DNA from: Paramacrobiotus metropolitanus
Taxonomy: Eukaryota; Tardigrada; Eutardigrada; Parachela; Macrobiotidae
Length of the DNA: 64,000 nucleotides
Assembly: GCF_019649055.1 (NCBI RefSeq)
Contig: NW_026570221.1
Span: forward strand, 1,612,001-1,676,000
Direction of reading: 5' to 3'
Of this stretch, positions 1-64,000 are shown piece by piece. Position 1 is the first letter of the stretch, and every line of letters begins with the position of its first letter. Both the position numbers and the translations under genes were made by a program. The notes beneath the pieces were generated by a model. The model ran no database searches, was not told the origin of the DNA, and worked only from the letters and a program-made list of their open reading frames with translations.

Positions 1-685
1 CCTACGCTGTCGTTGAGTCTCTAAGTTTGCAGTTTGCTCATTGCTGCCTCTGGGCTGCTCGTCTACTCCTGGTCGCGCTCGGCCTTCCTGGCCGTGTCTA
101 AACCGCCATCCGGAAGGGGGGCGACAATGCGAAGTACGTACCAAGCCGGAAGCTGTACGTACTCTGTACATAGTACAGTCAGATCTACTGTAACCACTTG
201 TCTGGGTTGCCAAAAAACAATTTTGACAACATTGGTTTTAGCAGAACTATGTATTTAACTTATTTTCTTATACGTACTATTTTAAGGCATGTACGTACTA
301 TTCTGTCAAGAAAGATTTGCGAATGTACAGTAGTGGTAACCCTCGGTCGGGAGAGTTTTTGCGTGCGAGAATCAGCACTGAGATACAACGCGTAAGTGCT
401 GTGGATCTGTCCTCGGAACATTCAATGAGATGCGAGACAACGAGGACGTTTTTTTTAGCTTTTAGATTGGCTGATCGGGAATGATTAGTGCCCGATGTTG
501 TTTTTCTTGGCACCCCTGCTGTGATTTTGTTATTATAAGGCAGATATCCGAATCCTCGACCGGAATTTTCACGATTGACAACATTTATTTATCTGAGACA
601 GTTCTGACCTTTTAATTTATAACGGTAATTTTTGTCTACGGTAAACTAATATCACATGATTTCCACCAACAACAAGGGAAGTGAT

Positions 686-739
686 GGTCGATACTGCAAT
701 TACCCTTACATGCATGTAAGGGTAATTGCAGTATCGACC
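686..739. repeat. Perfect 54-bp palindrome without spacer
   Basis: Two 27-base arms are exact reverse complements and meet at the central CATG with no loop. The left arm starts GGTCGATACTGCAATTACCC. The symmetry stops at both outer bases (T685 against G740). A second perfect palindrome begins 12 bases downstream. The DNA could extrude a cruciform. It may be a fold-back footprint or a binding site; nothing in the sequence decides. Confidence 0.95.
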
Positions 740-751
740 GAGTATCGAGTA

Positions 752-783
752 TGAGGGGGTGAGGCATATGCCTCACCCCCTCA
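752..783. repeat. Perfect 32-bp palindrome
   Basis: The left arm TGAGGGGGTGAGGCAT is followed directly by its exact reverse complement, centred on CAT/ATG at 767/768. It is G/C-rich on opposite strands, unlike the AT-rich surroundings, and sits only 12 bases from the 54-bp palindrome. Function unknown. Confidence 0.95.
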
Positions 784-1109
784 ATTCAGGACAGTATTGT
801 ATTTGTAATTTTAGTGTGGTGTGTGAATTCAAGGTGTTTGGCGCGCCCGTTTCCGGCATGTCATTTTTCCGTTTTCTCCTTCCGGGAGGGACAGAGTCCC
901 CTTCATATGGGCAATTATACACTGCAGTACCTTGATTCTACTTTCGCAATTCATATTTAGCTAGTTTCATTTTATACCGTGTATAAATTTGTGCAGAATG
1001 TAAAACACTGTAAATAATGTAAATGTAAAGTTTTACACTGCAAATAATCTAAAAAAAGTATTAGTATACTTCTACTGCATTAGGCAAGACACTGTCTTTG
1101 TCTCGCCTT

Positions 1110-1140
1110 GCCGCGCTTGAAAAGACGTTTCAAGCGCGGC
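1110..1140. repeat. Hairpin with 13-bp perfect stem
   Basis: Arms GCCGCGCTTGAAA (1110-1122) and TTTCAAGCGCGGC (1128-1140) flank a 5-base loop AGACG. It stands out as GC-rich in an AT-rich region. There is no T-run after it and no gene next to it, so it is not called a terminator. Confidence 0.85.
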
Positions 1141-1815
1141 TAGTAGTGCATTCACCTCATAGAGAACCATCTAAATAATTACGAAATTAGTTAGATTGCC
1201 CTTTGTCCAATAAAAGTCATCCAATACTGCCACGGTGACATTGATGAAGAGAAAATAATTTAAACGCCTTCTACACAGATAAACTTTTCCACTACTTCTT
1301 AATGAATTTAAGTTTATTTTAGGAAGCATACGTCACTCATAGCCAATTGTTCTGTGAGTGCACTCCCATTTTTTTATACATGTACAGAGTATGTACATAT
1401 ATGTGATGCACAGAGGCTGTACATCGCCTTTTTGCTTGTTTATTAAAATCTCGAGCCCTGTGATGTAGTATTACGACATCCGATCCAAATTCAGCTGCCT
1501 TTGCCGGCATTAGCCAGCTTATTTAATGACGGAGTAAATATTTAATCCCGATCCAGAATACGCTGCTCAACCTACATCTGCGCACGTACTACGACGGGCG
1601 TATTAAATTAACCGCGGTGGCTCTTGCGCACCGCAGGCATCACGTTACCGGTTACCTGATGATCTTGATCCTGAGATGGAAACTCGTACTTTCTCTACAT
1701 GTGCGTTAATGATCAAGAGCTGATGTTGTATCTGAGTTACTGTGTGAACTGCTATGAAACTACAGAGTCATTTAAAAATATATTTTTGAAATTCAAAAGG
1801 GCATTCCTTCTAAAA

Positions 1816-4800
1816 ATGATAATAATTACTTATCTGCGTATTGCAGTGACATTTGCTTTAATACGTCACAGTGCGACTTCCTTAATAGCCGCTGTCGCTG
1901 CTCCGTTCAAGGTGGAGATTGTTACATGGGGACATGTGAGCCTGTTGTCAATATCGTCCATTGTCTACAATGGCCCGCCAATAGAAACCGCTGTCGCCGA
2001 AATGAATACGAAATATAACGGATCTATCTATGCTTATCATACGGTGCTGGCCAATTCATCTATCGTATCGTGCGACGATATGGTCTCGCAGATTGATGCG
2101 GTCATGTCCAGTTGGTATTATCGAAAACGTATGGATGTTAACATGAGCGTTCTTATTGCAGCCGGTAAATTTCTGTAACGAAAAGATCTTTTCTTGGAAG
2201 CGATTGCATTTTCCAACAACGATAAAAGTGTTGCAGAAGTTTTTGCTGATTTTCTCGTAGGGTGATGCTGCTGAGTGAAATTTAAGCGGCGTTTGCTAGA
2301 GCACACGTCTTCAGTTGTTCTGTTTTGCGGTTTTTACACTTGTAAATTTTTTTATCATTATAAAAGTAATTCTACAGAAAAGAAATATTTACACGGTAAA
2401 GATCACGATAACTTTAACAATCGCTTATTACGTATTTTAGAAGCGGTTTAAGGAATGCGCAATACACGTAATTCTGTTGTTACCGTTGGGCGCTAAACTT
2501 CAGTGTACTGATAATACATACTTGAAGTCATCGAATTCGGAGTAACTTAAGCGACGGAAGCTACGGTACTTTGGCAATTTGTTATTCTTGCGGTTTTTAG
2601 ACTTGTCTCTATAATTTCAGGTTGTACGGAACAATACAACATAAATCGTTTGGCAGCTGCATGGAATCTATTGATGCTGACCAGGTACTGTCTCTTTGCG
2701 CTTTCAACGAAAGCACGGCGGTCCGGGATAATAAATACAACTATTTCTGTGTCACACGAGCCTTTAAACGATATTTCTTAGAATAACAATATTTTCGCTT
2801 CTGTGGTTTCCGCAGCGGCAGAATCAAGAGACGTTCTTGGCATTAGATTTATTTACCCCTTTCAGTGTGGCAAGCGATGCCATTCAGATCCACAAGGACA
2901 TCACGCCCACCTGGGTATCCATGCCGCCACAAACACCCCAGGGTTACGCCGCCTTTCTGCGTAACCTTGTCCTCCGCTACAACTGGACAACAATTTATAT
3001 TGTCGTGGAGGAATCGGTTAATCTGGGATATGTTCAGATTGCCAGTAATTTCTTTACCCTATTCAACAATATAAGCAATGCCCAGGTCATCCGGCGTTAC
3101 GTGCGCGCTATCAATGCATCCAGCTACGATGGCATTTTGGAGGAGTTCCGGAAAAGCTGTCGCGGTAGGCAGATCATATTACCAATTACGACGGACGGGA
3201 TAACATTGCTTTACATCAAATGAATTTAACTTTGTTTATTCATTTTCTTGTTTCCCTCGAACAGTCCTGATGTTTTTCGGACATGCGACCAAACTGCGAA
3301 GCTTCATGGTAAAATACATAAAGAAGTATATTTTACTACAATAATAGAAAACAAATAGTATTCAGAAATTTTTTCCTTAGATAAGCGCTTTCAAGGCGAA
3401 CATGACCTCTGAAGAATACGTAAGCGCTTCGTTGGAATTAACGTTTGATTTAAATTTGCAGATGTAACGTAACTGCATTATAACTGAAAAGAATTTTGCA
3501 GGTATATGTCGCAGTGGGACAGACCTTTCCGTACAAACCATTTGGCAACTATACGTGGGAGTATGACGATGCCGACGATAAAATTGCTAGACAAGCCTTC
3601 CAAAATTTGCTGCTGGTTGAAATTTTTGATGCTACGATTCGCAGCCCATCCGACACGCTGCGAGATACCTGGATCGAGATGGCGAAAGCGGAATACAACT
3701 ACACAATTAAATGGAACGAAACAGTTCGTAACATTTCTGTGCTGCGAAGGCGGCCTCTTTAAAATTTCTCCACAATTGCTCTAATTGTAGGCGGTTCAGT
3801 TTTTGGCTGCAGCCTACGGTTCCGTGGAGATATTCTTTCAAATACTAAACGAAAGCCTTGCCAAACAGACTGAATTCGATTATAGCCATGGGAAAGGATT
3901 CGCTTCGTTATTCTACAATCGCACGTTTAACACCAGGTTTTTAAGGATTGCTATCGATGAATTCGGCCAGCGACGTATTGCATTCGCGGTGAAATCATTG
4001 AATCCTGAGACGAACCACATGGATGTAAGCTACACAATTATACATTTCCATAGATGTGGCTTAGTAATTCTGTTATTTTTCAGACAGTAATGTATGAGAA
4101 TTATGGCAGTACCGAAATCCAAGTAAACGGCACAATTTACTGGGCAGGGAAACCAAACAGCCTGCCTCCGCGAAACGAACCGATCTGTGGATATTTCGGC
4201 AACAAAGGACCCTGTGCTCCAAAAGGTGAAGTCACCCGTTAACATTCACTATGCTACCACTTACAACACAGCGCCTTCTCATTACGCGTCATCATTCGGG
4301 ACATCATAATGTATGCCTAATAATAACAAGTGCTTAATTCGATAATTGTATTTCCAGATGATGCGGGCAAGATAATCGGAAGTGTGGTTGGCGTTTTTGT
4401 GGTTGTTTGCGGCATCTTGATTACAGTGGCGTATCGCATGATTAGGTATAGGTCGATTTCTTATGAAACAGTGGCAATTTGTTCTATTTGCATCCTTTCC
4501 AGACAGCGTCTGCAATTTGACTCAGCAGAATTATCCTGGATAATTGATTACAGCCAATTAGCACGGCCAGCTGGTCTTCGGTCAACAGAATCATTGACAC
4601 AAACGAACGTAAGAAAGTTAGAAACCATACACAGAACATCTAAAGTTACGTAGTGAGCCCTAGGAAAGAATTTCTCCAAGGTTTTGACAAATCAAAGAAC
4701 TGTAGTAATTCTGATTATGCTGTAGTATTCGGCGACGTATTTGCCGGTACAGCAGCATGTCTGGATCTATTCGGTGCCACTGGACGATAACGTTAACGCC

Positions 4801-6835
4801 GCCATCGGAACGTTCGCGACACCGTCTAGAGCTACGGCTCGGCTAATTTACGAAGTATATAAGATAGCATACATTTGCATAAGTGCTTGTAGTATTGAAA
4901 GTTTTCTTTGGTTGACGTTGCAGCTGCGACACATTAGCTCGGACAATATCAATGTCCTCCTTGGACTGAGCTTGGGCTTTAACAGAACGCGGCTGCTCTT
5001 TGTCGCGCCTTTCTGCGAACGCGGCTCTCTCCATGACCTTTTCGATCTACAAAATCGTCTGGATATGGACCTGCAAAATTCGCTCGCTATTGATCTTATT
5101 CGTGTACGTGCCGTTGTGTATGTCCTTATTTGGCTGCTGAGGTTTTCCAACTGTGGACAGAGGCTTTACTGTTCTATTAATAAACCGTTGAATTCAATGT
5201 AGGCAATACATTTCATCCATACCAAGACATCGCTCCGGTACCACGGTCATCTGTCGCGATGGGTGTGCCTTATTGATCGTCATTTCACCTTGAAAATTGG
5301 AAAATTTGGATACGTGGCATTATCGCAGAGTTTGTGCGGTCGTGCGGTAGAAAAGCCGCATGACAACGCTAAGAAACTGCTCTGGACAGCGCCAGAACTG
5401 TTACGAGACGCCAAAGGTCATCCAGACAAAGCCACAGATATCTACAGCACCGGCATTATTTTGTATGAGATTTTCACTTTGCGATATCCATACGACAATT
5501 CACCTCAACCTTCTGGCAACCTGGAAAACAATGGTACTACTGCTACGTTTTGGTCTAATTTCTGATAACACTCGTAATATATGTAAATCAAAGCCAACCA
5601 GGTGGTGAATGAATTTGATTTTGCGTTAGCTAATAAAATAATCAAGACCATCCGGAGCGGCCAGTCTCCATATCTGCGTCCAACAGTTGACCATCCCACT
5701 AGGCAGCTGAGTACGGTGATGCAAATTCTGGATGCATGTTGGAATGAGCAGCCAGCACTGCGCCCCGATTCTTCCAGTCTTCTCAATCAAATAACCAGCA
5801 AACTCGGCTTATCGTACAAACAGGATACATCGTTTTTTGATAATATATTACACCGACTGAAGAAATACGCTGACGCTTTGGAAGACGAAGTCTACAATCG
5901 CACCGTGGAGCTGCAGATCGAGCGGAAGCGCTGCGACGAACTGTTGTGCGAAATTCTCCCGCGCATTGTCGCGGAACGCCTGCGAAATGGGGGAAAGGTC
6001 GAACCAGAATACTTTGAAAGCGTGACGGTACTGTTTTGTGATGCATATGGATTTGAGACGCATGTCGTGGACCTACAGTCGCCGATTGCCGTCACGGGAT
6101 TTTTGGGGAAACTGTATTTCGCTTTTGATCCCGTTGTGAAGAGTTTTAATGCTTACAAGGTGGAAACAGTCGCCAGTTCGTACCTTGTATGTCTGTTCCG
6201 AGCTAAAAGCGAACAAAACCATGAACTATTACCAATTTTGTGTATTGCTTTTATAGATAGTCAGCGGTCTGCCAGTGGAAATCGACAACCACGTGAGCGA
6301 AATTGCGTCTTTGGCGCTGGCGCTCAAAAAAACGTTCGTCGTATTTGTGGAGACCGATGGGCTGCAGTTTGTCGGCGGTATGCATACCGGTATGAATCAG
6401 ATTCAAGATTTTCAACTACACTGCTTGTCAACTTTCATTATATTGTATATTAACCAAGTCATAAGATCAGGTTAAATTTACAGCACTTGACTTTAATGTA
6501 TGATATATCATGTGGCTTGTTTATAGGGCCATGCGTGGCTGGAGTGGTAGGCCACGTGAATCCTCGCTACTGCTTGTAAGCAGACGTTGTCACCCATTTA
6601 AAATTTTTCACAGCAAAATGTTCGTAGATTTGGCGACACAGTAAATACAGCCTCACGAATGCAGAGCTACAGCCTTCCTGGCTATATTCAGCTGAGCGCA
6701 GAAACGGCTGACCTCCTCCGCAGCGTTCCTTATCAGCCTTACGAAATCAAGGAGCGCGGGAGTATAGATATCAAAGGAAAGGGGGCGCAGACAACGTACT
6801 GGCTACTCGGAGGACACACCACTAGAATGCCTTAA
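1816..6835 (+). CDS. Receptor-type guanylate cyclase A, 17 exons, complete
   Basis: Single-pass membrane receptor guanylate cyclase. Exons: 1816-2164, 2621-2684, 2866-3164, 3265-3308, 3381-3419, 3502-3723, 3791-4024, 4084-4225, 4358-4445, 4503-4608, 4726-4854, 4924-5103, 5203-5533, 5594-6186, 6257-6389, 6527-6575, 6628-6835. All phases join to 1069 residues, normal for the family. Order: signal peptide, ANF-receptor-like ectodomain (to about 464), transmembrane helix (about 469-491), pseudokinase domain, coiled dimerisation segment (about 820-875), cyclase domain, with NTASRM near 1007 and guanine-selecting Glu933 and Cys1000 retained. The first metal-binding Asp (892, FCDAYGFE) is present, but the second, normally in GDAYM, is replaced by Ser937 (ASSYL). 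Catalysis is therefore doubtful. The start was chosen for its signal peptide and because gene B starts at the equivalent place. Gene B lies 1.66 kb downstream. Confidence 0.92.
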
Positions 6836-8498
6836 ACTACAATACAGTACCAGAATCATAGCATGCACCTGTGGCTTACAGTATTATAACATTTACTTTT
6901 ACGAAAGCTCAAATTTGCTGTACTGGTCTGTAATTCAGAGTTTAATTTAGGCTGTTGGATGACTGGACAGTTAGCATCCATCATACCTCAGCAGTGTTTT
7001 AAAAATTTTCATTTTTTACATTTCATTTTTTCTAATTTTTGCTTCACAATATGCGCTAAGATCTACTGCACCAGTCAGTTTTAAGTCACCAAATCGTTTT
7101 GGGCAGGCTGGCATGGGAAAATAAAAGTTCCCGTTTGTGGTAGGCTAAACTCGTGCTCGATGAAATAACAACCGAACAGTAAGAGGTACACCTGGATAAC
7201 GGCACTGCTGCGTTAATCAGATAGTATTAACCGGGCAAAATAAACAAGCAATATAAATAGACTGGACATAATAAATAATACGGTAGTCTATTTACATAAT
7301 TATTATGTCTTGCCTGACTTGCCAGTCTTGGTATTCGACTTTAGACATTGTCTTTGCTTGATTTTAGGTTTAATTCTTATTTCTTGCGTATGGAACGATC
7401 TAGTAAATTGGGCCGACGATCTGGCCTCACATTGATTAGTGAAGGGTGTACCTCGATTCTGATAATCGCAATGATATCGTGACCCTTGTATCCTTTTCTA
7501 ATCTACCCAGCTAGGAACTCCCTCGAAATGTTATCGTTTGTAGAATTTCGAAAAAGCTAAAAGCTGCTGAAACAAAATCATGGTAAAACGAAAACCATTG
7601 TGTGCTACTTTACTAATTATACTAAATAAAACCTCCGACGCTATGTGAAATTACTGCAATCGTTTTCATTTTCAAAGGTATCGAAACGAATGTTGAGGGC
7701 TCCGATATGTTGGCGGTTTTCGTGTTGTACTTCGCTAGTCGCTACTACCTCTTTACGCGAGGTAGAATCCCAGGCAGGCGTTCTCTGACCTGTGTCGAAA
7801 AACGGTAGACGTTCTGGTTGAACTTATTTATTTCTTCAAAAATGACGTGATCCTTAAGGGGTACTGGATTACTAGAACTGAATTTTGTGTACTAATTAGT
7901 GCTGTAAGGTCAAAGCAAGCAATTCCGTTTTGGAGCGAACGCTTTGTGAAATGAATGTTACTCGTGGGTAGATTACTCGCCCCCGAGCGCCCAGTGCCAG
8001 ATAATTGTATTTGAGTGTGAAATTATATATCAGTGTTGCTGAATCTTCTTTTTTACCGATTTCAGATTCTCGTGCATATTGCATGTACAGTACGTACCGG
8101 CACCTATACTCAGGCTAACTGAGCTATTGTTTATTCATTAAAATGCCCCGCCTTGTACAGCGTACCAATAACAGAAGTCAGAGAATACGATTCCAGTTCA
8201 GTTTGCTTATTAATCTCGCTTGCCAACGGCAAAACAGATTAATTTTAATCCTGATCTGAATACGCTCCCAGCTCAGCTGTGATCTTAATACACGACATCC
8301 AGCGCCAAATGATCTACCGTTCGTCAAGTATTGTTTGTTGGTCGGTGTCATGTTGCCCTAGAATATTGGTGCAGAAGCATTGAGGTTCATTTACATTTTA
8401 CCCTATCTGCTGTTGTACGGCAATGGTGCGAACTGCGATAAAATCGCAATCTTTTCGACTTCCTTATTAGCCCGATTTACGCTAACACACCTCTTAAA
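6836..8498. other. Intergenic region between cyclase genes, promoter of gene B
   Basis: No coding exon seen. The part from about 7890 to 8498 is similar, on the opposite strand, to 45759-46410 upstream of the B-like pseudogene. The promoter region was therefore carried along in the duplication. AT-rich, no clear TATA box. Confidence 0.55.
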
Positions 8499-11400
8499 AT
8501 GACCTTTATTACTCATCTACTTTTTCTAAAGATGATTTTTTTGCTTCTGCAAAGCGCGGCTTCGTTATCGAAAACTGGTGCAGCTCCGTTCAAAGTGGAG
8601 ATTGTCACATGGGGGCATGTGAGTCCACTATCGCTAGCAGCTATTGTTTATCATGGTCCACCAATAGAGACGGCTGTCGTCGATATGAATGCCAAATATA
8701 ATGGATCAATCTATGCTTATCTAACTGTGCTGGTTAATTCGTCCATTGTGTCGTGCGACGATATGGTCTCACAGAGTGATGCTATAATATCCAACTGGTA
8801 CTATCGAAGACGTACGGATGTCAATATGAGCGTTCTCATTGCAGCCGGTAAAATCGAAAGAAGTTATTCTTTCCCAGTGTGCAACATTTGATAGAAATAT
8901 TATAATTGCAAATTTCATAGAATGTTTTACTGTGCTTTTAGTACAATTCTAAAATTATTCCGTAAAATCTGAAAATGTTACTAGAATCCGGTACATTTTA
9001 TTTTTTCTAATGACAAAAAAATACTGGTTATGAGTACTTCTACTCATAGACCCATAGCCGTAATTGCTGCTAGTTTCAGGTTGCACGGAGATCTTCAATA
9101 CAAATCGTTTGGTTGCTGAATGGAATCTTTTTGTGATGACCAGGTAATCCGCGCAATCACTGCATGCTACGGTCGCAATGTATTTATGGGCGTTGATTGA
9201 CCTTTCAGTGTAGCAAGCGATGCCGTTCAGACCAACAAAGAAATCACCCCCACGTGGGTGTCCTCCTCTGTACTAACGACACAAGGCTATGCAGTCTTTC
9301 TGCGTAACCTGTTCCTCCGCTACAATTGGACAACAGTTTATATTGTCATGGAGGAGTCAGTTAACCTGGGCTACATTATCATTGCCCGTAATTTCTTTTC
9401 TCTTTTCAACAATATCCCCAATGCTCAGATCATTCGGCGAACCGTGCGCGAATTCAATGCATCCAGCTATGATGGTATTCTGGAGGAGTTCAGGAAGTGC
9501 TGTCGAGGTAATTTATTGCGTTACTGCATTCCCGCACAGTAAGATCTAGATCCCCTTACATCATCCGTACGGACCATATGTTGCTACATATGTACATATG
9601 CTGCTGCGTTAAATACGTGCATAGTTATACGAGTATTTTCGGCAAAACCTAACGTATTTTTTTGCTGCAGCGATGGTGTTCTTCGGACACGCTGTAAAAC
9701 TGCGAACCTTTATGGTGAGCTACGCATAACGTGCACTGCCTTTGCTAAAAATTTCTTAAAGGGAAATGCTATTCACTAATTCTGGTATTCCCCTTTAGAT
9801 AAGCGCCTATAAAGCTGGCTTGACCTCAGAAGAATACGTAAGCTTCGCATTTTGTCACTTCTCTGCATCGAGATGTCGCTGATTTTCTGGGCTTATTCAA
9901 CCGAAGGTATATGTGGCGATGGGACAAGCATTTCCGTACGAACCGTTTGGTAACTACACATGGGAGTACGGTGATGCCAATGACGACATCGCCAAACAAG
10001 CTTACCAAAATCTACTGGTAGTGGAAATTTTTGACGCTACAATTCGTAATCCATCGAACGCGCTGCGACATAATTGGGAAGAAACGGCAAAAATCCAGTA
10101 TAACTGCACAATCGGTTGGAATGACACAGTTCGTTAAAATGTTTTTATATTGATTGTTAAAAAGCGCATTTTGAATAAGTACATAATCAGTCGTCGTTTT
10201 CGTGTTTTAATGCAGCCGGTGCAACATGTGGCCGCATCATACAGTTCGGTGGAGTTGCTCTTCCAAATGGTAAATCAAACTCTTTTGAGGAATCTGGCTT
10301 TAACTACAGCGATGGAAAAGCGTTTGCTGCACTGTTGTTTAATCGTGCATTCAGCACCAGATTTTTAAGAATCGCATTCGACGAATTTGGCCAGCGACGT
10401 ATTGCGTTTGTGGTAAAATCACTGAATCCCAGAACAAGCCATATGGAGGTGTGTAGGCTGAACGCTTGGGCGTGCTTACGACTTACTGTACATAATACGC
10501 AGCTGCGGCAATTATTGTTATAAATCTTTTTGTTCTGCATTTCAGACAGTAATGTTTGGGGATTATGGTAGTAGTGATATTCAAGAAAACGGCACAATTT
10601 ACTGGGCAGGTAATGCCAACAATAGGCCTCCGCGAAACGAGCCGATTTGCGGATATTTAGGCAACAAAGGACCCTGCGCTGCCAAAGGTGACTTGGTCTC
10701 TGACCTTTACTAGCTTTCCAGTTGTTTGTGGAATTCCTTTGCACTTGATTATGGCTGGTTCAGTGAGTGGATTCGGCGCCGATTTTCAGATGAGTTAAGA
10801 GAAACCATCGGCATTGCCGTGGGGGTTTTGGTGGTTGTGTGCGGCATCATGGTTACCGTGGCTTATCGCATGTTTCGGTGCGTATTTCAAACCAAACAAA
10901 GCGTATGGTGCTCGTATCACGGTGGAAATTGCAAATCAGCAATTTGGACGAAGAATTATTTTGCAGGCAACGACTGCAGTCTGATTCGGAAGAATTTTCC
11001 TGGATTCTTGATTATAACCATTTAGTGCGTCCAGCTGCTCTGCGGTCAACAGAATCACCAACAGAACATAGTGTAAGAAAATGACAGAAAATGTCTGGTT
11101 TATATACAAAGCACTCTGAGGTATGAACTGAGCACATACTGAATGCTGTTTGATATGTACTACGAACACAAAGTTGGTTAGTCGCATAAGTCTAATAATT
11201 CTTCAGTACTCGGCGATGTATCTACCAGTGCAGCAAGCTGTCTGGATTTGTCCCATGCCACTGCTCGACAATGCTGTCATGGAGACTTTTAACACACCTT
11301 CCAGATCTACGGCTCGACTAATTCATGAGGTGAGCGGAGAACATTTCTGCCAACATTGCATACAGTTTTTGGGTTTCTTTAAATGTTTTCCAGCTGCGAC

Positions 11401-13306
11401 ATATTAGCTCAGACAACGTCAATGTTCTCCTCGGATTAAGCTTAGCGCTAAGTAAAACGCAATTACTGTTTGTTGCGCCGTTCTGTGACCGGGGCTCTCT
11501 CCATGACCTTTTCGATTTGCAAAACCGCTTGGACATGGACCTACAAAATTCGTTAGCTGTGGATCTTATTCGAGTCAGTAACGGTTAAAAACTTTTTCAT
11601 TTATCGGCGTCCTTCTATGAACCCGACTGCCGTTAATTCAAAATGTAGGCCATACATTTCATCCATACCAAGACGTCTCTCCGTCACCACGGCCAGTTAA
11701 CGCGACGGGTGTGCCTTATTGACCGGCACTTCACCTTGAAAATTGCTAAGTTCGGTTTCACAGCACTGTCACAGAAACTGTGTGGCCGTGCGGTATGGAT
11801 GCAGCATGATAACCCAATGAAGCTGCTCTGGACTGCGCCTGAGTTATTACGAGACTCTAACCATAGTCCAAACAAGGCGATGGACATCTACAGCATCGGC
11901 ATTCTTTTGTACGAGATCTTCACGCTGCGCTGTCCCTACGAAAATTCCCGACAAGCATCTGGAAACCTAGAAAATAACGGTAAAATAAGGACTTTATAAA
12001 GTTCGATATGCAGAGTAAATAAACGCGCAGTAGTACTTTAGCCAAAAACCATTCTCTACTATTTGATCATTCAACATTAATCAAAGTTCATTCAACGATT
12101 AAAAGCGGAATCATTAATCACTCACATCGGGAGTATGTACGTCTTCTTGCATTAGCTCAAAAAGTAATCGACGCCATCCGAAACGGGAACTCTCCGTATC
12201 TGCGACCAACAGCTGACCATCCAACGAAGCAACTCAGCATGATAATGCATACCCTACAGAAGTGTTGGAATGAACAGCCGGCACTTCGCCCGGATTCATC
12301 CAACCTTCTCAATGATATTACCAACAAAATGGATACGGCTTTCAACCATAATACTTCGTTCTTCGATAATATACTACACCGAGTGAAGAAATACGCAGAC
12401 GCTCTAGAAGACGAGGTCTATAATCGCACTGTTGAGCTACAGACTGAGCGGAAGCGCTGCGATGAGTTGCTGTGCGAAATTCTTCCGCGCATAGTCGCCG
12501 AACGCCTTCGAAATGGAGGAAAGGTCGAACCCGAATACTTTGAAAGTGTAACTGTGCTATTTTGTGATGCACATGGATTCGAAACCCATGTCGTGGACCT
12601 GCGGTCACCGGTCGCTGTCACGGGGTTTCTGAGCAAACTGTACTTTGCTTTCGATCCCGTTGTTAAAGGTTTTAATGCCTACAAGGTGGAAACAGTCGCT
12701 AGCTCGTATCTTGTATGTAATGGTGGACACAGTCACACAGGAGAGCACAAACATTGGTATTTGAATATTGTTTCGCTCTACAGGTAGTCAGCGGACTGCC
12801 AGTTAAAATCGGCACTCACGGGAATGAGATTGCCTCTTTAGCATTAGCGCTGAGGAAAGCGTTTACGGTATTTGTGGAGACCGATGGTCTGCAGTTTATT
12901 GGCGGCGTGCATACCGGTAACGCAGTACTTTAGCTCGATTTGCCGATTAGTACGCTTGATGTTTATTTTATGGCATGTTTAGGACCATGCGTTGCTGGAG
13001 TTGTCGGCCATGTCAATCCTCGCTACTGCTTGTAAGTAAATTAGTTATAACAACTTTGCTGAATTAGAAGCACGAAAAAGAAACTGCTTTACTTACAGAT
13101 TCGGCGATACAGTGAATACCGCTTCGCGAATGCAAAGCCAGAGCCTTCCAGGTCATATTCAGCTCAGTGCGGAAACTGCTGACCTCCTTCGCAGCGTTGC
13201 GCGTCCCGCTTATGAAATTAAGGAGCGCGGGAATATAGACATTAAGGGAAAGGGCTTGCAGACGACGTACTGGTTACATGGAACAAGCACTGCGAAGCTA
13301 CCTTAA
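8499..13306 (+). CDS. Receptor-type guanylate cyclase B, 17 exons, one frameshift
   Basis: Tandem paralogue of gene A with the same exon plan: 8499-8847, 9080-9143, 9209-9507, 9671-9714, 9799-9837, 9907-10128, 10216-10448, 10546-10687, 10790-10877, 10967-11072, 11207-11329, 11394-11573, 11649-11979, 12087-12712, 12784-12916, 12983-13031, 13099-13306. Exon 7 is 233 nt where A has 234. One base is missing in or near the T-run at 10283-10286, which shifts the ectodomain frame; everything else is open. This is either a young pseudogene or a one-base assembly error. Exon 14 uses an acceptor equivalent to that of A but adds about 11 codons. The cyclase core repeats A's change (ETVASSYL instead of ETIGDAYM) while keeping FCD, RYC and NTASRM. 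An AATAAA signal lies at 13435. Confidence 0.85.
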
Positions 13307-14032
13307 ACTGCCAGTGCACTTTGCTACTGTTCTACTGGCAACTGCTTTCCATAGCTCAAAACTGCTGGAAGACATTCGGATTTCTGAATACTAACAGCAT
13401 GTTCTTTGCTCTGTTTAAGAATTTCTTATTTTGCAATAAATGATGTACAACATGAGTGCTTTTAATTTGCTGTATTGCATTTGACTGTGTGATGTACCAT
13501 GGAATTTTCTCAAAGTATTAATGGTAAAAGTGCATTTCACAATAGCATTTATTGCTTGTAGTTGTGTTGTTTCAATCAACTTGATGTGGTAAATTATACC
13601 GTTCAGAACGCATGAGAACGCTCTTGGAAACTGCGTGCATGAAGACGGGGACACATATTTTAAATAGAAAACCGAACATATTTTAAATAGAAAACCTTTA
13701 TTGTTGTACTTCTATAGCTGATTTAATTGCATGATCGGAAACCATATAGCCGGATTACAGGAAAGCATACTTGGCCGTGACGAGCAGTCAGGCCTTCCGG
13801 CATCCCGTGAATAATCCCTGCTGACTGATCGATTGCATACGGATCGATACGCCAATGTAAAACCCGGTACATACTGTATATTATGCGTCAGCAACCATAC
13901 TCGTAATCCTTCTCTGATTAGAACAGACCAGCAGTGCACACGTCATAAGATCTGTGTTTTAGCGACCTAATATCGCATTGATCTTTCGAACAGACTGGCA
14001 TCCCAACAATTTGCAGCTTTGCGGAATTATTC
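13307..14032. other. Intergenic region upstream of tetraspan gene 1
   Basis: No gene. It contains a short direct repeat of a word like ACATATTTTAAATAGAAAACC twice at about 13650-13695, and from 13711 a block also found upstream of tetraspan gene 2 (separate entry). Confidence 0.55.
13711..13870 (+). promoter_or_regulatory. Conserved block upstream of tetraspan gene 1
   Basis: This stretch resembles 16381-16530, which lies at a similar distance (about 300-370 bases) before the start codon of the second tetraspan gene. Shared words include GATCGGA-ACCATATA, CCAGGAAA/ACAGGAAA, CCTTCCGG-ATCCC-TGAA and GATCGATnGCA. Conservation in both copies may reflect regulation or simply recent duplication. 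Confidence 0.45.
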
Positions 14033-15489
14033 ATGGTAGACAGTGAAAATTACGATCGCCCGTTGGCGCAGTATATTCCTTGTCCAACTTCGGACAACGG
14101 AATGGCAGCAAAAGCTTGCCAGTCGGAAGGTGCGTCGACGGCAAGCGCTTGTGAGCCAGCAAAATCCGACGCTGAAAATGCGTTACAACGAATCCATTTC
14201 AATCGGCGCTACTTTAGAAGCATCGGGGGCACCATGACCGTTACAGCCGCTGTAAGTGCTAGCTTTATAGACTTGAGAATATTATCATTAAGCTGTATAT
14301 TAATGTTGGCATTATGCTTACATACGAATTTGTAAAGTTTGGTTATCGATTTCTTTAGCGATTGTCAAGAAGAGAAAAAACTTCTGAAATGTCTTTCTTT
14401 GCTTTTAATAATGCACATACAGGTGTTTTAACTGTTAAGATTTTTTTCCATAGCATTCGCAAGGTGTAGTTTCCAAGCTGCATTAGTGCATTAGCCGAGT
14501 AGCCTCTCCGGTATGCCAATGAATCAATCTGTCCAGTGTGCATTTTCCCAGTTAATGATAACATCAACGTAGCGCCATTTTGCTAGAGTAGTCTACAGGA
14601 TTTTTGCTAATGACAGAGCTCGCCGAATATATTTCAGGTCTGCGGAATGATTGCAACACTGCTGTACGAGTTGGGACTTGATCGACATTATTATTGGCCA
14701 TGGGATAGGAATCGTTGGGAATTGTACGAGTATGCTGTCCTTGCATCATGGCTGTATTTAGCAGTTTTCGTCGTATTCGTCGGATTTTCCGCACATAAAA
14801 AGCTTCGGATCGGCGAATCAACCATGGATTTCATTGTGAGCACATCTCTCGCAGATACATAATTTTATGGAATCGCCGCCACCCTTCATTAAACTCAGTA
14901 TACATTTAATTTTTTATTACGTCAATTTTATTATTACTTATGCTAGAAGTAGGTTTAAATCGACACAACTTTTGTAAAGTGTGGCGGCATGCTGAAGCTA
15001 TTAATTTTTGCAAAGAGAAGAAAGACGGATGTAGAAGTTATTTGCAGGTGGCTGGACAGTCTATTTTGATGTTTCTGCTAATATGTCCTTTACCAACTTT
15101 GGCGACTTGCTTGGCTATAAAAGGGGGGTACACATACGGGAACAATAACGCGGCATCGGTGGCCAGCTATGTAGGTGACAGCTGTTATATTGCAATCCTG
15201 TACCGAAATTGGTAAAATGAAAATTATTTACGTTTTAATATCTGTAGCTGTTAAGATGCGATATGTCGATCCTTTTGCACATTTTGAATCGAAATCACCG
15301 AATCAGACAGTTTGCTGTTTACTTATTAAAAAACCGTAAAACCAGTAACAGCACATACAAGATTTTATAAATTTTACCGGCTGAAATTTTTAGGCTTTTG
15401 CATTCCTGGAAAGCATCGCTTTGTTTGTCACTGCCGCCGTCACCTATCTTCACCTCATAAAACAGTATCACGCTCCAGCTTTTGATTGA
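14033..15489 (+). CDS. Four-helix membrane protein 1 (MARVEL/claudin-like fold)
   Basis: Exons 14033-14251, 14638-14835, 15048-15170 and 15394-15489 are all in phase 0 with GT/AG borders and give 211 residues. The N-terminus is hydrophilic (about 60 residues). Four hydrophobic helices follow: one spanning the exon 1/2 join, one in exon 2 (ASWLYLAVFVVFVGFSA), one in exon 3 and one in exon 4 before a short tail ending AFD. Exons 2 to 4 closely match the next gene, so this is a tandem pair. The architecture fits small tetraspan families such as MARVEL or claudin-like proteins, but no diagnostic motif was found. Function unknown. Confidence 0.8.
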
Positions 15490-16380
15490 AAAGCAGATCG
15501 AGATCTGACATGGCTCCTGCACACTTGGCTGATCAAAATAATCGTAGTCAAGCAACAATGAATTTGGCTAGTCTTAACGTTATCGATTACTATGTGTGGA
15601 TATTGCAAATCAGTATTTAAGTTATAATCTGAAAATTGCCTTGATGTACATGCTGTTATAAACACCTTTTCAGTATACAGTTTCCTGTCTATGCTTGTCG
15701 GTATTACTACGGTATGCAAATACGTAGCTCACTCGCCGACGTTGCCGTCATGACACTTTACTGTTAGTTCGTCTTTTTGATTCTGCTCATCGCTTTGAAA
15801 GTGCGCATATACATTTTGTGCTGGCACCACGAGAGAACTTGCTCGCATTTTTTTGAAACATATTATGCCGAGCGGCGTTCTGTAACACCAGTGTGGACTG
15901 GATACGGTTAAGCGGTTAACCAGTGTGGATTAATACGATTTGGATACGGTTAAGTGTGATCTGAATTAAAACATGCCACCTAAAAACGAGATTTCTTGAT
16001 CTGAATAATTGATGCTAGTATAAGCTATTGTGAGTTGTAACTGAATGTACAAAACGGTACATAAACAGAGTACAGTGCCATAATTTAAAGAGCCTTACGG
16101 TGCAACTGTCCGCACCGAAAAGGAACCGTGCTATCGGGATCTTGCAAAACGCCATTGTTGACCGAGCCTTTAAGCTTACGCTTCAACAGTAGTTTGTACC
16201 GTCGACTGAACATAAAAGTGAATGCAGTAGACAAGGAAAAAACATATACACGTTTCTGCTTGCAGGCAACGGGCTGCGTTTGTTTTTGTATTTACCATTA
16301 GGAGCCGGTATGACATACGAACTCTGCGTGTGCGCAAAACCTTGAATGAAGAAATGAGCAAATTATAAAAATTTGCAACT

Positions 16381-16530
16381 GCAGTTAATGGATTGCTTGA
16401 TCGGAGACCATATATCCGGGATACCAGGAAATACTTATTTTGATAGCTGCGAGAAATAACCCTTCCGGTATCCCATGAAAAATTTGTGCAGCGTGATCGA
16501 TCGCAAGTAGATCGATGTGTTTAGGTACAT
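16381..16530 (+). promoter_or_regulatory. Conserved block upstream of tetraspan gene 2
   Basis: Counterpart of the block at 13711-13870, similar in order and spacing of words and located about 220-370 bases before the start codon at 16749. The rest of 15490-16748 shows no gene. Confidence 0.45.
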
Positions 16531-16748
16531 CGATTCTGTATCAATTGATTCGGTATAGTACTGTGCTGTGTTGGTAAACGTCCGCATTAAGTCTGGAATT
16601 GTATCACATGATACCACGACCTCCGTTTGACGCGCTCAGCTCTCGAGCAAACTGCATCATCCTGTTGTAATTATGATGATTGTTTGCGTTTTCGTGGAAG
16701 TATCTCAGTAAGCGTGAAATTCTTGATACAAAAACTTGATGTAGGAAA

Positions 16749-17880
16749 ATGATGGCAAAAGTTTGCCAAGCGGAAGGCGTGCCGATTATTTGTGATGCTG
16801 GATCGCCAAAGTCAGACATATCGCCAGCTGCAGCTGAAAAAGCAGCACACAAACTGCAGCTTAACAAGCGCTATTTTACAAGCACTGGAGGCATCTTGAC
16901 CGATATTGCCTTGGTAAGCGTGCAGATGCTTTGCTGTCGTAACAGTACAATGTTTGGATTTTCGACCGGGATGGTCAACAATCGGCTAGCTATCACGAAT
17001 TTACAGATAACGACAACAGACAGCAGCATGAACTGCAACAAGAGATGTAGCATGCAGTTAATGACTTTTTTTTCTATGCATAATATGTATAAGCTAAATT
17101 TGCGTTATACTGTTATGAACACTTTTCAGTTCTCCGGTATTGTGGCAACATTTTCATTTGAATTGGAAAAATTGGAAACAAATCCGAGGTTTCGCTGGGA
17201 ATTGTACGAGTATGCGGTTCTTGCATCATGGTTGTATTTAGCAGTTTTCGTCGCATTCGTCGGATTTTCCGCACACAAAAAGCTTCGGATCGGCGAATGT
17301 GCCATGAATTTTATTGTAAGTGCAATTACTTGTACTTGTATTCACGGTTAGTTGAACGCTGCCGCTACCACGATTCGTTAGCGAACATTTTTTCCATATC
17401 CATAGTACATACGTACGTACATAATACTCGTACGTGCTTACTCTCGTAGGGACAAAACTACGTACATTTTTTTGTGCGCTTACTGAAATCCTTGCAGTAA
17501 TAGGCGTACAGCAAGTCCTTTGTCATCTAATAATTTTTTGCAGGTAACTGGACAGTCTATCGTTTTGTCGCTGTTAATATCCTGCCTAACATTCGCCTTG
17601 ACTTTGGGAAGTGTACAAAATCCGGATCCAGGTTTTTCTGTCGCACCAAGGGCGGCAAGTTGTGTAAGCGACACTCCTTTTCCAGTTTCAACAGGACCCG
17701 ACTTAAGGGTCATTTTACCGTGATAGCCGCACTACTCTGTATGTACAAAATGCGATTAGTTTTTGATGGTAAAGTTTTTCTTAGGCTTTTGCGTTCCTGG
17801 AAAGTCTCGCTTTGTTCTTCACTGCCGCTGTCACCTATCTCCATATGACGAAACGGTATCATGCTCCGGCTTTCGATTGA
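16749..17880 (+). CDS. Four-helix membrane protein 2 (paralogue of 1)
   Basis: Exons 16749-16913, 17130-17315, 17544-17663 and 17785-17880 are all phase 0 and give 188 residues. It has the same four-exon, four-helix plan as the gene at 14033. Exon 4 is nearly identical in encoded sequence, again ending in a tail with FD before the stop. The N-terminus is shorter and exon 3 carries a different extracellular loop (near VQNPDPGFSV). Two ATGs, at 16749 and 16752, are possible starts. Divergent loops with conserved helices suggest that the extracellular part is changing faster. Function not recognised. Confidence 0.8.
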
Positions 17881-18691
17881 GAATGAATTTGATATCTACT
17901 GTTGGCGCTAAATGTTCGCGTCACTTTGCGGTGACAAATCATCAATCTGTTTATGGCTATTGCTCTTAAGGGTTTTTTTCTGCTAATCTTTCGCAGCTCG
18001 ATTTTTGCCAGAACTCTATGATTGCTTCATAAAGCCTTCATTCATTGTGCTTTCAAAATTAAGAGCATGTAAACCTGGTTATTTTGCTCATAAGCGTGAA
18101 TAATGTATTGAAGAATGATATTAATCCTAGACAGCATTTGCGCTACAAATCTTTTATTACATATTACATGTATCTGTTGCGGATGATTGTTTCATTGTTT
18201 TCCGTTGTTGGCTACAGAATGTGCTTACAGACTACTATTTCATATATGTTTTACGTGAGTAAGAATTACACATTACAGAAAATTGGTACTCAAGGTTAAA
18301 GTGCTGAATGTAACACGTTTGTTAATTCGGTCTGTATCTAATTATGGCATTGTATTCGTAAAATGATTTTAACATTTCTTTTCTTTTGCGAATATACATA
18401 GTACACCCGAACATCCGTACCGAAAAACGGGAAAATGATATTCGATTCAGCGGGTACCTTGCGTACAGCAACGTATATGAAAGCAGCGATCTCTGTGCCG
18501 TACTAGATCCTGTCACACCCACGATTCGTCAGCAAGATTATAATCGCACTACCTGTTAGTATAGATAAAAAATGCAACCAAATTTAAGCATGAACCACCC
18601 GGAATTCGAGTGGCCACTTGATCAGCGTTTGAACGGAAGCAGACAGACGCTGCGTTTAATTTGTAAATTGCAAACTTTATAAATTTGGCAG
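17881..18691. other. Intergenic region before the GH16 gene
   Basis: No exons with protein similarity were recognised. AT-rich. Several short open frames lack splice context or homology. Confidence 0.5.
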
Positions 18692-19459
18692 TTGACAGCT
18701 AAAATGACACCAATTACACTGATACGATGTTTCAGAGCTGCCCTGATCGCACTTGTAATAACATACTTATGTGTTCCGGTGATCGGCGTAAACCGCAAAA
18801 TTCTTACGTTTTCCGGGCGACAATGGTCTGTTCGCAATCAAACTCAAGCTGGTCCCGGTCCCAACAACTGGGATGAAACCAACATGTTTCTCGATAACAA
18901 AGGTCACCTGCATCTGAAAATTACCAATCGCAACGGAAATTGGTCCTGTGCGGGAGTCGCTGGCATCGAACGCCTGGGATTCGGTCGTTATCAGTTCCAG
19001 ATTGAAGGGCGTATCGACCGGCTGGATAAGAACGTTGTTCTGGGATTATTCAACTACCCCCCGCGCGACGTCGGTCCTGACACAACCAATGAGATCGACA
19101 TTGAATACGCTAAATGGGGGAACGCCAACGCCAAAACGGGAAATTTCGCGGTGTGGCCATCCGCCTCGGGGAGGAAACAGACATCGTATCGGTTTGATGC
19201 GACGCTAACAGGATCGTACACGACGCAGTCGTTTATATGGCGCAATGACACGATTTTGTTCAGTGCGCAACATGGACATCAGAATAATAACCGGCTAAAT
19301 GAATACGCTAGTTGGAGTTTTGCACCGGCAAGTTCACTGGATATTCCACAAAATCCCATGCCGGCGATGATGAATCTCTGGTTGTTCAAGGGTGCACCAC
19401 CGAGCGATATCCGCGAAGTCGAAATTGTAATTCATTCTTTCAGCTTTATCCCCTTTTAG
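18692..19459 (+). CDS. Secreted GH16-family glycoside hydrolase (beta-glucanase-like), intronless
   Basis: 255 residues in one exon. The N-terminal signal peptide (hydrophobic core ALIALVITYLCVPVIG) is followed by a single GH16-type domain. The active-site signature EIDIE is intact (around residue 134), with the two glutamates expected as nucleophile and acid/base and the aspartate between them. Surrounding landmarks (FGRYQF, LGLFNYP, HG-NNR, MPAMMNLWLF) fit the beta-jelly-roll enzymes that cut beta-1,3/1,4-glucans. A second ATG lies four codons downstream (18704). AATAAA at 19522 is a plausible polyA signal. The lack of introns, while almost every neighbour is multi-exon, and the compact bacterial-style domain suggest horizontal acquisition or a retrocopy. 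Two decayed copies lie at 24798-25225 and 57967-58735, both on the minus strand. Confidence 0.88.
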   Translation: MTAKMTPITLIRCFRAALIALVITYLCVPVIGVNRKILTFSGRQWSVRNQTQAGPGPNNWDETNMFLDNKGHLHLKITNRNGNWSCAGVAGIERLGFGRYQFQIEGRIDRLDKNVVLGLFNYPPRDVGPDTTNEIDIEYAKWGNANAKTGNFAVWPSASGRKQTSYRFDATLTGSYTTQSFIWRNDTILFSAQHGHQNNNRLNEYASWSFAPASSLDIPQNPMPAMMNLWLFKGAPPSDIREVEIVIHSFSFIPF

Positions 19460-21871
19460 AACATAGTAAGATAACGGAATTTGTTTCCGAAAAAACACTG
19501 ATGCAAGAGTACTGGTACAACAATAAACATCAACACACTTTGCCGTATCAAAATTCTGACGGAATCGTTTTGCAGTTTTCGCTACCAAACTGGAGCAATC
19601 CGCTGTTGGTGTATTGCGTGTTTTGCGAACTTAAGTGTTTTGCGAACATGTGTATTTTCAGTTTTCTTGAGAACGCAACGCGGTGATTTCTTGACCATGA
19701 CAATTTTAGAATAATTTATATATGATATGTGGACAAAATATCATGAGAGAGCTATTAATTTTTAGACAACCAACCAAGACGAGTCTGCGACAAGGAACAT
19801 TTTTATAATTCCTTCATGGTAGACAGCGTTTCGCCCACATGTCTGATTTTCTGTAACATTGTCACCGATGCAGCTTTTAAAAGAAAATTTCAGAAAATAG
19901 TGCAAAGCTGGGGCGTAATTTCGAAATACATTACGTGTAACTTACACAAGTTCGGCTATCTGTTAGAAGAGACAAATATGACCGGTTAGTGGAGGTAGTA
20001 CCAGTCGCTTCAAACGGCATAACAAGTACAACGGCTATACTGAAGTAGTTTACGTACCAAGTACAGTAAAGTTAGCAGCAACAGCTCTTTTCTTTGGAAA
20101 CCGGTTACCACATCATCAGCCTAAGGATAGTTGCAACGTCCCCGTGTTCTCTCGTTTCCATTAACATTAGTGCAATGGCATGGTGTGTCACACGGATTTT
20201 GAGCTCCTGGTCCACAGATACGGCCACTACTCATACATTTTGGCGCTGAAAATATAGTTTTCATCACCTAGGCTGTTCGAAATTATTATTATTTACAGCT
20301 AATTTAATGCCGTAATAAAAAACAAAAACTTACAAGAGTATCATTCACAAAAACTCATTATTATAATTATCTTGTATTTCTTGCAGACGGTTTGCAACTT
20401 TGTAATTTTAAACGGATAACTCTCTGAATTTCCGTCGCGGAATTTATGCGAATGTGCAGACTAGACACGTGCAAGTTTACCCCCGCGGCAGAAGTGCTAA
20501 TCTAAGACCGGGTCTGTTTGGATTATCACATCCGACACCGGCACGTGCATCAAGCAGCATGTGCCAAATTCTCTCAAGTACGGGAGGTACAAGTGCCGTC
20601 TGGCGAAAAATCTTCGGAAACTTGAAAAGTTTGTTAAACAATATTTCTATCAATGTACAGGTACGAAAACAACTTTGAAAACTTGGCTATGTCAAATTTT
20701 TATATTTCTTTATATGTTCCATTTTCTTACGCTGCCACATTCACTCGTACTGCTTTTAATTAACAACTGTTACAGCAAACGACAAAATGCAACGCAAACG
20801 TACTAGCTCTAGTCTGTCCATGTACAAAAATATATGCACTTCTACAACCATGCTCAACATAAATAATTAGTTAAATGCTGTATAATATCATATGTATGCT
20901 ACTAATAACGACGATTGCTACGCTCCAAGTACCTGCTTTGAAAGCATGTTTATTGTATTCCGCAAAGGTTAAGAAACTAAACAGATGCACGTTAGAGCAA
21001 TGACGTTAGAGAAATCAAGCTTTGCAGAGCTGTATCAATCAAGCTGTAATCAAGCTGTTTTGCAATCAAACTGTAATACAAGTACTGTAACTACGAGCGT
21101 ACGATTACTGGATTATAAATGTGCATAGTGTATGTACATACCCGCATTCGACCTTGCAAGATTATAATATGCATGTGCTGCTTGGAATCGGAAAACCATC
21201 ATGAGGAAAGCCACAGAATACAAAAGCGCCAGTGTTTTCATTGTTCCTTTGCCAGTATAAAAAATAGATGTACCAAGCCAGAAATATAAATAACACTTTG
21301 TTAATATTTTATAACTATTTTATTTGTACACAAGAGGTCAACGCCTATAACTAACTGTTTGTTGCGAATGGAAATAAACTTCTTTTTTTTTCACTGGCGT
21401 AAATGAGTAACGTATATACACAACAATTTACGCTAAATTAAAACTGCACTGCACGATCAGGTTTAGAATTACCAAACTTCAGGAAAATCTTTGCACTGAA
21501 ATACTCTACAGTTACGACTTACGAGTACACCGCTACAATACCGGGTAAGACAATTATGAATACGTTTTTTTCAGCGCACACCTCCTGTAATACTGCTTTT
21601 ACTTAGTACATTTCCGGTTTTTAATGGATTTAAAACTGCATGTTGATTACTTTCAAGGACACGGTCGTGCATGCGAGTATGGCTGCAGGGAAACTTACAC
21701 ATTACTCAGTACGTATCGCCGAAATCTGAGAATCAACAAGAAGAATTCATTAACATCCTGCTTTTGTAATGCAAAGCGCTCATGCGGTTAGTGTAGTTCT
21801 ATTGCACAATTAACCATAATGGTAAAACTGTAAATTTTAATGACGCTTACCTGCAATTATTTCCACAGCAA
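19460..21871. other. Intergenic region, no gene confirmed
   Basis: Mostly AT-rich without recognisable exons. Two overlapping open frames at 20454-20806, one with a basic Lys/Tyr-rich segment and a hydrophobic tail, may be an exon of an unknown gene, but no start, signal peptide or partner exon was found, so it is not called. Confidence 0.5.
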
Positions 21872-22225
21872 ATGTATACCCATCAGCTGCTGTTGTTGAT
21901 AGTCTTCTGCGCCATTCTTACGGACTGTTTTTCTCACGCTGACAACGGTAAGAACATAAAAATGGGCTGATTGCCATTTCGTTGAACTGCATAAATTAAA
22001 GTAATATCCAGATGATGTGCTGCAGACAACACCGGCATTATTTATGCCCAAGCCAAGAAATGCGTCAAAAAGCTGTGCGGACCAGGATACGAGAATCCCT
22101 GTGCGGCACCGTGTAAATGCTGCGCAAAGGGCACAACAAATCGCGGACGCTGTTGTTTCACCCCGTCATCCAGCGCGGCCGGGGAAAATTACTATTCACA
22201 TGGATTAAGTTATGTGCATCCATAA
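21872..22225 (+). CDS. Secreted Cys-rich peptide 1 (CGPGxxNPC family)
   Basis: Two exons, 21872-21947 and 22026-22225, joined in phase 1, encode 91 residues. Exon 1 is a signal peptide (hydrophobic LLLLIVFCAIL, then DCFSHADN). Exon 2 carries the mature region: a cysteine, four residues, CGPGYENPC, three residues, CKCC, then about nine residues and CC after an NRGR segment, ending in a short Tyr-rich tail. The framework is C-x4-C-x7-C-x3-C-x-C-x10-C plus two extra cysteines. The coding frame of exon 2 is not the longest open frame there. AATAAA follows at 22414. The same framework recurs in the genes at 23771 and 30110. A small disulfide-rich secreted protein; its role is unknown. Confidence 0.8.
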
Positions 22226-23770
22226 AATATGTTGGAAAATACCTTATGTTCGCCATGGTATTTGTATTTAATCAAGCTATCGAGACGAACCATATTTCAC
22301 TACATTTTTGTCATCTCTGTATCAAATTTTACGTCTCTTCCGGTTTCCAGAGTATGTGCGTCATTTGAGTAACTCTCATGAACAACTCATAATACCATGT
22401 ATTGCTGGTTGTAAATAAACTGCAGCACCCAAATGTATATACACTGTCTCCTTGTCAAAATCAAAATGTTTATCTTAAGACAGGCATTTTATAAACAACA
22501 GTTCGATGTTATTCACGCAATATTTATGTTGAGATAACAGTTTAGCTCAGTTTCGTTCAAAGAATGTCAAAATTCAGGCTTGCGGTAAGTATTTACCGCA
22601 AACCTGCAGGTATACGCAAGGACGTTTAAATTAAAAGTCTAGATCTGGTGTGATCGGTGTACTTTATCAATTTGATGATGCTTTACCAATATATATATTG
22701 ATAATAATATATGCAAGAATATATTGGTCACGATATTATTAGTAAAACTAACCAAAAGTTTGTTCTGAATAAAGTCTTGTTTGAGTATGTATGTATTTAA
22801 ATAGAATGCATTTGGCTAGAGCAGCGGAGGGCGGCCGGCATAGCACGCGTTGTATGAGTAAGTGAAAACGACTTCCGCAGTCAAAAAGTCCGGTATTGTT
22901 TGTATTTCTAGCAGTACTGAATTTACCGGTAGGGTTACTTGTATTCTGATGCAATCCGGAAAACTGCAGTAATGTACAAATGCTGTAACATAATTATTCG
23001 TAGGTTTTTCTCCAAGACAGAAATGCTAATCTGTACAAAAGAATTTTTATCTCTAAATCTTTTATGAATTATCGTACGTTAAGTACACCAAACCTGCACA
23101 ATCTGTATCTGCAGAATTACAAAATTAATAATTATCATAGCTATGGAGCTATGAAATTTATTATGTCCAGCCGGAGCATTGTTGTACATCAGGCTAAATT
23201 TGTGATAATAATTTAAGCACTTTTGCTAGAATGTGCTACCCATGTCTGCAGACATTGAACACGAGAAAAACACGTTTGCACATTCGCGTGCTAACAAATT
23301 ACGGCTTTAACCAAATAACCATGAACTTATAATGCGACAGCTAAACTGAAACGATCACGTGTATTAAAGATGGTAGCAGTGGTGTGCTTGTCTGCTTGAC
23401 AACTCCAGTAATTTACTAAGCGCGATTGAAACAAAACAATGCGAATGATTCCGTAACGTTGCTATGTACTGGTATATATTTCCCATGGTATCGCCGCGTC
23501 TTCACGGAAGTGGAACTTTCCTTATTGGTTTGCAGGCAAAAACAACACAAAAACTGGCAACTAATTTCCTAAAATTCTTCCACAATGGTTTAAATGTCAT
23601 AGATAGCTCAGCAAGTTGTTTCCCAATTCGAAGCTGCACTTTTAATAAAAACTACGGCTGATCTCTTAATACATAATTTGCATTTTCGCATCTACGATTC
23701 TGACAACTCACAGTATTACCACAGTCGGTATCGGTGTTACATGTCTGTGCTACCTTTCCGTGCCAAAATA
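22226..23770. other. Intergenic region between peptide genes 1 and 2
   Basis: No gene seen. Includes an imperfect hairpin around TTGCGGTAA...TTACCGCAA (about 22581-22602) and AT-rich repeats near 22690-22740. Confidence 0.5.
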
Positions 23771-24496
23771 ATGGCAACACCGGTTCAGTTCTGTATGGCG
23801 ATGATCATCATTTGGGCACTTTCATCGACACACTGGAGGTTAATCTATGGGCAAAATCCTTAAGTGCCTGGAACTGGTAAGTCAGCCGATTAAAGGTAGA
23901 CCGTTTATTGAACAAAAAAAACCCTCTTACTTATTCATACTCGTGGAAGATTCGCATTATAGTAGATAATAATTAACTGGGATGTAACTTCAGGCTCTAG
24001 GTAACCTAGGTTGATTACACTGTTTTGCTTAAATCTTAAAATCTGTTAGCAGGAAAACATTACTTACTAAAATCACCATTAATGATTATGTACAGTAAAC
24101 GTGCTGCAATGAGTGGAGTCAGTGAATTTGTAGCCAAGCACGTTAATATGCATCGCTGTTGCTGTAACTATGGCATAAAATAACCGTAAGGTCAGTTTTT
24201 ACTTTCGTAATTCGTGCACTGCTGGGTTTTCTGGTTGGTTTACTTCTATTGTTTGGTTCGGACTTAAGACTTCTTTACATCTGACACGTAAGCAATATTA
24301 ACACATTGAATCGTGTTGCAGATGATGGTTTAATAAACTATCAAAATTGCCGTTTACGTTTAGCCGATTAGCACCATCCTGCCATCGAGCAAAATGTGGT
24401 CCGGGCAATTTGAATCCATGCTCCGGAAACATGTGTATTTGCACAAATATTTATGGTTCTCCCAAAAGTCGTGGTTACTGCCGTTGGAAGGGATAG
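23771..24496 (+). CDS. Secreted Cys-rich peptide 2 (CGPGxxNPC family)
   Basis: Exons 23771-23838 and 24364-24496 join in phase 2 (AG + C, serine) to give 66 residues. Exon 1 is a signal peptide with core FCMAMIIIWALSS. Exon 2 encodes the mature peptide: a cysteine, HRAK, then CGPGNLNPC, SGNM, CIC, twelve residues containing KSRGY, and the last cysteine near the C-terminus (RWKG). This is the minimal six-cysteine version of the framework, without the extra pair of peptide 1. The donor is GTTAAT rather than a consensus site, which is the weakest point of the model. The intron is 525 bases, and AATAAA lies at 24595. Phase agreement and the shared CGPG-NPC core support the call. Confidence 0.72.
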
Positions 24497-24797
24497 TACA
24501 AACACGATATTAAAGCTATAATTTCTGTATTTCTTTCGCATTTGTACATTAATTGCGTCCATATTCAGGTTATGGCAGTGACTCTTTTCGGTGGAATAAA
24601 AAATGTACGTTGTACGCGTCTAATGCAGTTTTCATGATCAGAAGCGACATTTAGCTAAATCGATCATGCAAATGTAAGCTTATTTAACTTTTAGAAGTCT
24701 ATTCGGTACTTCTGCGAACTTTAATAAAAAAGGGACTCTTCAGCGATGAGTCCGATACATGTATCTGTGAAAACATGGCACGTCTTTAGATATGCTT

Positions 24798-25225
24798 TTA
24801 CTGCTTCACCGGAGTGAAAATAAGGGAATAAATTATAATTTCCGTTTCCTGAGCATTACTCGGCGGCATTCCTTTGTACAACCACAGGATCATCATGACC
24901 GGCATTGGACTTTCAGGAATATCCAGTGCGCTTGAGGATGAAAATCTCCATTAAACCTACTCCTCAAGCCGGCTGTTATTTTGGTATCCATGTTGAGAAC
25001 TAATTGTAAACGTTTCGTTTCGTTGAGAACTAAACGTTTCGATACACTATCGTTTCGCCACGTGACTCGCCATGACTGCGTTCTATGTGATCCGGGCAAG
25101 GTCACATCAAACCGGTGAAAACTGCGGTTCCTTCCCGCCGCTGATGGCCATACGACAAAACCGCCGGTTCTCGCGTTGCCCCGTCCAGAATTAGTGGGTT
25201 CAGTGTCTCGTTTGATAAACTGCTG
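24798..25225 (-). pseudogene. GH16 glycoside hydrolase remnant
   Basis: The minus strand matches the C-terminal half of the GH16 gene at 18692. It includes a segment equivalent to NFAVWPSASGRK (about 25150-25190), the HG-x-x-NNR region, and a still readable end (VMMILWLYKGMPPSNAQETE, then a stop at 24798-24800). The part aligned with the catalytic EIDIE is destroyed and the frame is broken at least once, helped by a local duplication of CGTTTCGTTGAGAACTAA-like sequence at about 25010-25045. The N-terminal half is absent. Confidence 0.75.
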
Positions 25226-26093
25226 CCATCTACTGCTAAACAGATTGGTGTCTTTAGTATAATTATTTTGATAGAGTTTGACAGTTGCCGTACCCTACTC
25301 TGACGCCATGTTCTCACCATTTACTTGTATGTCGGCCCAATAAACAGTGTTCTTGTCGGGCTTCTAATCAGATGAGCCGGGAAGTTCCTGATGTGACTCA
25401 TTCATATCCGATTCCGGCCTGGTTAACTGTGCGTAGATTTTGCAGGATATTTTTGGTTCAGCTTTGTTGTGCGACAACTATCTATTTATCTGTTCCGCCA
25501 GCGCAACGTTAAACGCTTAAAAATTATGGATTTTCACACTAACAACCATCAGGATATTAACATGCAACCAAACACAGATTGTCCATAAACATGCATGACC
25601 ATTGATCGTGACCTTTAATAATTATTTCGATTCTGTCTACAGTCAAACCCCCAGGGGCCATGGATTAAAATTTCCCGACCAACGGTACTTAAGAGAATGA
25701 ATATTTTACGTAAATTTTACAGTAATATCCCTTTTGTGCACAGCACAAACCGGGATGATCGCACAAAGTCACAACATTTGCAACATGCAAACGATAAAAT
25801 GCGCAATTACAGAACTTGTTTATAATTCTAAAAACACGAATTGTATTAATTACCAGAACCCCTCTGGAAAAATTGCAATTAAAGCATAACAGGATGAAAG
25901 CGAATAAACTCCCAGGAGCAAAAAGTTAGCATCGAATTCATGTTTTCTCCGTCATTCTTGCATTGGAAGATCATTATGTATTTATTCCGGTTTGTACCCA
26001 TACGGACCTGCAAAAATTATTTTCTATTACAGTCAACGTCGCGCAGGTCTTGAAACATTCCTGTGCCATACGATCTGCACCACTGACGTACCT
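25226..26093. other. Intergenic region
   Basis: Nothing firmly supported. A short frame at 25285-25380 has four cysteines ending CSC, slightly reminiscent of the peptide family, but it lacks CGPG and a partner exon. Confidence 0.45.
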
Positions 26094-26975
26094 TCACATA
26101 AACAATGCATAACCAAACCCCTGTAGAAACGCAAATGAAGAAACGCAAATGCAGTTCAATGTCATAAAATATTTGTAAATGAATTTAAGTACTATACATA
26201 CATCTGTCCAGCTTGCCTCCTTGTTCTTTTCTCGTTCATCCGCCGGCGGTTCGGGGCTGTACTTCATCCATGCCGGGTACACCGTACATCCCGCGCTGAA
26301 TTTTTCCGCCGCCGCCACCTCCCGCAGACCCTGTTCCCACACCCCAGCATCTCCGTTGACGGGCAGACAAACCAGAAAACCTCTCCCGACGTCTGCGGCT
26401 CCCCAATGGCGATGGCCGTTGCGAAGCTGACCTCACGGGGCAGCCGCACCTGCTGCTCCTGGGGGATCTTCTCCGTATGCTTGCCCACGGTAATCAATCC
26501 GTTGGGAATGGAGTGCAGCAGGGTGCCTTCCAATTGCCCGGCATCCTCACTGCCGGCGATTTTAAACCAACGCAATACTCCGTCCCGACTCAGTACGGCA
26601 TCATAGCGTTTCCAGCTTTCCCCGAACCAGCGCGGTTTATAGTACAACAGCGGACCCTTGCAGACGACATCGGTTATCGTCTCGTAGCCACTCTCCAGTG
26701 TCGCCTCCGATGACGCGGCAATGGATAATGTTGATGACTTCAAGTGAGCCTAGATCGGAGACCGCGGACATACGGCGCGGTGAATCGCGCGGTTGTCGCA
26801 AGGAAACGATGCTGGATTTGCGGGAATGTGCCGGACTACTGTTTCCCGAATGGAGATTGATAACGGCCGACATCTTCCGCGGTTGGTCGCGGTGCATTAA
26901 GCGGATGGCCGAGTCGGTACTGGACTTTCGGGAATGTGCCGGGCTATTAACCGCCTTCTCCACCATATCGGACAT
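26094..26975 (-). pseudogene. PH-domain protein (evectin-like) with two frame breaks
   Basis: Read on the minus strand from ATG 26975, which is preceded by an in-frame stop. A Ser/Arg-rich N-terminus has two copies of a unit of about 35 residues starting SPAHSRKSS and ending PR(K/R)MSAV. A PH-type domain follows (KGPLLYYKPRWFGESWKRYD..., DGVLRWFK, then FWFVCPST), with the expected C-terminal helix (VWEQGLREV) in another frame and a hydrophobic tail of about 25 residues before the stop at 26094. The PH domain, C-terminal helix and tail order resembles tail-anchored evectins (PLEKHB). Two single-base breaks, near 26745 and 26355, interrupt an otherwise well-preserved protein. It is either a recent pseudogene or affected by sequencing indels. 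Confidence 0.6.
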
Positions 26976-29479
26976 TCGTTAAAACGGTTTGAAAGGTAGA
27001 AAATCTAAGCACTAAAACAATGTTGGTTTTATGAGAATTACACTTCTGTGAATAAATGATGTAAGTGCAAGCAGTGTGGAATAGTTTGCCGGAGTTTCAG
27101 TGCGAGCACGAGTGAGTCAGTGCATATGTGGATAATCCCAAGAATCTCGATGCATGTGAGCCAGTTTTTATATATACAAAGTACATACTCCGTACGCTTA
27201 AACGTACTCCGAAAACATCAATCGATACTCTCGCTCCTGTCTCGAGAGAGTGAAGAAAGAGCAAGCAGGAAAACGCCGACAGGAAGGTTGGGCCTTTGAC
27301 AGCCCGCGGCTCAATTGCATATTGCACGGATTGCAGGCGGGTGCCGTAGTTTTATGCAAGATTACGGTAATTCGAGCAGAAGTAATACGCAGTGCCGGCC
27401 CCCATCATGGCCACGACTGGAGGATCAAACAGTAATTTGATCACATTATTTGAATATTTTTTGTAAAATTTTCTGTTCGAATTACGAGCACTCCACGAAA
27501 TCATAAAATGACAACAGGCAAATTCATCACAATACGATCGAATACATTAATCGCACATGATAATTTTATTATTAACCTTTTGGAAACGTATGAAATCTTC
27601 CGCCACTTTGCACTATGTTCCTGGAACTTTTTTCTTTTGGATGATTGCATTTGGTTGATTTTAATTTGCCCATAGGGCATGTAGGATTCTTATGACGCGA
27701 TGCGTGCGTAGTGTACCTACAATTACAAAGTATAACCTGGAATACAACGGACAGCTCGATGACTGCAAGTCTATTTAGGGTGTGGCAGGAATGCACGACA
27801 ATCCACATCGTTTTCGGCTAATAGCAGCCCATTGGTTTATCACCTTTGACACAATATGCGTACAGCCGCAGCGAGTGACTGCATGGCACTTTAAATATTT
27901 ATGACCATGGCTTAACTTGTCGCTAAGTACAGTATATACTCGTACTAACCGTATAATTATAATACTTATACTTTTCGCTTTCATCTACAACATCTTTGCG
28001 TACAAGATATCACAGATACCACGGGAATGCTCTGGAACGCTTTAAGGATTTAGATTCAGTGCATCGTCAGTCGGGATGTGAACGTTATGTGTTTGTTTTG
28101 TCTGCAGTTTGCTTTGTAATCGGATCAACCAATGCGCCCGAAAACTGACTTCGAATCGTAACGTTACGACGTTAACGTCGTAACGTCACCCGCCATCGCA
28201 GCATAAACACGTACGAAAAACTAACATATTTCAAAACGTGATGGAAATTTATTGTGTGAGTAATAAGGTCTGAACTTACTATTTTCGAAATTCGATTTCG
28301 GATAAATCCATGTGATATCAAGTTCAACTTTCGATGGTGACAGCATCCGCATCTGTAGTCCCGGATGGTTTAGTCCCGGAAGAACTCAATCTGGCGTTAA
28401 TTGGACGCCGTTGAAGTTATCCCCAAGACACAGAAACCATGCGTATAGTAGTACGCTTGTTCCCTTTGACCATTTCCTAGTGTATCACTGCAATGCTTAA
28501 TTTTGCCAACTGTTACACTTTAATTTTGCGAAGTATGTACCCTTATTTTAACAGCTGGCCTAAATAAATTCGAATTTGCATATACTTCTCGTTAAGGTTA
28601 CTGGATTGAGTGGCCTTGTAGTGTTATAACTTAAAAACAGACATAATTATAGATGGGTGGGGCAAACGCCTTCGTGTCGGCCTGCTTTGTGGAGAATAGC
28701 AGATAAACGTAAAGGTGATTGTACTGCTAATATTAGATACTTAGGGATCGTGAATTTGTTTTATTTTTCCGTCAAAACGGCCACATTGGAGTGTGAACCC
28801 TTTACCGTTTAGTGTTCTAGCATGATATGAACAATCTTCTAAAACCTTTAGACATGTTCTTATTTGCCTTACTAAAAGGCACAAACTTCGAAAGAAAATT
28901 TAACCCATACAGCTTACCTGAGCAAAATACACAGTGTTAAGCAAATGACCTGGTACATGGCACTAGTTTCGTACACATGAACTTTAGATTTCGATCGCAC
29001 ACTTCAAACCTTTTTGTATCGCGAATTATGTCATTCTAGATCTATAACCGCGGAATTTGTACATATTGGCCGGAGCGTACCAAAAGTTAAGTTTTTTCTC
29101 AATTTTTTGAAACTTTGCTGTAAAACACGCGTCGTTATATGGCTAGCGCGAACCTCCACCAATGTAAAGAGCCTAGCGTTTTATTAAAATTTTAAAATGA
29201 ATTTTATAATCTTTGAAATTGATTTAAAACTGGACAAAATGCTATGATCGAAACCGCGCGCCACTTGCTCAGATGTGACTCATGGTCATATTGTGTATTA
29301 TTACAGAAACTTTTAAGAAGATCGGTAAAAATCGGACTTTGGTACGCGACAATGCGTTTAAACTTTTTGTCCACTTTAAGTCGTAATATCTCCGCAAATG
29401 GATGCCGGCACAAAACACTTTTCAAAACAACGTATACAAATCATTCGGCTATAAAATGATAAAACATATTCCCAAAGAT
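26976..29479. other. Intergenic region, no gene recognised
   Basis: About 2.5 kb of AT-rich DNA without supported exons on either strand. Contains the 26-bp palindrome at 28161. Confidence 0.5.
28161..28186. repeat. Perfect 26-bp palindrome
   Basis: ACGTTACGACGTT followed directly by its exact reverse complement, built from repeated ACGT/GTTAAC steps. Symmetry ends at A28160 and C28187. Confidence 0.9.
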
Positions 29480-30109
29480 GGGAACCCAGTCCACTACTCC
29501 GTTGATTTTTACGGCGAGTTTTGGTTGCGATTTTGTTTCGTAACCAGAAGCGAATGCAGGCAATTCACGGAGCGAGATTGACTCCATTAATCAGCACAGC
29601 CCCGCCAATTCAGCGGGACCGCTACTTGCTTAAAGAGCGACTAACTCATGGAAATCGCTGAGCAAATCAGGCTAAAAAAATGTTGTTTCAGTCCAGTTTC
29701 ATACGGTTATGTGAGCTTATATACCACATAAGAGAAATGTTTAGCTTTCGGCTTATTTGACCAGTATATAATTAATCAACCACCGTCCACCAACATGAAG
29801 TTCTGAATTCGATCAACTCAGGCCTTAAACGCCGGTCACAGGTAACTGGCAAACAATGGTATCATTAAAGAATTAAAATTAGCGTCATGCCAAAATTTTT
29901 TAAACTGCAAATCTGCAAATGTACACCTGCAAGCAGAGCACGTGATTCTAGCTATTTAGAAGTGTAATATCTTTTGTTGCTATTTTGTTGGAGTGTTCCG
30001 CTTGATGCAGCCGTTCCGATTTATAATGTCCATCGAAGCGTTCCCGAAGAGTGCTTTCGAATGCGCATTGTTGTACTTTCCCTAACATGGAGGCATGTAC
30101 GCAGTTGGT

Positions 30110-31195
30110 TTAAGGCCCTGTATAATCACCGGCGGCCGTGAATATGCAGAAACCCCGGTGTCTCGGTTCGCCGTTGTTCGAGCACCGGCATGGTCCTGGA
30201 CACGGATTGTTGCCACCGGGTCCACATGGATGGCGGTTGCATGTTGGAGCCAGGCCACGCAGAAGCCGTTTGTAGTCTGAAGACAACAATCGAGCGAGCT
30301 CCGCTGTTCAGGTCTTAGCATATTACCACGATTTGAACTACAGAAATTTACATTGACCGTAAGAGGCAAACGATTTAGTTTTTTTGCGGATTTTGAAACT
30401 GTATTACAACTACGATTATACGGCACTTCCAATGAAGTATGAATAAATAAGGATTAAGAATCAAAACGTGATTTCGGCTCTCGTAATGGCATTTTGCTGA
30501 ATATTTAGAAAGAGAAAACTAAAGTATATCAAACAATCCGCAAACTTTGCCGATTTGTGAAATCAAATGGTCAGCTGCAAATGTTTTCGTAAATAGCTTC
30601 GGTATAATTTTTGGACTTGAAATTCTGCGTGTAAGAGGCACACATAAATTCAAGTAACGAAAAAACGTTTATTGTACAGTGTACAATAATATTTTGCATA
30701 GAAGTATCTGAAAGAGTGGCACATAAGAAGTAGTGCATGGTAATTTCGTAGTTTTACCAAGGATGTGTTTGCATGTTGCCCGTGGCCTATGTTAGCTTAA
30801 CTTTAGTATTTGGAAATCGAATCTCCTTTTTCTAATTCCAAATTCTAATTCTAATTTTTTTAAAATTCTCCGTTAATTTTGGAAGCCGAGGCCGAAGATT
30901 GCCTGGTATCATACAGATTAAGTATCAATATATAAATAATCCTACAAAGTACTTGGGTAACCATAAAATTGACAAAGTACTGCATTATGAAATTAATTAT
31001 AGCATCAGTCTATACGAGCACAGGTAATTATGTATAAGTCCAATAAACATTATGATATAAAAACGTCATCCGTAATACCAGTACTACCTGTACTCACTGT
31101 TATTTTCTCAGCTTACCGCTAGGATTGAGGTACAACGTGGCGTTAATGACACTAAGCAGAACCGAAGTAACAATTAAAAATGCCAAAACCCTCAT
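30110..31195 (-). CDS. Secreted Cys-rich peptide 3 (CGPGxxNPC family)
   Basis: Minus strand. Exon 1 is 31195-31117 and exon 2 is 30276-30110, joined in phase 1, 81 residues. Exon 1 is a classic signal peptide (VLAFLIVTSVLLSVINA). Exon 2 gives a cysteine, NRHP, CGPGGNNPC, PGP, CRC, eleven residues including RHRGF, then the final cysteine and a short tail (ending GDYTGP). The coding frame lies inside a longer open frame that is not the gene. A TATA-like element sits about 150 bases before the ATG. Exon 1 and its promoter are duplicated at 38370, where exon 2 has been deleted. The intron is 840 bases. Pairing of the two exons rests on matching phase, strand and order; a cDNA would settle it. Confidence 0.72.
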
Positions 31196-31345
31196 AATGT
31201 TCCAGCAGCAAGTTTCTTTAAGTTGAACCCAAAAGTGTTACAGACGACTATCTGCGCCCGGGAAAAGACTAAAAATGGAAATATGGAATATTTATCGGAG
31301 CCACCGCGTTTTGAGTCTTTTCGCTGGCAAATGTTTAATCGTTTT

Positions 31346-31354
31346 CTTATATAG
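31346..31354 (-). promoter_or_regulatory. TATA box of peptide gene 3
   Basis: CTATATAAG on the minus strand, about 150 bases upstream of ATG 31195. The same element is conserved in the inverted copy at 38216. Confidence 0.65.
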
Positions 31355-31950
31355 CCAGTGCCGAGAAGGATAGTCGCGTTTGGTTTTCTAGCAAAAACAT
31401 CACATGGAATCACTGAAGCAGGGTCAAGAGATAACTACAAAGGCGCATGTCACCGGTAACTCCAGTAGCAGTGCGTACTGCGTACAGATTGCACGAGTTT
31501 ACCGGAAATTGTCGCTATTGTTTGCCCGTTGATGCCCCATCCAGCCAAAACCAAACCTGTTCTTAATCATGCTTCTGACGGAAGGGTTAACGTACATGCT
31601 CGACTCGAGAATTTGGAGTGGTCACTGTGTACGGGAAAGACCAATAAGACTTTAATTGGCTTTGAATATTTAATGTTACGCCTACGCGCTTCTGGCCGTC
31701 AACGGTCTTTGTGCCTGTGCGGCCATTCGCAGTGTTTACCTTACCGGGTTACGAAACATTTTGCAACATCATCTAGTGTAGATATTCTGCTCCCAAAACT
31801 ATACGAATTTGATCGGGCACGCAATAAGAAATAATACCAGAGGTTGCAAGAATAGCAAGATAATACATAATAGGCTAATTTCTAGTAAGTAGATAAACTA
31901 ATTGTAAGATTGTATTTCGCGTAAATAATATACAAGTGCTCAGTGTACTT

Positions 31951-34498
<2,548 letters not shown>

Positions 34499-37226
34499 AT
34501 GGCCGTCGCAATTCTCAGTTTCCGTCGGGAATTACAAGTTCGCCAACTGCAAGTCCCGGAAGCCATTGCCTTTCCCCGCTGTAGTCCGCGTCATGAGAAC
34601 GACGAACAGCAGCGGCCCCAGCAAGTCCTCCTCTTCTCCGGTCTGGCACAACTGGTGCTCGGCGTATCGGTGCTCATCACACTTAAAATGCAGCTGGAAC
34701 GTAAGATACGCTTGAAATTGTGAGGTCACCGTTATGTGGATTTATAATGTTGCATATACATGAATATATAATATATTCATATTTCGAATATTTTCCCAAA
34801 GTATATTTTTCCCATACGTCATATTTAGCAGACATCTGTATTCCGCACACCATGCATTTTCACTCTTGTCGCTCGTACAAAACCAGAAAAGTCGTCAAGT
34901 GAACGAACACCAAGGTGCCCAAATTAATTCGCAATTAGACATATACACAGGGTACATGTACATGTTTTCGTAAAGTTCGCTTCATTGATATGCAGTGAGA
35001 CGCAGTGCTACCGTGTAGTACACGGAAAGACAATTTTTGTCAATAGGAAAATATTTCTGCCAGCACGTACGGTAATTTGAGAAATACATATCGATCTTCT
35101 GGGAACAGAACAAAGGCGCGCAGAATTGTTAAGGTGTAAAGATGCAACGGGCCCATGTAGGCGGCAACACCCGTTGTGAACAGTGCAGCGGAAATGATAA
35201 TATTCCCCTTTTACATAAAATGTTTTCTTCTACACACACAGATGTCCTACCAACGGCCACCGTGGCTTGTGCCTGGCTGATGTTTACCGGCATCACGGGA
35301 CTGTGCGCTTCGTGCTACGTGACAAGCAGTGTCGATCATCGATCCCTGGAATATCATAATCGTCCCTATCGGAAATCGTTTATTATTTGTTTGCGAGTGT
35401 ACATTGGATTATTGTTAATTGGGGTAAGGTTATACGCTGTGCACCGGTGTTTGTGTGTGTGCAGCAGCGTGATCAGCAATTATTACTGTACATCTGAATG
35501 TACTCGTACCGTATAGTCTCTACTTTACCGCGCAGTTTTTGCAAAATATTCCCTGTATAGTGCACAAGGCGCAAGATTTCCGCCCAGCGGCACCGGAATA
35601 TGCATTTTATCCCGGGCCCACCGGTAGCAGATAAGAACCGACTGGCGAACGGATCGTTTTTGTTGTATGATCGTCTGTACGGGGGCCGTGTATATATGCG
35701 GTCGATAAAAGTCCATCAAAGATCTACACCATCACCACGCCTAGATTTTAATGACACTCCCGGGTAGTGATCGGTTTTATTGCTTTTAAGGGAATCCCGA
35801 ATGCGAGCATACATATCAAGGCCGGGGCAGGAGGTTGTGTAATGTATAGGTTGTGATTGACAGGTCATTCAGCAGACGGTCTGGGGTGTGAGCTGCTTAA
35901 CTTGTTTTTCACAGTCGGCTCAGGAAATGCGCGAGACTTACTCGAGTAGGATCGGGAAACATACTGTGAAATGAATATGCAGATAAATCTCGAATCCGGG
36001 ATTTGTCTGCATATAGAAACCAGCTGTAACGATCATGCACGAGATGCAGATTTTTTGGACAGATTGCGGATTATTCTAATTGAAGCGCTCTCAGTTTATA
36101 GTCACGTTTCTTGTGCAGACATGGGTAAAGCTGATAATAAAATAATAGTACAGTAATCTTGAGCATGCATGATATGCAGTGAATGGGGCCGCACTGACAC
36201 AGACTGCTTGTATCCGTACAATCAATTTGCGCAAACAGTAAATTTTTAAAACGTAGATACAGTGGCTTCCCCGTTTTTACACGAGCGGTGTGCCTATGCT
36301 GACTGCAATAGCTTAAAAGCAGCAAAAATTGATCAGCTACACAAGAATTGATAATAATCGTTTCGCGTACAAAATTATATACACCATAATATTAGCATGC
36401 GTAGCCATTAGAGTATATCCTTACGAAATTGTTCATAAAATTTCATTTTCACATAATACTGTAATATTCTTCTATTTTTTTCACATAATACTTTTCGTGA
36501 TAAAACCAGCTAGGTGCGTATACGACACAAAGCGATCACTTAACATCGTGTACTATCGAAGTTTTAGAAACAAGTTCAAACAACAGAAGATCTTTTATTC
36601 ATCTTTGTGTATGTGCTAATCTTTGTGTATGTGGTATGTACTCACTGAAGAAAATACGTGTTTTCCAGGTAGCCTTGACCATCGCCATGTCGGTACACGG
36701 CGTATTCAAAGACATCTCCGATCCTCCACAAGACACCGGGATCATGATCTCCTGGGAGCCGGGAATGTCCTGCCTGGCCTTTGGATTGTTGTTGAGCTTT
36801 CTGGACTGCATGATTATTAGTGCCGTGCGCAAAGCCCTTCGCCAGTACTACACACCTCGGAATTGCCGCACTTCAGGCACTACAACGACCACTACAACAG
36901 CAGCACCGGCACACCGGCCGGCGGCAGCAGTGGCGACAGCGCGTGCTGCTCGTGTTACATTGCGGCACGAACCACTCCACATCACAGTGGGTAGTCTCCT
37001 GCCTCCGCCTTATCCAGGTGTCGGGCATGCGGTAGAGGTGACGAATCATAGAGTGCGTGCCGAGCTGCAATCAGCACAAGTGCCCTTATTGACCTCCAGT
37101 GCCGCCGGCCGTGCACACGAGAGGCGGAATCAGCTCTCACCTACCTATTCATTACCGCCATCCTATTCCATACAGATGCCGCCTTCCTATTCAGAGGCCA
37201 TGGGATTTCATACAGCCTCCTCGTAA
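34499..37226 (+). CDS. Tetraspan membrane protein with PPxY tail
   Basis: Exons 34499-34700, 35242-35423 and 36669-37226 join in phases 1 and 0. Exon 1 ends with the first hydrophobic helix (FSGLAQLVLGVSVLITL). Exon 2 holds the second (CAWLMFTGITGLCASCYV) and most of the third. Exon 3 completes the third and holds the fourth (CLAFGLLLSFLDCMII), then a cytoplasmic tail of about 125 residues with a Thr run and, near the end, two PPSY motifs (LPPSYS, MPPSYSEAM). PPxY motifs recruit WW domains of Nedd4-type ubiquitin ligases, so turnover or trafficking by such ligases is likely. The start ATG is uncertain: the frame is open further upstream, and an earlier exon is possible. Introns are 541 and 1245 bases. 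The family was not identified; MS4A/TMEM-like tetraspans are comparable. Confidence 0.75.
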
Positions 37227-37609
37227 TCAAAATTTGACATATTAGTGTTTCGAATTTTTCCTGTTTCGGCATTTCAGAATTTCAGGTTACGCAATATTAC
37301 ATGTACTTTTACTGGCCGAGATATTATGGACTGCAGAAGTATAATTTTATGCCGTCGATGTCAGCCTCTCTTTTTGGATGCTTTACATGTCACGAACGTT
37401 TGCGGGATTTTTGGCTTGCATAATTATAAGTTCGATGTACCCGTTTGGGCTATCGCCTATCACTGAGCGCACTTTAAGGATTTCAGACCAGAAAATAGCT
37501 AACGTAAAATCTCTTTTTAGGCAAGGCTTAATTTACATTTGGCCCAAGCATCATATCGATGAACAAATCCTTTCCCGTTTTCTCAAAGGTAGATAAAGTC
37601 ACTGGTTGT
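37227..37609. other. Short intergenic region
   Basis: Nothing recognised between the tetraspan stop codon and the right arm of the inverted repeat. Confidence 0.5.
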
Positions 37610-38215
37610 ATGCTGTGCAAGTAATGAGTACTTGTATATTATTTACGCAAAATACAATCGTGGTTTATCTAGACTTACTAAAAGGGAGCCTATTATGTAT
37701 TTTGCAACATTTAGAATCATTTCTTGTTGCACGTCCGGTAAAAATCGTATAGTTTGGGTTTGGGAGTAGAGTTTTCTACACAGGATGATGTCGTAACCGT
37801 AAGCCGTTTTTAAAAAGGTAAAAACTGCGAATGGCCGCACAGGCACAAATACCGTTGAAGGCCAAGCCACAGCGTAGACGTAATATTAATATTCAAAGCC
37901 AGTTAAAGCCTTATTCGTTAGAAGTTTTTCCCGCACACACTGGCCACTCGACAAATTTTCGAGTCGAGTATGTACGTTAACGCTTCCGTCAGAAGCATGA
38001 TTAGGAACAGGTTGGGTTTTGGCTGGATGGGGCATCAACAGGCAGGCAATAGCGACAATTTCCGGTAAACTACTGTAATGTGCACGCAGTACGCACTGTT
38101 ACTGGAGTCAACGGTGACATGCGCTTTTGTAGTTATCTCTTGACCCTGCTATTCAGTGATTCCATGTGATGTTTTTGCTAGAAAACCAAACGCAACTCTT
38201 CTTCTCGGCAATGGG

Positions 38216-38223
38216 TATATAAG
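38216..38223 (+). promoter_or_regulatory. TATA box of the orphan peptide exon
   Basis: TATATAAG, about 150 bases before ATG 38370, at the same position as in peptide gene 3. Confidence 0.6.
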
Positions 38224-38369
38224 GCACTGATTAAACATCTGCCAGCGAAAAGACTCGAAACGCGGTGACTCGGATAAAAATATTCCATATTTTCGTTTTC
38301 AGTCTTTTCCCGGGCGCAGGTCTGCAACACTTTTGGGTTCAACTTAACGAAACTTGCTGCTGGAACATT

Positions 38370-38454
38370 ATGAAAGTTTTGGCATTGTTAATAATTATTA
38401 CTACTTCGGTTATGCTTAGTGTCATTAACGCCATGTTGTACCTCAATCCTAGCG
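38370..38454 (+). pseudogene. Orphan signal-peptide exon of a Cys-rich peptide gene
   Basis: It matches exon 1 of peptide gene 3, with the same leader (TTGCTGCTGGAACATT before the ATG) and the same end (LYLNPS followed by a GTAAGC donor in phase 1), but is two codons longer in the hydrophobic core. No cysteine-rich exon follows on this strand because the corresponding DNA is deleted. The promoter looks intact, so it may still be transcribed or could splice to a new downstream exon. Confidence 0.7.
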
Positions 38455-39259
38455 GTAAGCTGGCAGAATAATAGTTCGCACAGGTAGTATTTATGTGACA
38501 GAATGTAGTTCCGGATGACTTTTTTATATTATTATGTTTACTGGACCCATACATGGTTATCTCTGCTCGTATGTAGGCTGAAGTACTAGAATTAATTTAT
38601 AATGCAGTACTAATTAGTATCACCCGCTGAATTGGCGGGTTGTGCTAATTTATTAGTGCCGGTTAATGGAGCTAATTTCGCTCTGCGAATTTCCTTCATT
38701 CGCTTCTTGTTACAATGAAAAATCAGAGCCAAAACTCGCACTAAGAAGCAAGAATAATTGACTGGACTATAACACACAATAATAACACATTTATTAAGGT
38801 TACCCCTATTTTGGCTTTTATCGTTCGCAAATACAGAGATGCAACGAAAGTAAAGTTTACCAACGAAAACGTACAGGCCATCTTACTGAACTCTGGGCCC
38901 ATAATTGGTATGTGAGAAAGGGTTTAGATGTCGTCTGCGGCTGCGGCGGCGATGACAGGATTTCCTGCTGGCGCCTCCATCAGGAACACATCGGTACAGT
39001 CATTCTCAACACAATGTCTGCAGAAAGAAAACGAATCACCGCGAGAATTAGCACGTATGTACGCGAAACTGCGGAAGCCGCACCGAGCATGGTCAGTGAT
39101 AAAAAGTGCGGTTGTTACTATTTACTAATTGATTGATTTATTTACTTATTTTCGAGTAGCCAAGCCCGTAAACAGGCACTCTTACATAATTATCCTTATC
39201 CGTTAAAGAACATCGAATATGCTAGGCTAGTCAAAACACTAAGATGATTCTGTGCCAAC

Positions 39260-42103
39260 TTACAAAATGTCATCGCGCATTTCTTCAAATGCATCTTCAA
39301 ATCCTACATCCAGGCATAAATACAGATGATCTGGAATGTCCGGAAGCGTGAATACTCGGCCATAGAAAATGAACTGAATATCCTCGTTCGCGCCGTAGTG
39401 ACCGAGAAATTCATCGGACGACACCGGTGGATTTACAAAATTCTGGATGAGGCCGGGGTCTGCAAACAAGCGCAACAAGTACTTTATGTGCACGTATACA
39501 TAATTAGTGTACATAGTTATTTGAATGTACAACACGTATGTGCTTTGTAATATTAACGCTGACCCTCAAAGACAAACGCTGCAATGAATTGTGGATAATT
39601 TTCCACATCCATTTCCTGATCATGCTCTTCGTCCTCTCCTCCTCCTCCTCCTCCTCCTTCTCCTCCTCCCTGGGCGTTTCCTTGGTTTTCATTACCGATT
39701 CCTCCGACAACATGAGCGGGCACTCCTGGATCAACGATTTCCACATCGTGATATCCGTTCACGATTATGATCCCTTCAGGGATTACCGGAACCGGCTCGA
39801 CTATATCGTCGAGTTTCTTTGGGACAAAGTTGTCGGAACCGGCACCGATTATTTGTCCATTCGAGGTTCCTGATCCGGTCGGTCCACCGCGGATCATGTC
39901 TTCCCAGAAACGAACGGGGATATCCAACAGCTTGCTCATAATGATCTGCGCACGGAAGGTCTCGGCGGTCAGCATCTGCGGCGTCATCTGCTTTCGCGGA
40001 CGTGAGTTGCTTACGATGGTAGGAGCGATCGCATTCACCAAATTAGTCGCCGGCATGCGCACATTCGGCGCCAGGGTGATCCTACAGTCGCGAAGATGTC
40101 CAATCATAACTCAGTAAATTACGAGTCAGTTTTCATTACACGTAAACATTTTACGGACAGTTTATTGTGCTGTGATGTCGTTAATGGAACTATTCACTGC
40201 GATCTGTAAGGTATGTCACCTGTTTCATCAAAACCCATTATTAAGCTATAGTAAAAACTGCGAAAATACAACTAATTTAAGAATAATTACTGCACTAACT
40301 AAAACAGGATTATTTACTTTCTGAAATGCAGCATCAGATACGCCAATGTCTCGCGGTTGACCGGTGGTAACTTGTTGATCAGGCGATAAAATTCGTCCAT
40401 GTTCGCTGATGCTACACAGTGGATAACAATTATTAAATACACCGCATATGTAAGTTAGCCAACGAAAACGTATAGGCAGTCTTACTGAGCTCCGACCATA
40501 ACTGGTATGTAAGTAAGGGCTCCTTTAATCCACTAATGAGATTCTTCAGCAAACTACACGCCACATGGACATCGTACAGGTCATCCTAAAGACAGTACTG
40601 CCGTTTTGCTTTTCGAATCTCCATATATATCATACCGGCTACTTTACCTTCCGAAATTCATTATTATTCTTCAACAGACTCCGTCTGAGCTTTTTAACTT
40701 GTTTGACTGATCCGGGAACTCGATATAAACCTTCTTCGTTGAGATGTCGCTCTATGAAGCGCACCAACTGCACAAACAAAGTGGGGACGCGTGGAGTTTC
40801 GGCTTGTGCAACTCGAATTAAATCCAGCTGCGATAATATGAAACATTAAGCTGTGCACCAACATATCGATCTATAAAATTTCAAACATTGTATTATTTTT
40901 ATGACAAAAACTGTCAAATACATTTAGAAAATTTGTATACTGTAAATATTGCTATTCAACCAACTCTTTTTTGTTCTTTAATTCAATTAAAATAGTTTTT
41001 GTTCTGAGATATTACACTTCTGAGATAATCAGCTGTGTGGCATTCCTCTGCAGTAAGAAAAACCAGCATGCTAGCAAACGCATTGCATTTTGATCGCGAT
41101 TTTATGTATGTAATATGCATCACAATATTACGAAAACTGACTTTTAATTTAAAAGCAAATAATTAGCATTACGCACCCAGCGCACGGATGTGCCGTTGGA
41201 CGGATCGGCATTCGGTCGATCTCGCTCCGGGGCACACGGTGTCGTGATAAGGGCCTGGCAGGCGTCATGCACCACCATCCGGCAATCGGAACACACCAGT
41301 CCTACGCGCCCGAAACGGACCGGAATGCGGCAGAGCATACATTTGGTGGCGTACCCCATCCGCTTGGACACGAAATCATGATGAACATCCAAACCACCGC
41401 CCACGGAGCGGGACCGGCGGCGATTTAGGATGCCGCTTACTACCTCCGCGCGGGGCATCTCCGACGGGCCGGGCACGTTGGCGATGGAATCTGCATCGCA
41501 TCGAGTCGCGTTGCCTGCAAAAATGCCAGCACAACTTTTAATAAATTATAGCGATCGTAGTTGCGATAATTCCTATGAAAAAAAGTCATAGCGTTATTGA
41601 AAGAAGTAAGTATGCAATAGATCGCTGCGTAGCTACTTTAGAAGTGATACTGCACAAGTACGAGCTACAAATATACATGGGTGTGATTATAATTTTCAGC
41701 ATTACCCACTTTTATTTTCTATTCTAGTTGTTAAATCACTGTTTCTTTATTTGTCACGCTCTCTTGATTGCTGCGTTATTTTATTTTAAAATAACGACGT
41801 TATTAATTTGGTAATTTACTGTAAAATGAACAATTACTGTGGCATTTTTTTCACATTACAAGCGATCACAAAATTTTTAAGGATAATTTTTAATGCCTTA
41901 CTTTGCTGGATGCGCTGTCCCTGGGTCTGTTCGCCAATTAAACGCGGAACACTCTGACTACGTCGGCCATCGTGCACATCTGCAAAGGCCACGGAGCGTC
42001 GCGATCGCGTCGACAAGGATGTTCGCGCCTCAATCGGAGCACCGCTCTCCGGAATGCGGACGTGTGTCTTTGAAATGATCTCGACATCTCCATCGCCCCT
42101 TTC
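39260..42103 (-). CDS. RacGAP1/MgcRacGAP-like protein, C1 and RhoGAP domains (5' end unresolved)
   Basis: Minus-strand exons 42103-41902, 41514-41177, 40827-40648, 40585-40486, 40405-40318, 40081-39564 and 39459-39260 join in consistent phases into about 541 residues. A basic Ser/Arg linker leads to a complete C1 zinc finger (HDFVSK, C-x2-C, C-x2-C-x4-H-x2-C-x7-C), then a RhoGAP domain. The arginine finger is in EEGLYRVPGS, with LLKNLISGLKEPLL, NRETLAYLM, MPATNLVNAIAPTIV and LLDIPVRFWED further on. This order matches centralspindlin RacGAP1 (CYK-4/RacGAP50C), which controls Rho-family GTPases at the cytokinetic midzone. The usual N-terminal coiled coil was not found; it should lie above 42103. 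The C-terminus adds an acidic linker with a run of glycines. An intact conserved gene, unlike its neighbours. Confidence 0.85.
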
Positions 42104-44914
42104 CTACGCAGAAGAATTCCAAATCAGATTCGACAGCGAGAAAAATGCGTGAAGAGCGAGGGTATTTAGTCATTTCTTCGGAATCATTTTGAACACTAAC
42201 TCGCTGCAACACTAACCGTCTGAGATTTCTTGTGATTGTCCATATTACTGCGTCAAAAAATATGGACAACAAGTCTCCGACTCGGAGAATAGATACCAGA
42301 CAAAATGATACAATTTGTGTCTCCAAATATGTACTGGAAAAGGTGCGAGACTAAGAGACTATCATTATACCACTCAAATCGGAAAACCTGATCAAGTAAA
42401 AATTTAAACCAACAACTCTAAACGCAGCCTAAAATGTTTTGAGTTCTCAGGTTTAAGTCAAATCAGTACTTACAGGTACTGCGCCAAATTTACTGTACTG
42501 GTACGTATGTGCTATAGTACAGTACTTTTGGCGCAGTATCTGTACGTATGTACTGTACTAGTTAGTACACGTACCTAATAATTATTATGAGCGATGTTTT
42601 CGGTTTTTATAAACTTCCCGTTTTTGGAAATTGCACTTGTGCAAATTGCAAACAACATAAAAAGTGGTAAAATAAGAAGTACCTAGTAGAAAACTGCTGC
42701 ATAATTCTGTACCTCCAGTATGTACAGTAGTCGTCATATCTGTGACACAAAAGCAAAATTTTAGGCGGGCTGCCACCAAACTGCCTCCCGGTGGTGGTTG
42801 AACCATCTGGTTGGCATATGTCCATTCACGGAAACTGTCACTAAAGAAATATCTGTATTTGTCCATCATTGCTGCGAAAAGTATCCATTTTTATGGAATT
42901 TAAATAAATTAAAAAAATAAATTTTAAATTGGCTTTTCTGGTTTATTAGGTTTTCTTTTTTTAGCTGTCTGAACAGTTGAAATAGTGTGTTTTATGCGTA
43001 ATTATCTAAGCTTGCAAACTGCCGGTAAGTTTTTTTGCCCGGCAGTATTGCAAGGACAAAACAAGGTTTTTCATAAGAATATTTTCTGTACAGATAGGAC
43101 ATGGATGAAGTGAAAGGCATATCCGAATTTGTCCCTTTTTATGCAATGTTTTCGAAGTTTTGTATAGGCCGTATATCTACATTTATCCTGGTAGCATCAA
43201 ACATACAGTACGTGTGCTAGAATACTCTCAATATGTACTCGGTTTTTAAAAAAAAGAACTGTTTTCTTAACAAAGTATTACATTTCTTTTATTTTGCCGT
43301 AAATCGCGTATTCTTTGCGTTGAGTGTTTTCTGACTAATTAGGTTCCTGGACATACCATAATTATTTGCTTACAGCATGATCTTGTTCCATCGAAAACGC
43401 ATGCATATTGCATATTCTGACACCAGCAGATCATTTTCCAAAATGGGCTGCCAAAACTTTCATGCATTTTAACTGCTGCACTTTGTTGATGCCGGCAATA
43501 ATTACGTACAGTTTTCCCGTTAAAAAGTTCCTGTCAAACGTCATCTTGTCGGTCAGTCTTTACAACGCAATCTACGTCAGGCAAATACAAGTTGTATTTG
43601 TATTATACAACCAAGCCGTTTTGGCGGCTTCGACCAAATACATTGCGTGTTACGTAAGACAGTAAAAGAAAAGCGACTTAAATTTGCATATCCGATGCTA
43701 TACCAGGAGCTCAACTTTTACCTGTGATAATCGATTCTCGCCATACAATTCGGCTAATAGCGTTTGTAAGGATAATGCGCGAGCGCATGTTTCATATACG
43801 AGTACAGTATCATGCTAATTAATTTAAGGTCAGCGCTATGCGCCCCGACAACCGGGGTGCAAATTGGCTGTGCGCCCGGTCGGGACGCGGAAAAAATTGG
43901 CTGTGCGCCCCGGATATTCAGCGTAAAAAGTAGTGGCTTTTTATGGTACGTAAACTTGTCAATACACACTCACAGTACGGTCCAAAGGTTACCAGAATAT
44001 TTATCTAGAGACAGCTGACCTTGAATGCACATAAGTATGCTGCTATAGAAGTATGACTTATAGGACTGATTAGAACACTATTAACAAAAAAAAACTAGAA
44101 CCTTGTGGGAAAGCAATTGTGAAATACCGTAATTAGCGAATTTGTGGCACTGGGCGGCAGATACGATAGTTCAAACGCCCTAGTATAGGTGCGCTTATTT
44201 TGTTGAGGTGCCGCTATTTCAGCGTTTGCCACTATTTTTCAAACAGCAGATTTCGTATGGGCCATTATTTTTCAAAACAAGAGCGCATCCTGCTCTTTAG
44301 AAACGAAAAAAACTAAAAAAAACTAAAAAGAAAACTAAAAACTGAAGCTATAGTTGGTATAGTTACCGGGTATATGATGATTACATGCAATTACACGACT
44401 TGCCTGCAGCATCCCGGGGCAGGCATAATGCTTACGATTGCTTGATACATGATAGCAAATTAGCAATCACCACACATTTTTTTTACCGTGTAACTAGGTA
44501 TTTCAAGCTACTCGAAGCTGCTTTTTCAAGCAGTATGAAAGAGTTAACGTCTGTAGTCAGACGATTTGAAAGCCTGGGAAAAACGCTTAGTCGCTTATAG
44601 TAACACCTTTTTGTGTGAATGCCTTATTTCAGTCATGTTAGATCGTCAAACTCAAAAATTTTTGAGAACCAAAAAAATTGTCCAAAAAATCCGGTCAGTC
44701 CTTTGGGGCAAAAAAAAATTTAAAAATATAGGTGCCTATAGTCCGCGGAAAAAACGGGTGCGAGAATTATCTAAATATAATACGGGTGCCTATTCTAAAT
44801 AGAACAGGGTGGAGAAGGGGGTACAGGCTACAGCAAACGGAGTGAAAAGGGTGATCTTAAAGAAATCAATAAATCTTCTGAATGGTATATATTGTATTTA
44901 GGGTTGATTTTATA
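42104..44914. other. Unannotated region, probable upstream exons of the RacGAP gene
   Basis: The missing 5' exons of the RacGAP-like gene may lie here on the minus strand. A candidate frame at 42869-42750 (starting MMDKYRYFFSDSF) has no confirmed splice partner. 43830-43920 carries short repeats of a word like AAAAATTGGCTGTGCGCCC. 44300-44340 and 44690-44760 are A-rich low complexity. The boundary with the cyclase fragment is at about 44915. Confidence 0.4.
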
Positions 44915-45758
44915 AATTTTGTCCAATTGTATCGGAGAAACAAGTTACGCAGAAAGACAGCATAGGCCTGTGTCGTTAGTACAGAGGGGGATACCCACGT
45001 GGGGGTGATTTCTTTGTTGGTTTGAACGGCGTCGCTTGCTACACTGAAACGCCAGTGAAAACCCATAAATACATTGCAAGTTGCAACCCGAGCCTGCAGT
45101 GATTGCTCGGATTACGTGGTTAGTACAAAAAGATTCCATGCAGCAACCAAACGATTTGTATTAAAAATCTCCGTGCAACCTGAAATTAGCAGTAATTACA
45201 ACTATGAGTCTATGAGTACCCATAACCAGTAGTTTTTCGCCATCAGTAAAAATGCAGTGTAACAGATTCTAGTAACAGTTTCACATTTTACGGATTAATT
45301 TTGGAATCGTACTGTAAAAACATGTATGAAAGTTGGAGTTTTAATACTTCTATCACGATGCGCTTTAGAAAAGAAACGCCATACGATTTTACCGGCTGCA
45401 ATGAGAACGCTCATATTGACATCCGTACGCCTTCGATAGTACCAGCTGGACATTATAGCATCACTCTGTGAGACGGAGACCATATCGTCGCACGATACAA
45501 TGGACGAATTAATCAGCACAGTTAGATGAGCATAGTCTGTCGATGGATTCGTTATATTTCGCATTCATATCCGCGACAGCTGTCTCTATTGGTGGACCAT
45601 GGTAAACAATAGCTGCTAGCGACAGTGGACTCACATGTCCCCATGTGACAATCTCCACTTTGAACGAAGCTGCACCGGTTTTCGGTAATGAAGCCGCGCT
45701 TTGCAGAAGCAAAATATTCATCTTCAGAAAAAGTAGAATGATGAGTAATAAAGGTCAT
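44915..45758 (-). pseudogene. 5' fragment of a B-like receptor guanylate cyclase
   Basis: Minus strand from ATG 45758. It matches gene B exon 1, exon 2 (about 45183-45120) and the first part of exon 3, then ends abruptly after the codons for RYNWT (about 44915), inside exon 3. Lesions include a 4-base insertion just after the start, a 7-base insertion near 45535 and a 6-base in-frame duplication near 45480. Upstream sequence to about 46410 also matches the promoter region of gene B. The missing remainder of exon 3 and exons 4-13 are on the plus strand at 60425-63098. Confidence 0.85.
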
Positions 45759-46570
45759 TTTAAAAGGTGTGTTAACATAAAATCGGATTCTGTGGGGGCT
45801 GAATAAGGAAGTTGAAAACGATTGCGATTTTATCGCAGTTCGCAGGATTGCCGTACAACAGGGAACAGGGTAAATGAACCTCCAAGCTTCTACATCAATA
45901 TTCAGGGCAACATGACGCCGATTAACCATTTTTGACAAGCGGTATTTTACTTAGCGCTTGATGATCGTGTAATCAGATCAGAGTTAAGCAGGTAGCGTAT
46001 TCAGATCAGGATTAGAATTAATCCGTTTCGCCATTGGCAAGCGAGATTTAGAAGCAAACTGAAATCGAACTGGAATCGAATTCTCTCACTTCCTTTACTA
46101 GTACTCCGTACAAGGCTTGGCATTTTAATGAATAAACAATAGCTGATACACGTACATTAGGTACATAGAATGGACAGTAATTTTGGCATCTGCAAAAAGA
46201 AGGATCAACAGATATATAATTCAGCATTCAATACAATTACCTGGTACTGGGCGTTCGGCGAGTAATCTACCCAGGAGTATTCATTAGTATTACGAGTAAT
46301 CTACTGATTCTACTCACGAGTATTATTCCTCTTTTAGTGTTCATTCGAACCATGACATTTATAGAACGTTCGTTCCACAACCGAACTGCTTGCTTTGATC
46401 ATATAGCGCTGAATAATTAAGCAGACCCAAGATAGTTTTTGAAAACCGCAATAACTCTTCACATTTTTGTGTGACTCTGAATTTCAATGCTTTTATGTTG
46501 TTTTTTTATTTCGTTTTGCATTTACAGATATGTCTGTAGATCTCGTCGTCTCGATAAGGAGTGATTCCTA

Positions 46571-47395
46571 CCTTTGCCGCCGCCAAAACCTTTGCCGTTT
46601 TAATTTACCGTCAAAAATTACCGTTTAGAAAGCCTTTGTGCCGTTGATTAACCGTTAGGCAATAAATTACCGTTGACACTTTACCTTTTTCCTGTATATT
46701 TACTTGTTATACGTTTTAAGTAAGTAAACAAAACGTAACGTACACGTACATCGATGAATGTGGCACATTACCAACTATTAGTATTAAATATATTGTACGG
46801 ACATATATGTGAAATTTTACGCAGTTTTATTACAGTAGTTCAGTTCCTAGCCACACAAACAAAAATTACTGACACCGCAAACATAATAAATTTGTGCAAC
46901 AATTTGCGTAATTGGTCCATTAGTATTACACCACGCTGCAAAACTTAACACAGAAGTTAAAGAATCATTCTTCCGGTACAAAAATTATTCCATTGTAAGA
47001 AAGTTAGCAAGAAAATACTTTCATACACACATTCTCTTCGTTACAGAAGGATACGGGTGTAATGACATCTTTCATGATCGGTAACGAACGAATAAATTAA
47101 CATCTGCGTCGCACTACTTTTCTATAGTGAACCAGTAAATTTTTGTGATTCCTTACGAGTAGAGTTTTTTTTGCATGTAAGTATTTATAGTGCACCAGAT
47201 TCATCGATGTATGTGTACGTTACGTTTTGCTTATTAAAACCTATATCAAGTAAATATACAGAAAAACGGCAAAGTGGCAACGGTAATTTATTGATTAACG
47301 GTTAATTAACGGCAAAGGCATTCTAAACGGTAATTTTTGACGATAAATTAAACGGTAAAGGTTTTGACGGCGGCAAAGTTAAAGGTAAAGTTGAA
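46571..47395. mobile_element. Fold-back element with about 190-bp inverted termini
   Basis: Arms 46571-46760 and 47196-47395 are inverted copies (roughly 90 percent alike by eye), built from words such as TTACCGT, TTTGCCGT and ACGTAACGTACAC. The core between them is about 435 bases of AT-rich DNA without a transposase. This is the structure of a non-autonomous fold-back/MITE-type DNA transposon. The flank beyond the right arm (47395-47450) continues with GGCAAAGG-type short repeats. It lies between the two cyclase fragments on the minus strand. Confidence 0.75.
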
Positions 47396-48086
47396 AAAGG
47401 CAAAATGAAACGGCAAAGGCAAAGGGGCGGCAAAGGTAAAGTAGGCCGACCCGAGTTAAACAATAAACTAGGGACGTTACAGCCATAGTTTTTGCCTAAA
47501 CCTATCCAGTCAGCATAAATTAAACTCTGAATTACTGACGACAAGTGACCAGTGCAGAAAATTTGAGCTGTCGTAAAAGCAACTAAGTAAGTGTCGTAAT
47601 GCTGTCAGCCAATAGGTGGATGCCATGATTCTGGTAGTTTAAGGTAGTCTAGTGGTGTGTCCTCCGAGCAGGCAGTACGTTCTCTGCATCCCCTTCCCTT
47701 TGATATCTATACTCCCGCGTTCCTTGACCTCGTAAGGCTGATAAGGAACGCTGCGGAGAAGGTCAGCCGTTTCCGCGCTCAGCTGAATATAGCCAGGAAG
47801 CTGTAGCTCTGCATTCGTGAGGCTGTATTATTTACTGTGTCGCCAAATCTACGAACATTTTGCTGTATGAACTTTTAACTGGGTGACAACATTTGCTTAC
47901 AAGCAATAGCGAGAATTCAACCCCAGCAACGCACGGCCCTACAAACAAGTCACATGATACAGCATACATACATTTAAGTTAGGTGCTGCCAATGTAACCT
48001 AATTTTATGACTCTGTTGATATTTATTGAAAGTTGACGACCAGCATAGTTGAAAATCTGGAATCTGGTGCATACCGGTATGCATAC

Positions 48087-48393
48087 CAGGTGGTGAATGA
48101 TTTTGATTTTGCGTTAGCTCAAAAAATAATCGAGACCATCCGGAGCGGCCAGTCTTCATATCTGCTTCCGACAGTTGACCATCCCACTAGGCAGCTGAGT
48201 ACGGTTATGCAAATTCTGGATACATCTTGGAATGAGCAGCCAACACTGCGCCCCGATTCTTCTAACCTCCTCAATCAAATGACCAGCAAACTCGGCTTAT
48301 CCTTAAAACAGGATACATCATTTTTTGATAATGTATTACACCGGCTGAAGAAATACGCTGACGCTTTGGAAGACGAAGTCTACAATCGCGCTC
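48087..48393 (+). pseudogene. Inverted exon-14 segment inside the cyclase pseudogene
   Basis: About 307 bases read on the plus strand and match the first half of gene A exon 14 (VVNEFDF/ALA to DEVYNR), while both flanks are minus-strand cyclase sequence. The left junction falls in a palindrome, GCATACCGGTATGC (48069-48082), which in gene A is part of the exon 15 end. The right junction falls at the intron 13 acceptor. About 470 bases of cyclase domain were lost in the same event. Confidence 0.8.
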
Positions 48394-49428
48394 TGATTTA
48401 CGTATATTACGAGTTGTATTCAGAAATTAGACCAAAACGTAGCCGGTACCATTGTTTTCCAGATTGCCAGAAGCTTGTGGTGAATTGTCGTATGGATATC
48501 GCAAAGTGAAAATCTCATACAAAATAATGCCGGTGCTGTAAATATCTGCGGCTTTGTCTGGATGACCTTTGGCGTCTCGTAACAGTTCTGGCTCCGTCCA
48601 GAGCAGTTTCTTAGCGTTGTCATGCGGCTTTTCTATCGCACGACCTCACAAACTCTGCGACAATGCCACGTATCCAAATTTTCCAGTCTTCAAGGTAAAA
48701 TGACGATCAATAAGACACACCCATCGCGATAGATGACCGTGGTAACGAAGCGATGTCTTGGTATGGATGAAATGTATTGCCTACATTAAGTTTAACGGTT
48801 TAACAACATGACACAGAAGTCTCAATCAACAGTTGAAAAACGTCAGCAGCCAAACAAAGACATACACATTGGCCCTTACACGAATAAGATCCACAGCCAG
48901 CGAATTTTGAAGGTCCATATCCAAACGATTTTGTAATCAAAAAGATCATTGAGAGACCCGCGTTCACAGAATGACGCGACAAACAGCAGCCGCGTTCTGC
49001 TAAGGTCCAAGCTCAGTCCAAGGAGAACATTGATATTGTCTGAATTAATGTGTCGCAACTGCAACGACAACCAAAGAAAACTTTTGATACTGCAAGCAAT
49101 TATTCAAGTGTATGCTAGCTTACTTCGTAAATCAGCCGAGCCGTAGGCCTATACCGTTCCGCGAACGCCCCAATGGCGGTATTGACGTTATCGTCCAGTG
49201 GCATGGAATAAATTCAGACATGCTGCTGTACTGGCAAATACGCCGCCGAATACTACAGCATAATCAGAGTAACTTATTACATTTCTTTGATTTTTCAAAG
49301 CCTTGGAGAAATTCGTGTACGCACAACGACCTTTGCTGTTGATTTCCTAATGCCACTTCCACTCGTAACTTTAGATGATTATAAATTTATAACTGCGAAG
49401 CGGATTCTCAGATACCGTGAAAGTACTA

Positions 49429-49950
49429 CTGCAGTAAAACCTGTGACCTTGAACACTCGCGTAAATTGAACACTGGTGTACATTGAACGGTCATTACGGA
49501 ACCGGCGCGTCTAGTAGACTATGACACAGGGGGGACCTCGCGTAAATTGAACATCTCTCTAAAGTGAACATTGAACAAATTAGCTGGCACGGATCTTATA
49601 ATTTACTAATATTTAGTCCTTTTGAAAATGAACAAAGCGCCAGAACCTGGTTCAGGAGCGAAAAACATAAAAATTTTCGTTTAACGGACCAAAGTTTACC
49701 AACCATTTGCTTGTTGCAACTTTAACACAACACGATTTTTGATTTGTTATGCGCGCAAATACGTACCGGTATATTAGGCTTGCTAACGCGGCCGCTCCCC
49801 TTGGGGCGGCGGCCGTCCGCCCTAAGAATCAGGTTTAGTGCATAGAACCACTGCCTCCTGGGGGCAGCTGTTCTGTACATTGAACAGGCGTCTACATTGA
49901 ACGAAAAATTTGGAACCGCAGGTGTTCAAAGTACGCAGGTTTTACTGTAG
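49429..49950. mobile_element. pogo/Tc1-like MITE, 522 bp
   Basis: Terminal inverted repeats start CTGCAGTAAAACCTG at the left and CTACAGTAAAACCTG (reverse complement) at the right, flanked by TA at 49427-49428 and 49951-49952, the usual Tc1/mariner-pogo target duplication. Subterminal TTGAACA-type words recur in both orientations. The interior has a GC-rich block (GCGGCCGC at about 49788) and no transposase. It sits in the insertion that breaks the cyclase pseudogene. Confidence 0.8.
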
Positions 49951-50038
49951 TACCAAGGCATATAATTAAGATATATGTACCGTGGTACCACTTTGAATCA
50001 CGTGTGTTCTCGAAAATAAGTGAGTGTCCTTCCCTAGC

Positions 50039-50089
50039 TTTAAGGCTGCAAGAATATTCACAAGTTTTGAATGTTCTTGTAGCCTTAAA
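50039..50089. repeat. 22-bp imperfect hairpin next to the LINE 3' end
   Basis: Left arm TAAGGCTGCAAGAATATTCA (50041-50060) pairs with 50068-50087 with two mismatches, extended by two T:A pairs, around a 7-base loop. The LINE tail (ATT repeats on the minus strand) begins right at its edge. The hairpin may have been the insertion target or the end of another small element. Confidence 0.7.
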
Positions 50090-52878
50090 ATAATAATAAT
50101 AATAATGAGTTTATTGTCCTTGCACGGAGCGGTTGCCCCCTTTAAGCTTCAGACAGCGAGACAGTGGTAAAAAACATACAGAACGTTACGACAACATCGT
50201 GAATCAATAATGACATGAAAAACATGAACGTCAGTATGCAGCAAACAAAAATTATATACGTAACAATTGAAAAAAACAACAGGAGGGAAGATTTTTTTTG
50301 TAGTTGCGATCAGTTGATTTCTATCGTGGAAAAGGGGAGGGAGACGATCGCGCTGGTGTCGATGCATAAAACCAAAACCCACGTTAATAATTATTGTCAA
50401 ATTTCAGAAAATGTTTTCAAAATGAAATCGTGGGAGAAAAGGAAAGCAAGGACACTTACGCACGTAATCGCCGTGTTGTACTGTTTCAACTAGATCGCAA
50501 CCGTTTAACAACTTTAGTGAATCTAAAGTTTTGTAGTACAGCAAAAAATTTAGGTTTACAAGAACGAACACAATTAGGATAAACACTAGTTCTGAAGACT
50601 TTCGCTGATGATATATCGTCCCATTTTACGGTCCTTAGAGCTTCCGTAAAGGCATCCAGCGTAACGTACGCAATGGGTTGCAAAGGAAGTTCATTCCAGA
50701 CGGACACAAGGTTGTTAAGATACGATCCATGGACAGGGGTCACAGTTACTCCGCAAACGGTTATCGGGGCGGGTTTGATCGGACAGGGATGCTTCATTAG
50801 GCGTTCTGAAATTCTGGTGTTTCCTGCAACAGACTCAAGCACGGCAGCGGAGAATGTGAGTGGTGATACGATTAGATCACCCATCGGTACCACCCGGAAA
50901 ACTAACTTGTATATAAACAAAAGTGCTTTTTTGAGACGTCGCGTTTTAAGATCATCCCACTGAAGCTCTTTTAGACGTTCTTCGTAATTCAAGACACTGT
51001 TGCCGAGCCGCAATGTTCTAGAAAATCTCCTTTGGCAACGTTCAATGAGATTTATCGACTGCTTGAACGAAGGATTCATAATGATGCAGCAGTAATCGAT
51101 AACTGAGAGGACAAGTGACTCGTAAAGTCGTATACGAGCACCATAGTCGGTGTAGCGAAAAATGTGGTTGATGTAGCTGATTCGTTTGTTACATTTCTTT
51201 ACCAGATTTTCGCTGTTGATCTTAAAGTTTAGTTTTCGGTCGACGAATATTCCCAGGTGTTTTACATGTTCACACTTTGGTATTGGAACGTTGTTGATGC
51301 TGTATTGATATGGGAAGTCAAGGGAGTTTTGTCTGGAAAAATGAACATGGGCGGATTTTGCAGCGTTCAGAACAAGCTGCTTGTTACTCAGCCACTCACC
51401 AAGATGCGTTAAGTCTTCCTGTAACAGCTGACTGTCCGATGCGTCGATGACTGGGCGAAACACAACAATGTCATCCGCAAAAACAAAAGCGGTGCTTCCG
51501 TTTTTCAGCGCACGTATGAACAAATTGAGGACACATAAAAACAACAAAGGCCCTAAAACAGAACCTTGAGGCACACCACTGCGGACAGGTAGCGAAGTCG
51601 AAATTTCATTTTCCACTGTAACACACTGCGACCGATTTTTTAAATAGTTAGAAATGAGATGCACTATCTGACTTGGAAGATTCATCTGAATCAGTGCGTC
51701 GATGATTGATTCATGAGAAAGCTTATCAAATGCTTTTGAACAGTCCAGAAACACAGCGTCTACAGCGTTGCTATTAGTAATAAAACCATTCACAAATTTC
51801 ACAAAAAGGAAAAGCTGTAGTTCAGTGGATCTTTTGTGCCGGTAGGCAAACTGGTGATCAAAAAGAGTGTTGTTTTTCTTAAATGGTCACGAATTAACTG
51901 GTCAAGACATCGTTCAAAAATTTTCGATACAGGATTCAGCATTGAGACCGGACGGTAACTGCTAGGTAGCCTGTGATCTGCAAACACTTTTGGCACTGGA
52001 GTTATGAAAAAATGCTTCCACCTTGCTGGGAATACGCCTTCGTTGATAGCGGCATCAAAAATCATTTTAAGCGGCTTAGTTATCGATAGCGCTGCGATTT
52101 TTAAACGTTTATTTGTAATTTCAAATTTACCACTTGACGCGGCAACAGAAGTTTTCGCAAGTTGTTCAAAAATTAATAGTTCTGAAATTTCCCAGGTCTC
52201 CTGGTTATTGCATAATACATTAATGTTGGTACCAGTACTTACAGTGAGCATTGCACACAGATTGAGAATCTTGATAAACTGTATTAAGTATTTTGGCTTT
52301 CTCACGATCTGTTGCAACCGACTTGCCATCGGCCACCTTGAGCGGTGGCATGCCGATACGATCATTCACTGACTTCATAAACCGCCAAAATTTAGAAGGA
52401 TTATTACGGAAAGCTGTAGATATATTCGAAAGCTTGTGTTTTCTAAACTTCCGCACCAGGGCATCACACTTCTTTGAGACAGTTTTCCATTTCATTTCCA
52501 GGTCAACTGATGCAGTTTTTCGGTACAGTTTAAAAGCTCGATCCCGAGAATTGACTGCTTTTTTTATGTTTTTAGGATATTTTACTGAACTTTTGCGTAA
52601 TTTTACATTTTCACAAACAAAAAAGGTTTTAGCTGTTGTCAGAAAAGTTTCTTCAACTTTTTATGCTCTTTGGTCTACGTTCAGACCGCAAAACAAATTT
52701 GCCCAGTCTACAGCATTTAACGCAACAAGAAATTGGTCGACTTTATCGTTCTCAATTTTCCACCGCTTGACTGTGCGAAACTTTCTCCGATACTTCTTCA
52801 GTTTCAAAGAAAATTCAAAACCAATATGGTCATTGCTGGAAGTGGGCGGGCTAATTGGGAATGCAGGCTCGAAAAGTG

Positions 52879-52888
52879 AATTCACGCT
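52879..52888 (+). repeat. Target-site duplication, left copy
   Basis: AATTCACGCT, identical to 53889-53898 on the other side of the nested retroelement fragment. Confidence 0.85.
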
Positions 52889-53888
52889 CGTCATTCCGCT
52901 TCCGGACTCGTGTCGCTGTTGCTTCCCAATCACGCGGCCGTGGACGCCACTAACGCAAAGGAATTGTGGAAAGCGAAAAGTGGTCAGACAGAACTCCCGG
53001 AATCGATCTACTTGAAGTCGCAGCCCGCATGGGATGTACCGCTCTGCAACATGTCGCTGTCGACACTGCTGGAAGTCTTCCGGGACGATGAAACTAACCG
53101 AGCCCGCCTCCTTGCCCAGTCGAAACCGGAAGCAGGTATCTGGCTGAATGCTTTGCCATCGGCGCATATCGGAAATCTCTTAGATGACGACACCCTCAAG
53201 ATATCAGTCGGACTCAGGCTGGGCGCAGTCATATGTGAAGCACACGCATGTGCCAAATGCCGCAAGCCTGTAGATGTATACGGCCACCATGGACTGTCAT
53301 GCTCGTTTTCGGCCGGGAGGCATGCACGACACGGTGCTTTGAACAGCATCGTGTGCCGATCATTGGTTTCGGCGGGCATTCCAGCAAAACTCGAACCTCG
53401 TGGCACATCCCATACATCTGAACGTCGCCCAGACGGATGCACGACCTTTGCCTGGAAACGTGGTATGTGTCTGGCTTGGGATGTCACCTGCGTCGACACT
53501 GTCGCCTCATCCCATATCAAGTCCACTTCCTCAGTTGCCGGATCCGCCGCGGCCCAAGCCGAAGACAAGAAAGCCAGACTCTATGCGTATCTTGTAGGCA
53601 GATACATTTTTGCAGCACTAGCCTTTGAAACGTTCGGGCCCTGGGGAAAATCGGCATCTGCTTTAATAAAGGAAATCGGCAAGCGGCTACAGCAACACAC
53701 CGGGAAACCTCGCTCACACGAATTCTTACGTCAACGTCTGTCGATCGAAATACAGCGAGGCAACGCGGCTTCCGTGCTGGGGACAATGGAAGGCGCGGAT
53801 AAATTAGAAGAAATTTTGGTATTGTAATTCTCTATTTGTTGCCAATTCATGTATTCTAACTGGCTTGTGCTAATAAAATATATTCACC
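52889..53888 (+). mobile_element. Nested 5'-truncated retroelement fragment, 1.0 kb
   Basis: A plus-strand insertion in the LINE endonuclease, flanked by the 10-base duplication AATTCACGCT. It contains one open frame (52910-53827, 305 codons) and a short 3' tail ending ATAAAATATATTCACC. The encoded C-terminal retroelement domain has a CxxC...GHHGLSC zinc-type motif, then RPDG, WDVTC and DT-ASSH motifs, and ends with QRGNAASVLGTM. Similar ends occur after reverse transcriptases in many invertebrate retroelements. The RPDG...WD arrangement resembles PD-(D/E)XK nucleases (my inference). A related copy ends this window (63099-64000). Confidence 0.78.
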
Positions 53889-53898
53889 AATTCACGCT
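53889..53898 (+). repeat. Target-site duplication, right copy
   Basis: AATTCACGCT, second copy of the duplication made by the nested insertion. Confidence 0.85.
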
Positions 53899-54584
53899 TA
53901 GTAGACAGAGATCAAGACAGTTTAGTCCTCTAGTGGGAAAATCGATTATCTGTGTCAGTCCAAATTCATTAACAGCTTTTAGTAACTCGCGGCTAGCTGG
54001 CCTGCTTCCAGTTTTGGTTGTCCAATTTATGTCAGGCCGATTAAAATCACCCATGATTATGCATTTCGTTAATAAATGAGCAGAGAAATTGGAACGCAGA
54101 TGTTCAATTAGCGCAGGAACAGCAAACATGCTTTTATCAGGCGGAGCATAAAAGGCAATAAAAATTCGATCAAGAGACAGAGAGTGTACACAGAGAATTT
54201 CAAGTAATGGAGTTTCCAGCTCCGTCTTATGAATTCCACGTAACGTATTACGAATTACAATAGCCACACCACCACGACCATCAGCTCGGGCCTTCCGAAA
54301 TACATTAAAGTTATCTAGGTCGGCGAAATCAGAATCTGTCATAAATGGTCTGTCGTATGTTTCCGTGAGTACGGTCACATCGCTGGCTGAGCAGAACAAA
54401 CTCACTTCTTCACTTTTATTGTTTACGCTTCTGACATTACAGCATCGAACACGGATGTTTTCAACAGGAGCCGGATGCTCCGGGTGTCTAACAGATACAA
54501 TTCGATGGTCCACACAATTTGGTAAATTAATATTCAGAGACGTAATTATTCCAGCAGAATTAGTTTTCAAAATTTCATGGTCAT

Positions 54585-55228
54585 TTACCGGTTTTTTGGA
54601 ACATTTTGATTGTGAAAATAACGCGAATTTTTGAAAACTGCGCAGTACGAGCGATCATAAGCCGAATGGTAGTTAGCTTGCGAGTAAACCTTGCTGTCAC
54701 TACAGAGCGGGCACACAAATAAAAAATCATCGTTTTCCGGACAGTCAGTAGACAAATGGGTTTTAGCACAATAAGCACATCGAGGTGATTTATCACACTT
54801 CGTCGAAGTGTGACCATAAGCGCAACACGTGGAACACTGCGGTACGTGTACGTGGTCTTCAATGGGGCAACGTGACCACTGAATTATTAGGAACCGTTGG
54901 TCAGTCAGGATATTGCGAGTAGCCTGGCTGACTTCCAAGACAACTGCGCATGTGGAGACTTCATCGCGGCGGCTGGTTAGGCGTGTGACCAATTTAATAC
55001 CTGCGTTGGGTGGGAGGATGTTTTTAGCTCGAATTTCATTCAAAAGGTCATCATTGGACAGTGTTTTTGGGACTCGGCGAACAATTACTCTTGACATTCT
55101 GGGTTTTGTTGAAACCACATCATAACCTAACGCTTCTGCATGATTTTCCAAGATAGACTTACCGTTCTCGGCGCTGTCGGCATTTTGGAATTGAAACAGA
55201 ACACGCTTACCACCGATGGGACGGAAAC
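54585..55228 (-). pseudogene. LINE ORF1, zinc-knuckle RNA-binding protein, truncated
   Basis: About 213 codons on the minus strand remain of a gag-like ORF1. An RRM-like stretch (VIVRRVPKTLSNDDLLNEI) is followed by three cysteine/histidine clusters: CSTCCAYGHTSTKC, CAYCAKTHLSTDC and a longer CPLC...H...C. The 5' part is missing. The open frame runs without a stop into cyclase exon 10 upstream (to 55388), a chance fusion created by the insertion. ORF2 starts about 15 bases after its stop. Confidence 0.8.
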
Positions 55229-56855
55229 TAGCTTTGTGTATGGTTTTCAACTTTCTTACGTTCGTTTGTGTCAGTGATTCTGTTGACCGAAGACCGGCTG
55301 GCCGTGTTAACTGGCTGTGATCAATTATCCAGGATAATTCCGCTGAGTCAGATTGCAGACGATGTCTGGAAATGATGAAATAAAACAAATTGTCACTGTT
55401 TCATAAAAAATCGACCATATACCTAATCATGCGATAAGCCACTGCAATCAAGATGCCGCAAACAACCACAAAAACACCAACCACACTTCCGATTATCTTT
55501 CCCGCATCATCTGAAAGTACAATTATCGAATTAACCACTTGCTATTATTAGGTATACATTATGGTATCCCCAGTGATGACGTAAAATAAGAAGGCGCTAT
55601 GTTTACGTAAGTGGTAGCATAGTGAACGTTAGCGGGTGACTTCACCTCTTGGAGCACAGGGTCCTTTGTTGCCTAAATATCCACAGATCGGTTCGTTCCG
55701 TGGAGGCTGGCGGTTTGGTTTCCCTGCCCAATAAATTGTGCTGTTCACTTGGATTTCGGTACTGCCATAATTCTCATACATAACTGTCTGAAAAATACTA
55801 GAATTATTAAGCCACACTTAAAATAATGTATAATTGTGAGGTTACATCCATGCGATTCGTCTCAGGATTCAATGATTTCACCGCGAAAGCAATACGTCGT
55901 TGCCGTGAATTCATCGATAGCAATCCTTAAAAACCTGGTATTGAACGTGCGATTGTAGAATAACGAAGCAAACCCTTTCCCATCGCTATAATCGAAGTCA
56001 GGCTGTTTGGCAATGCTTTCGTTCAGTATTTGAAAGAATATCTCCACGGAACTGTAGGCTGCAGCCAAAAACTGAACCGCCTACAATTAGAGCAAGCGTG
56101 CAGGGAAATCTTAAAGAGGCCGTCTTGGCAGCACGAAAATGTTACGAACTGTTTCGTTCCATTTAATCGTGTAGTTGTATTCCGCTTTCGCCATCTCGAT
56201 CCAGGTATCTCGCGACTCGCAGCGTGTCGGATGGACTACGAATTGTAGCATCAAAGATTTCAACCAGCAGCAAATTTCGGAAGGCTTGTCTAGTAATTTC
56301 GTCGTCGGCATCGCCATACTCCTACGTATAGTTGCCAAATGGTTTGTACGGAAACGTCTGTCCCACTGCGACAAATACCTGGAATATTCATTTCAGTTAT
56401 AATGCAGTCACGTTACACCTGTACATCTAAATCAAACGGAAACTCCACCGAAGCGCTTACATGTTCTTCAGAGGTCATGTTCGCCATGAAAGCGCTTATC
56501 TAAGGGAAAAATTTCCGAATTTTATTCATTTTCTATTATTACAGTAAGATACTTGTTAATGCATCTTACCATGAAGCTTCGCAGTTTGGTTGCATGTCCG
56601 AAAAGCATCAGGACTGTTCGAGGAAGACAAGAAAATGAGTAAACGAAGTACAATTCACTGGATGCACGCAAAGCAATGTTATCCCGTCCTAATTGGTAAT
56701 ACGATCTGCCTACCGCGACAGCTTTTCCGGAATTCCTCCAAAATGCCATCGTAGCTGGATGCATTGATAGCGCTGCACGTATCGTCGGATGACCTGAGCA
56801 TTACTTATATTGTTGAAAAATAAAGAAATTACTGGCGACTGGCACATCTGACTCT

Positions 56856-57966
56856 CGTGAAGGAATTTCTATTTCCGCAAAGCAGTTTAATGGAAGTTAT
56901 TTCTGAAACGAAATCTCTTTTCCGCCGTCAGGAAACGAACATCGCGGAGGCTATTATCGCTACATCTCTGTACTCTGTACTACAGTCATAACGTTATAAT
57001 ATTGCTCTAAATAAGTATTAAATTACTAAAGTACACCAACTAATTTTGCATAATGTTAACCCTTTACTTTTGCATGGATCGCTTTAAATTGGTTTCAACC
57101 TATTTGAAACACCTTGTTTGCCTCTTTTGCGCGGCTCCTGCATTCTCTTCCGCGAGTTTTTATGCACGCTGTAATAGCAACACTAAAATCGTGCCGATAA
57201 AGCTACTGTGTTATTATCTGTAAAGTATAGAGTGCCCAAATCTTTGTTATACACCGCGTGACAAGCACACCTCGAAACAGGTAATCTTTTTTAGTATTTT
57301 TTTTAAAGTTGAAAATGTTGAAAGAATTCTGCCGGCGTTTTGAACCCCGGAAATTCGGCCGGCGTTTTGACCACAGTAAATTCTGCCGGCAGGAAATTCG
57401 GTCGGCGTTTTGACCACACAAAAATTCGGTCGGCAGGAAATTCTGCCGGCGTTTTGACATTGGCCCTGCTTGAACACCCGTTGGCGAAATTACAGTACTT
57501 GCGCAAAATTACACATCATTAATTTTTAATGCGTATCAGCGTATGTAAATCATTCCGGGCTGGAGTACAATAAACGAAATAATGTTAACATCAAACTTTA
57601 GAATTGCGCCTTGTAATGAATACAGAAAGTGTTTTGCTTTCAACAAGATTTAGCGACATATACGGGTAATGTACTGAAAGAAGACTTTGCAGACTAGGTA
57701 TTCACGCTTTTTAATCGGTAATTAGCGCTGATTGATACACGCACTAATTTACAAGGAGCCATAATCTTGCAATTTATTTGACAATAATTACCAGTTAAAC
57801 CAGCAAATAAGTGCACTTAGCGATCACGGTTCTTGTTGCCACAAGATCGACCCACCTTTATTGTAGTAACAGTCTAAGCGTGTCTGAAAATTTGCCGAAT
57901 ATTGTATAGTACATACAAATTGCTCACTAAAAGGTGCTTCCGCTGCCAAGATATCTGTACTGTAAA
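56856..57966. other. Intergenic region with minisatellite
   Basis: No gene. Holds the short tandem repeat at 57325-57459; the rest is AT-rich. Confidence 0.5.
57325..57459. repeat. Minisatellite of GCCGGCGTTTTGA units
   Basis: About five imperfect copies of a word like AAATTCGGCCGGCGTTTTGACC, partly alternating with the inverted CTGCCGGCAGG, in 135 bases. Open frames repeating SKRRQNF or KTPAEF on the minus strand come from the repeat and are not genes. Confidence 0.8.
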
Positions 57967-58735
57967 CTAATAGGGAGTGAACTGGAAGGAGTGGATGACA
58001 ATTTCCACTTCCTGTCCGTTACTGGGTGCCAAGCCATTGAATAACCACAGATTGATCATCGCCGGCATGGGACTCTGCGGTACATCCACCGCATTGGCCG
58101 GTGCAAACGTCCAACTGGCATATTCGTCCAACCGGTTGTTATTTTGGTACCCGTGCTGCCCGCTGAACAAAATATTGTTACTCCGCCACGCGAACGACTG
58201 TGTCGTATATGTTCCCGACAACGCCAGATCAAACTGATAAGACGTCTGCGGCCGACCGGCCACGGATGGATACACCGTAAAACTAGCCGGTTTCCCGTTG
58301 ACAAAGCCCCATTTGGCGTATTCAATGTCGATCTCATTGGTCCGATCGGACCGACATCGGGCGGCGGGTAGTTGAACAGGCCCAGCACAATGTTCTGATC
58401 CAGCCGATCGATAGGGCCTTCCATCTGGAACTGGTAGCGGCCGAAGCCCAGTCGCTGGATAGTGGCTACTTCCGCACAATACCACCGCCCATTGTGCTGG
58501 GTAATTTTCAGATGGAGGCGACCTTGGTCGTCCAGGAAGGCGTTGTTCTCGTCCCAGTTGTTCGGTCCCGGACTGGTTCCGTTCCGGACTGGTGCTGCGC
58601 AGTGCGCACCGACCATTCTCTACCGGAAAAGGTTAGTGTCTTGCCATGGACGCTTTCGGTCAATAAAATAAAAGCAAAACATATCGCTACCGCTTCTAGC
58701 AAGCTGCGTGCAGAGAACCGGGGTGAGTGTGCCAT
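57967..58735 (-). pseudogene. GH16 glycoside hydrolase copy with two frameshifts
   Basis: Minus strand from ATG 58735: a signal peptide (AVAICFAFILLTESVHG), then a domain parallel to the gene at 18692 along its whole length, with EIDIE retained and a stop at 57967. The frame changes near 58600 (after WSVRTAQ) and near 58345, where one base is missing in the GTCCGATCGGAC palindrome just before the catalytic EIDIE. Otherwise there are no stops and similarity is high, so the loss is recent or the two indels are sequencing errors. Intronless like its paralogue. Confidence 0.8.
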
Positions 58736-59962
58736 GTTGCGTTAATTCCGTACAAGCCTTATGAAATTTCTTAGCGGAACTCAGCTGAATAATTTACCGG
58801 CATTTTATACATAGAGTATACTCAGACGGATGTTCGACGCGTATTCACGCTATCTCGCGCAACATATTTTATAGTTTAGCTGGAAATTCCGAAAAATACC
58901 GGACTTTTACAACCGGTAAAAGCCTAAAAGGTAGCGACTGACGACTGCTTACAGCAGCTGTATGCGTCCTTTTTATCGCTTCCTTCTAATCAACACCACA
59001 TGGACTTTGGATAAGAGCCTTAAAAGAGATTCCATGAATGGAAGATGTTATGAATTTGTTTTGTTGAGGTATCTAGCTTGTCTTCTGCTCATGCGCGCCC
59101 ATATGTTGCAAATTCTGGACAACCACGACCGACCGATCACTTCGTCTGGCATCGACGTTACAAGCAGAATTATTTTTCGCGTATTATTAAACCGGGGTAT
59201 TTTGTTAGCAACAAAGTTTCCCAAAATCATTCAAAAGCAACGCAGATCAAATTAAGTTAAGTACACCAATACAATACACCTGTTGCATGTACTGCAGACA
59301 TTAAACAGGTTAAGTTTGTACCGTGCAACGGATCATAACGCGCTTCTGACACGTTACCTCCAGTAAGCATTTTTTTAAACTGTTGCTCTGGATATTGTTG
59401 AGATCGAAACCTTCATCGCTTCAAATAAAGGAAATGCAGTTACTTAAAGTATAAAACATATCCACTTGTAATTCTACCATTAGAAGTCGCGCCACAGTGA
59501 CTCGGTAGAATGATCAATGAAGTAATTAATAATGCGTGTACATTTTCCGACATCAATATGCCACGCACAATTTCCGTTGTACGATGTACTCGGTATTGTC
59601 CATGGTCTTGAACTCCGCTCTTGTCACTACTATTGTTTAAAGTATAATCGCTGAATCGACGCTGATTAGGGTGTCTGCTGCTGTAAACAACCAAAACGTA
59701 AACTTTATATATAATTATACAGTACTGCATACGCAGTTAGAAATGATAACCGCGCAACAATACCACAGTAAAGGATTGTTAGCCGTGTTTCACGTTCAAG
59801 TGATGCTGATAACACTATCGCGTGCTTATTGTCTCCTGTTTTTGATTCACGTTTGCCGTTTCGTTTTGTACATCGTTTTCCTGTAGCAGTTGCTGTGAGC
59901 ATCAGGCATTCTTGTACACAAATATAATTCTGGAATCACCGTCGATCATTTTAGAAACTAAC
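58736..59962. other. Intergenic region
   Basis: No gene recognised. Should contain the former promoter of the GH16 copy (minus) and that of the protease fragment (plus). Confidence 0.5.
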
Positions 59963-60262
59963 ATGCGTACCACAGCGGGACTATTGTTGATTAGTGCCGC
60001 TGGAGCGCTGGGTGCGCCTTCCGGTTTCCCAGGCGGTTCAAGAGCGGGTGCGCAAGCGATGTGTAATTAACATGGATTTTTCGTATTCAGATATAATCTG
60101 GCGAATACTACAAATAACCACCAACTGTTTTTTGCACATACTTAATAGTAAAGGATAGTGTTGCTTGATTTATTAATTATTGTAGACACTTGCGGAAAGG
60201 TCGCTACTGGTCAACGCAATAACGTGCAAAGTTTTATCAACAAGATCGTCGGTGGATCAGAA
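59963..60262 (+). CDS. Trypsin-like serine protease, first two exons only
   Basis: Exon 1 (59963-60062) encodes a signal peptide (LLLISAAGALGAPSG). Exon 2 (60186-60262), joined in phase 1, encodes a propeptide with one cysteine (TCGKV) and the zymogen activation site NKIVGGSE, ending at a good GTAAGT donor. In S1 proteases the new N-terminus IVGG inserts after cleavage to form the active site, and the propeptide cysteine often stays disulfide-linked. No exon with the catalytic His, Asp or Ser follows. Cyclase pseudogene sequence begins at about 60425, at the inferred inversion breakpoint. It is therefore a beheaded gene: promoter and first exons without a catalytic domain. Confidence 0.65.
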
Positions 60263-60424
60263 GTAAGTTCCTTTGAAATCTTTCAGAGCGTTACTTTGCT
60301 AGTTTGCTTATTTTAACTACGCCAATATTTTCTACTTTCATGGCTGATTTATGAACACAGAAGCTGAGAGCTTTTGTTGTTGTTTAAACGGTAAATTAAA
60401 CCGAAATTAGAACCGTGACATCGT

Positions 60425-63098
60425 AATGCTCAAATCATTCGGAGAACCGTGCGCGAATTCAATGCATCGAGCTATGATGGTATTCTGGAGGAGTTCAGGA
60501 AGTGCTGTCGAGGTAATTTATTGCGTTACCGCATTACAGCGCAATAAGATCCCCTAGATCCCCTTACACAATCCGTACGGACCCGTATTTACCATATTTC
60601 ACTGCGTTGAATACGTGTATAAGTTTTCGGCAAATCTATACAAGTACATTTTCTTTGTGCAGCAATGGTGTTCTTCGGACACGAACAACTGCGAAACTTC
60701 ATGGTGAGCTAAGCATGAAGTTCACTGTCTCTGCTAAATAATTTCTTTAAGGGAAGGCATCCTTTTCAGTAATTCTGGTGTTCCACTTTAGATAAGCGCC
60801 TATAAAGCTGGCTTGACCTCAGCAGAATACGTAAGCTCCGCATTTTGTCACTTCTCGGCTTCCAAACTTGGCTGACTATCTGGTCTGTTTCACCCGAAGG
60901 TATATGTGGCGATGGGACAAGCGTTTCCGTACGAACCGTTTGGTAACTGCACATGGGAGTACGGTGATGCCAGTGACGACATCGCCAAACAAGCTTACCA
61001 AAATCTACTGGTGGTGGAAATTTTGGACGCTACAATTCGTAATCCATCGAACGCACTGCGACATAATTGGAAAGAAACGGCAAAAATCCAGTATAACTGC
61101 ACAATTGGTTGGATTTTGGAATGAGACAGTTCGTCAAAATGTTTTTATATTGGTTGTTAAAGTAATTATTTCGAATTCCTAATCAGTCGTCATTTTCGTG
61201 TTTTGAGTACAGCCGGTGCAACATGTGGCCGCGTCATACAGCTCTGTGGAGCTGCTCTTCCAAATGTTAAACGAATCCCTTCTTGAGCAAACTGGCTTTA
61301 ACTACAGCGATGGAAAAGCGTTTGCTTCACTGTTCTTTAATCGTTGCTCAACACAAGGTTTCTAAAAATCGCTTTCGACGAATTTGGTCAGCGACGTATT
61401 GCGTTTGCGGTAAAATCACTGAATCCCATAACAAATCATATGGATGTAGGTAGACTGAACGCTTCCGGACGCCTGAGCATGCTTACGACTGGCATAATAT
61501 GCAGCTGCGGCAATTATTGTCATAAATCTTTTTGTTCTGCATTTCACACAGTAATGTTTGGGAAGTATGGTAGCAATGAAATTCAAGTACACGGCACAAT
61601 TTACTGGGCAGTAATGCCAACAACAGGCCTCCGCGAAACGAGCCGATCTGCGGATATTTAGGGAGCAAAGGACCATGCGCTGCCAAAGGTGGCTTAGTCT
61701 TTGACCTTTACTAGCTTTCAAGTTGTTTGTGGAACACCTTTGCACTTGGTTATGGCTGGTTCAGTGAATGCATTCGGCGCTAATTTGCAGATGGGTTAAG
61801 AGAAACTATCGGCATAGCCGTGGGTGTTTTGGTGGTTGTGTGCAGCGCCATCATGGTTACCGTGGCTTATCGCATTTTTCGGTGCGTATTCCAAATCCCA
61901 CTAAACGTATGGTGTTTGTGTCACGGTGGATATTAAAAATCAACAATTTTGACCAAGAATTATTTTGCAGGCAACGATTGCAGTCAGACTCGGAAGAATT
62001 TTCCTGGATTCTTGATTATAACCATTTAGTGCGTCCAGCTGGTCTTCGATCAACAGAATCACCAACAGAACAGAGTGTAAGCGAATAACAGAAAATGTTT
62101 GGTTTATGTACAAAGTACTGTGAGGTAGGAACTGAACACAAACTGAAAGCTTTCTAATATGTATTACGAACACGAAACTGGTTAGTCATAAGTCTGATAA
62201 TTCTTTAGTACTCGGCAGTATATCTACCAGTACAGCATCTGTCTGAATTTGTCCCATGCCACTGCTCGATAATGCTGTCATGGAGACTTTTACCACACCT
62301 TCCAGATCTACGGCTCGACTGGTTCATGAGGTGAGCAGAGAACATTCTTGCCAACATTGCATACAGTTTTTGGGTTTCTTTAAATGTTTTCCAGCTCCGA
62401 CATATTATTAGCTCAGACAACGTCAATGTTCTCCTCGGATTAAGCTTAGCACTTAGCAAAACGCAATTACTGTTTGTTGCGCCTTTCTGTGACCTGGGCT
62501 CTCTCCATGACCTTTTCGATTTACAAAACCGTTTGGACATGGACCTACAACATTCGTTGGCTGTGGATCTTATTCGAGTTAGTAACGGTTAAAAACTTTA
62601 GCATTTATCTTTCTCTGTTACTGCATCCTTCTACGAAATAGGCGGTCGTTAAATCAAAACGTACGTAGGCGATACATTTCATCCATACCAAAACATCTCT
62701 CCTTTACCACGGCCAGTTAACGCGACGGGTGCCTTATTGACCGGCACTTTACTCTGGAAATTGCCAAGTTTGGTTTCCAAGCATTGTCATATAAACTCTG
62801 CGGCCATACAGCATTGGTGCTGCATGATAACCCAGTGAAGCTGCTCTGGACTGCGCCCGAGTTATTACGAGTACGAGACTCTAACCATAGTCCAAACAAG
62901 GTGACGGACATCTACAGCATCGGCATTATTTTGTACGAGATCTCCACGCTGCGCTGTCTCTACGAAAATTCCCGACCAGCATCTGGAAACCTAGAAAATA
63001 ACGGTAAAATAAGGATTTTATAAAGTTCGATATAAATAAACGCGTATTAGTACTCTAGCCAAAAACCATTTCTCTTCTGTTTAATCATTCAACATTAA
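60425..63098 (+). pseudogene. B-like receptor guanylate cyclase, exons 3-13 fragment
   Basis: Plus-strand match to gene B from within exon 3 (equivalent to 9420) to intron 13, ending at 63098 where a retroelement starts. Lesions: exon 4 lacks one codon; exon 6 has a 7-base insertion and a stop near 61123; exon 7 is broken near 61345; the exon 8 acceptor is altered and one base is missing near 61610; exon 12 has a 3-base insertion; exon 13 lacks 2 bases near 62728 and has a 6-base duplication near 62870. The TM exon is at about 61794-61882. Together with the minus-strand fragment 44915-45758 it makes up most of one B copy, apart from about 80 bases of exon 3. Confidence 0.87.
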
Positions 63099-64000
63099 CG
63101 GTGGACTTGGACTGCGAACCACTAAAGCGCTAGTTTTTCCCGCCTTTCTGGTGTCGGCATTTTCGGTGGTTTCGCTGGTTTCCGAAATCTACCAGCCTGC
63201 GACGGTGGCGTTACTGGATTCCGTTGTAGAAGAATGGTCCAAATGGTCAAATTGCAAACCACCATCCGATGAAAGCAGGAAATTTCAGTGGGCCTGGGAT
63301 CGACCTTCGATAGACTGTGTCGTGTCATCCCTGAAAGCGGCTGCTGTAAATGAAACGGACAAGGCAGTGCTGCTGGCCGCTCTCCAACGTGACTCTGGCG
63401 CCTTGTTAAATGCCCTTCCAGCACCTGCTCTACATACATTCTTGCGAGACGAAGAAGTCAGAGTTGGTGTTGCTCTCCAATTTGGGCTGCCCGTTGTGGA
63501 GGAACATAACTGCGTAAACTGTGGAAGCCGATTGGAAACAAACGGCCACCACGGTTTGTCTTGTCCTAGCAGCAAAGGCAGACGGTCGCGACATGTTGAA
63601 CTGAACAATGAGACGAAACGCGGCTTGGAGCTCGCCGGCTATCCCTGCCAAAGCGAACCGGCTGGATTGTCTGACAAGGACGGCAAGCGGCCGGATGGGA
63701 TGACTTTGATTCCTGTGCGCGAAGGAAAGGCCGTGGTATGGGATGCAACTTGTTGGGATACTGTGGCCGTGTCGCATGTGCATGCTAGCTCCCTGAAAGC
63801 CGGGAGTGTCGCACAACTGGCGGAAAATTTCAAGCGGCGGAAGTACGCTTTCGTCGAGGGTTTGGGCTATTTTTTCTACGCTCTGGCGGTCGAGACGTTC
63901 GGAACTTTTGGAACATCGTTTGCGGAACTGATTCGTTTTGTTGGCCGGAAGATCCGCGACGCTACAGGAGAGCCTAGATCCACGGCCTTTTAAGATAGCG
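63099..64000 (+). mobile_element. Retroelement 3' fragment with zinc/RPDG C-terminal domain
   Basis: Begins exactly where the cyclase copy breaks off, after AACATTAA in intron 13. The open frame 63151-63993 resembles the nested fragment at 52910: CVNCGSRLETNGHHGLSC, then KRPDGMTLIPVREG, WDATCWDTVAVSH and an ETFGTFG stretch. A frameshift and a stop near 63990 interrupt the part equivalent to LRQRLS. The two fragments are clearly different copies, perhaps different families. The window ends before the 3' terminus, so a target duplication could not be checked. Confidence 0.72.

What the first reader, a model, noticed from the sequence alone, without database searches (positions are those of the whole stretch)
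21872..31195. A family of small secreted peptides with a C-x4-CGPGxxNPC-x3/4-C-x-C-x10/12-C framework
Three two-exon genes (21872-22225 +, 23771-24496 +, 30110-31195 -) each pair a signal-peptide exon with one cysteine-rich exon. All share CGPG, NPC, CxC and an RG two residues before the sixth core cysteine, while the other positions differ. The spacing does not fit standard EGF or inhibitor-knot patterns that I can name. In two of the genes the coding frame is not the longest open frame, so automatic annotation would miss them. A clustered, rapidly diverging secreted family may serve in defence, signalling or cuticle biology; the function is unknown.
Basis: partly seen in the sequence, partly recalled or inferred. 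Interest (0 to 1): 0.82.

Follow-up and report, generated by a model that had tools for sequence, protein, structure and literature searches.

The report
Tardigrade family of secreted knotted mini-proteins
A tardigrade genome carries a small family of secreted peptides whose six cysteines follow a known knottin (cystine-knot) spacing, so this looks like a new, undescribed member of a familiar kind of very stable mini-protein, with its target still unknown.

Summary
Three genes lie at the stated places. Two (21872-22225 +, 31195-30110 -) have good splice sites and a phase-1 intron. The third (23771-24496 +) needs a weak donor, because the good one lies behind an in-frame stop. The assembly matches the tardigrade Paramacrobiotus sp. 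TYO in total size and longest scaffold. Genome-wide I find 13 loci in two subfamilies: seven with CGPG (one decayed) and six without.

The claim that the spacing fits no inhibitor-knot pattern is wrong. C-x4/6-C-x7-C-x3/4-C-x-C-x10-12-C is a knottin spacing with loops 3 and 4 of three and one residues. It comes close to the tick class B evasin motif but fails it in loop 1. Two middling-confidence models share one strand layout; their weak best structural matches are plant knottins (wrightide R1: 0.9 A over 28 residues). No Pfam model passes its cut-off for the 7 of 13 loci scanned, and PDB sequence searches gave nothing related. Disulfide pairing, expression and target are untested.

Most likely: secreted cystine-knot binders or inhibitors, defence being the first guess. 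New member of a known kind; modest interest.

The parts
21872..22225 (+). gene 1: exon 1 21872-21947 (signal peptide), intron 21948-22025, exon 2 22026-22225 (cysteine domain; eight cysteines in the presumed mature part)
   Evidence: in-phase GT-AG splice, phase 1; family match; cysteine count
23771..24496 (+). gene 2: exon 1 23771-23838, exon 2 24364-24496; uncertain model, perhaps decayed
   Evidence: in phase only with a weak GTTAAT donor; good donor at 23877 behind in-frame TAA 23861-23863; no model with donor score of 0 or more; cysteine exon matches family
30110..31195 (-). gene 3: exon 1 31195-31117 (signal peptide), exon 2 30276-30110 (cysteine domain)
   Evidence: in-phase GT-AG splice, phase 1; family match
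   Evidence: in-phase GTATGT...TTTTCAG splice, phase 1; family match

Best explanation
This is a family of secreted knottins (inhibitor cystine-knot mini-proteins) of the tardigrade Paramacrobiotus. A signal peptide exports the precursor; the cysteine-rich part (about 31-35 residues from C1 to C6) folds into a small three-strand sheet held by disulfides 1-4, 2-5 and 3-6. The cysteines and the short loops 3 and 4 are kept, while loops 1, 2 and 5 vary and would form the contact surface. Shown here: gene structure of five loci, family membership, spacing, and conservation of the core. Inferred from spacing and models: the fold and the pairing. Inferred with little support: the job. My first choice for the job is an extracellular inhibitor or antimicrobial effector that binds an enzyme or a microbial surface through the variable loops (about 0.35); a cuticle or egg role, a signalling ligand and a salivary role share the rest. 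The confidence given is for the knottin family as such, not for the job.
Against: Disulfide pairing was neither measured nor read from coordinates. The models are of middling confidence (mean pLDDT 68 and 70, pTM 0.48 and 0.41; 12 rows each), every structural hit has E above 1, and two of the five for model 2 are an unrelated enzyme. Profile searches of PDB sequences gave 0, 0 and 1 (unrelated, E 2.3) match at E up to 10, and two single-sequence searches only unrelated proteins. Subfamily 2 against the ICK domains is marginal (16.2; 2 of 200 shuffles reach it), and the CGPG link may rest largely on that one motif. dS could not be estimated in 7 of 13 pairs and was zero in one. Gene models of subfamily 2 are incomplete. 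No transcript was seen.
Confidence: 0.82

Rival explanations
1. A six-cysteine fold other than a knottin, for example an EGF-like module with pairing 1-3, 2-4, 5-6, or an unknown one.
For: CxC followed by a glycine-rich stretch and a last cysteine recalls EGF; the fold models are of middling confidence and no PDB sequence relative was found.
Against: Pfam, which holds EGF models, gives nothing at E up to 10 for the family members scanned except one sub-threshold hit to Ac76. C3-x3-C4 is shorter than EGF domains have (recalled). The named small-peptide hits of both models are ICK peptides.
Confidence: 0.13
2. A salivary or stylet-gland knottin, delivered while feeding on rotifers or other prey and acting like tick class B evasins or other saliva knottins by blocking a protein of the prey.
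For: Cysteine spacing close to tick class B evasins; several tick saliva families are knottins (passages); the TYO strain is reared on an alga and a rotifer (passage).
Against: Loop 1 differs from the evasin motif in every member; no expression data; tick evasins bind vertebrate chemokines, which rotifers are not known to have (recalled).
Confidence: 0.15
3. Peptide ligands for the receptor guanylate cyclases encoded next door in the window.
For: Guanylate-cyclase exons lie at 5587-6450 and 12023-12784; some receptor cyclases have small cysteine-rich ligands (recalled).
Against: The genome has at least 200 cyclase matches (849 candidates, 150 scored), so proximity is weak evidence. In the part of that list shown, none lies within 30 kb of the C7, C86, C100, C71 or C30 loci.
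Confidence: 0.05
4. Decayed relics without function.
For: C222 is a broken copy (10-bp insertion in the signal-peptide exon relative to C100, sixth cysteine lost); gene 2 may be broken; the C86 copy at 220342 lacks C4.
Against: Gene 1, gene 3, the fourth gene, C30 and C100 splice in frame with six core cysteines intact; dN/dS below 1 where it can be estimated.
Confidence: 0.04

Closest known systems
Tick class B evasins (EVA3 family; Cys6 motif, knottin)
   Same: Secreted six-cysteine peptides with C3-x3-C4-x1-C5 and a loop 5 of 10-11 residues, diverged paralogs, variable outer loops (PMC8569228 and PMC6643034, passages)
   Different: Loop 1 is x4, x5 or x6 here and x3 in evasins; some loop 2 and loop 5 lengths fall outside the motif. 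Chemokine binding untested. Evasins are reported only from ticks. No sequence homology shown.
Squash-type ICK peptides of Momordica (MCh-1, PDB 2m2q)
   Same: Loops 3 and 4 constant while 1, 2 and 5 vary (PMC3792974, passages); weak structural match of both models
   Different: A plant family without demonstrated sequence homology; loop 5 is longer here (recalled). MCh-1 is not a trypsin inhibitor; no inhibitor activity known here.
Cystine-knot alpha-amylase inhibitors (wrightide R1, PDB 4bfh)
   Same: Model 2 superposes at 0.9 A over 28 of 30 residues; six-cysteine knottin
   Different: Their spacing is CC-type, C-x6-C-x6-CC-x4-C-x4-C (PMC5171801, passages); here C4 stands three residues further on and loop 5 is longer. 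No amylase site tested.
CC-type ICK domains in the same genome (C46 and C123 loci; Pfam UPF0506 and Toxin_12/Toxin_7 below cut-off)
   Same: C2 followed by GPG or GPA, glycine before the last cysteine, and the same C3-to-C5 distance of six positions; hhalign 23.7, 0 of 200 shuffles
   Different: CC at C3-C4 instead of C-x3-C; tandem domains in one open frame of a longer protein rather than a one-domain secreted peptide.

Membership tests
Knottin / inhibitor cystine knot (ICK) | Six cysteines in an ICK-compatible spacing | tested here: met
   11 of 13 loci have all six core cysteines with C-x4-6-C-x5-7-C-x3-4-C-x1-C-x10-12-C; C222 lacks C6 and the C86 copy at 220342 lacks C4
Knottin / inhibitor cystine knot (ICK) | Disulfides 1-4, 2-5, 3-6 with the 3-6 bond through the ring | not testable with these tools
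Knottin / inhibitor cystine knot (ICK) | Small three-strand sheet of knottin type | tested here: inconclusive
   Two models agree on strands at C2, C4-x-C5 and C6 and hit ICK peptides, but pLDDT is 68-70 and E values are above 1
Tick class B evasin | Cys6 motif C-x3-C-x6,10-C-x3,6-C-x1-C-x10,11-C | tested here: not met
   Loop 1 is x4-x6 in every member; loop 2 is x5 in subfamily 2; loop 5 is x12 in gene 2 and the fourth gene
Tick class B evasin | Binds CXC chemokines | not testable with these tools
   Needs a binding assay
EGF-like domain | Match to a Pfam EGF model | tested here: not met
   No EGF family at E up to 10 for the 7 of 13 loci scanned
CC-type ICK toxin families (Pfam Toxin_7, Toxin_12, UPF0506) | Adjacent C3-C4 and a Pfam match | tested here: not met
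   C3-x3/4-C4 in the 12 members that keep C4; no such Pfam hit for family members; only the separate C46/C123 domains give sub-threshold hits

The most novel reading that the evidence does not exclude
The family arose inside tardigrades from a CC-type ICK domain like those at C46 and C123, by one cysteine sliding from C3+1 to C3+4 while C3 and C5 stayed six positions apart, followed by spread as single-domain secreted peptides. That would make this genome a natural record of how one knottin type turns into another, with a lineage-specific set of defence or feeding effectors as the product.
Probability: 0.2. Interest if true: 0.55.

Novelty: new member of a known kind. Interest (0 to 1): 0.4.

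Why it matters
Tardigrade immune effectors are little known: a comparative study leaves open whether tardigrades have novel antimicrobial peptides (PMC7056985, passages seen). A family of short, two-exon secreted knottins that gene prediction tends to drop is a concrete, cheap-to-test candidate set. It also adds a case to the question of whether near-identical cysteine spacings in ticks, plants and tardigrades arose independently.

Tried and rejected
Weak genome hits dropped from the family: C191 (E 0.41), C10 (0.15), C93 (0.46), looked at in translation and judged unrelated; C8 and C132 (0.39 each), not looked at. C46 (0.035) was kept only as an ICK comparator. A fifth knottin-like framework at 1842 + is an out-of-frame reading of an exon and was rejected.

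Pfam on the cysteine domains gave one sub-threshold hit, Ac76 at E 0.19, rejected. PDB single-sequence searches gave only unrelated proteins. Scans of viral contigs and of prokaryote genomes with one window protein gave 66 and 591 pattern matches and no relative by tblastn; these scans find close relatives only. Eukaryote genomes other than the window's own were not available, so the range among tardigrades is unknown. EVA3 was not among the fold-search hits; that is no evidence either way.

Consistent neighbours: at C30 a chitin-binding CBM_14 exon; otherwise nothing recurrent was seen, but only about 5 kb either side was looked at for most loci and few frames were scanned.

Papers: title listings for 'tardigrade' with 'knottin' (1 paper, off topic), 'cysteine-rich peptide' (3), 'antimicrobial peptide' (36, 12 listed), 'astacin' (5), and a five-term salivary search (47, 10 listed). 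No title or abstract start describes this family; the full texts were not read, and the library lacks most subscription papers.

Full report
What was checked. The window is bases 1612001-1676000 of contig C1 of an assembly of 169,799,020 bases in 533 contigs; C1 is 4,484,719 bases long. The published assembly of Paramacrobiotus sp. TYO has 170,483,395 bases, 684 scaffolds and a longest scaffold of 4,484,941 bases (PMC8277472, passages); a later paper on P. metropolitanus quotes a 170 Mbp genome (PMC11191345, passages). The near-identical longest scaffold makes this tardigrade the very likely source. That TYO and P. metropolitanus are the same is my inference and recollection.

Gene models. Genes 1 and 3 splice cleanly in phase 1. 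A fourth gene at 21241-20121 on the minus strand does so too and stands head-to-head with gene 1. Two further loci, on C30 (310312-310210 and 310066-309891, minus) and C100 (377072-376946 and 376818-376664, minus), have the same phase-1 intron; in both the residue at the splice point is E followed by F. The C100 donor, GTACAA, is weak. Gene 2 stands apart: its phase-2 model uses a GTTAAT donor, while the GTAAGT donor nearby would fit phase 1 like the others but lies behind an in-frame stop. Either the weak donor is used or the gene is decayed. Signal peptides were judged by hydropathy and by eye only.

The family. Twelve searches of the own genome, eleven of them with proteins and one with the cyclase family, give 13 loci. 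Subfamily 1 (CGPG) has seven: four in the window, C100, C30, and C222. C222 is a decayed copy of C100: 83 and 88 per cent identical over 1340 and 201 aligned bases, a 10-bp insertion in the signal-peptide exon and no sixth cysteine. Subfamily 2 has six: four on C86 within about 8.5 kb, one on C71 and one on C7. It lacks GPG, reads C-x5-C-x5-C-x3-C-x-C-x11-C, and one copy (C86:220342) has lost C4. Subfamily 2 gene models are incomplete. One C86 copy (222349) is open from a signal-like start through the cysteine domain, and signal-like starts followed by Thr-rich or Asn/Thr-rich stretches lie upstream of others. The tree of the short core supports subfamily 2 (98), C100 with C222 (94), gene 1 with the fourth gene (82) and gene 2 with gene 3 (76), and little else (ultrafast bootstrap). 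Gene 1 has eight cysteines in its presumed mature part, the extra two each next to C5 and C6. Presumed mature net charges (K+R-D-E) are +1 to +7 for the nine loci counted.

Framework. In subfamily 1, C1-C2 is x4 in six loci and x6 in the fourth gene; C2-C3 is x7; C3-C4 is x3 (x4 in gene 2); C4-C5 is x1; C5-C6 is x10 to x12. The tick class B evasin motif is C-x3-C-x6,10-C-x3,6-C-x1-C-x10,11-C (PMC8569228), with a crystal structure showing pairing 1-4, 2-5, 3-6 (PMC6643034). ICK peptides of Momordica keep loops 3 and 4 and vary 1, 2 and 5 (PMC3792974). All three papers were seen as passages.

Homology tests. hhalign scores the two subfamilies at 31.8 (probability 89.7), against shuffles that keep the cysteines in place with mean 13.9 and maximum 25.6. 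It scores subfamily 1 against CC-type ICK domains from the same genome at 23.7 (probability 57.6), against mean 9.3 and maximum 15.6; 0 of 200 shuffles reach either score. Subfamily 2 against those domains scores 16.2 and 2 of 200 shuffles reach it. The shuffles break up the GPG run, so the second result may rest on that motif alone and could be convergence. The ICK domains themselves match solved ICK peptides (best E 0.0037, Xt3a). In the typical CC domain C3 and C5 are six positions apart (CC-x4-C), as in the family (C-x3-C-x-C); only C4 differs in place. This is read from the alignments.

Selection. Of 13 pairs compared by the Nei-Gojobori method on 32-33 codons, five have a usable dS, with dN/dS 0.11 to 0.44: C86a/C86b, C86b/C86c, C86a/C71, C86b/C71 and gene 3/fourth gene. 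In seven dS could not be estimated, and for C100/C222 dS is zero with dN 0.066, as expected if C222 is decaying. This supports real coding genes and gives no sign of positive selection, but it has little power in subfamily 1.

What it probably does. Nothing here measures function. Secreted, diversified, mostly basic knottins are commonly inhibitors, antimicrobials, ligands or channel blockers (PMC4695807 and PMC6643034, passages). I put extracellular inhibition or defence first at about 0.35, then salivary use at about 0.15, then cuticle, egg or signalling roles. Adjacent receptor cyclases suggested a ligand-receptor pair, but with at least 200 cyclase matches in the genome adjacency means little.

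Verdict. A real, undescribed family (as far as the paper listings show), but of a known kind. The novelty lies in the host lineage and in a possible path from CC-type to C-x3-C knottins.

Noticed in passing
window 5587-6450 + and 12023-12784 +: Guanylate-cyclase exons (PF00211, E 7.4e-9 and 2.6e-10) of what look by eye like tandem receptor cyclases; a similar frame at 48030-48506 gave no Pfam hit at 0.01. The genome has at least 200 matches to this family, a striking expansion.
   Followed up: partly
window 18683-19456 +: Glycosyl hydrolase family 16 exon (E 1.2e-6), next to the peptide cluster.
   Followed up: no
window 50489-55400 -: Reverse transcriptase (E 6.4e-26) and endonuclease frames of a LINE-like element.
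   Followed up: no
window 26264-26978 -: Long open frames between genes 2 and 3 whose translation looks by eye like a PH-type domain with serine-rich repeats; the frame 26267-26749 gave no Pfam hit at E 0.01.
   Followed up: no
window 1842 +: A knottin-like cysteine framework in a wrong frame over what looks like a receptor-cyclase signal-peptide exon: a chance match.
   Followed up: yes
L036 (C46) and L037 (C123): Two tandem CC-type ICK domains in one open frame. What follows looks by recalled motif like the start of an astacin protease, but Pfam at E up to 1 does not show it.
   Followed up: partly
L009 (C222): Decayed copy of the C100 gene with its flanks, 83 to 88 per cent identical.
   Followed up: yes
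L010:2589-3290 - (C30): Chitin-binding CBM_14 exon (E 4.4e-11) close to the C30 family member.
   Followed up: no
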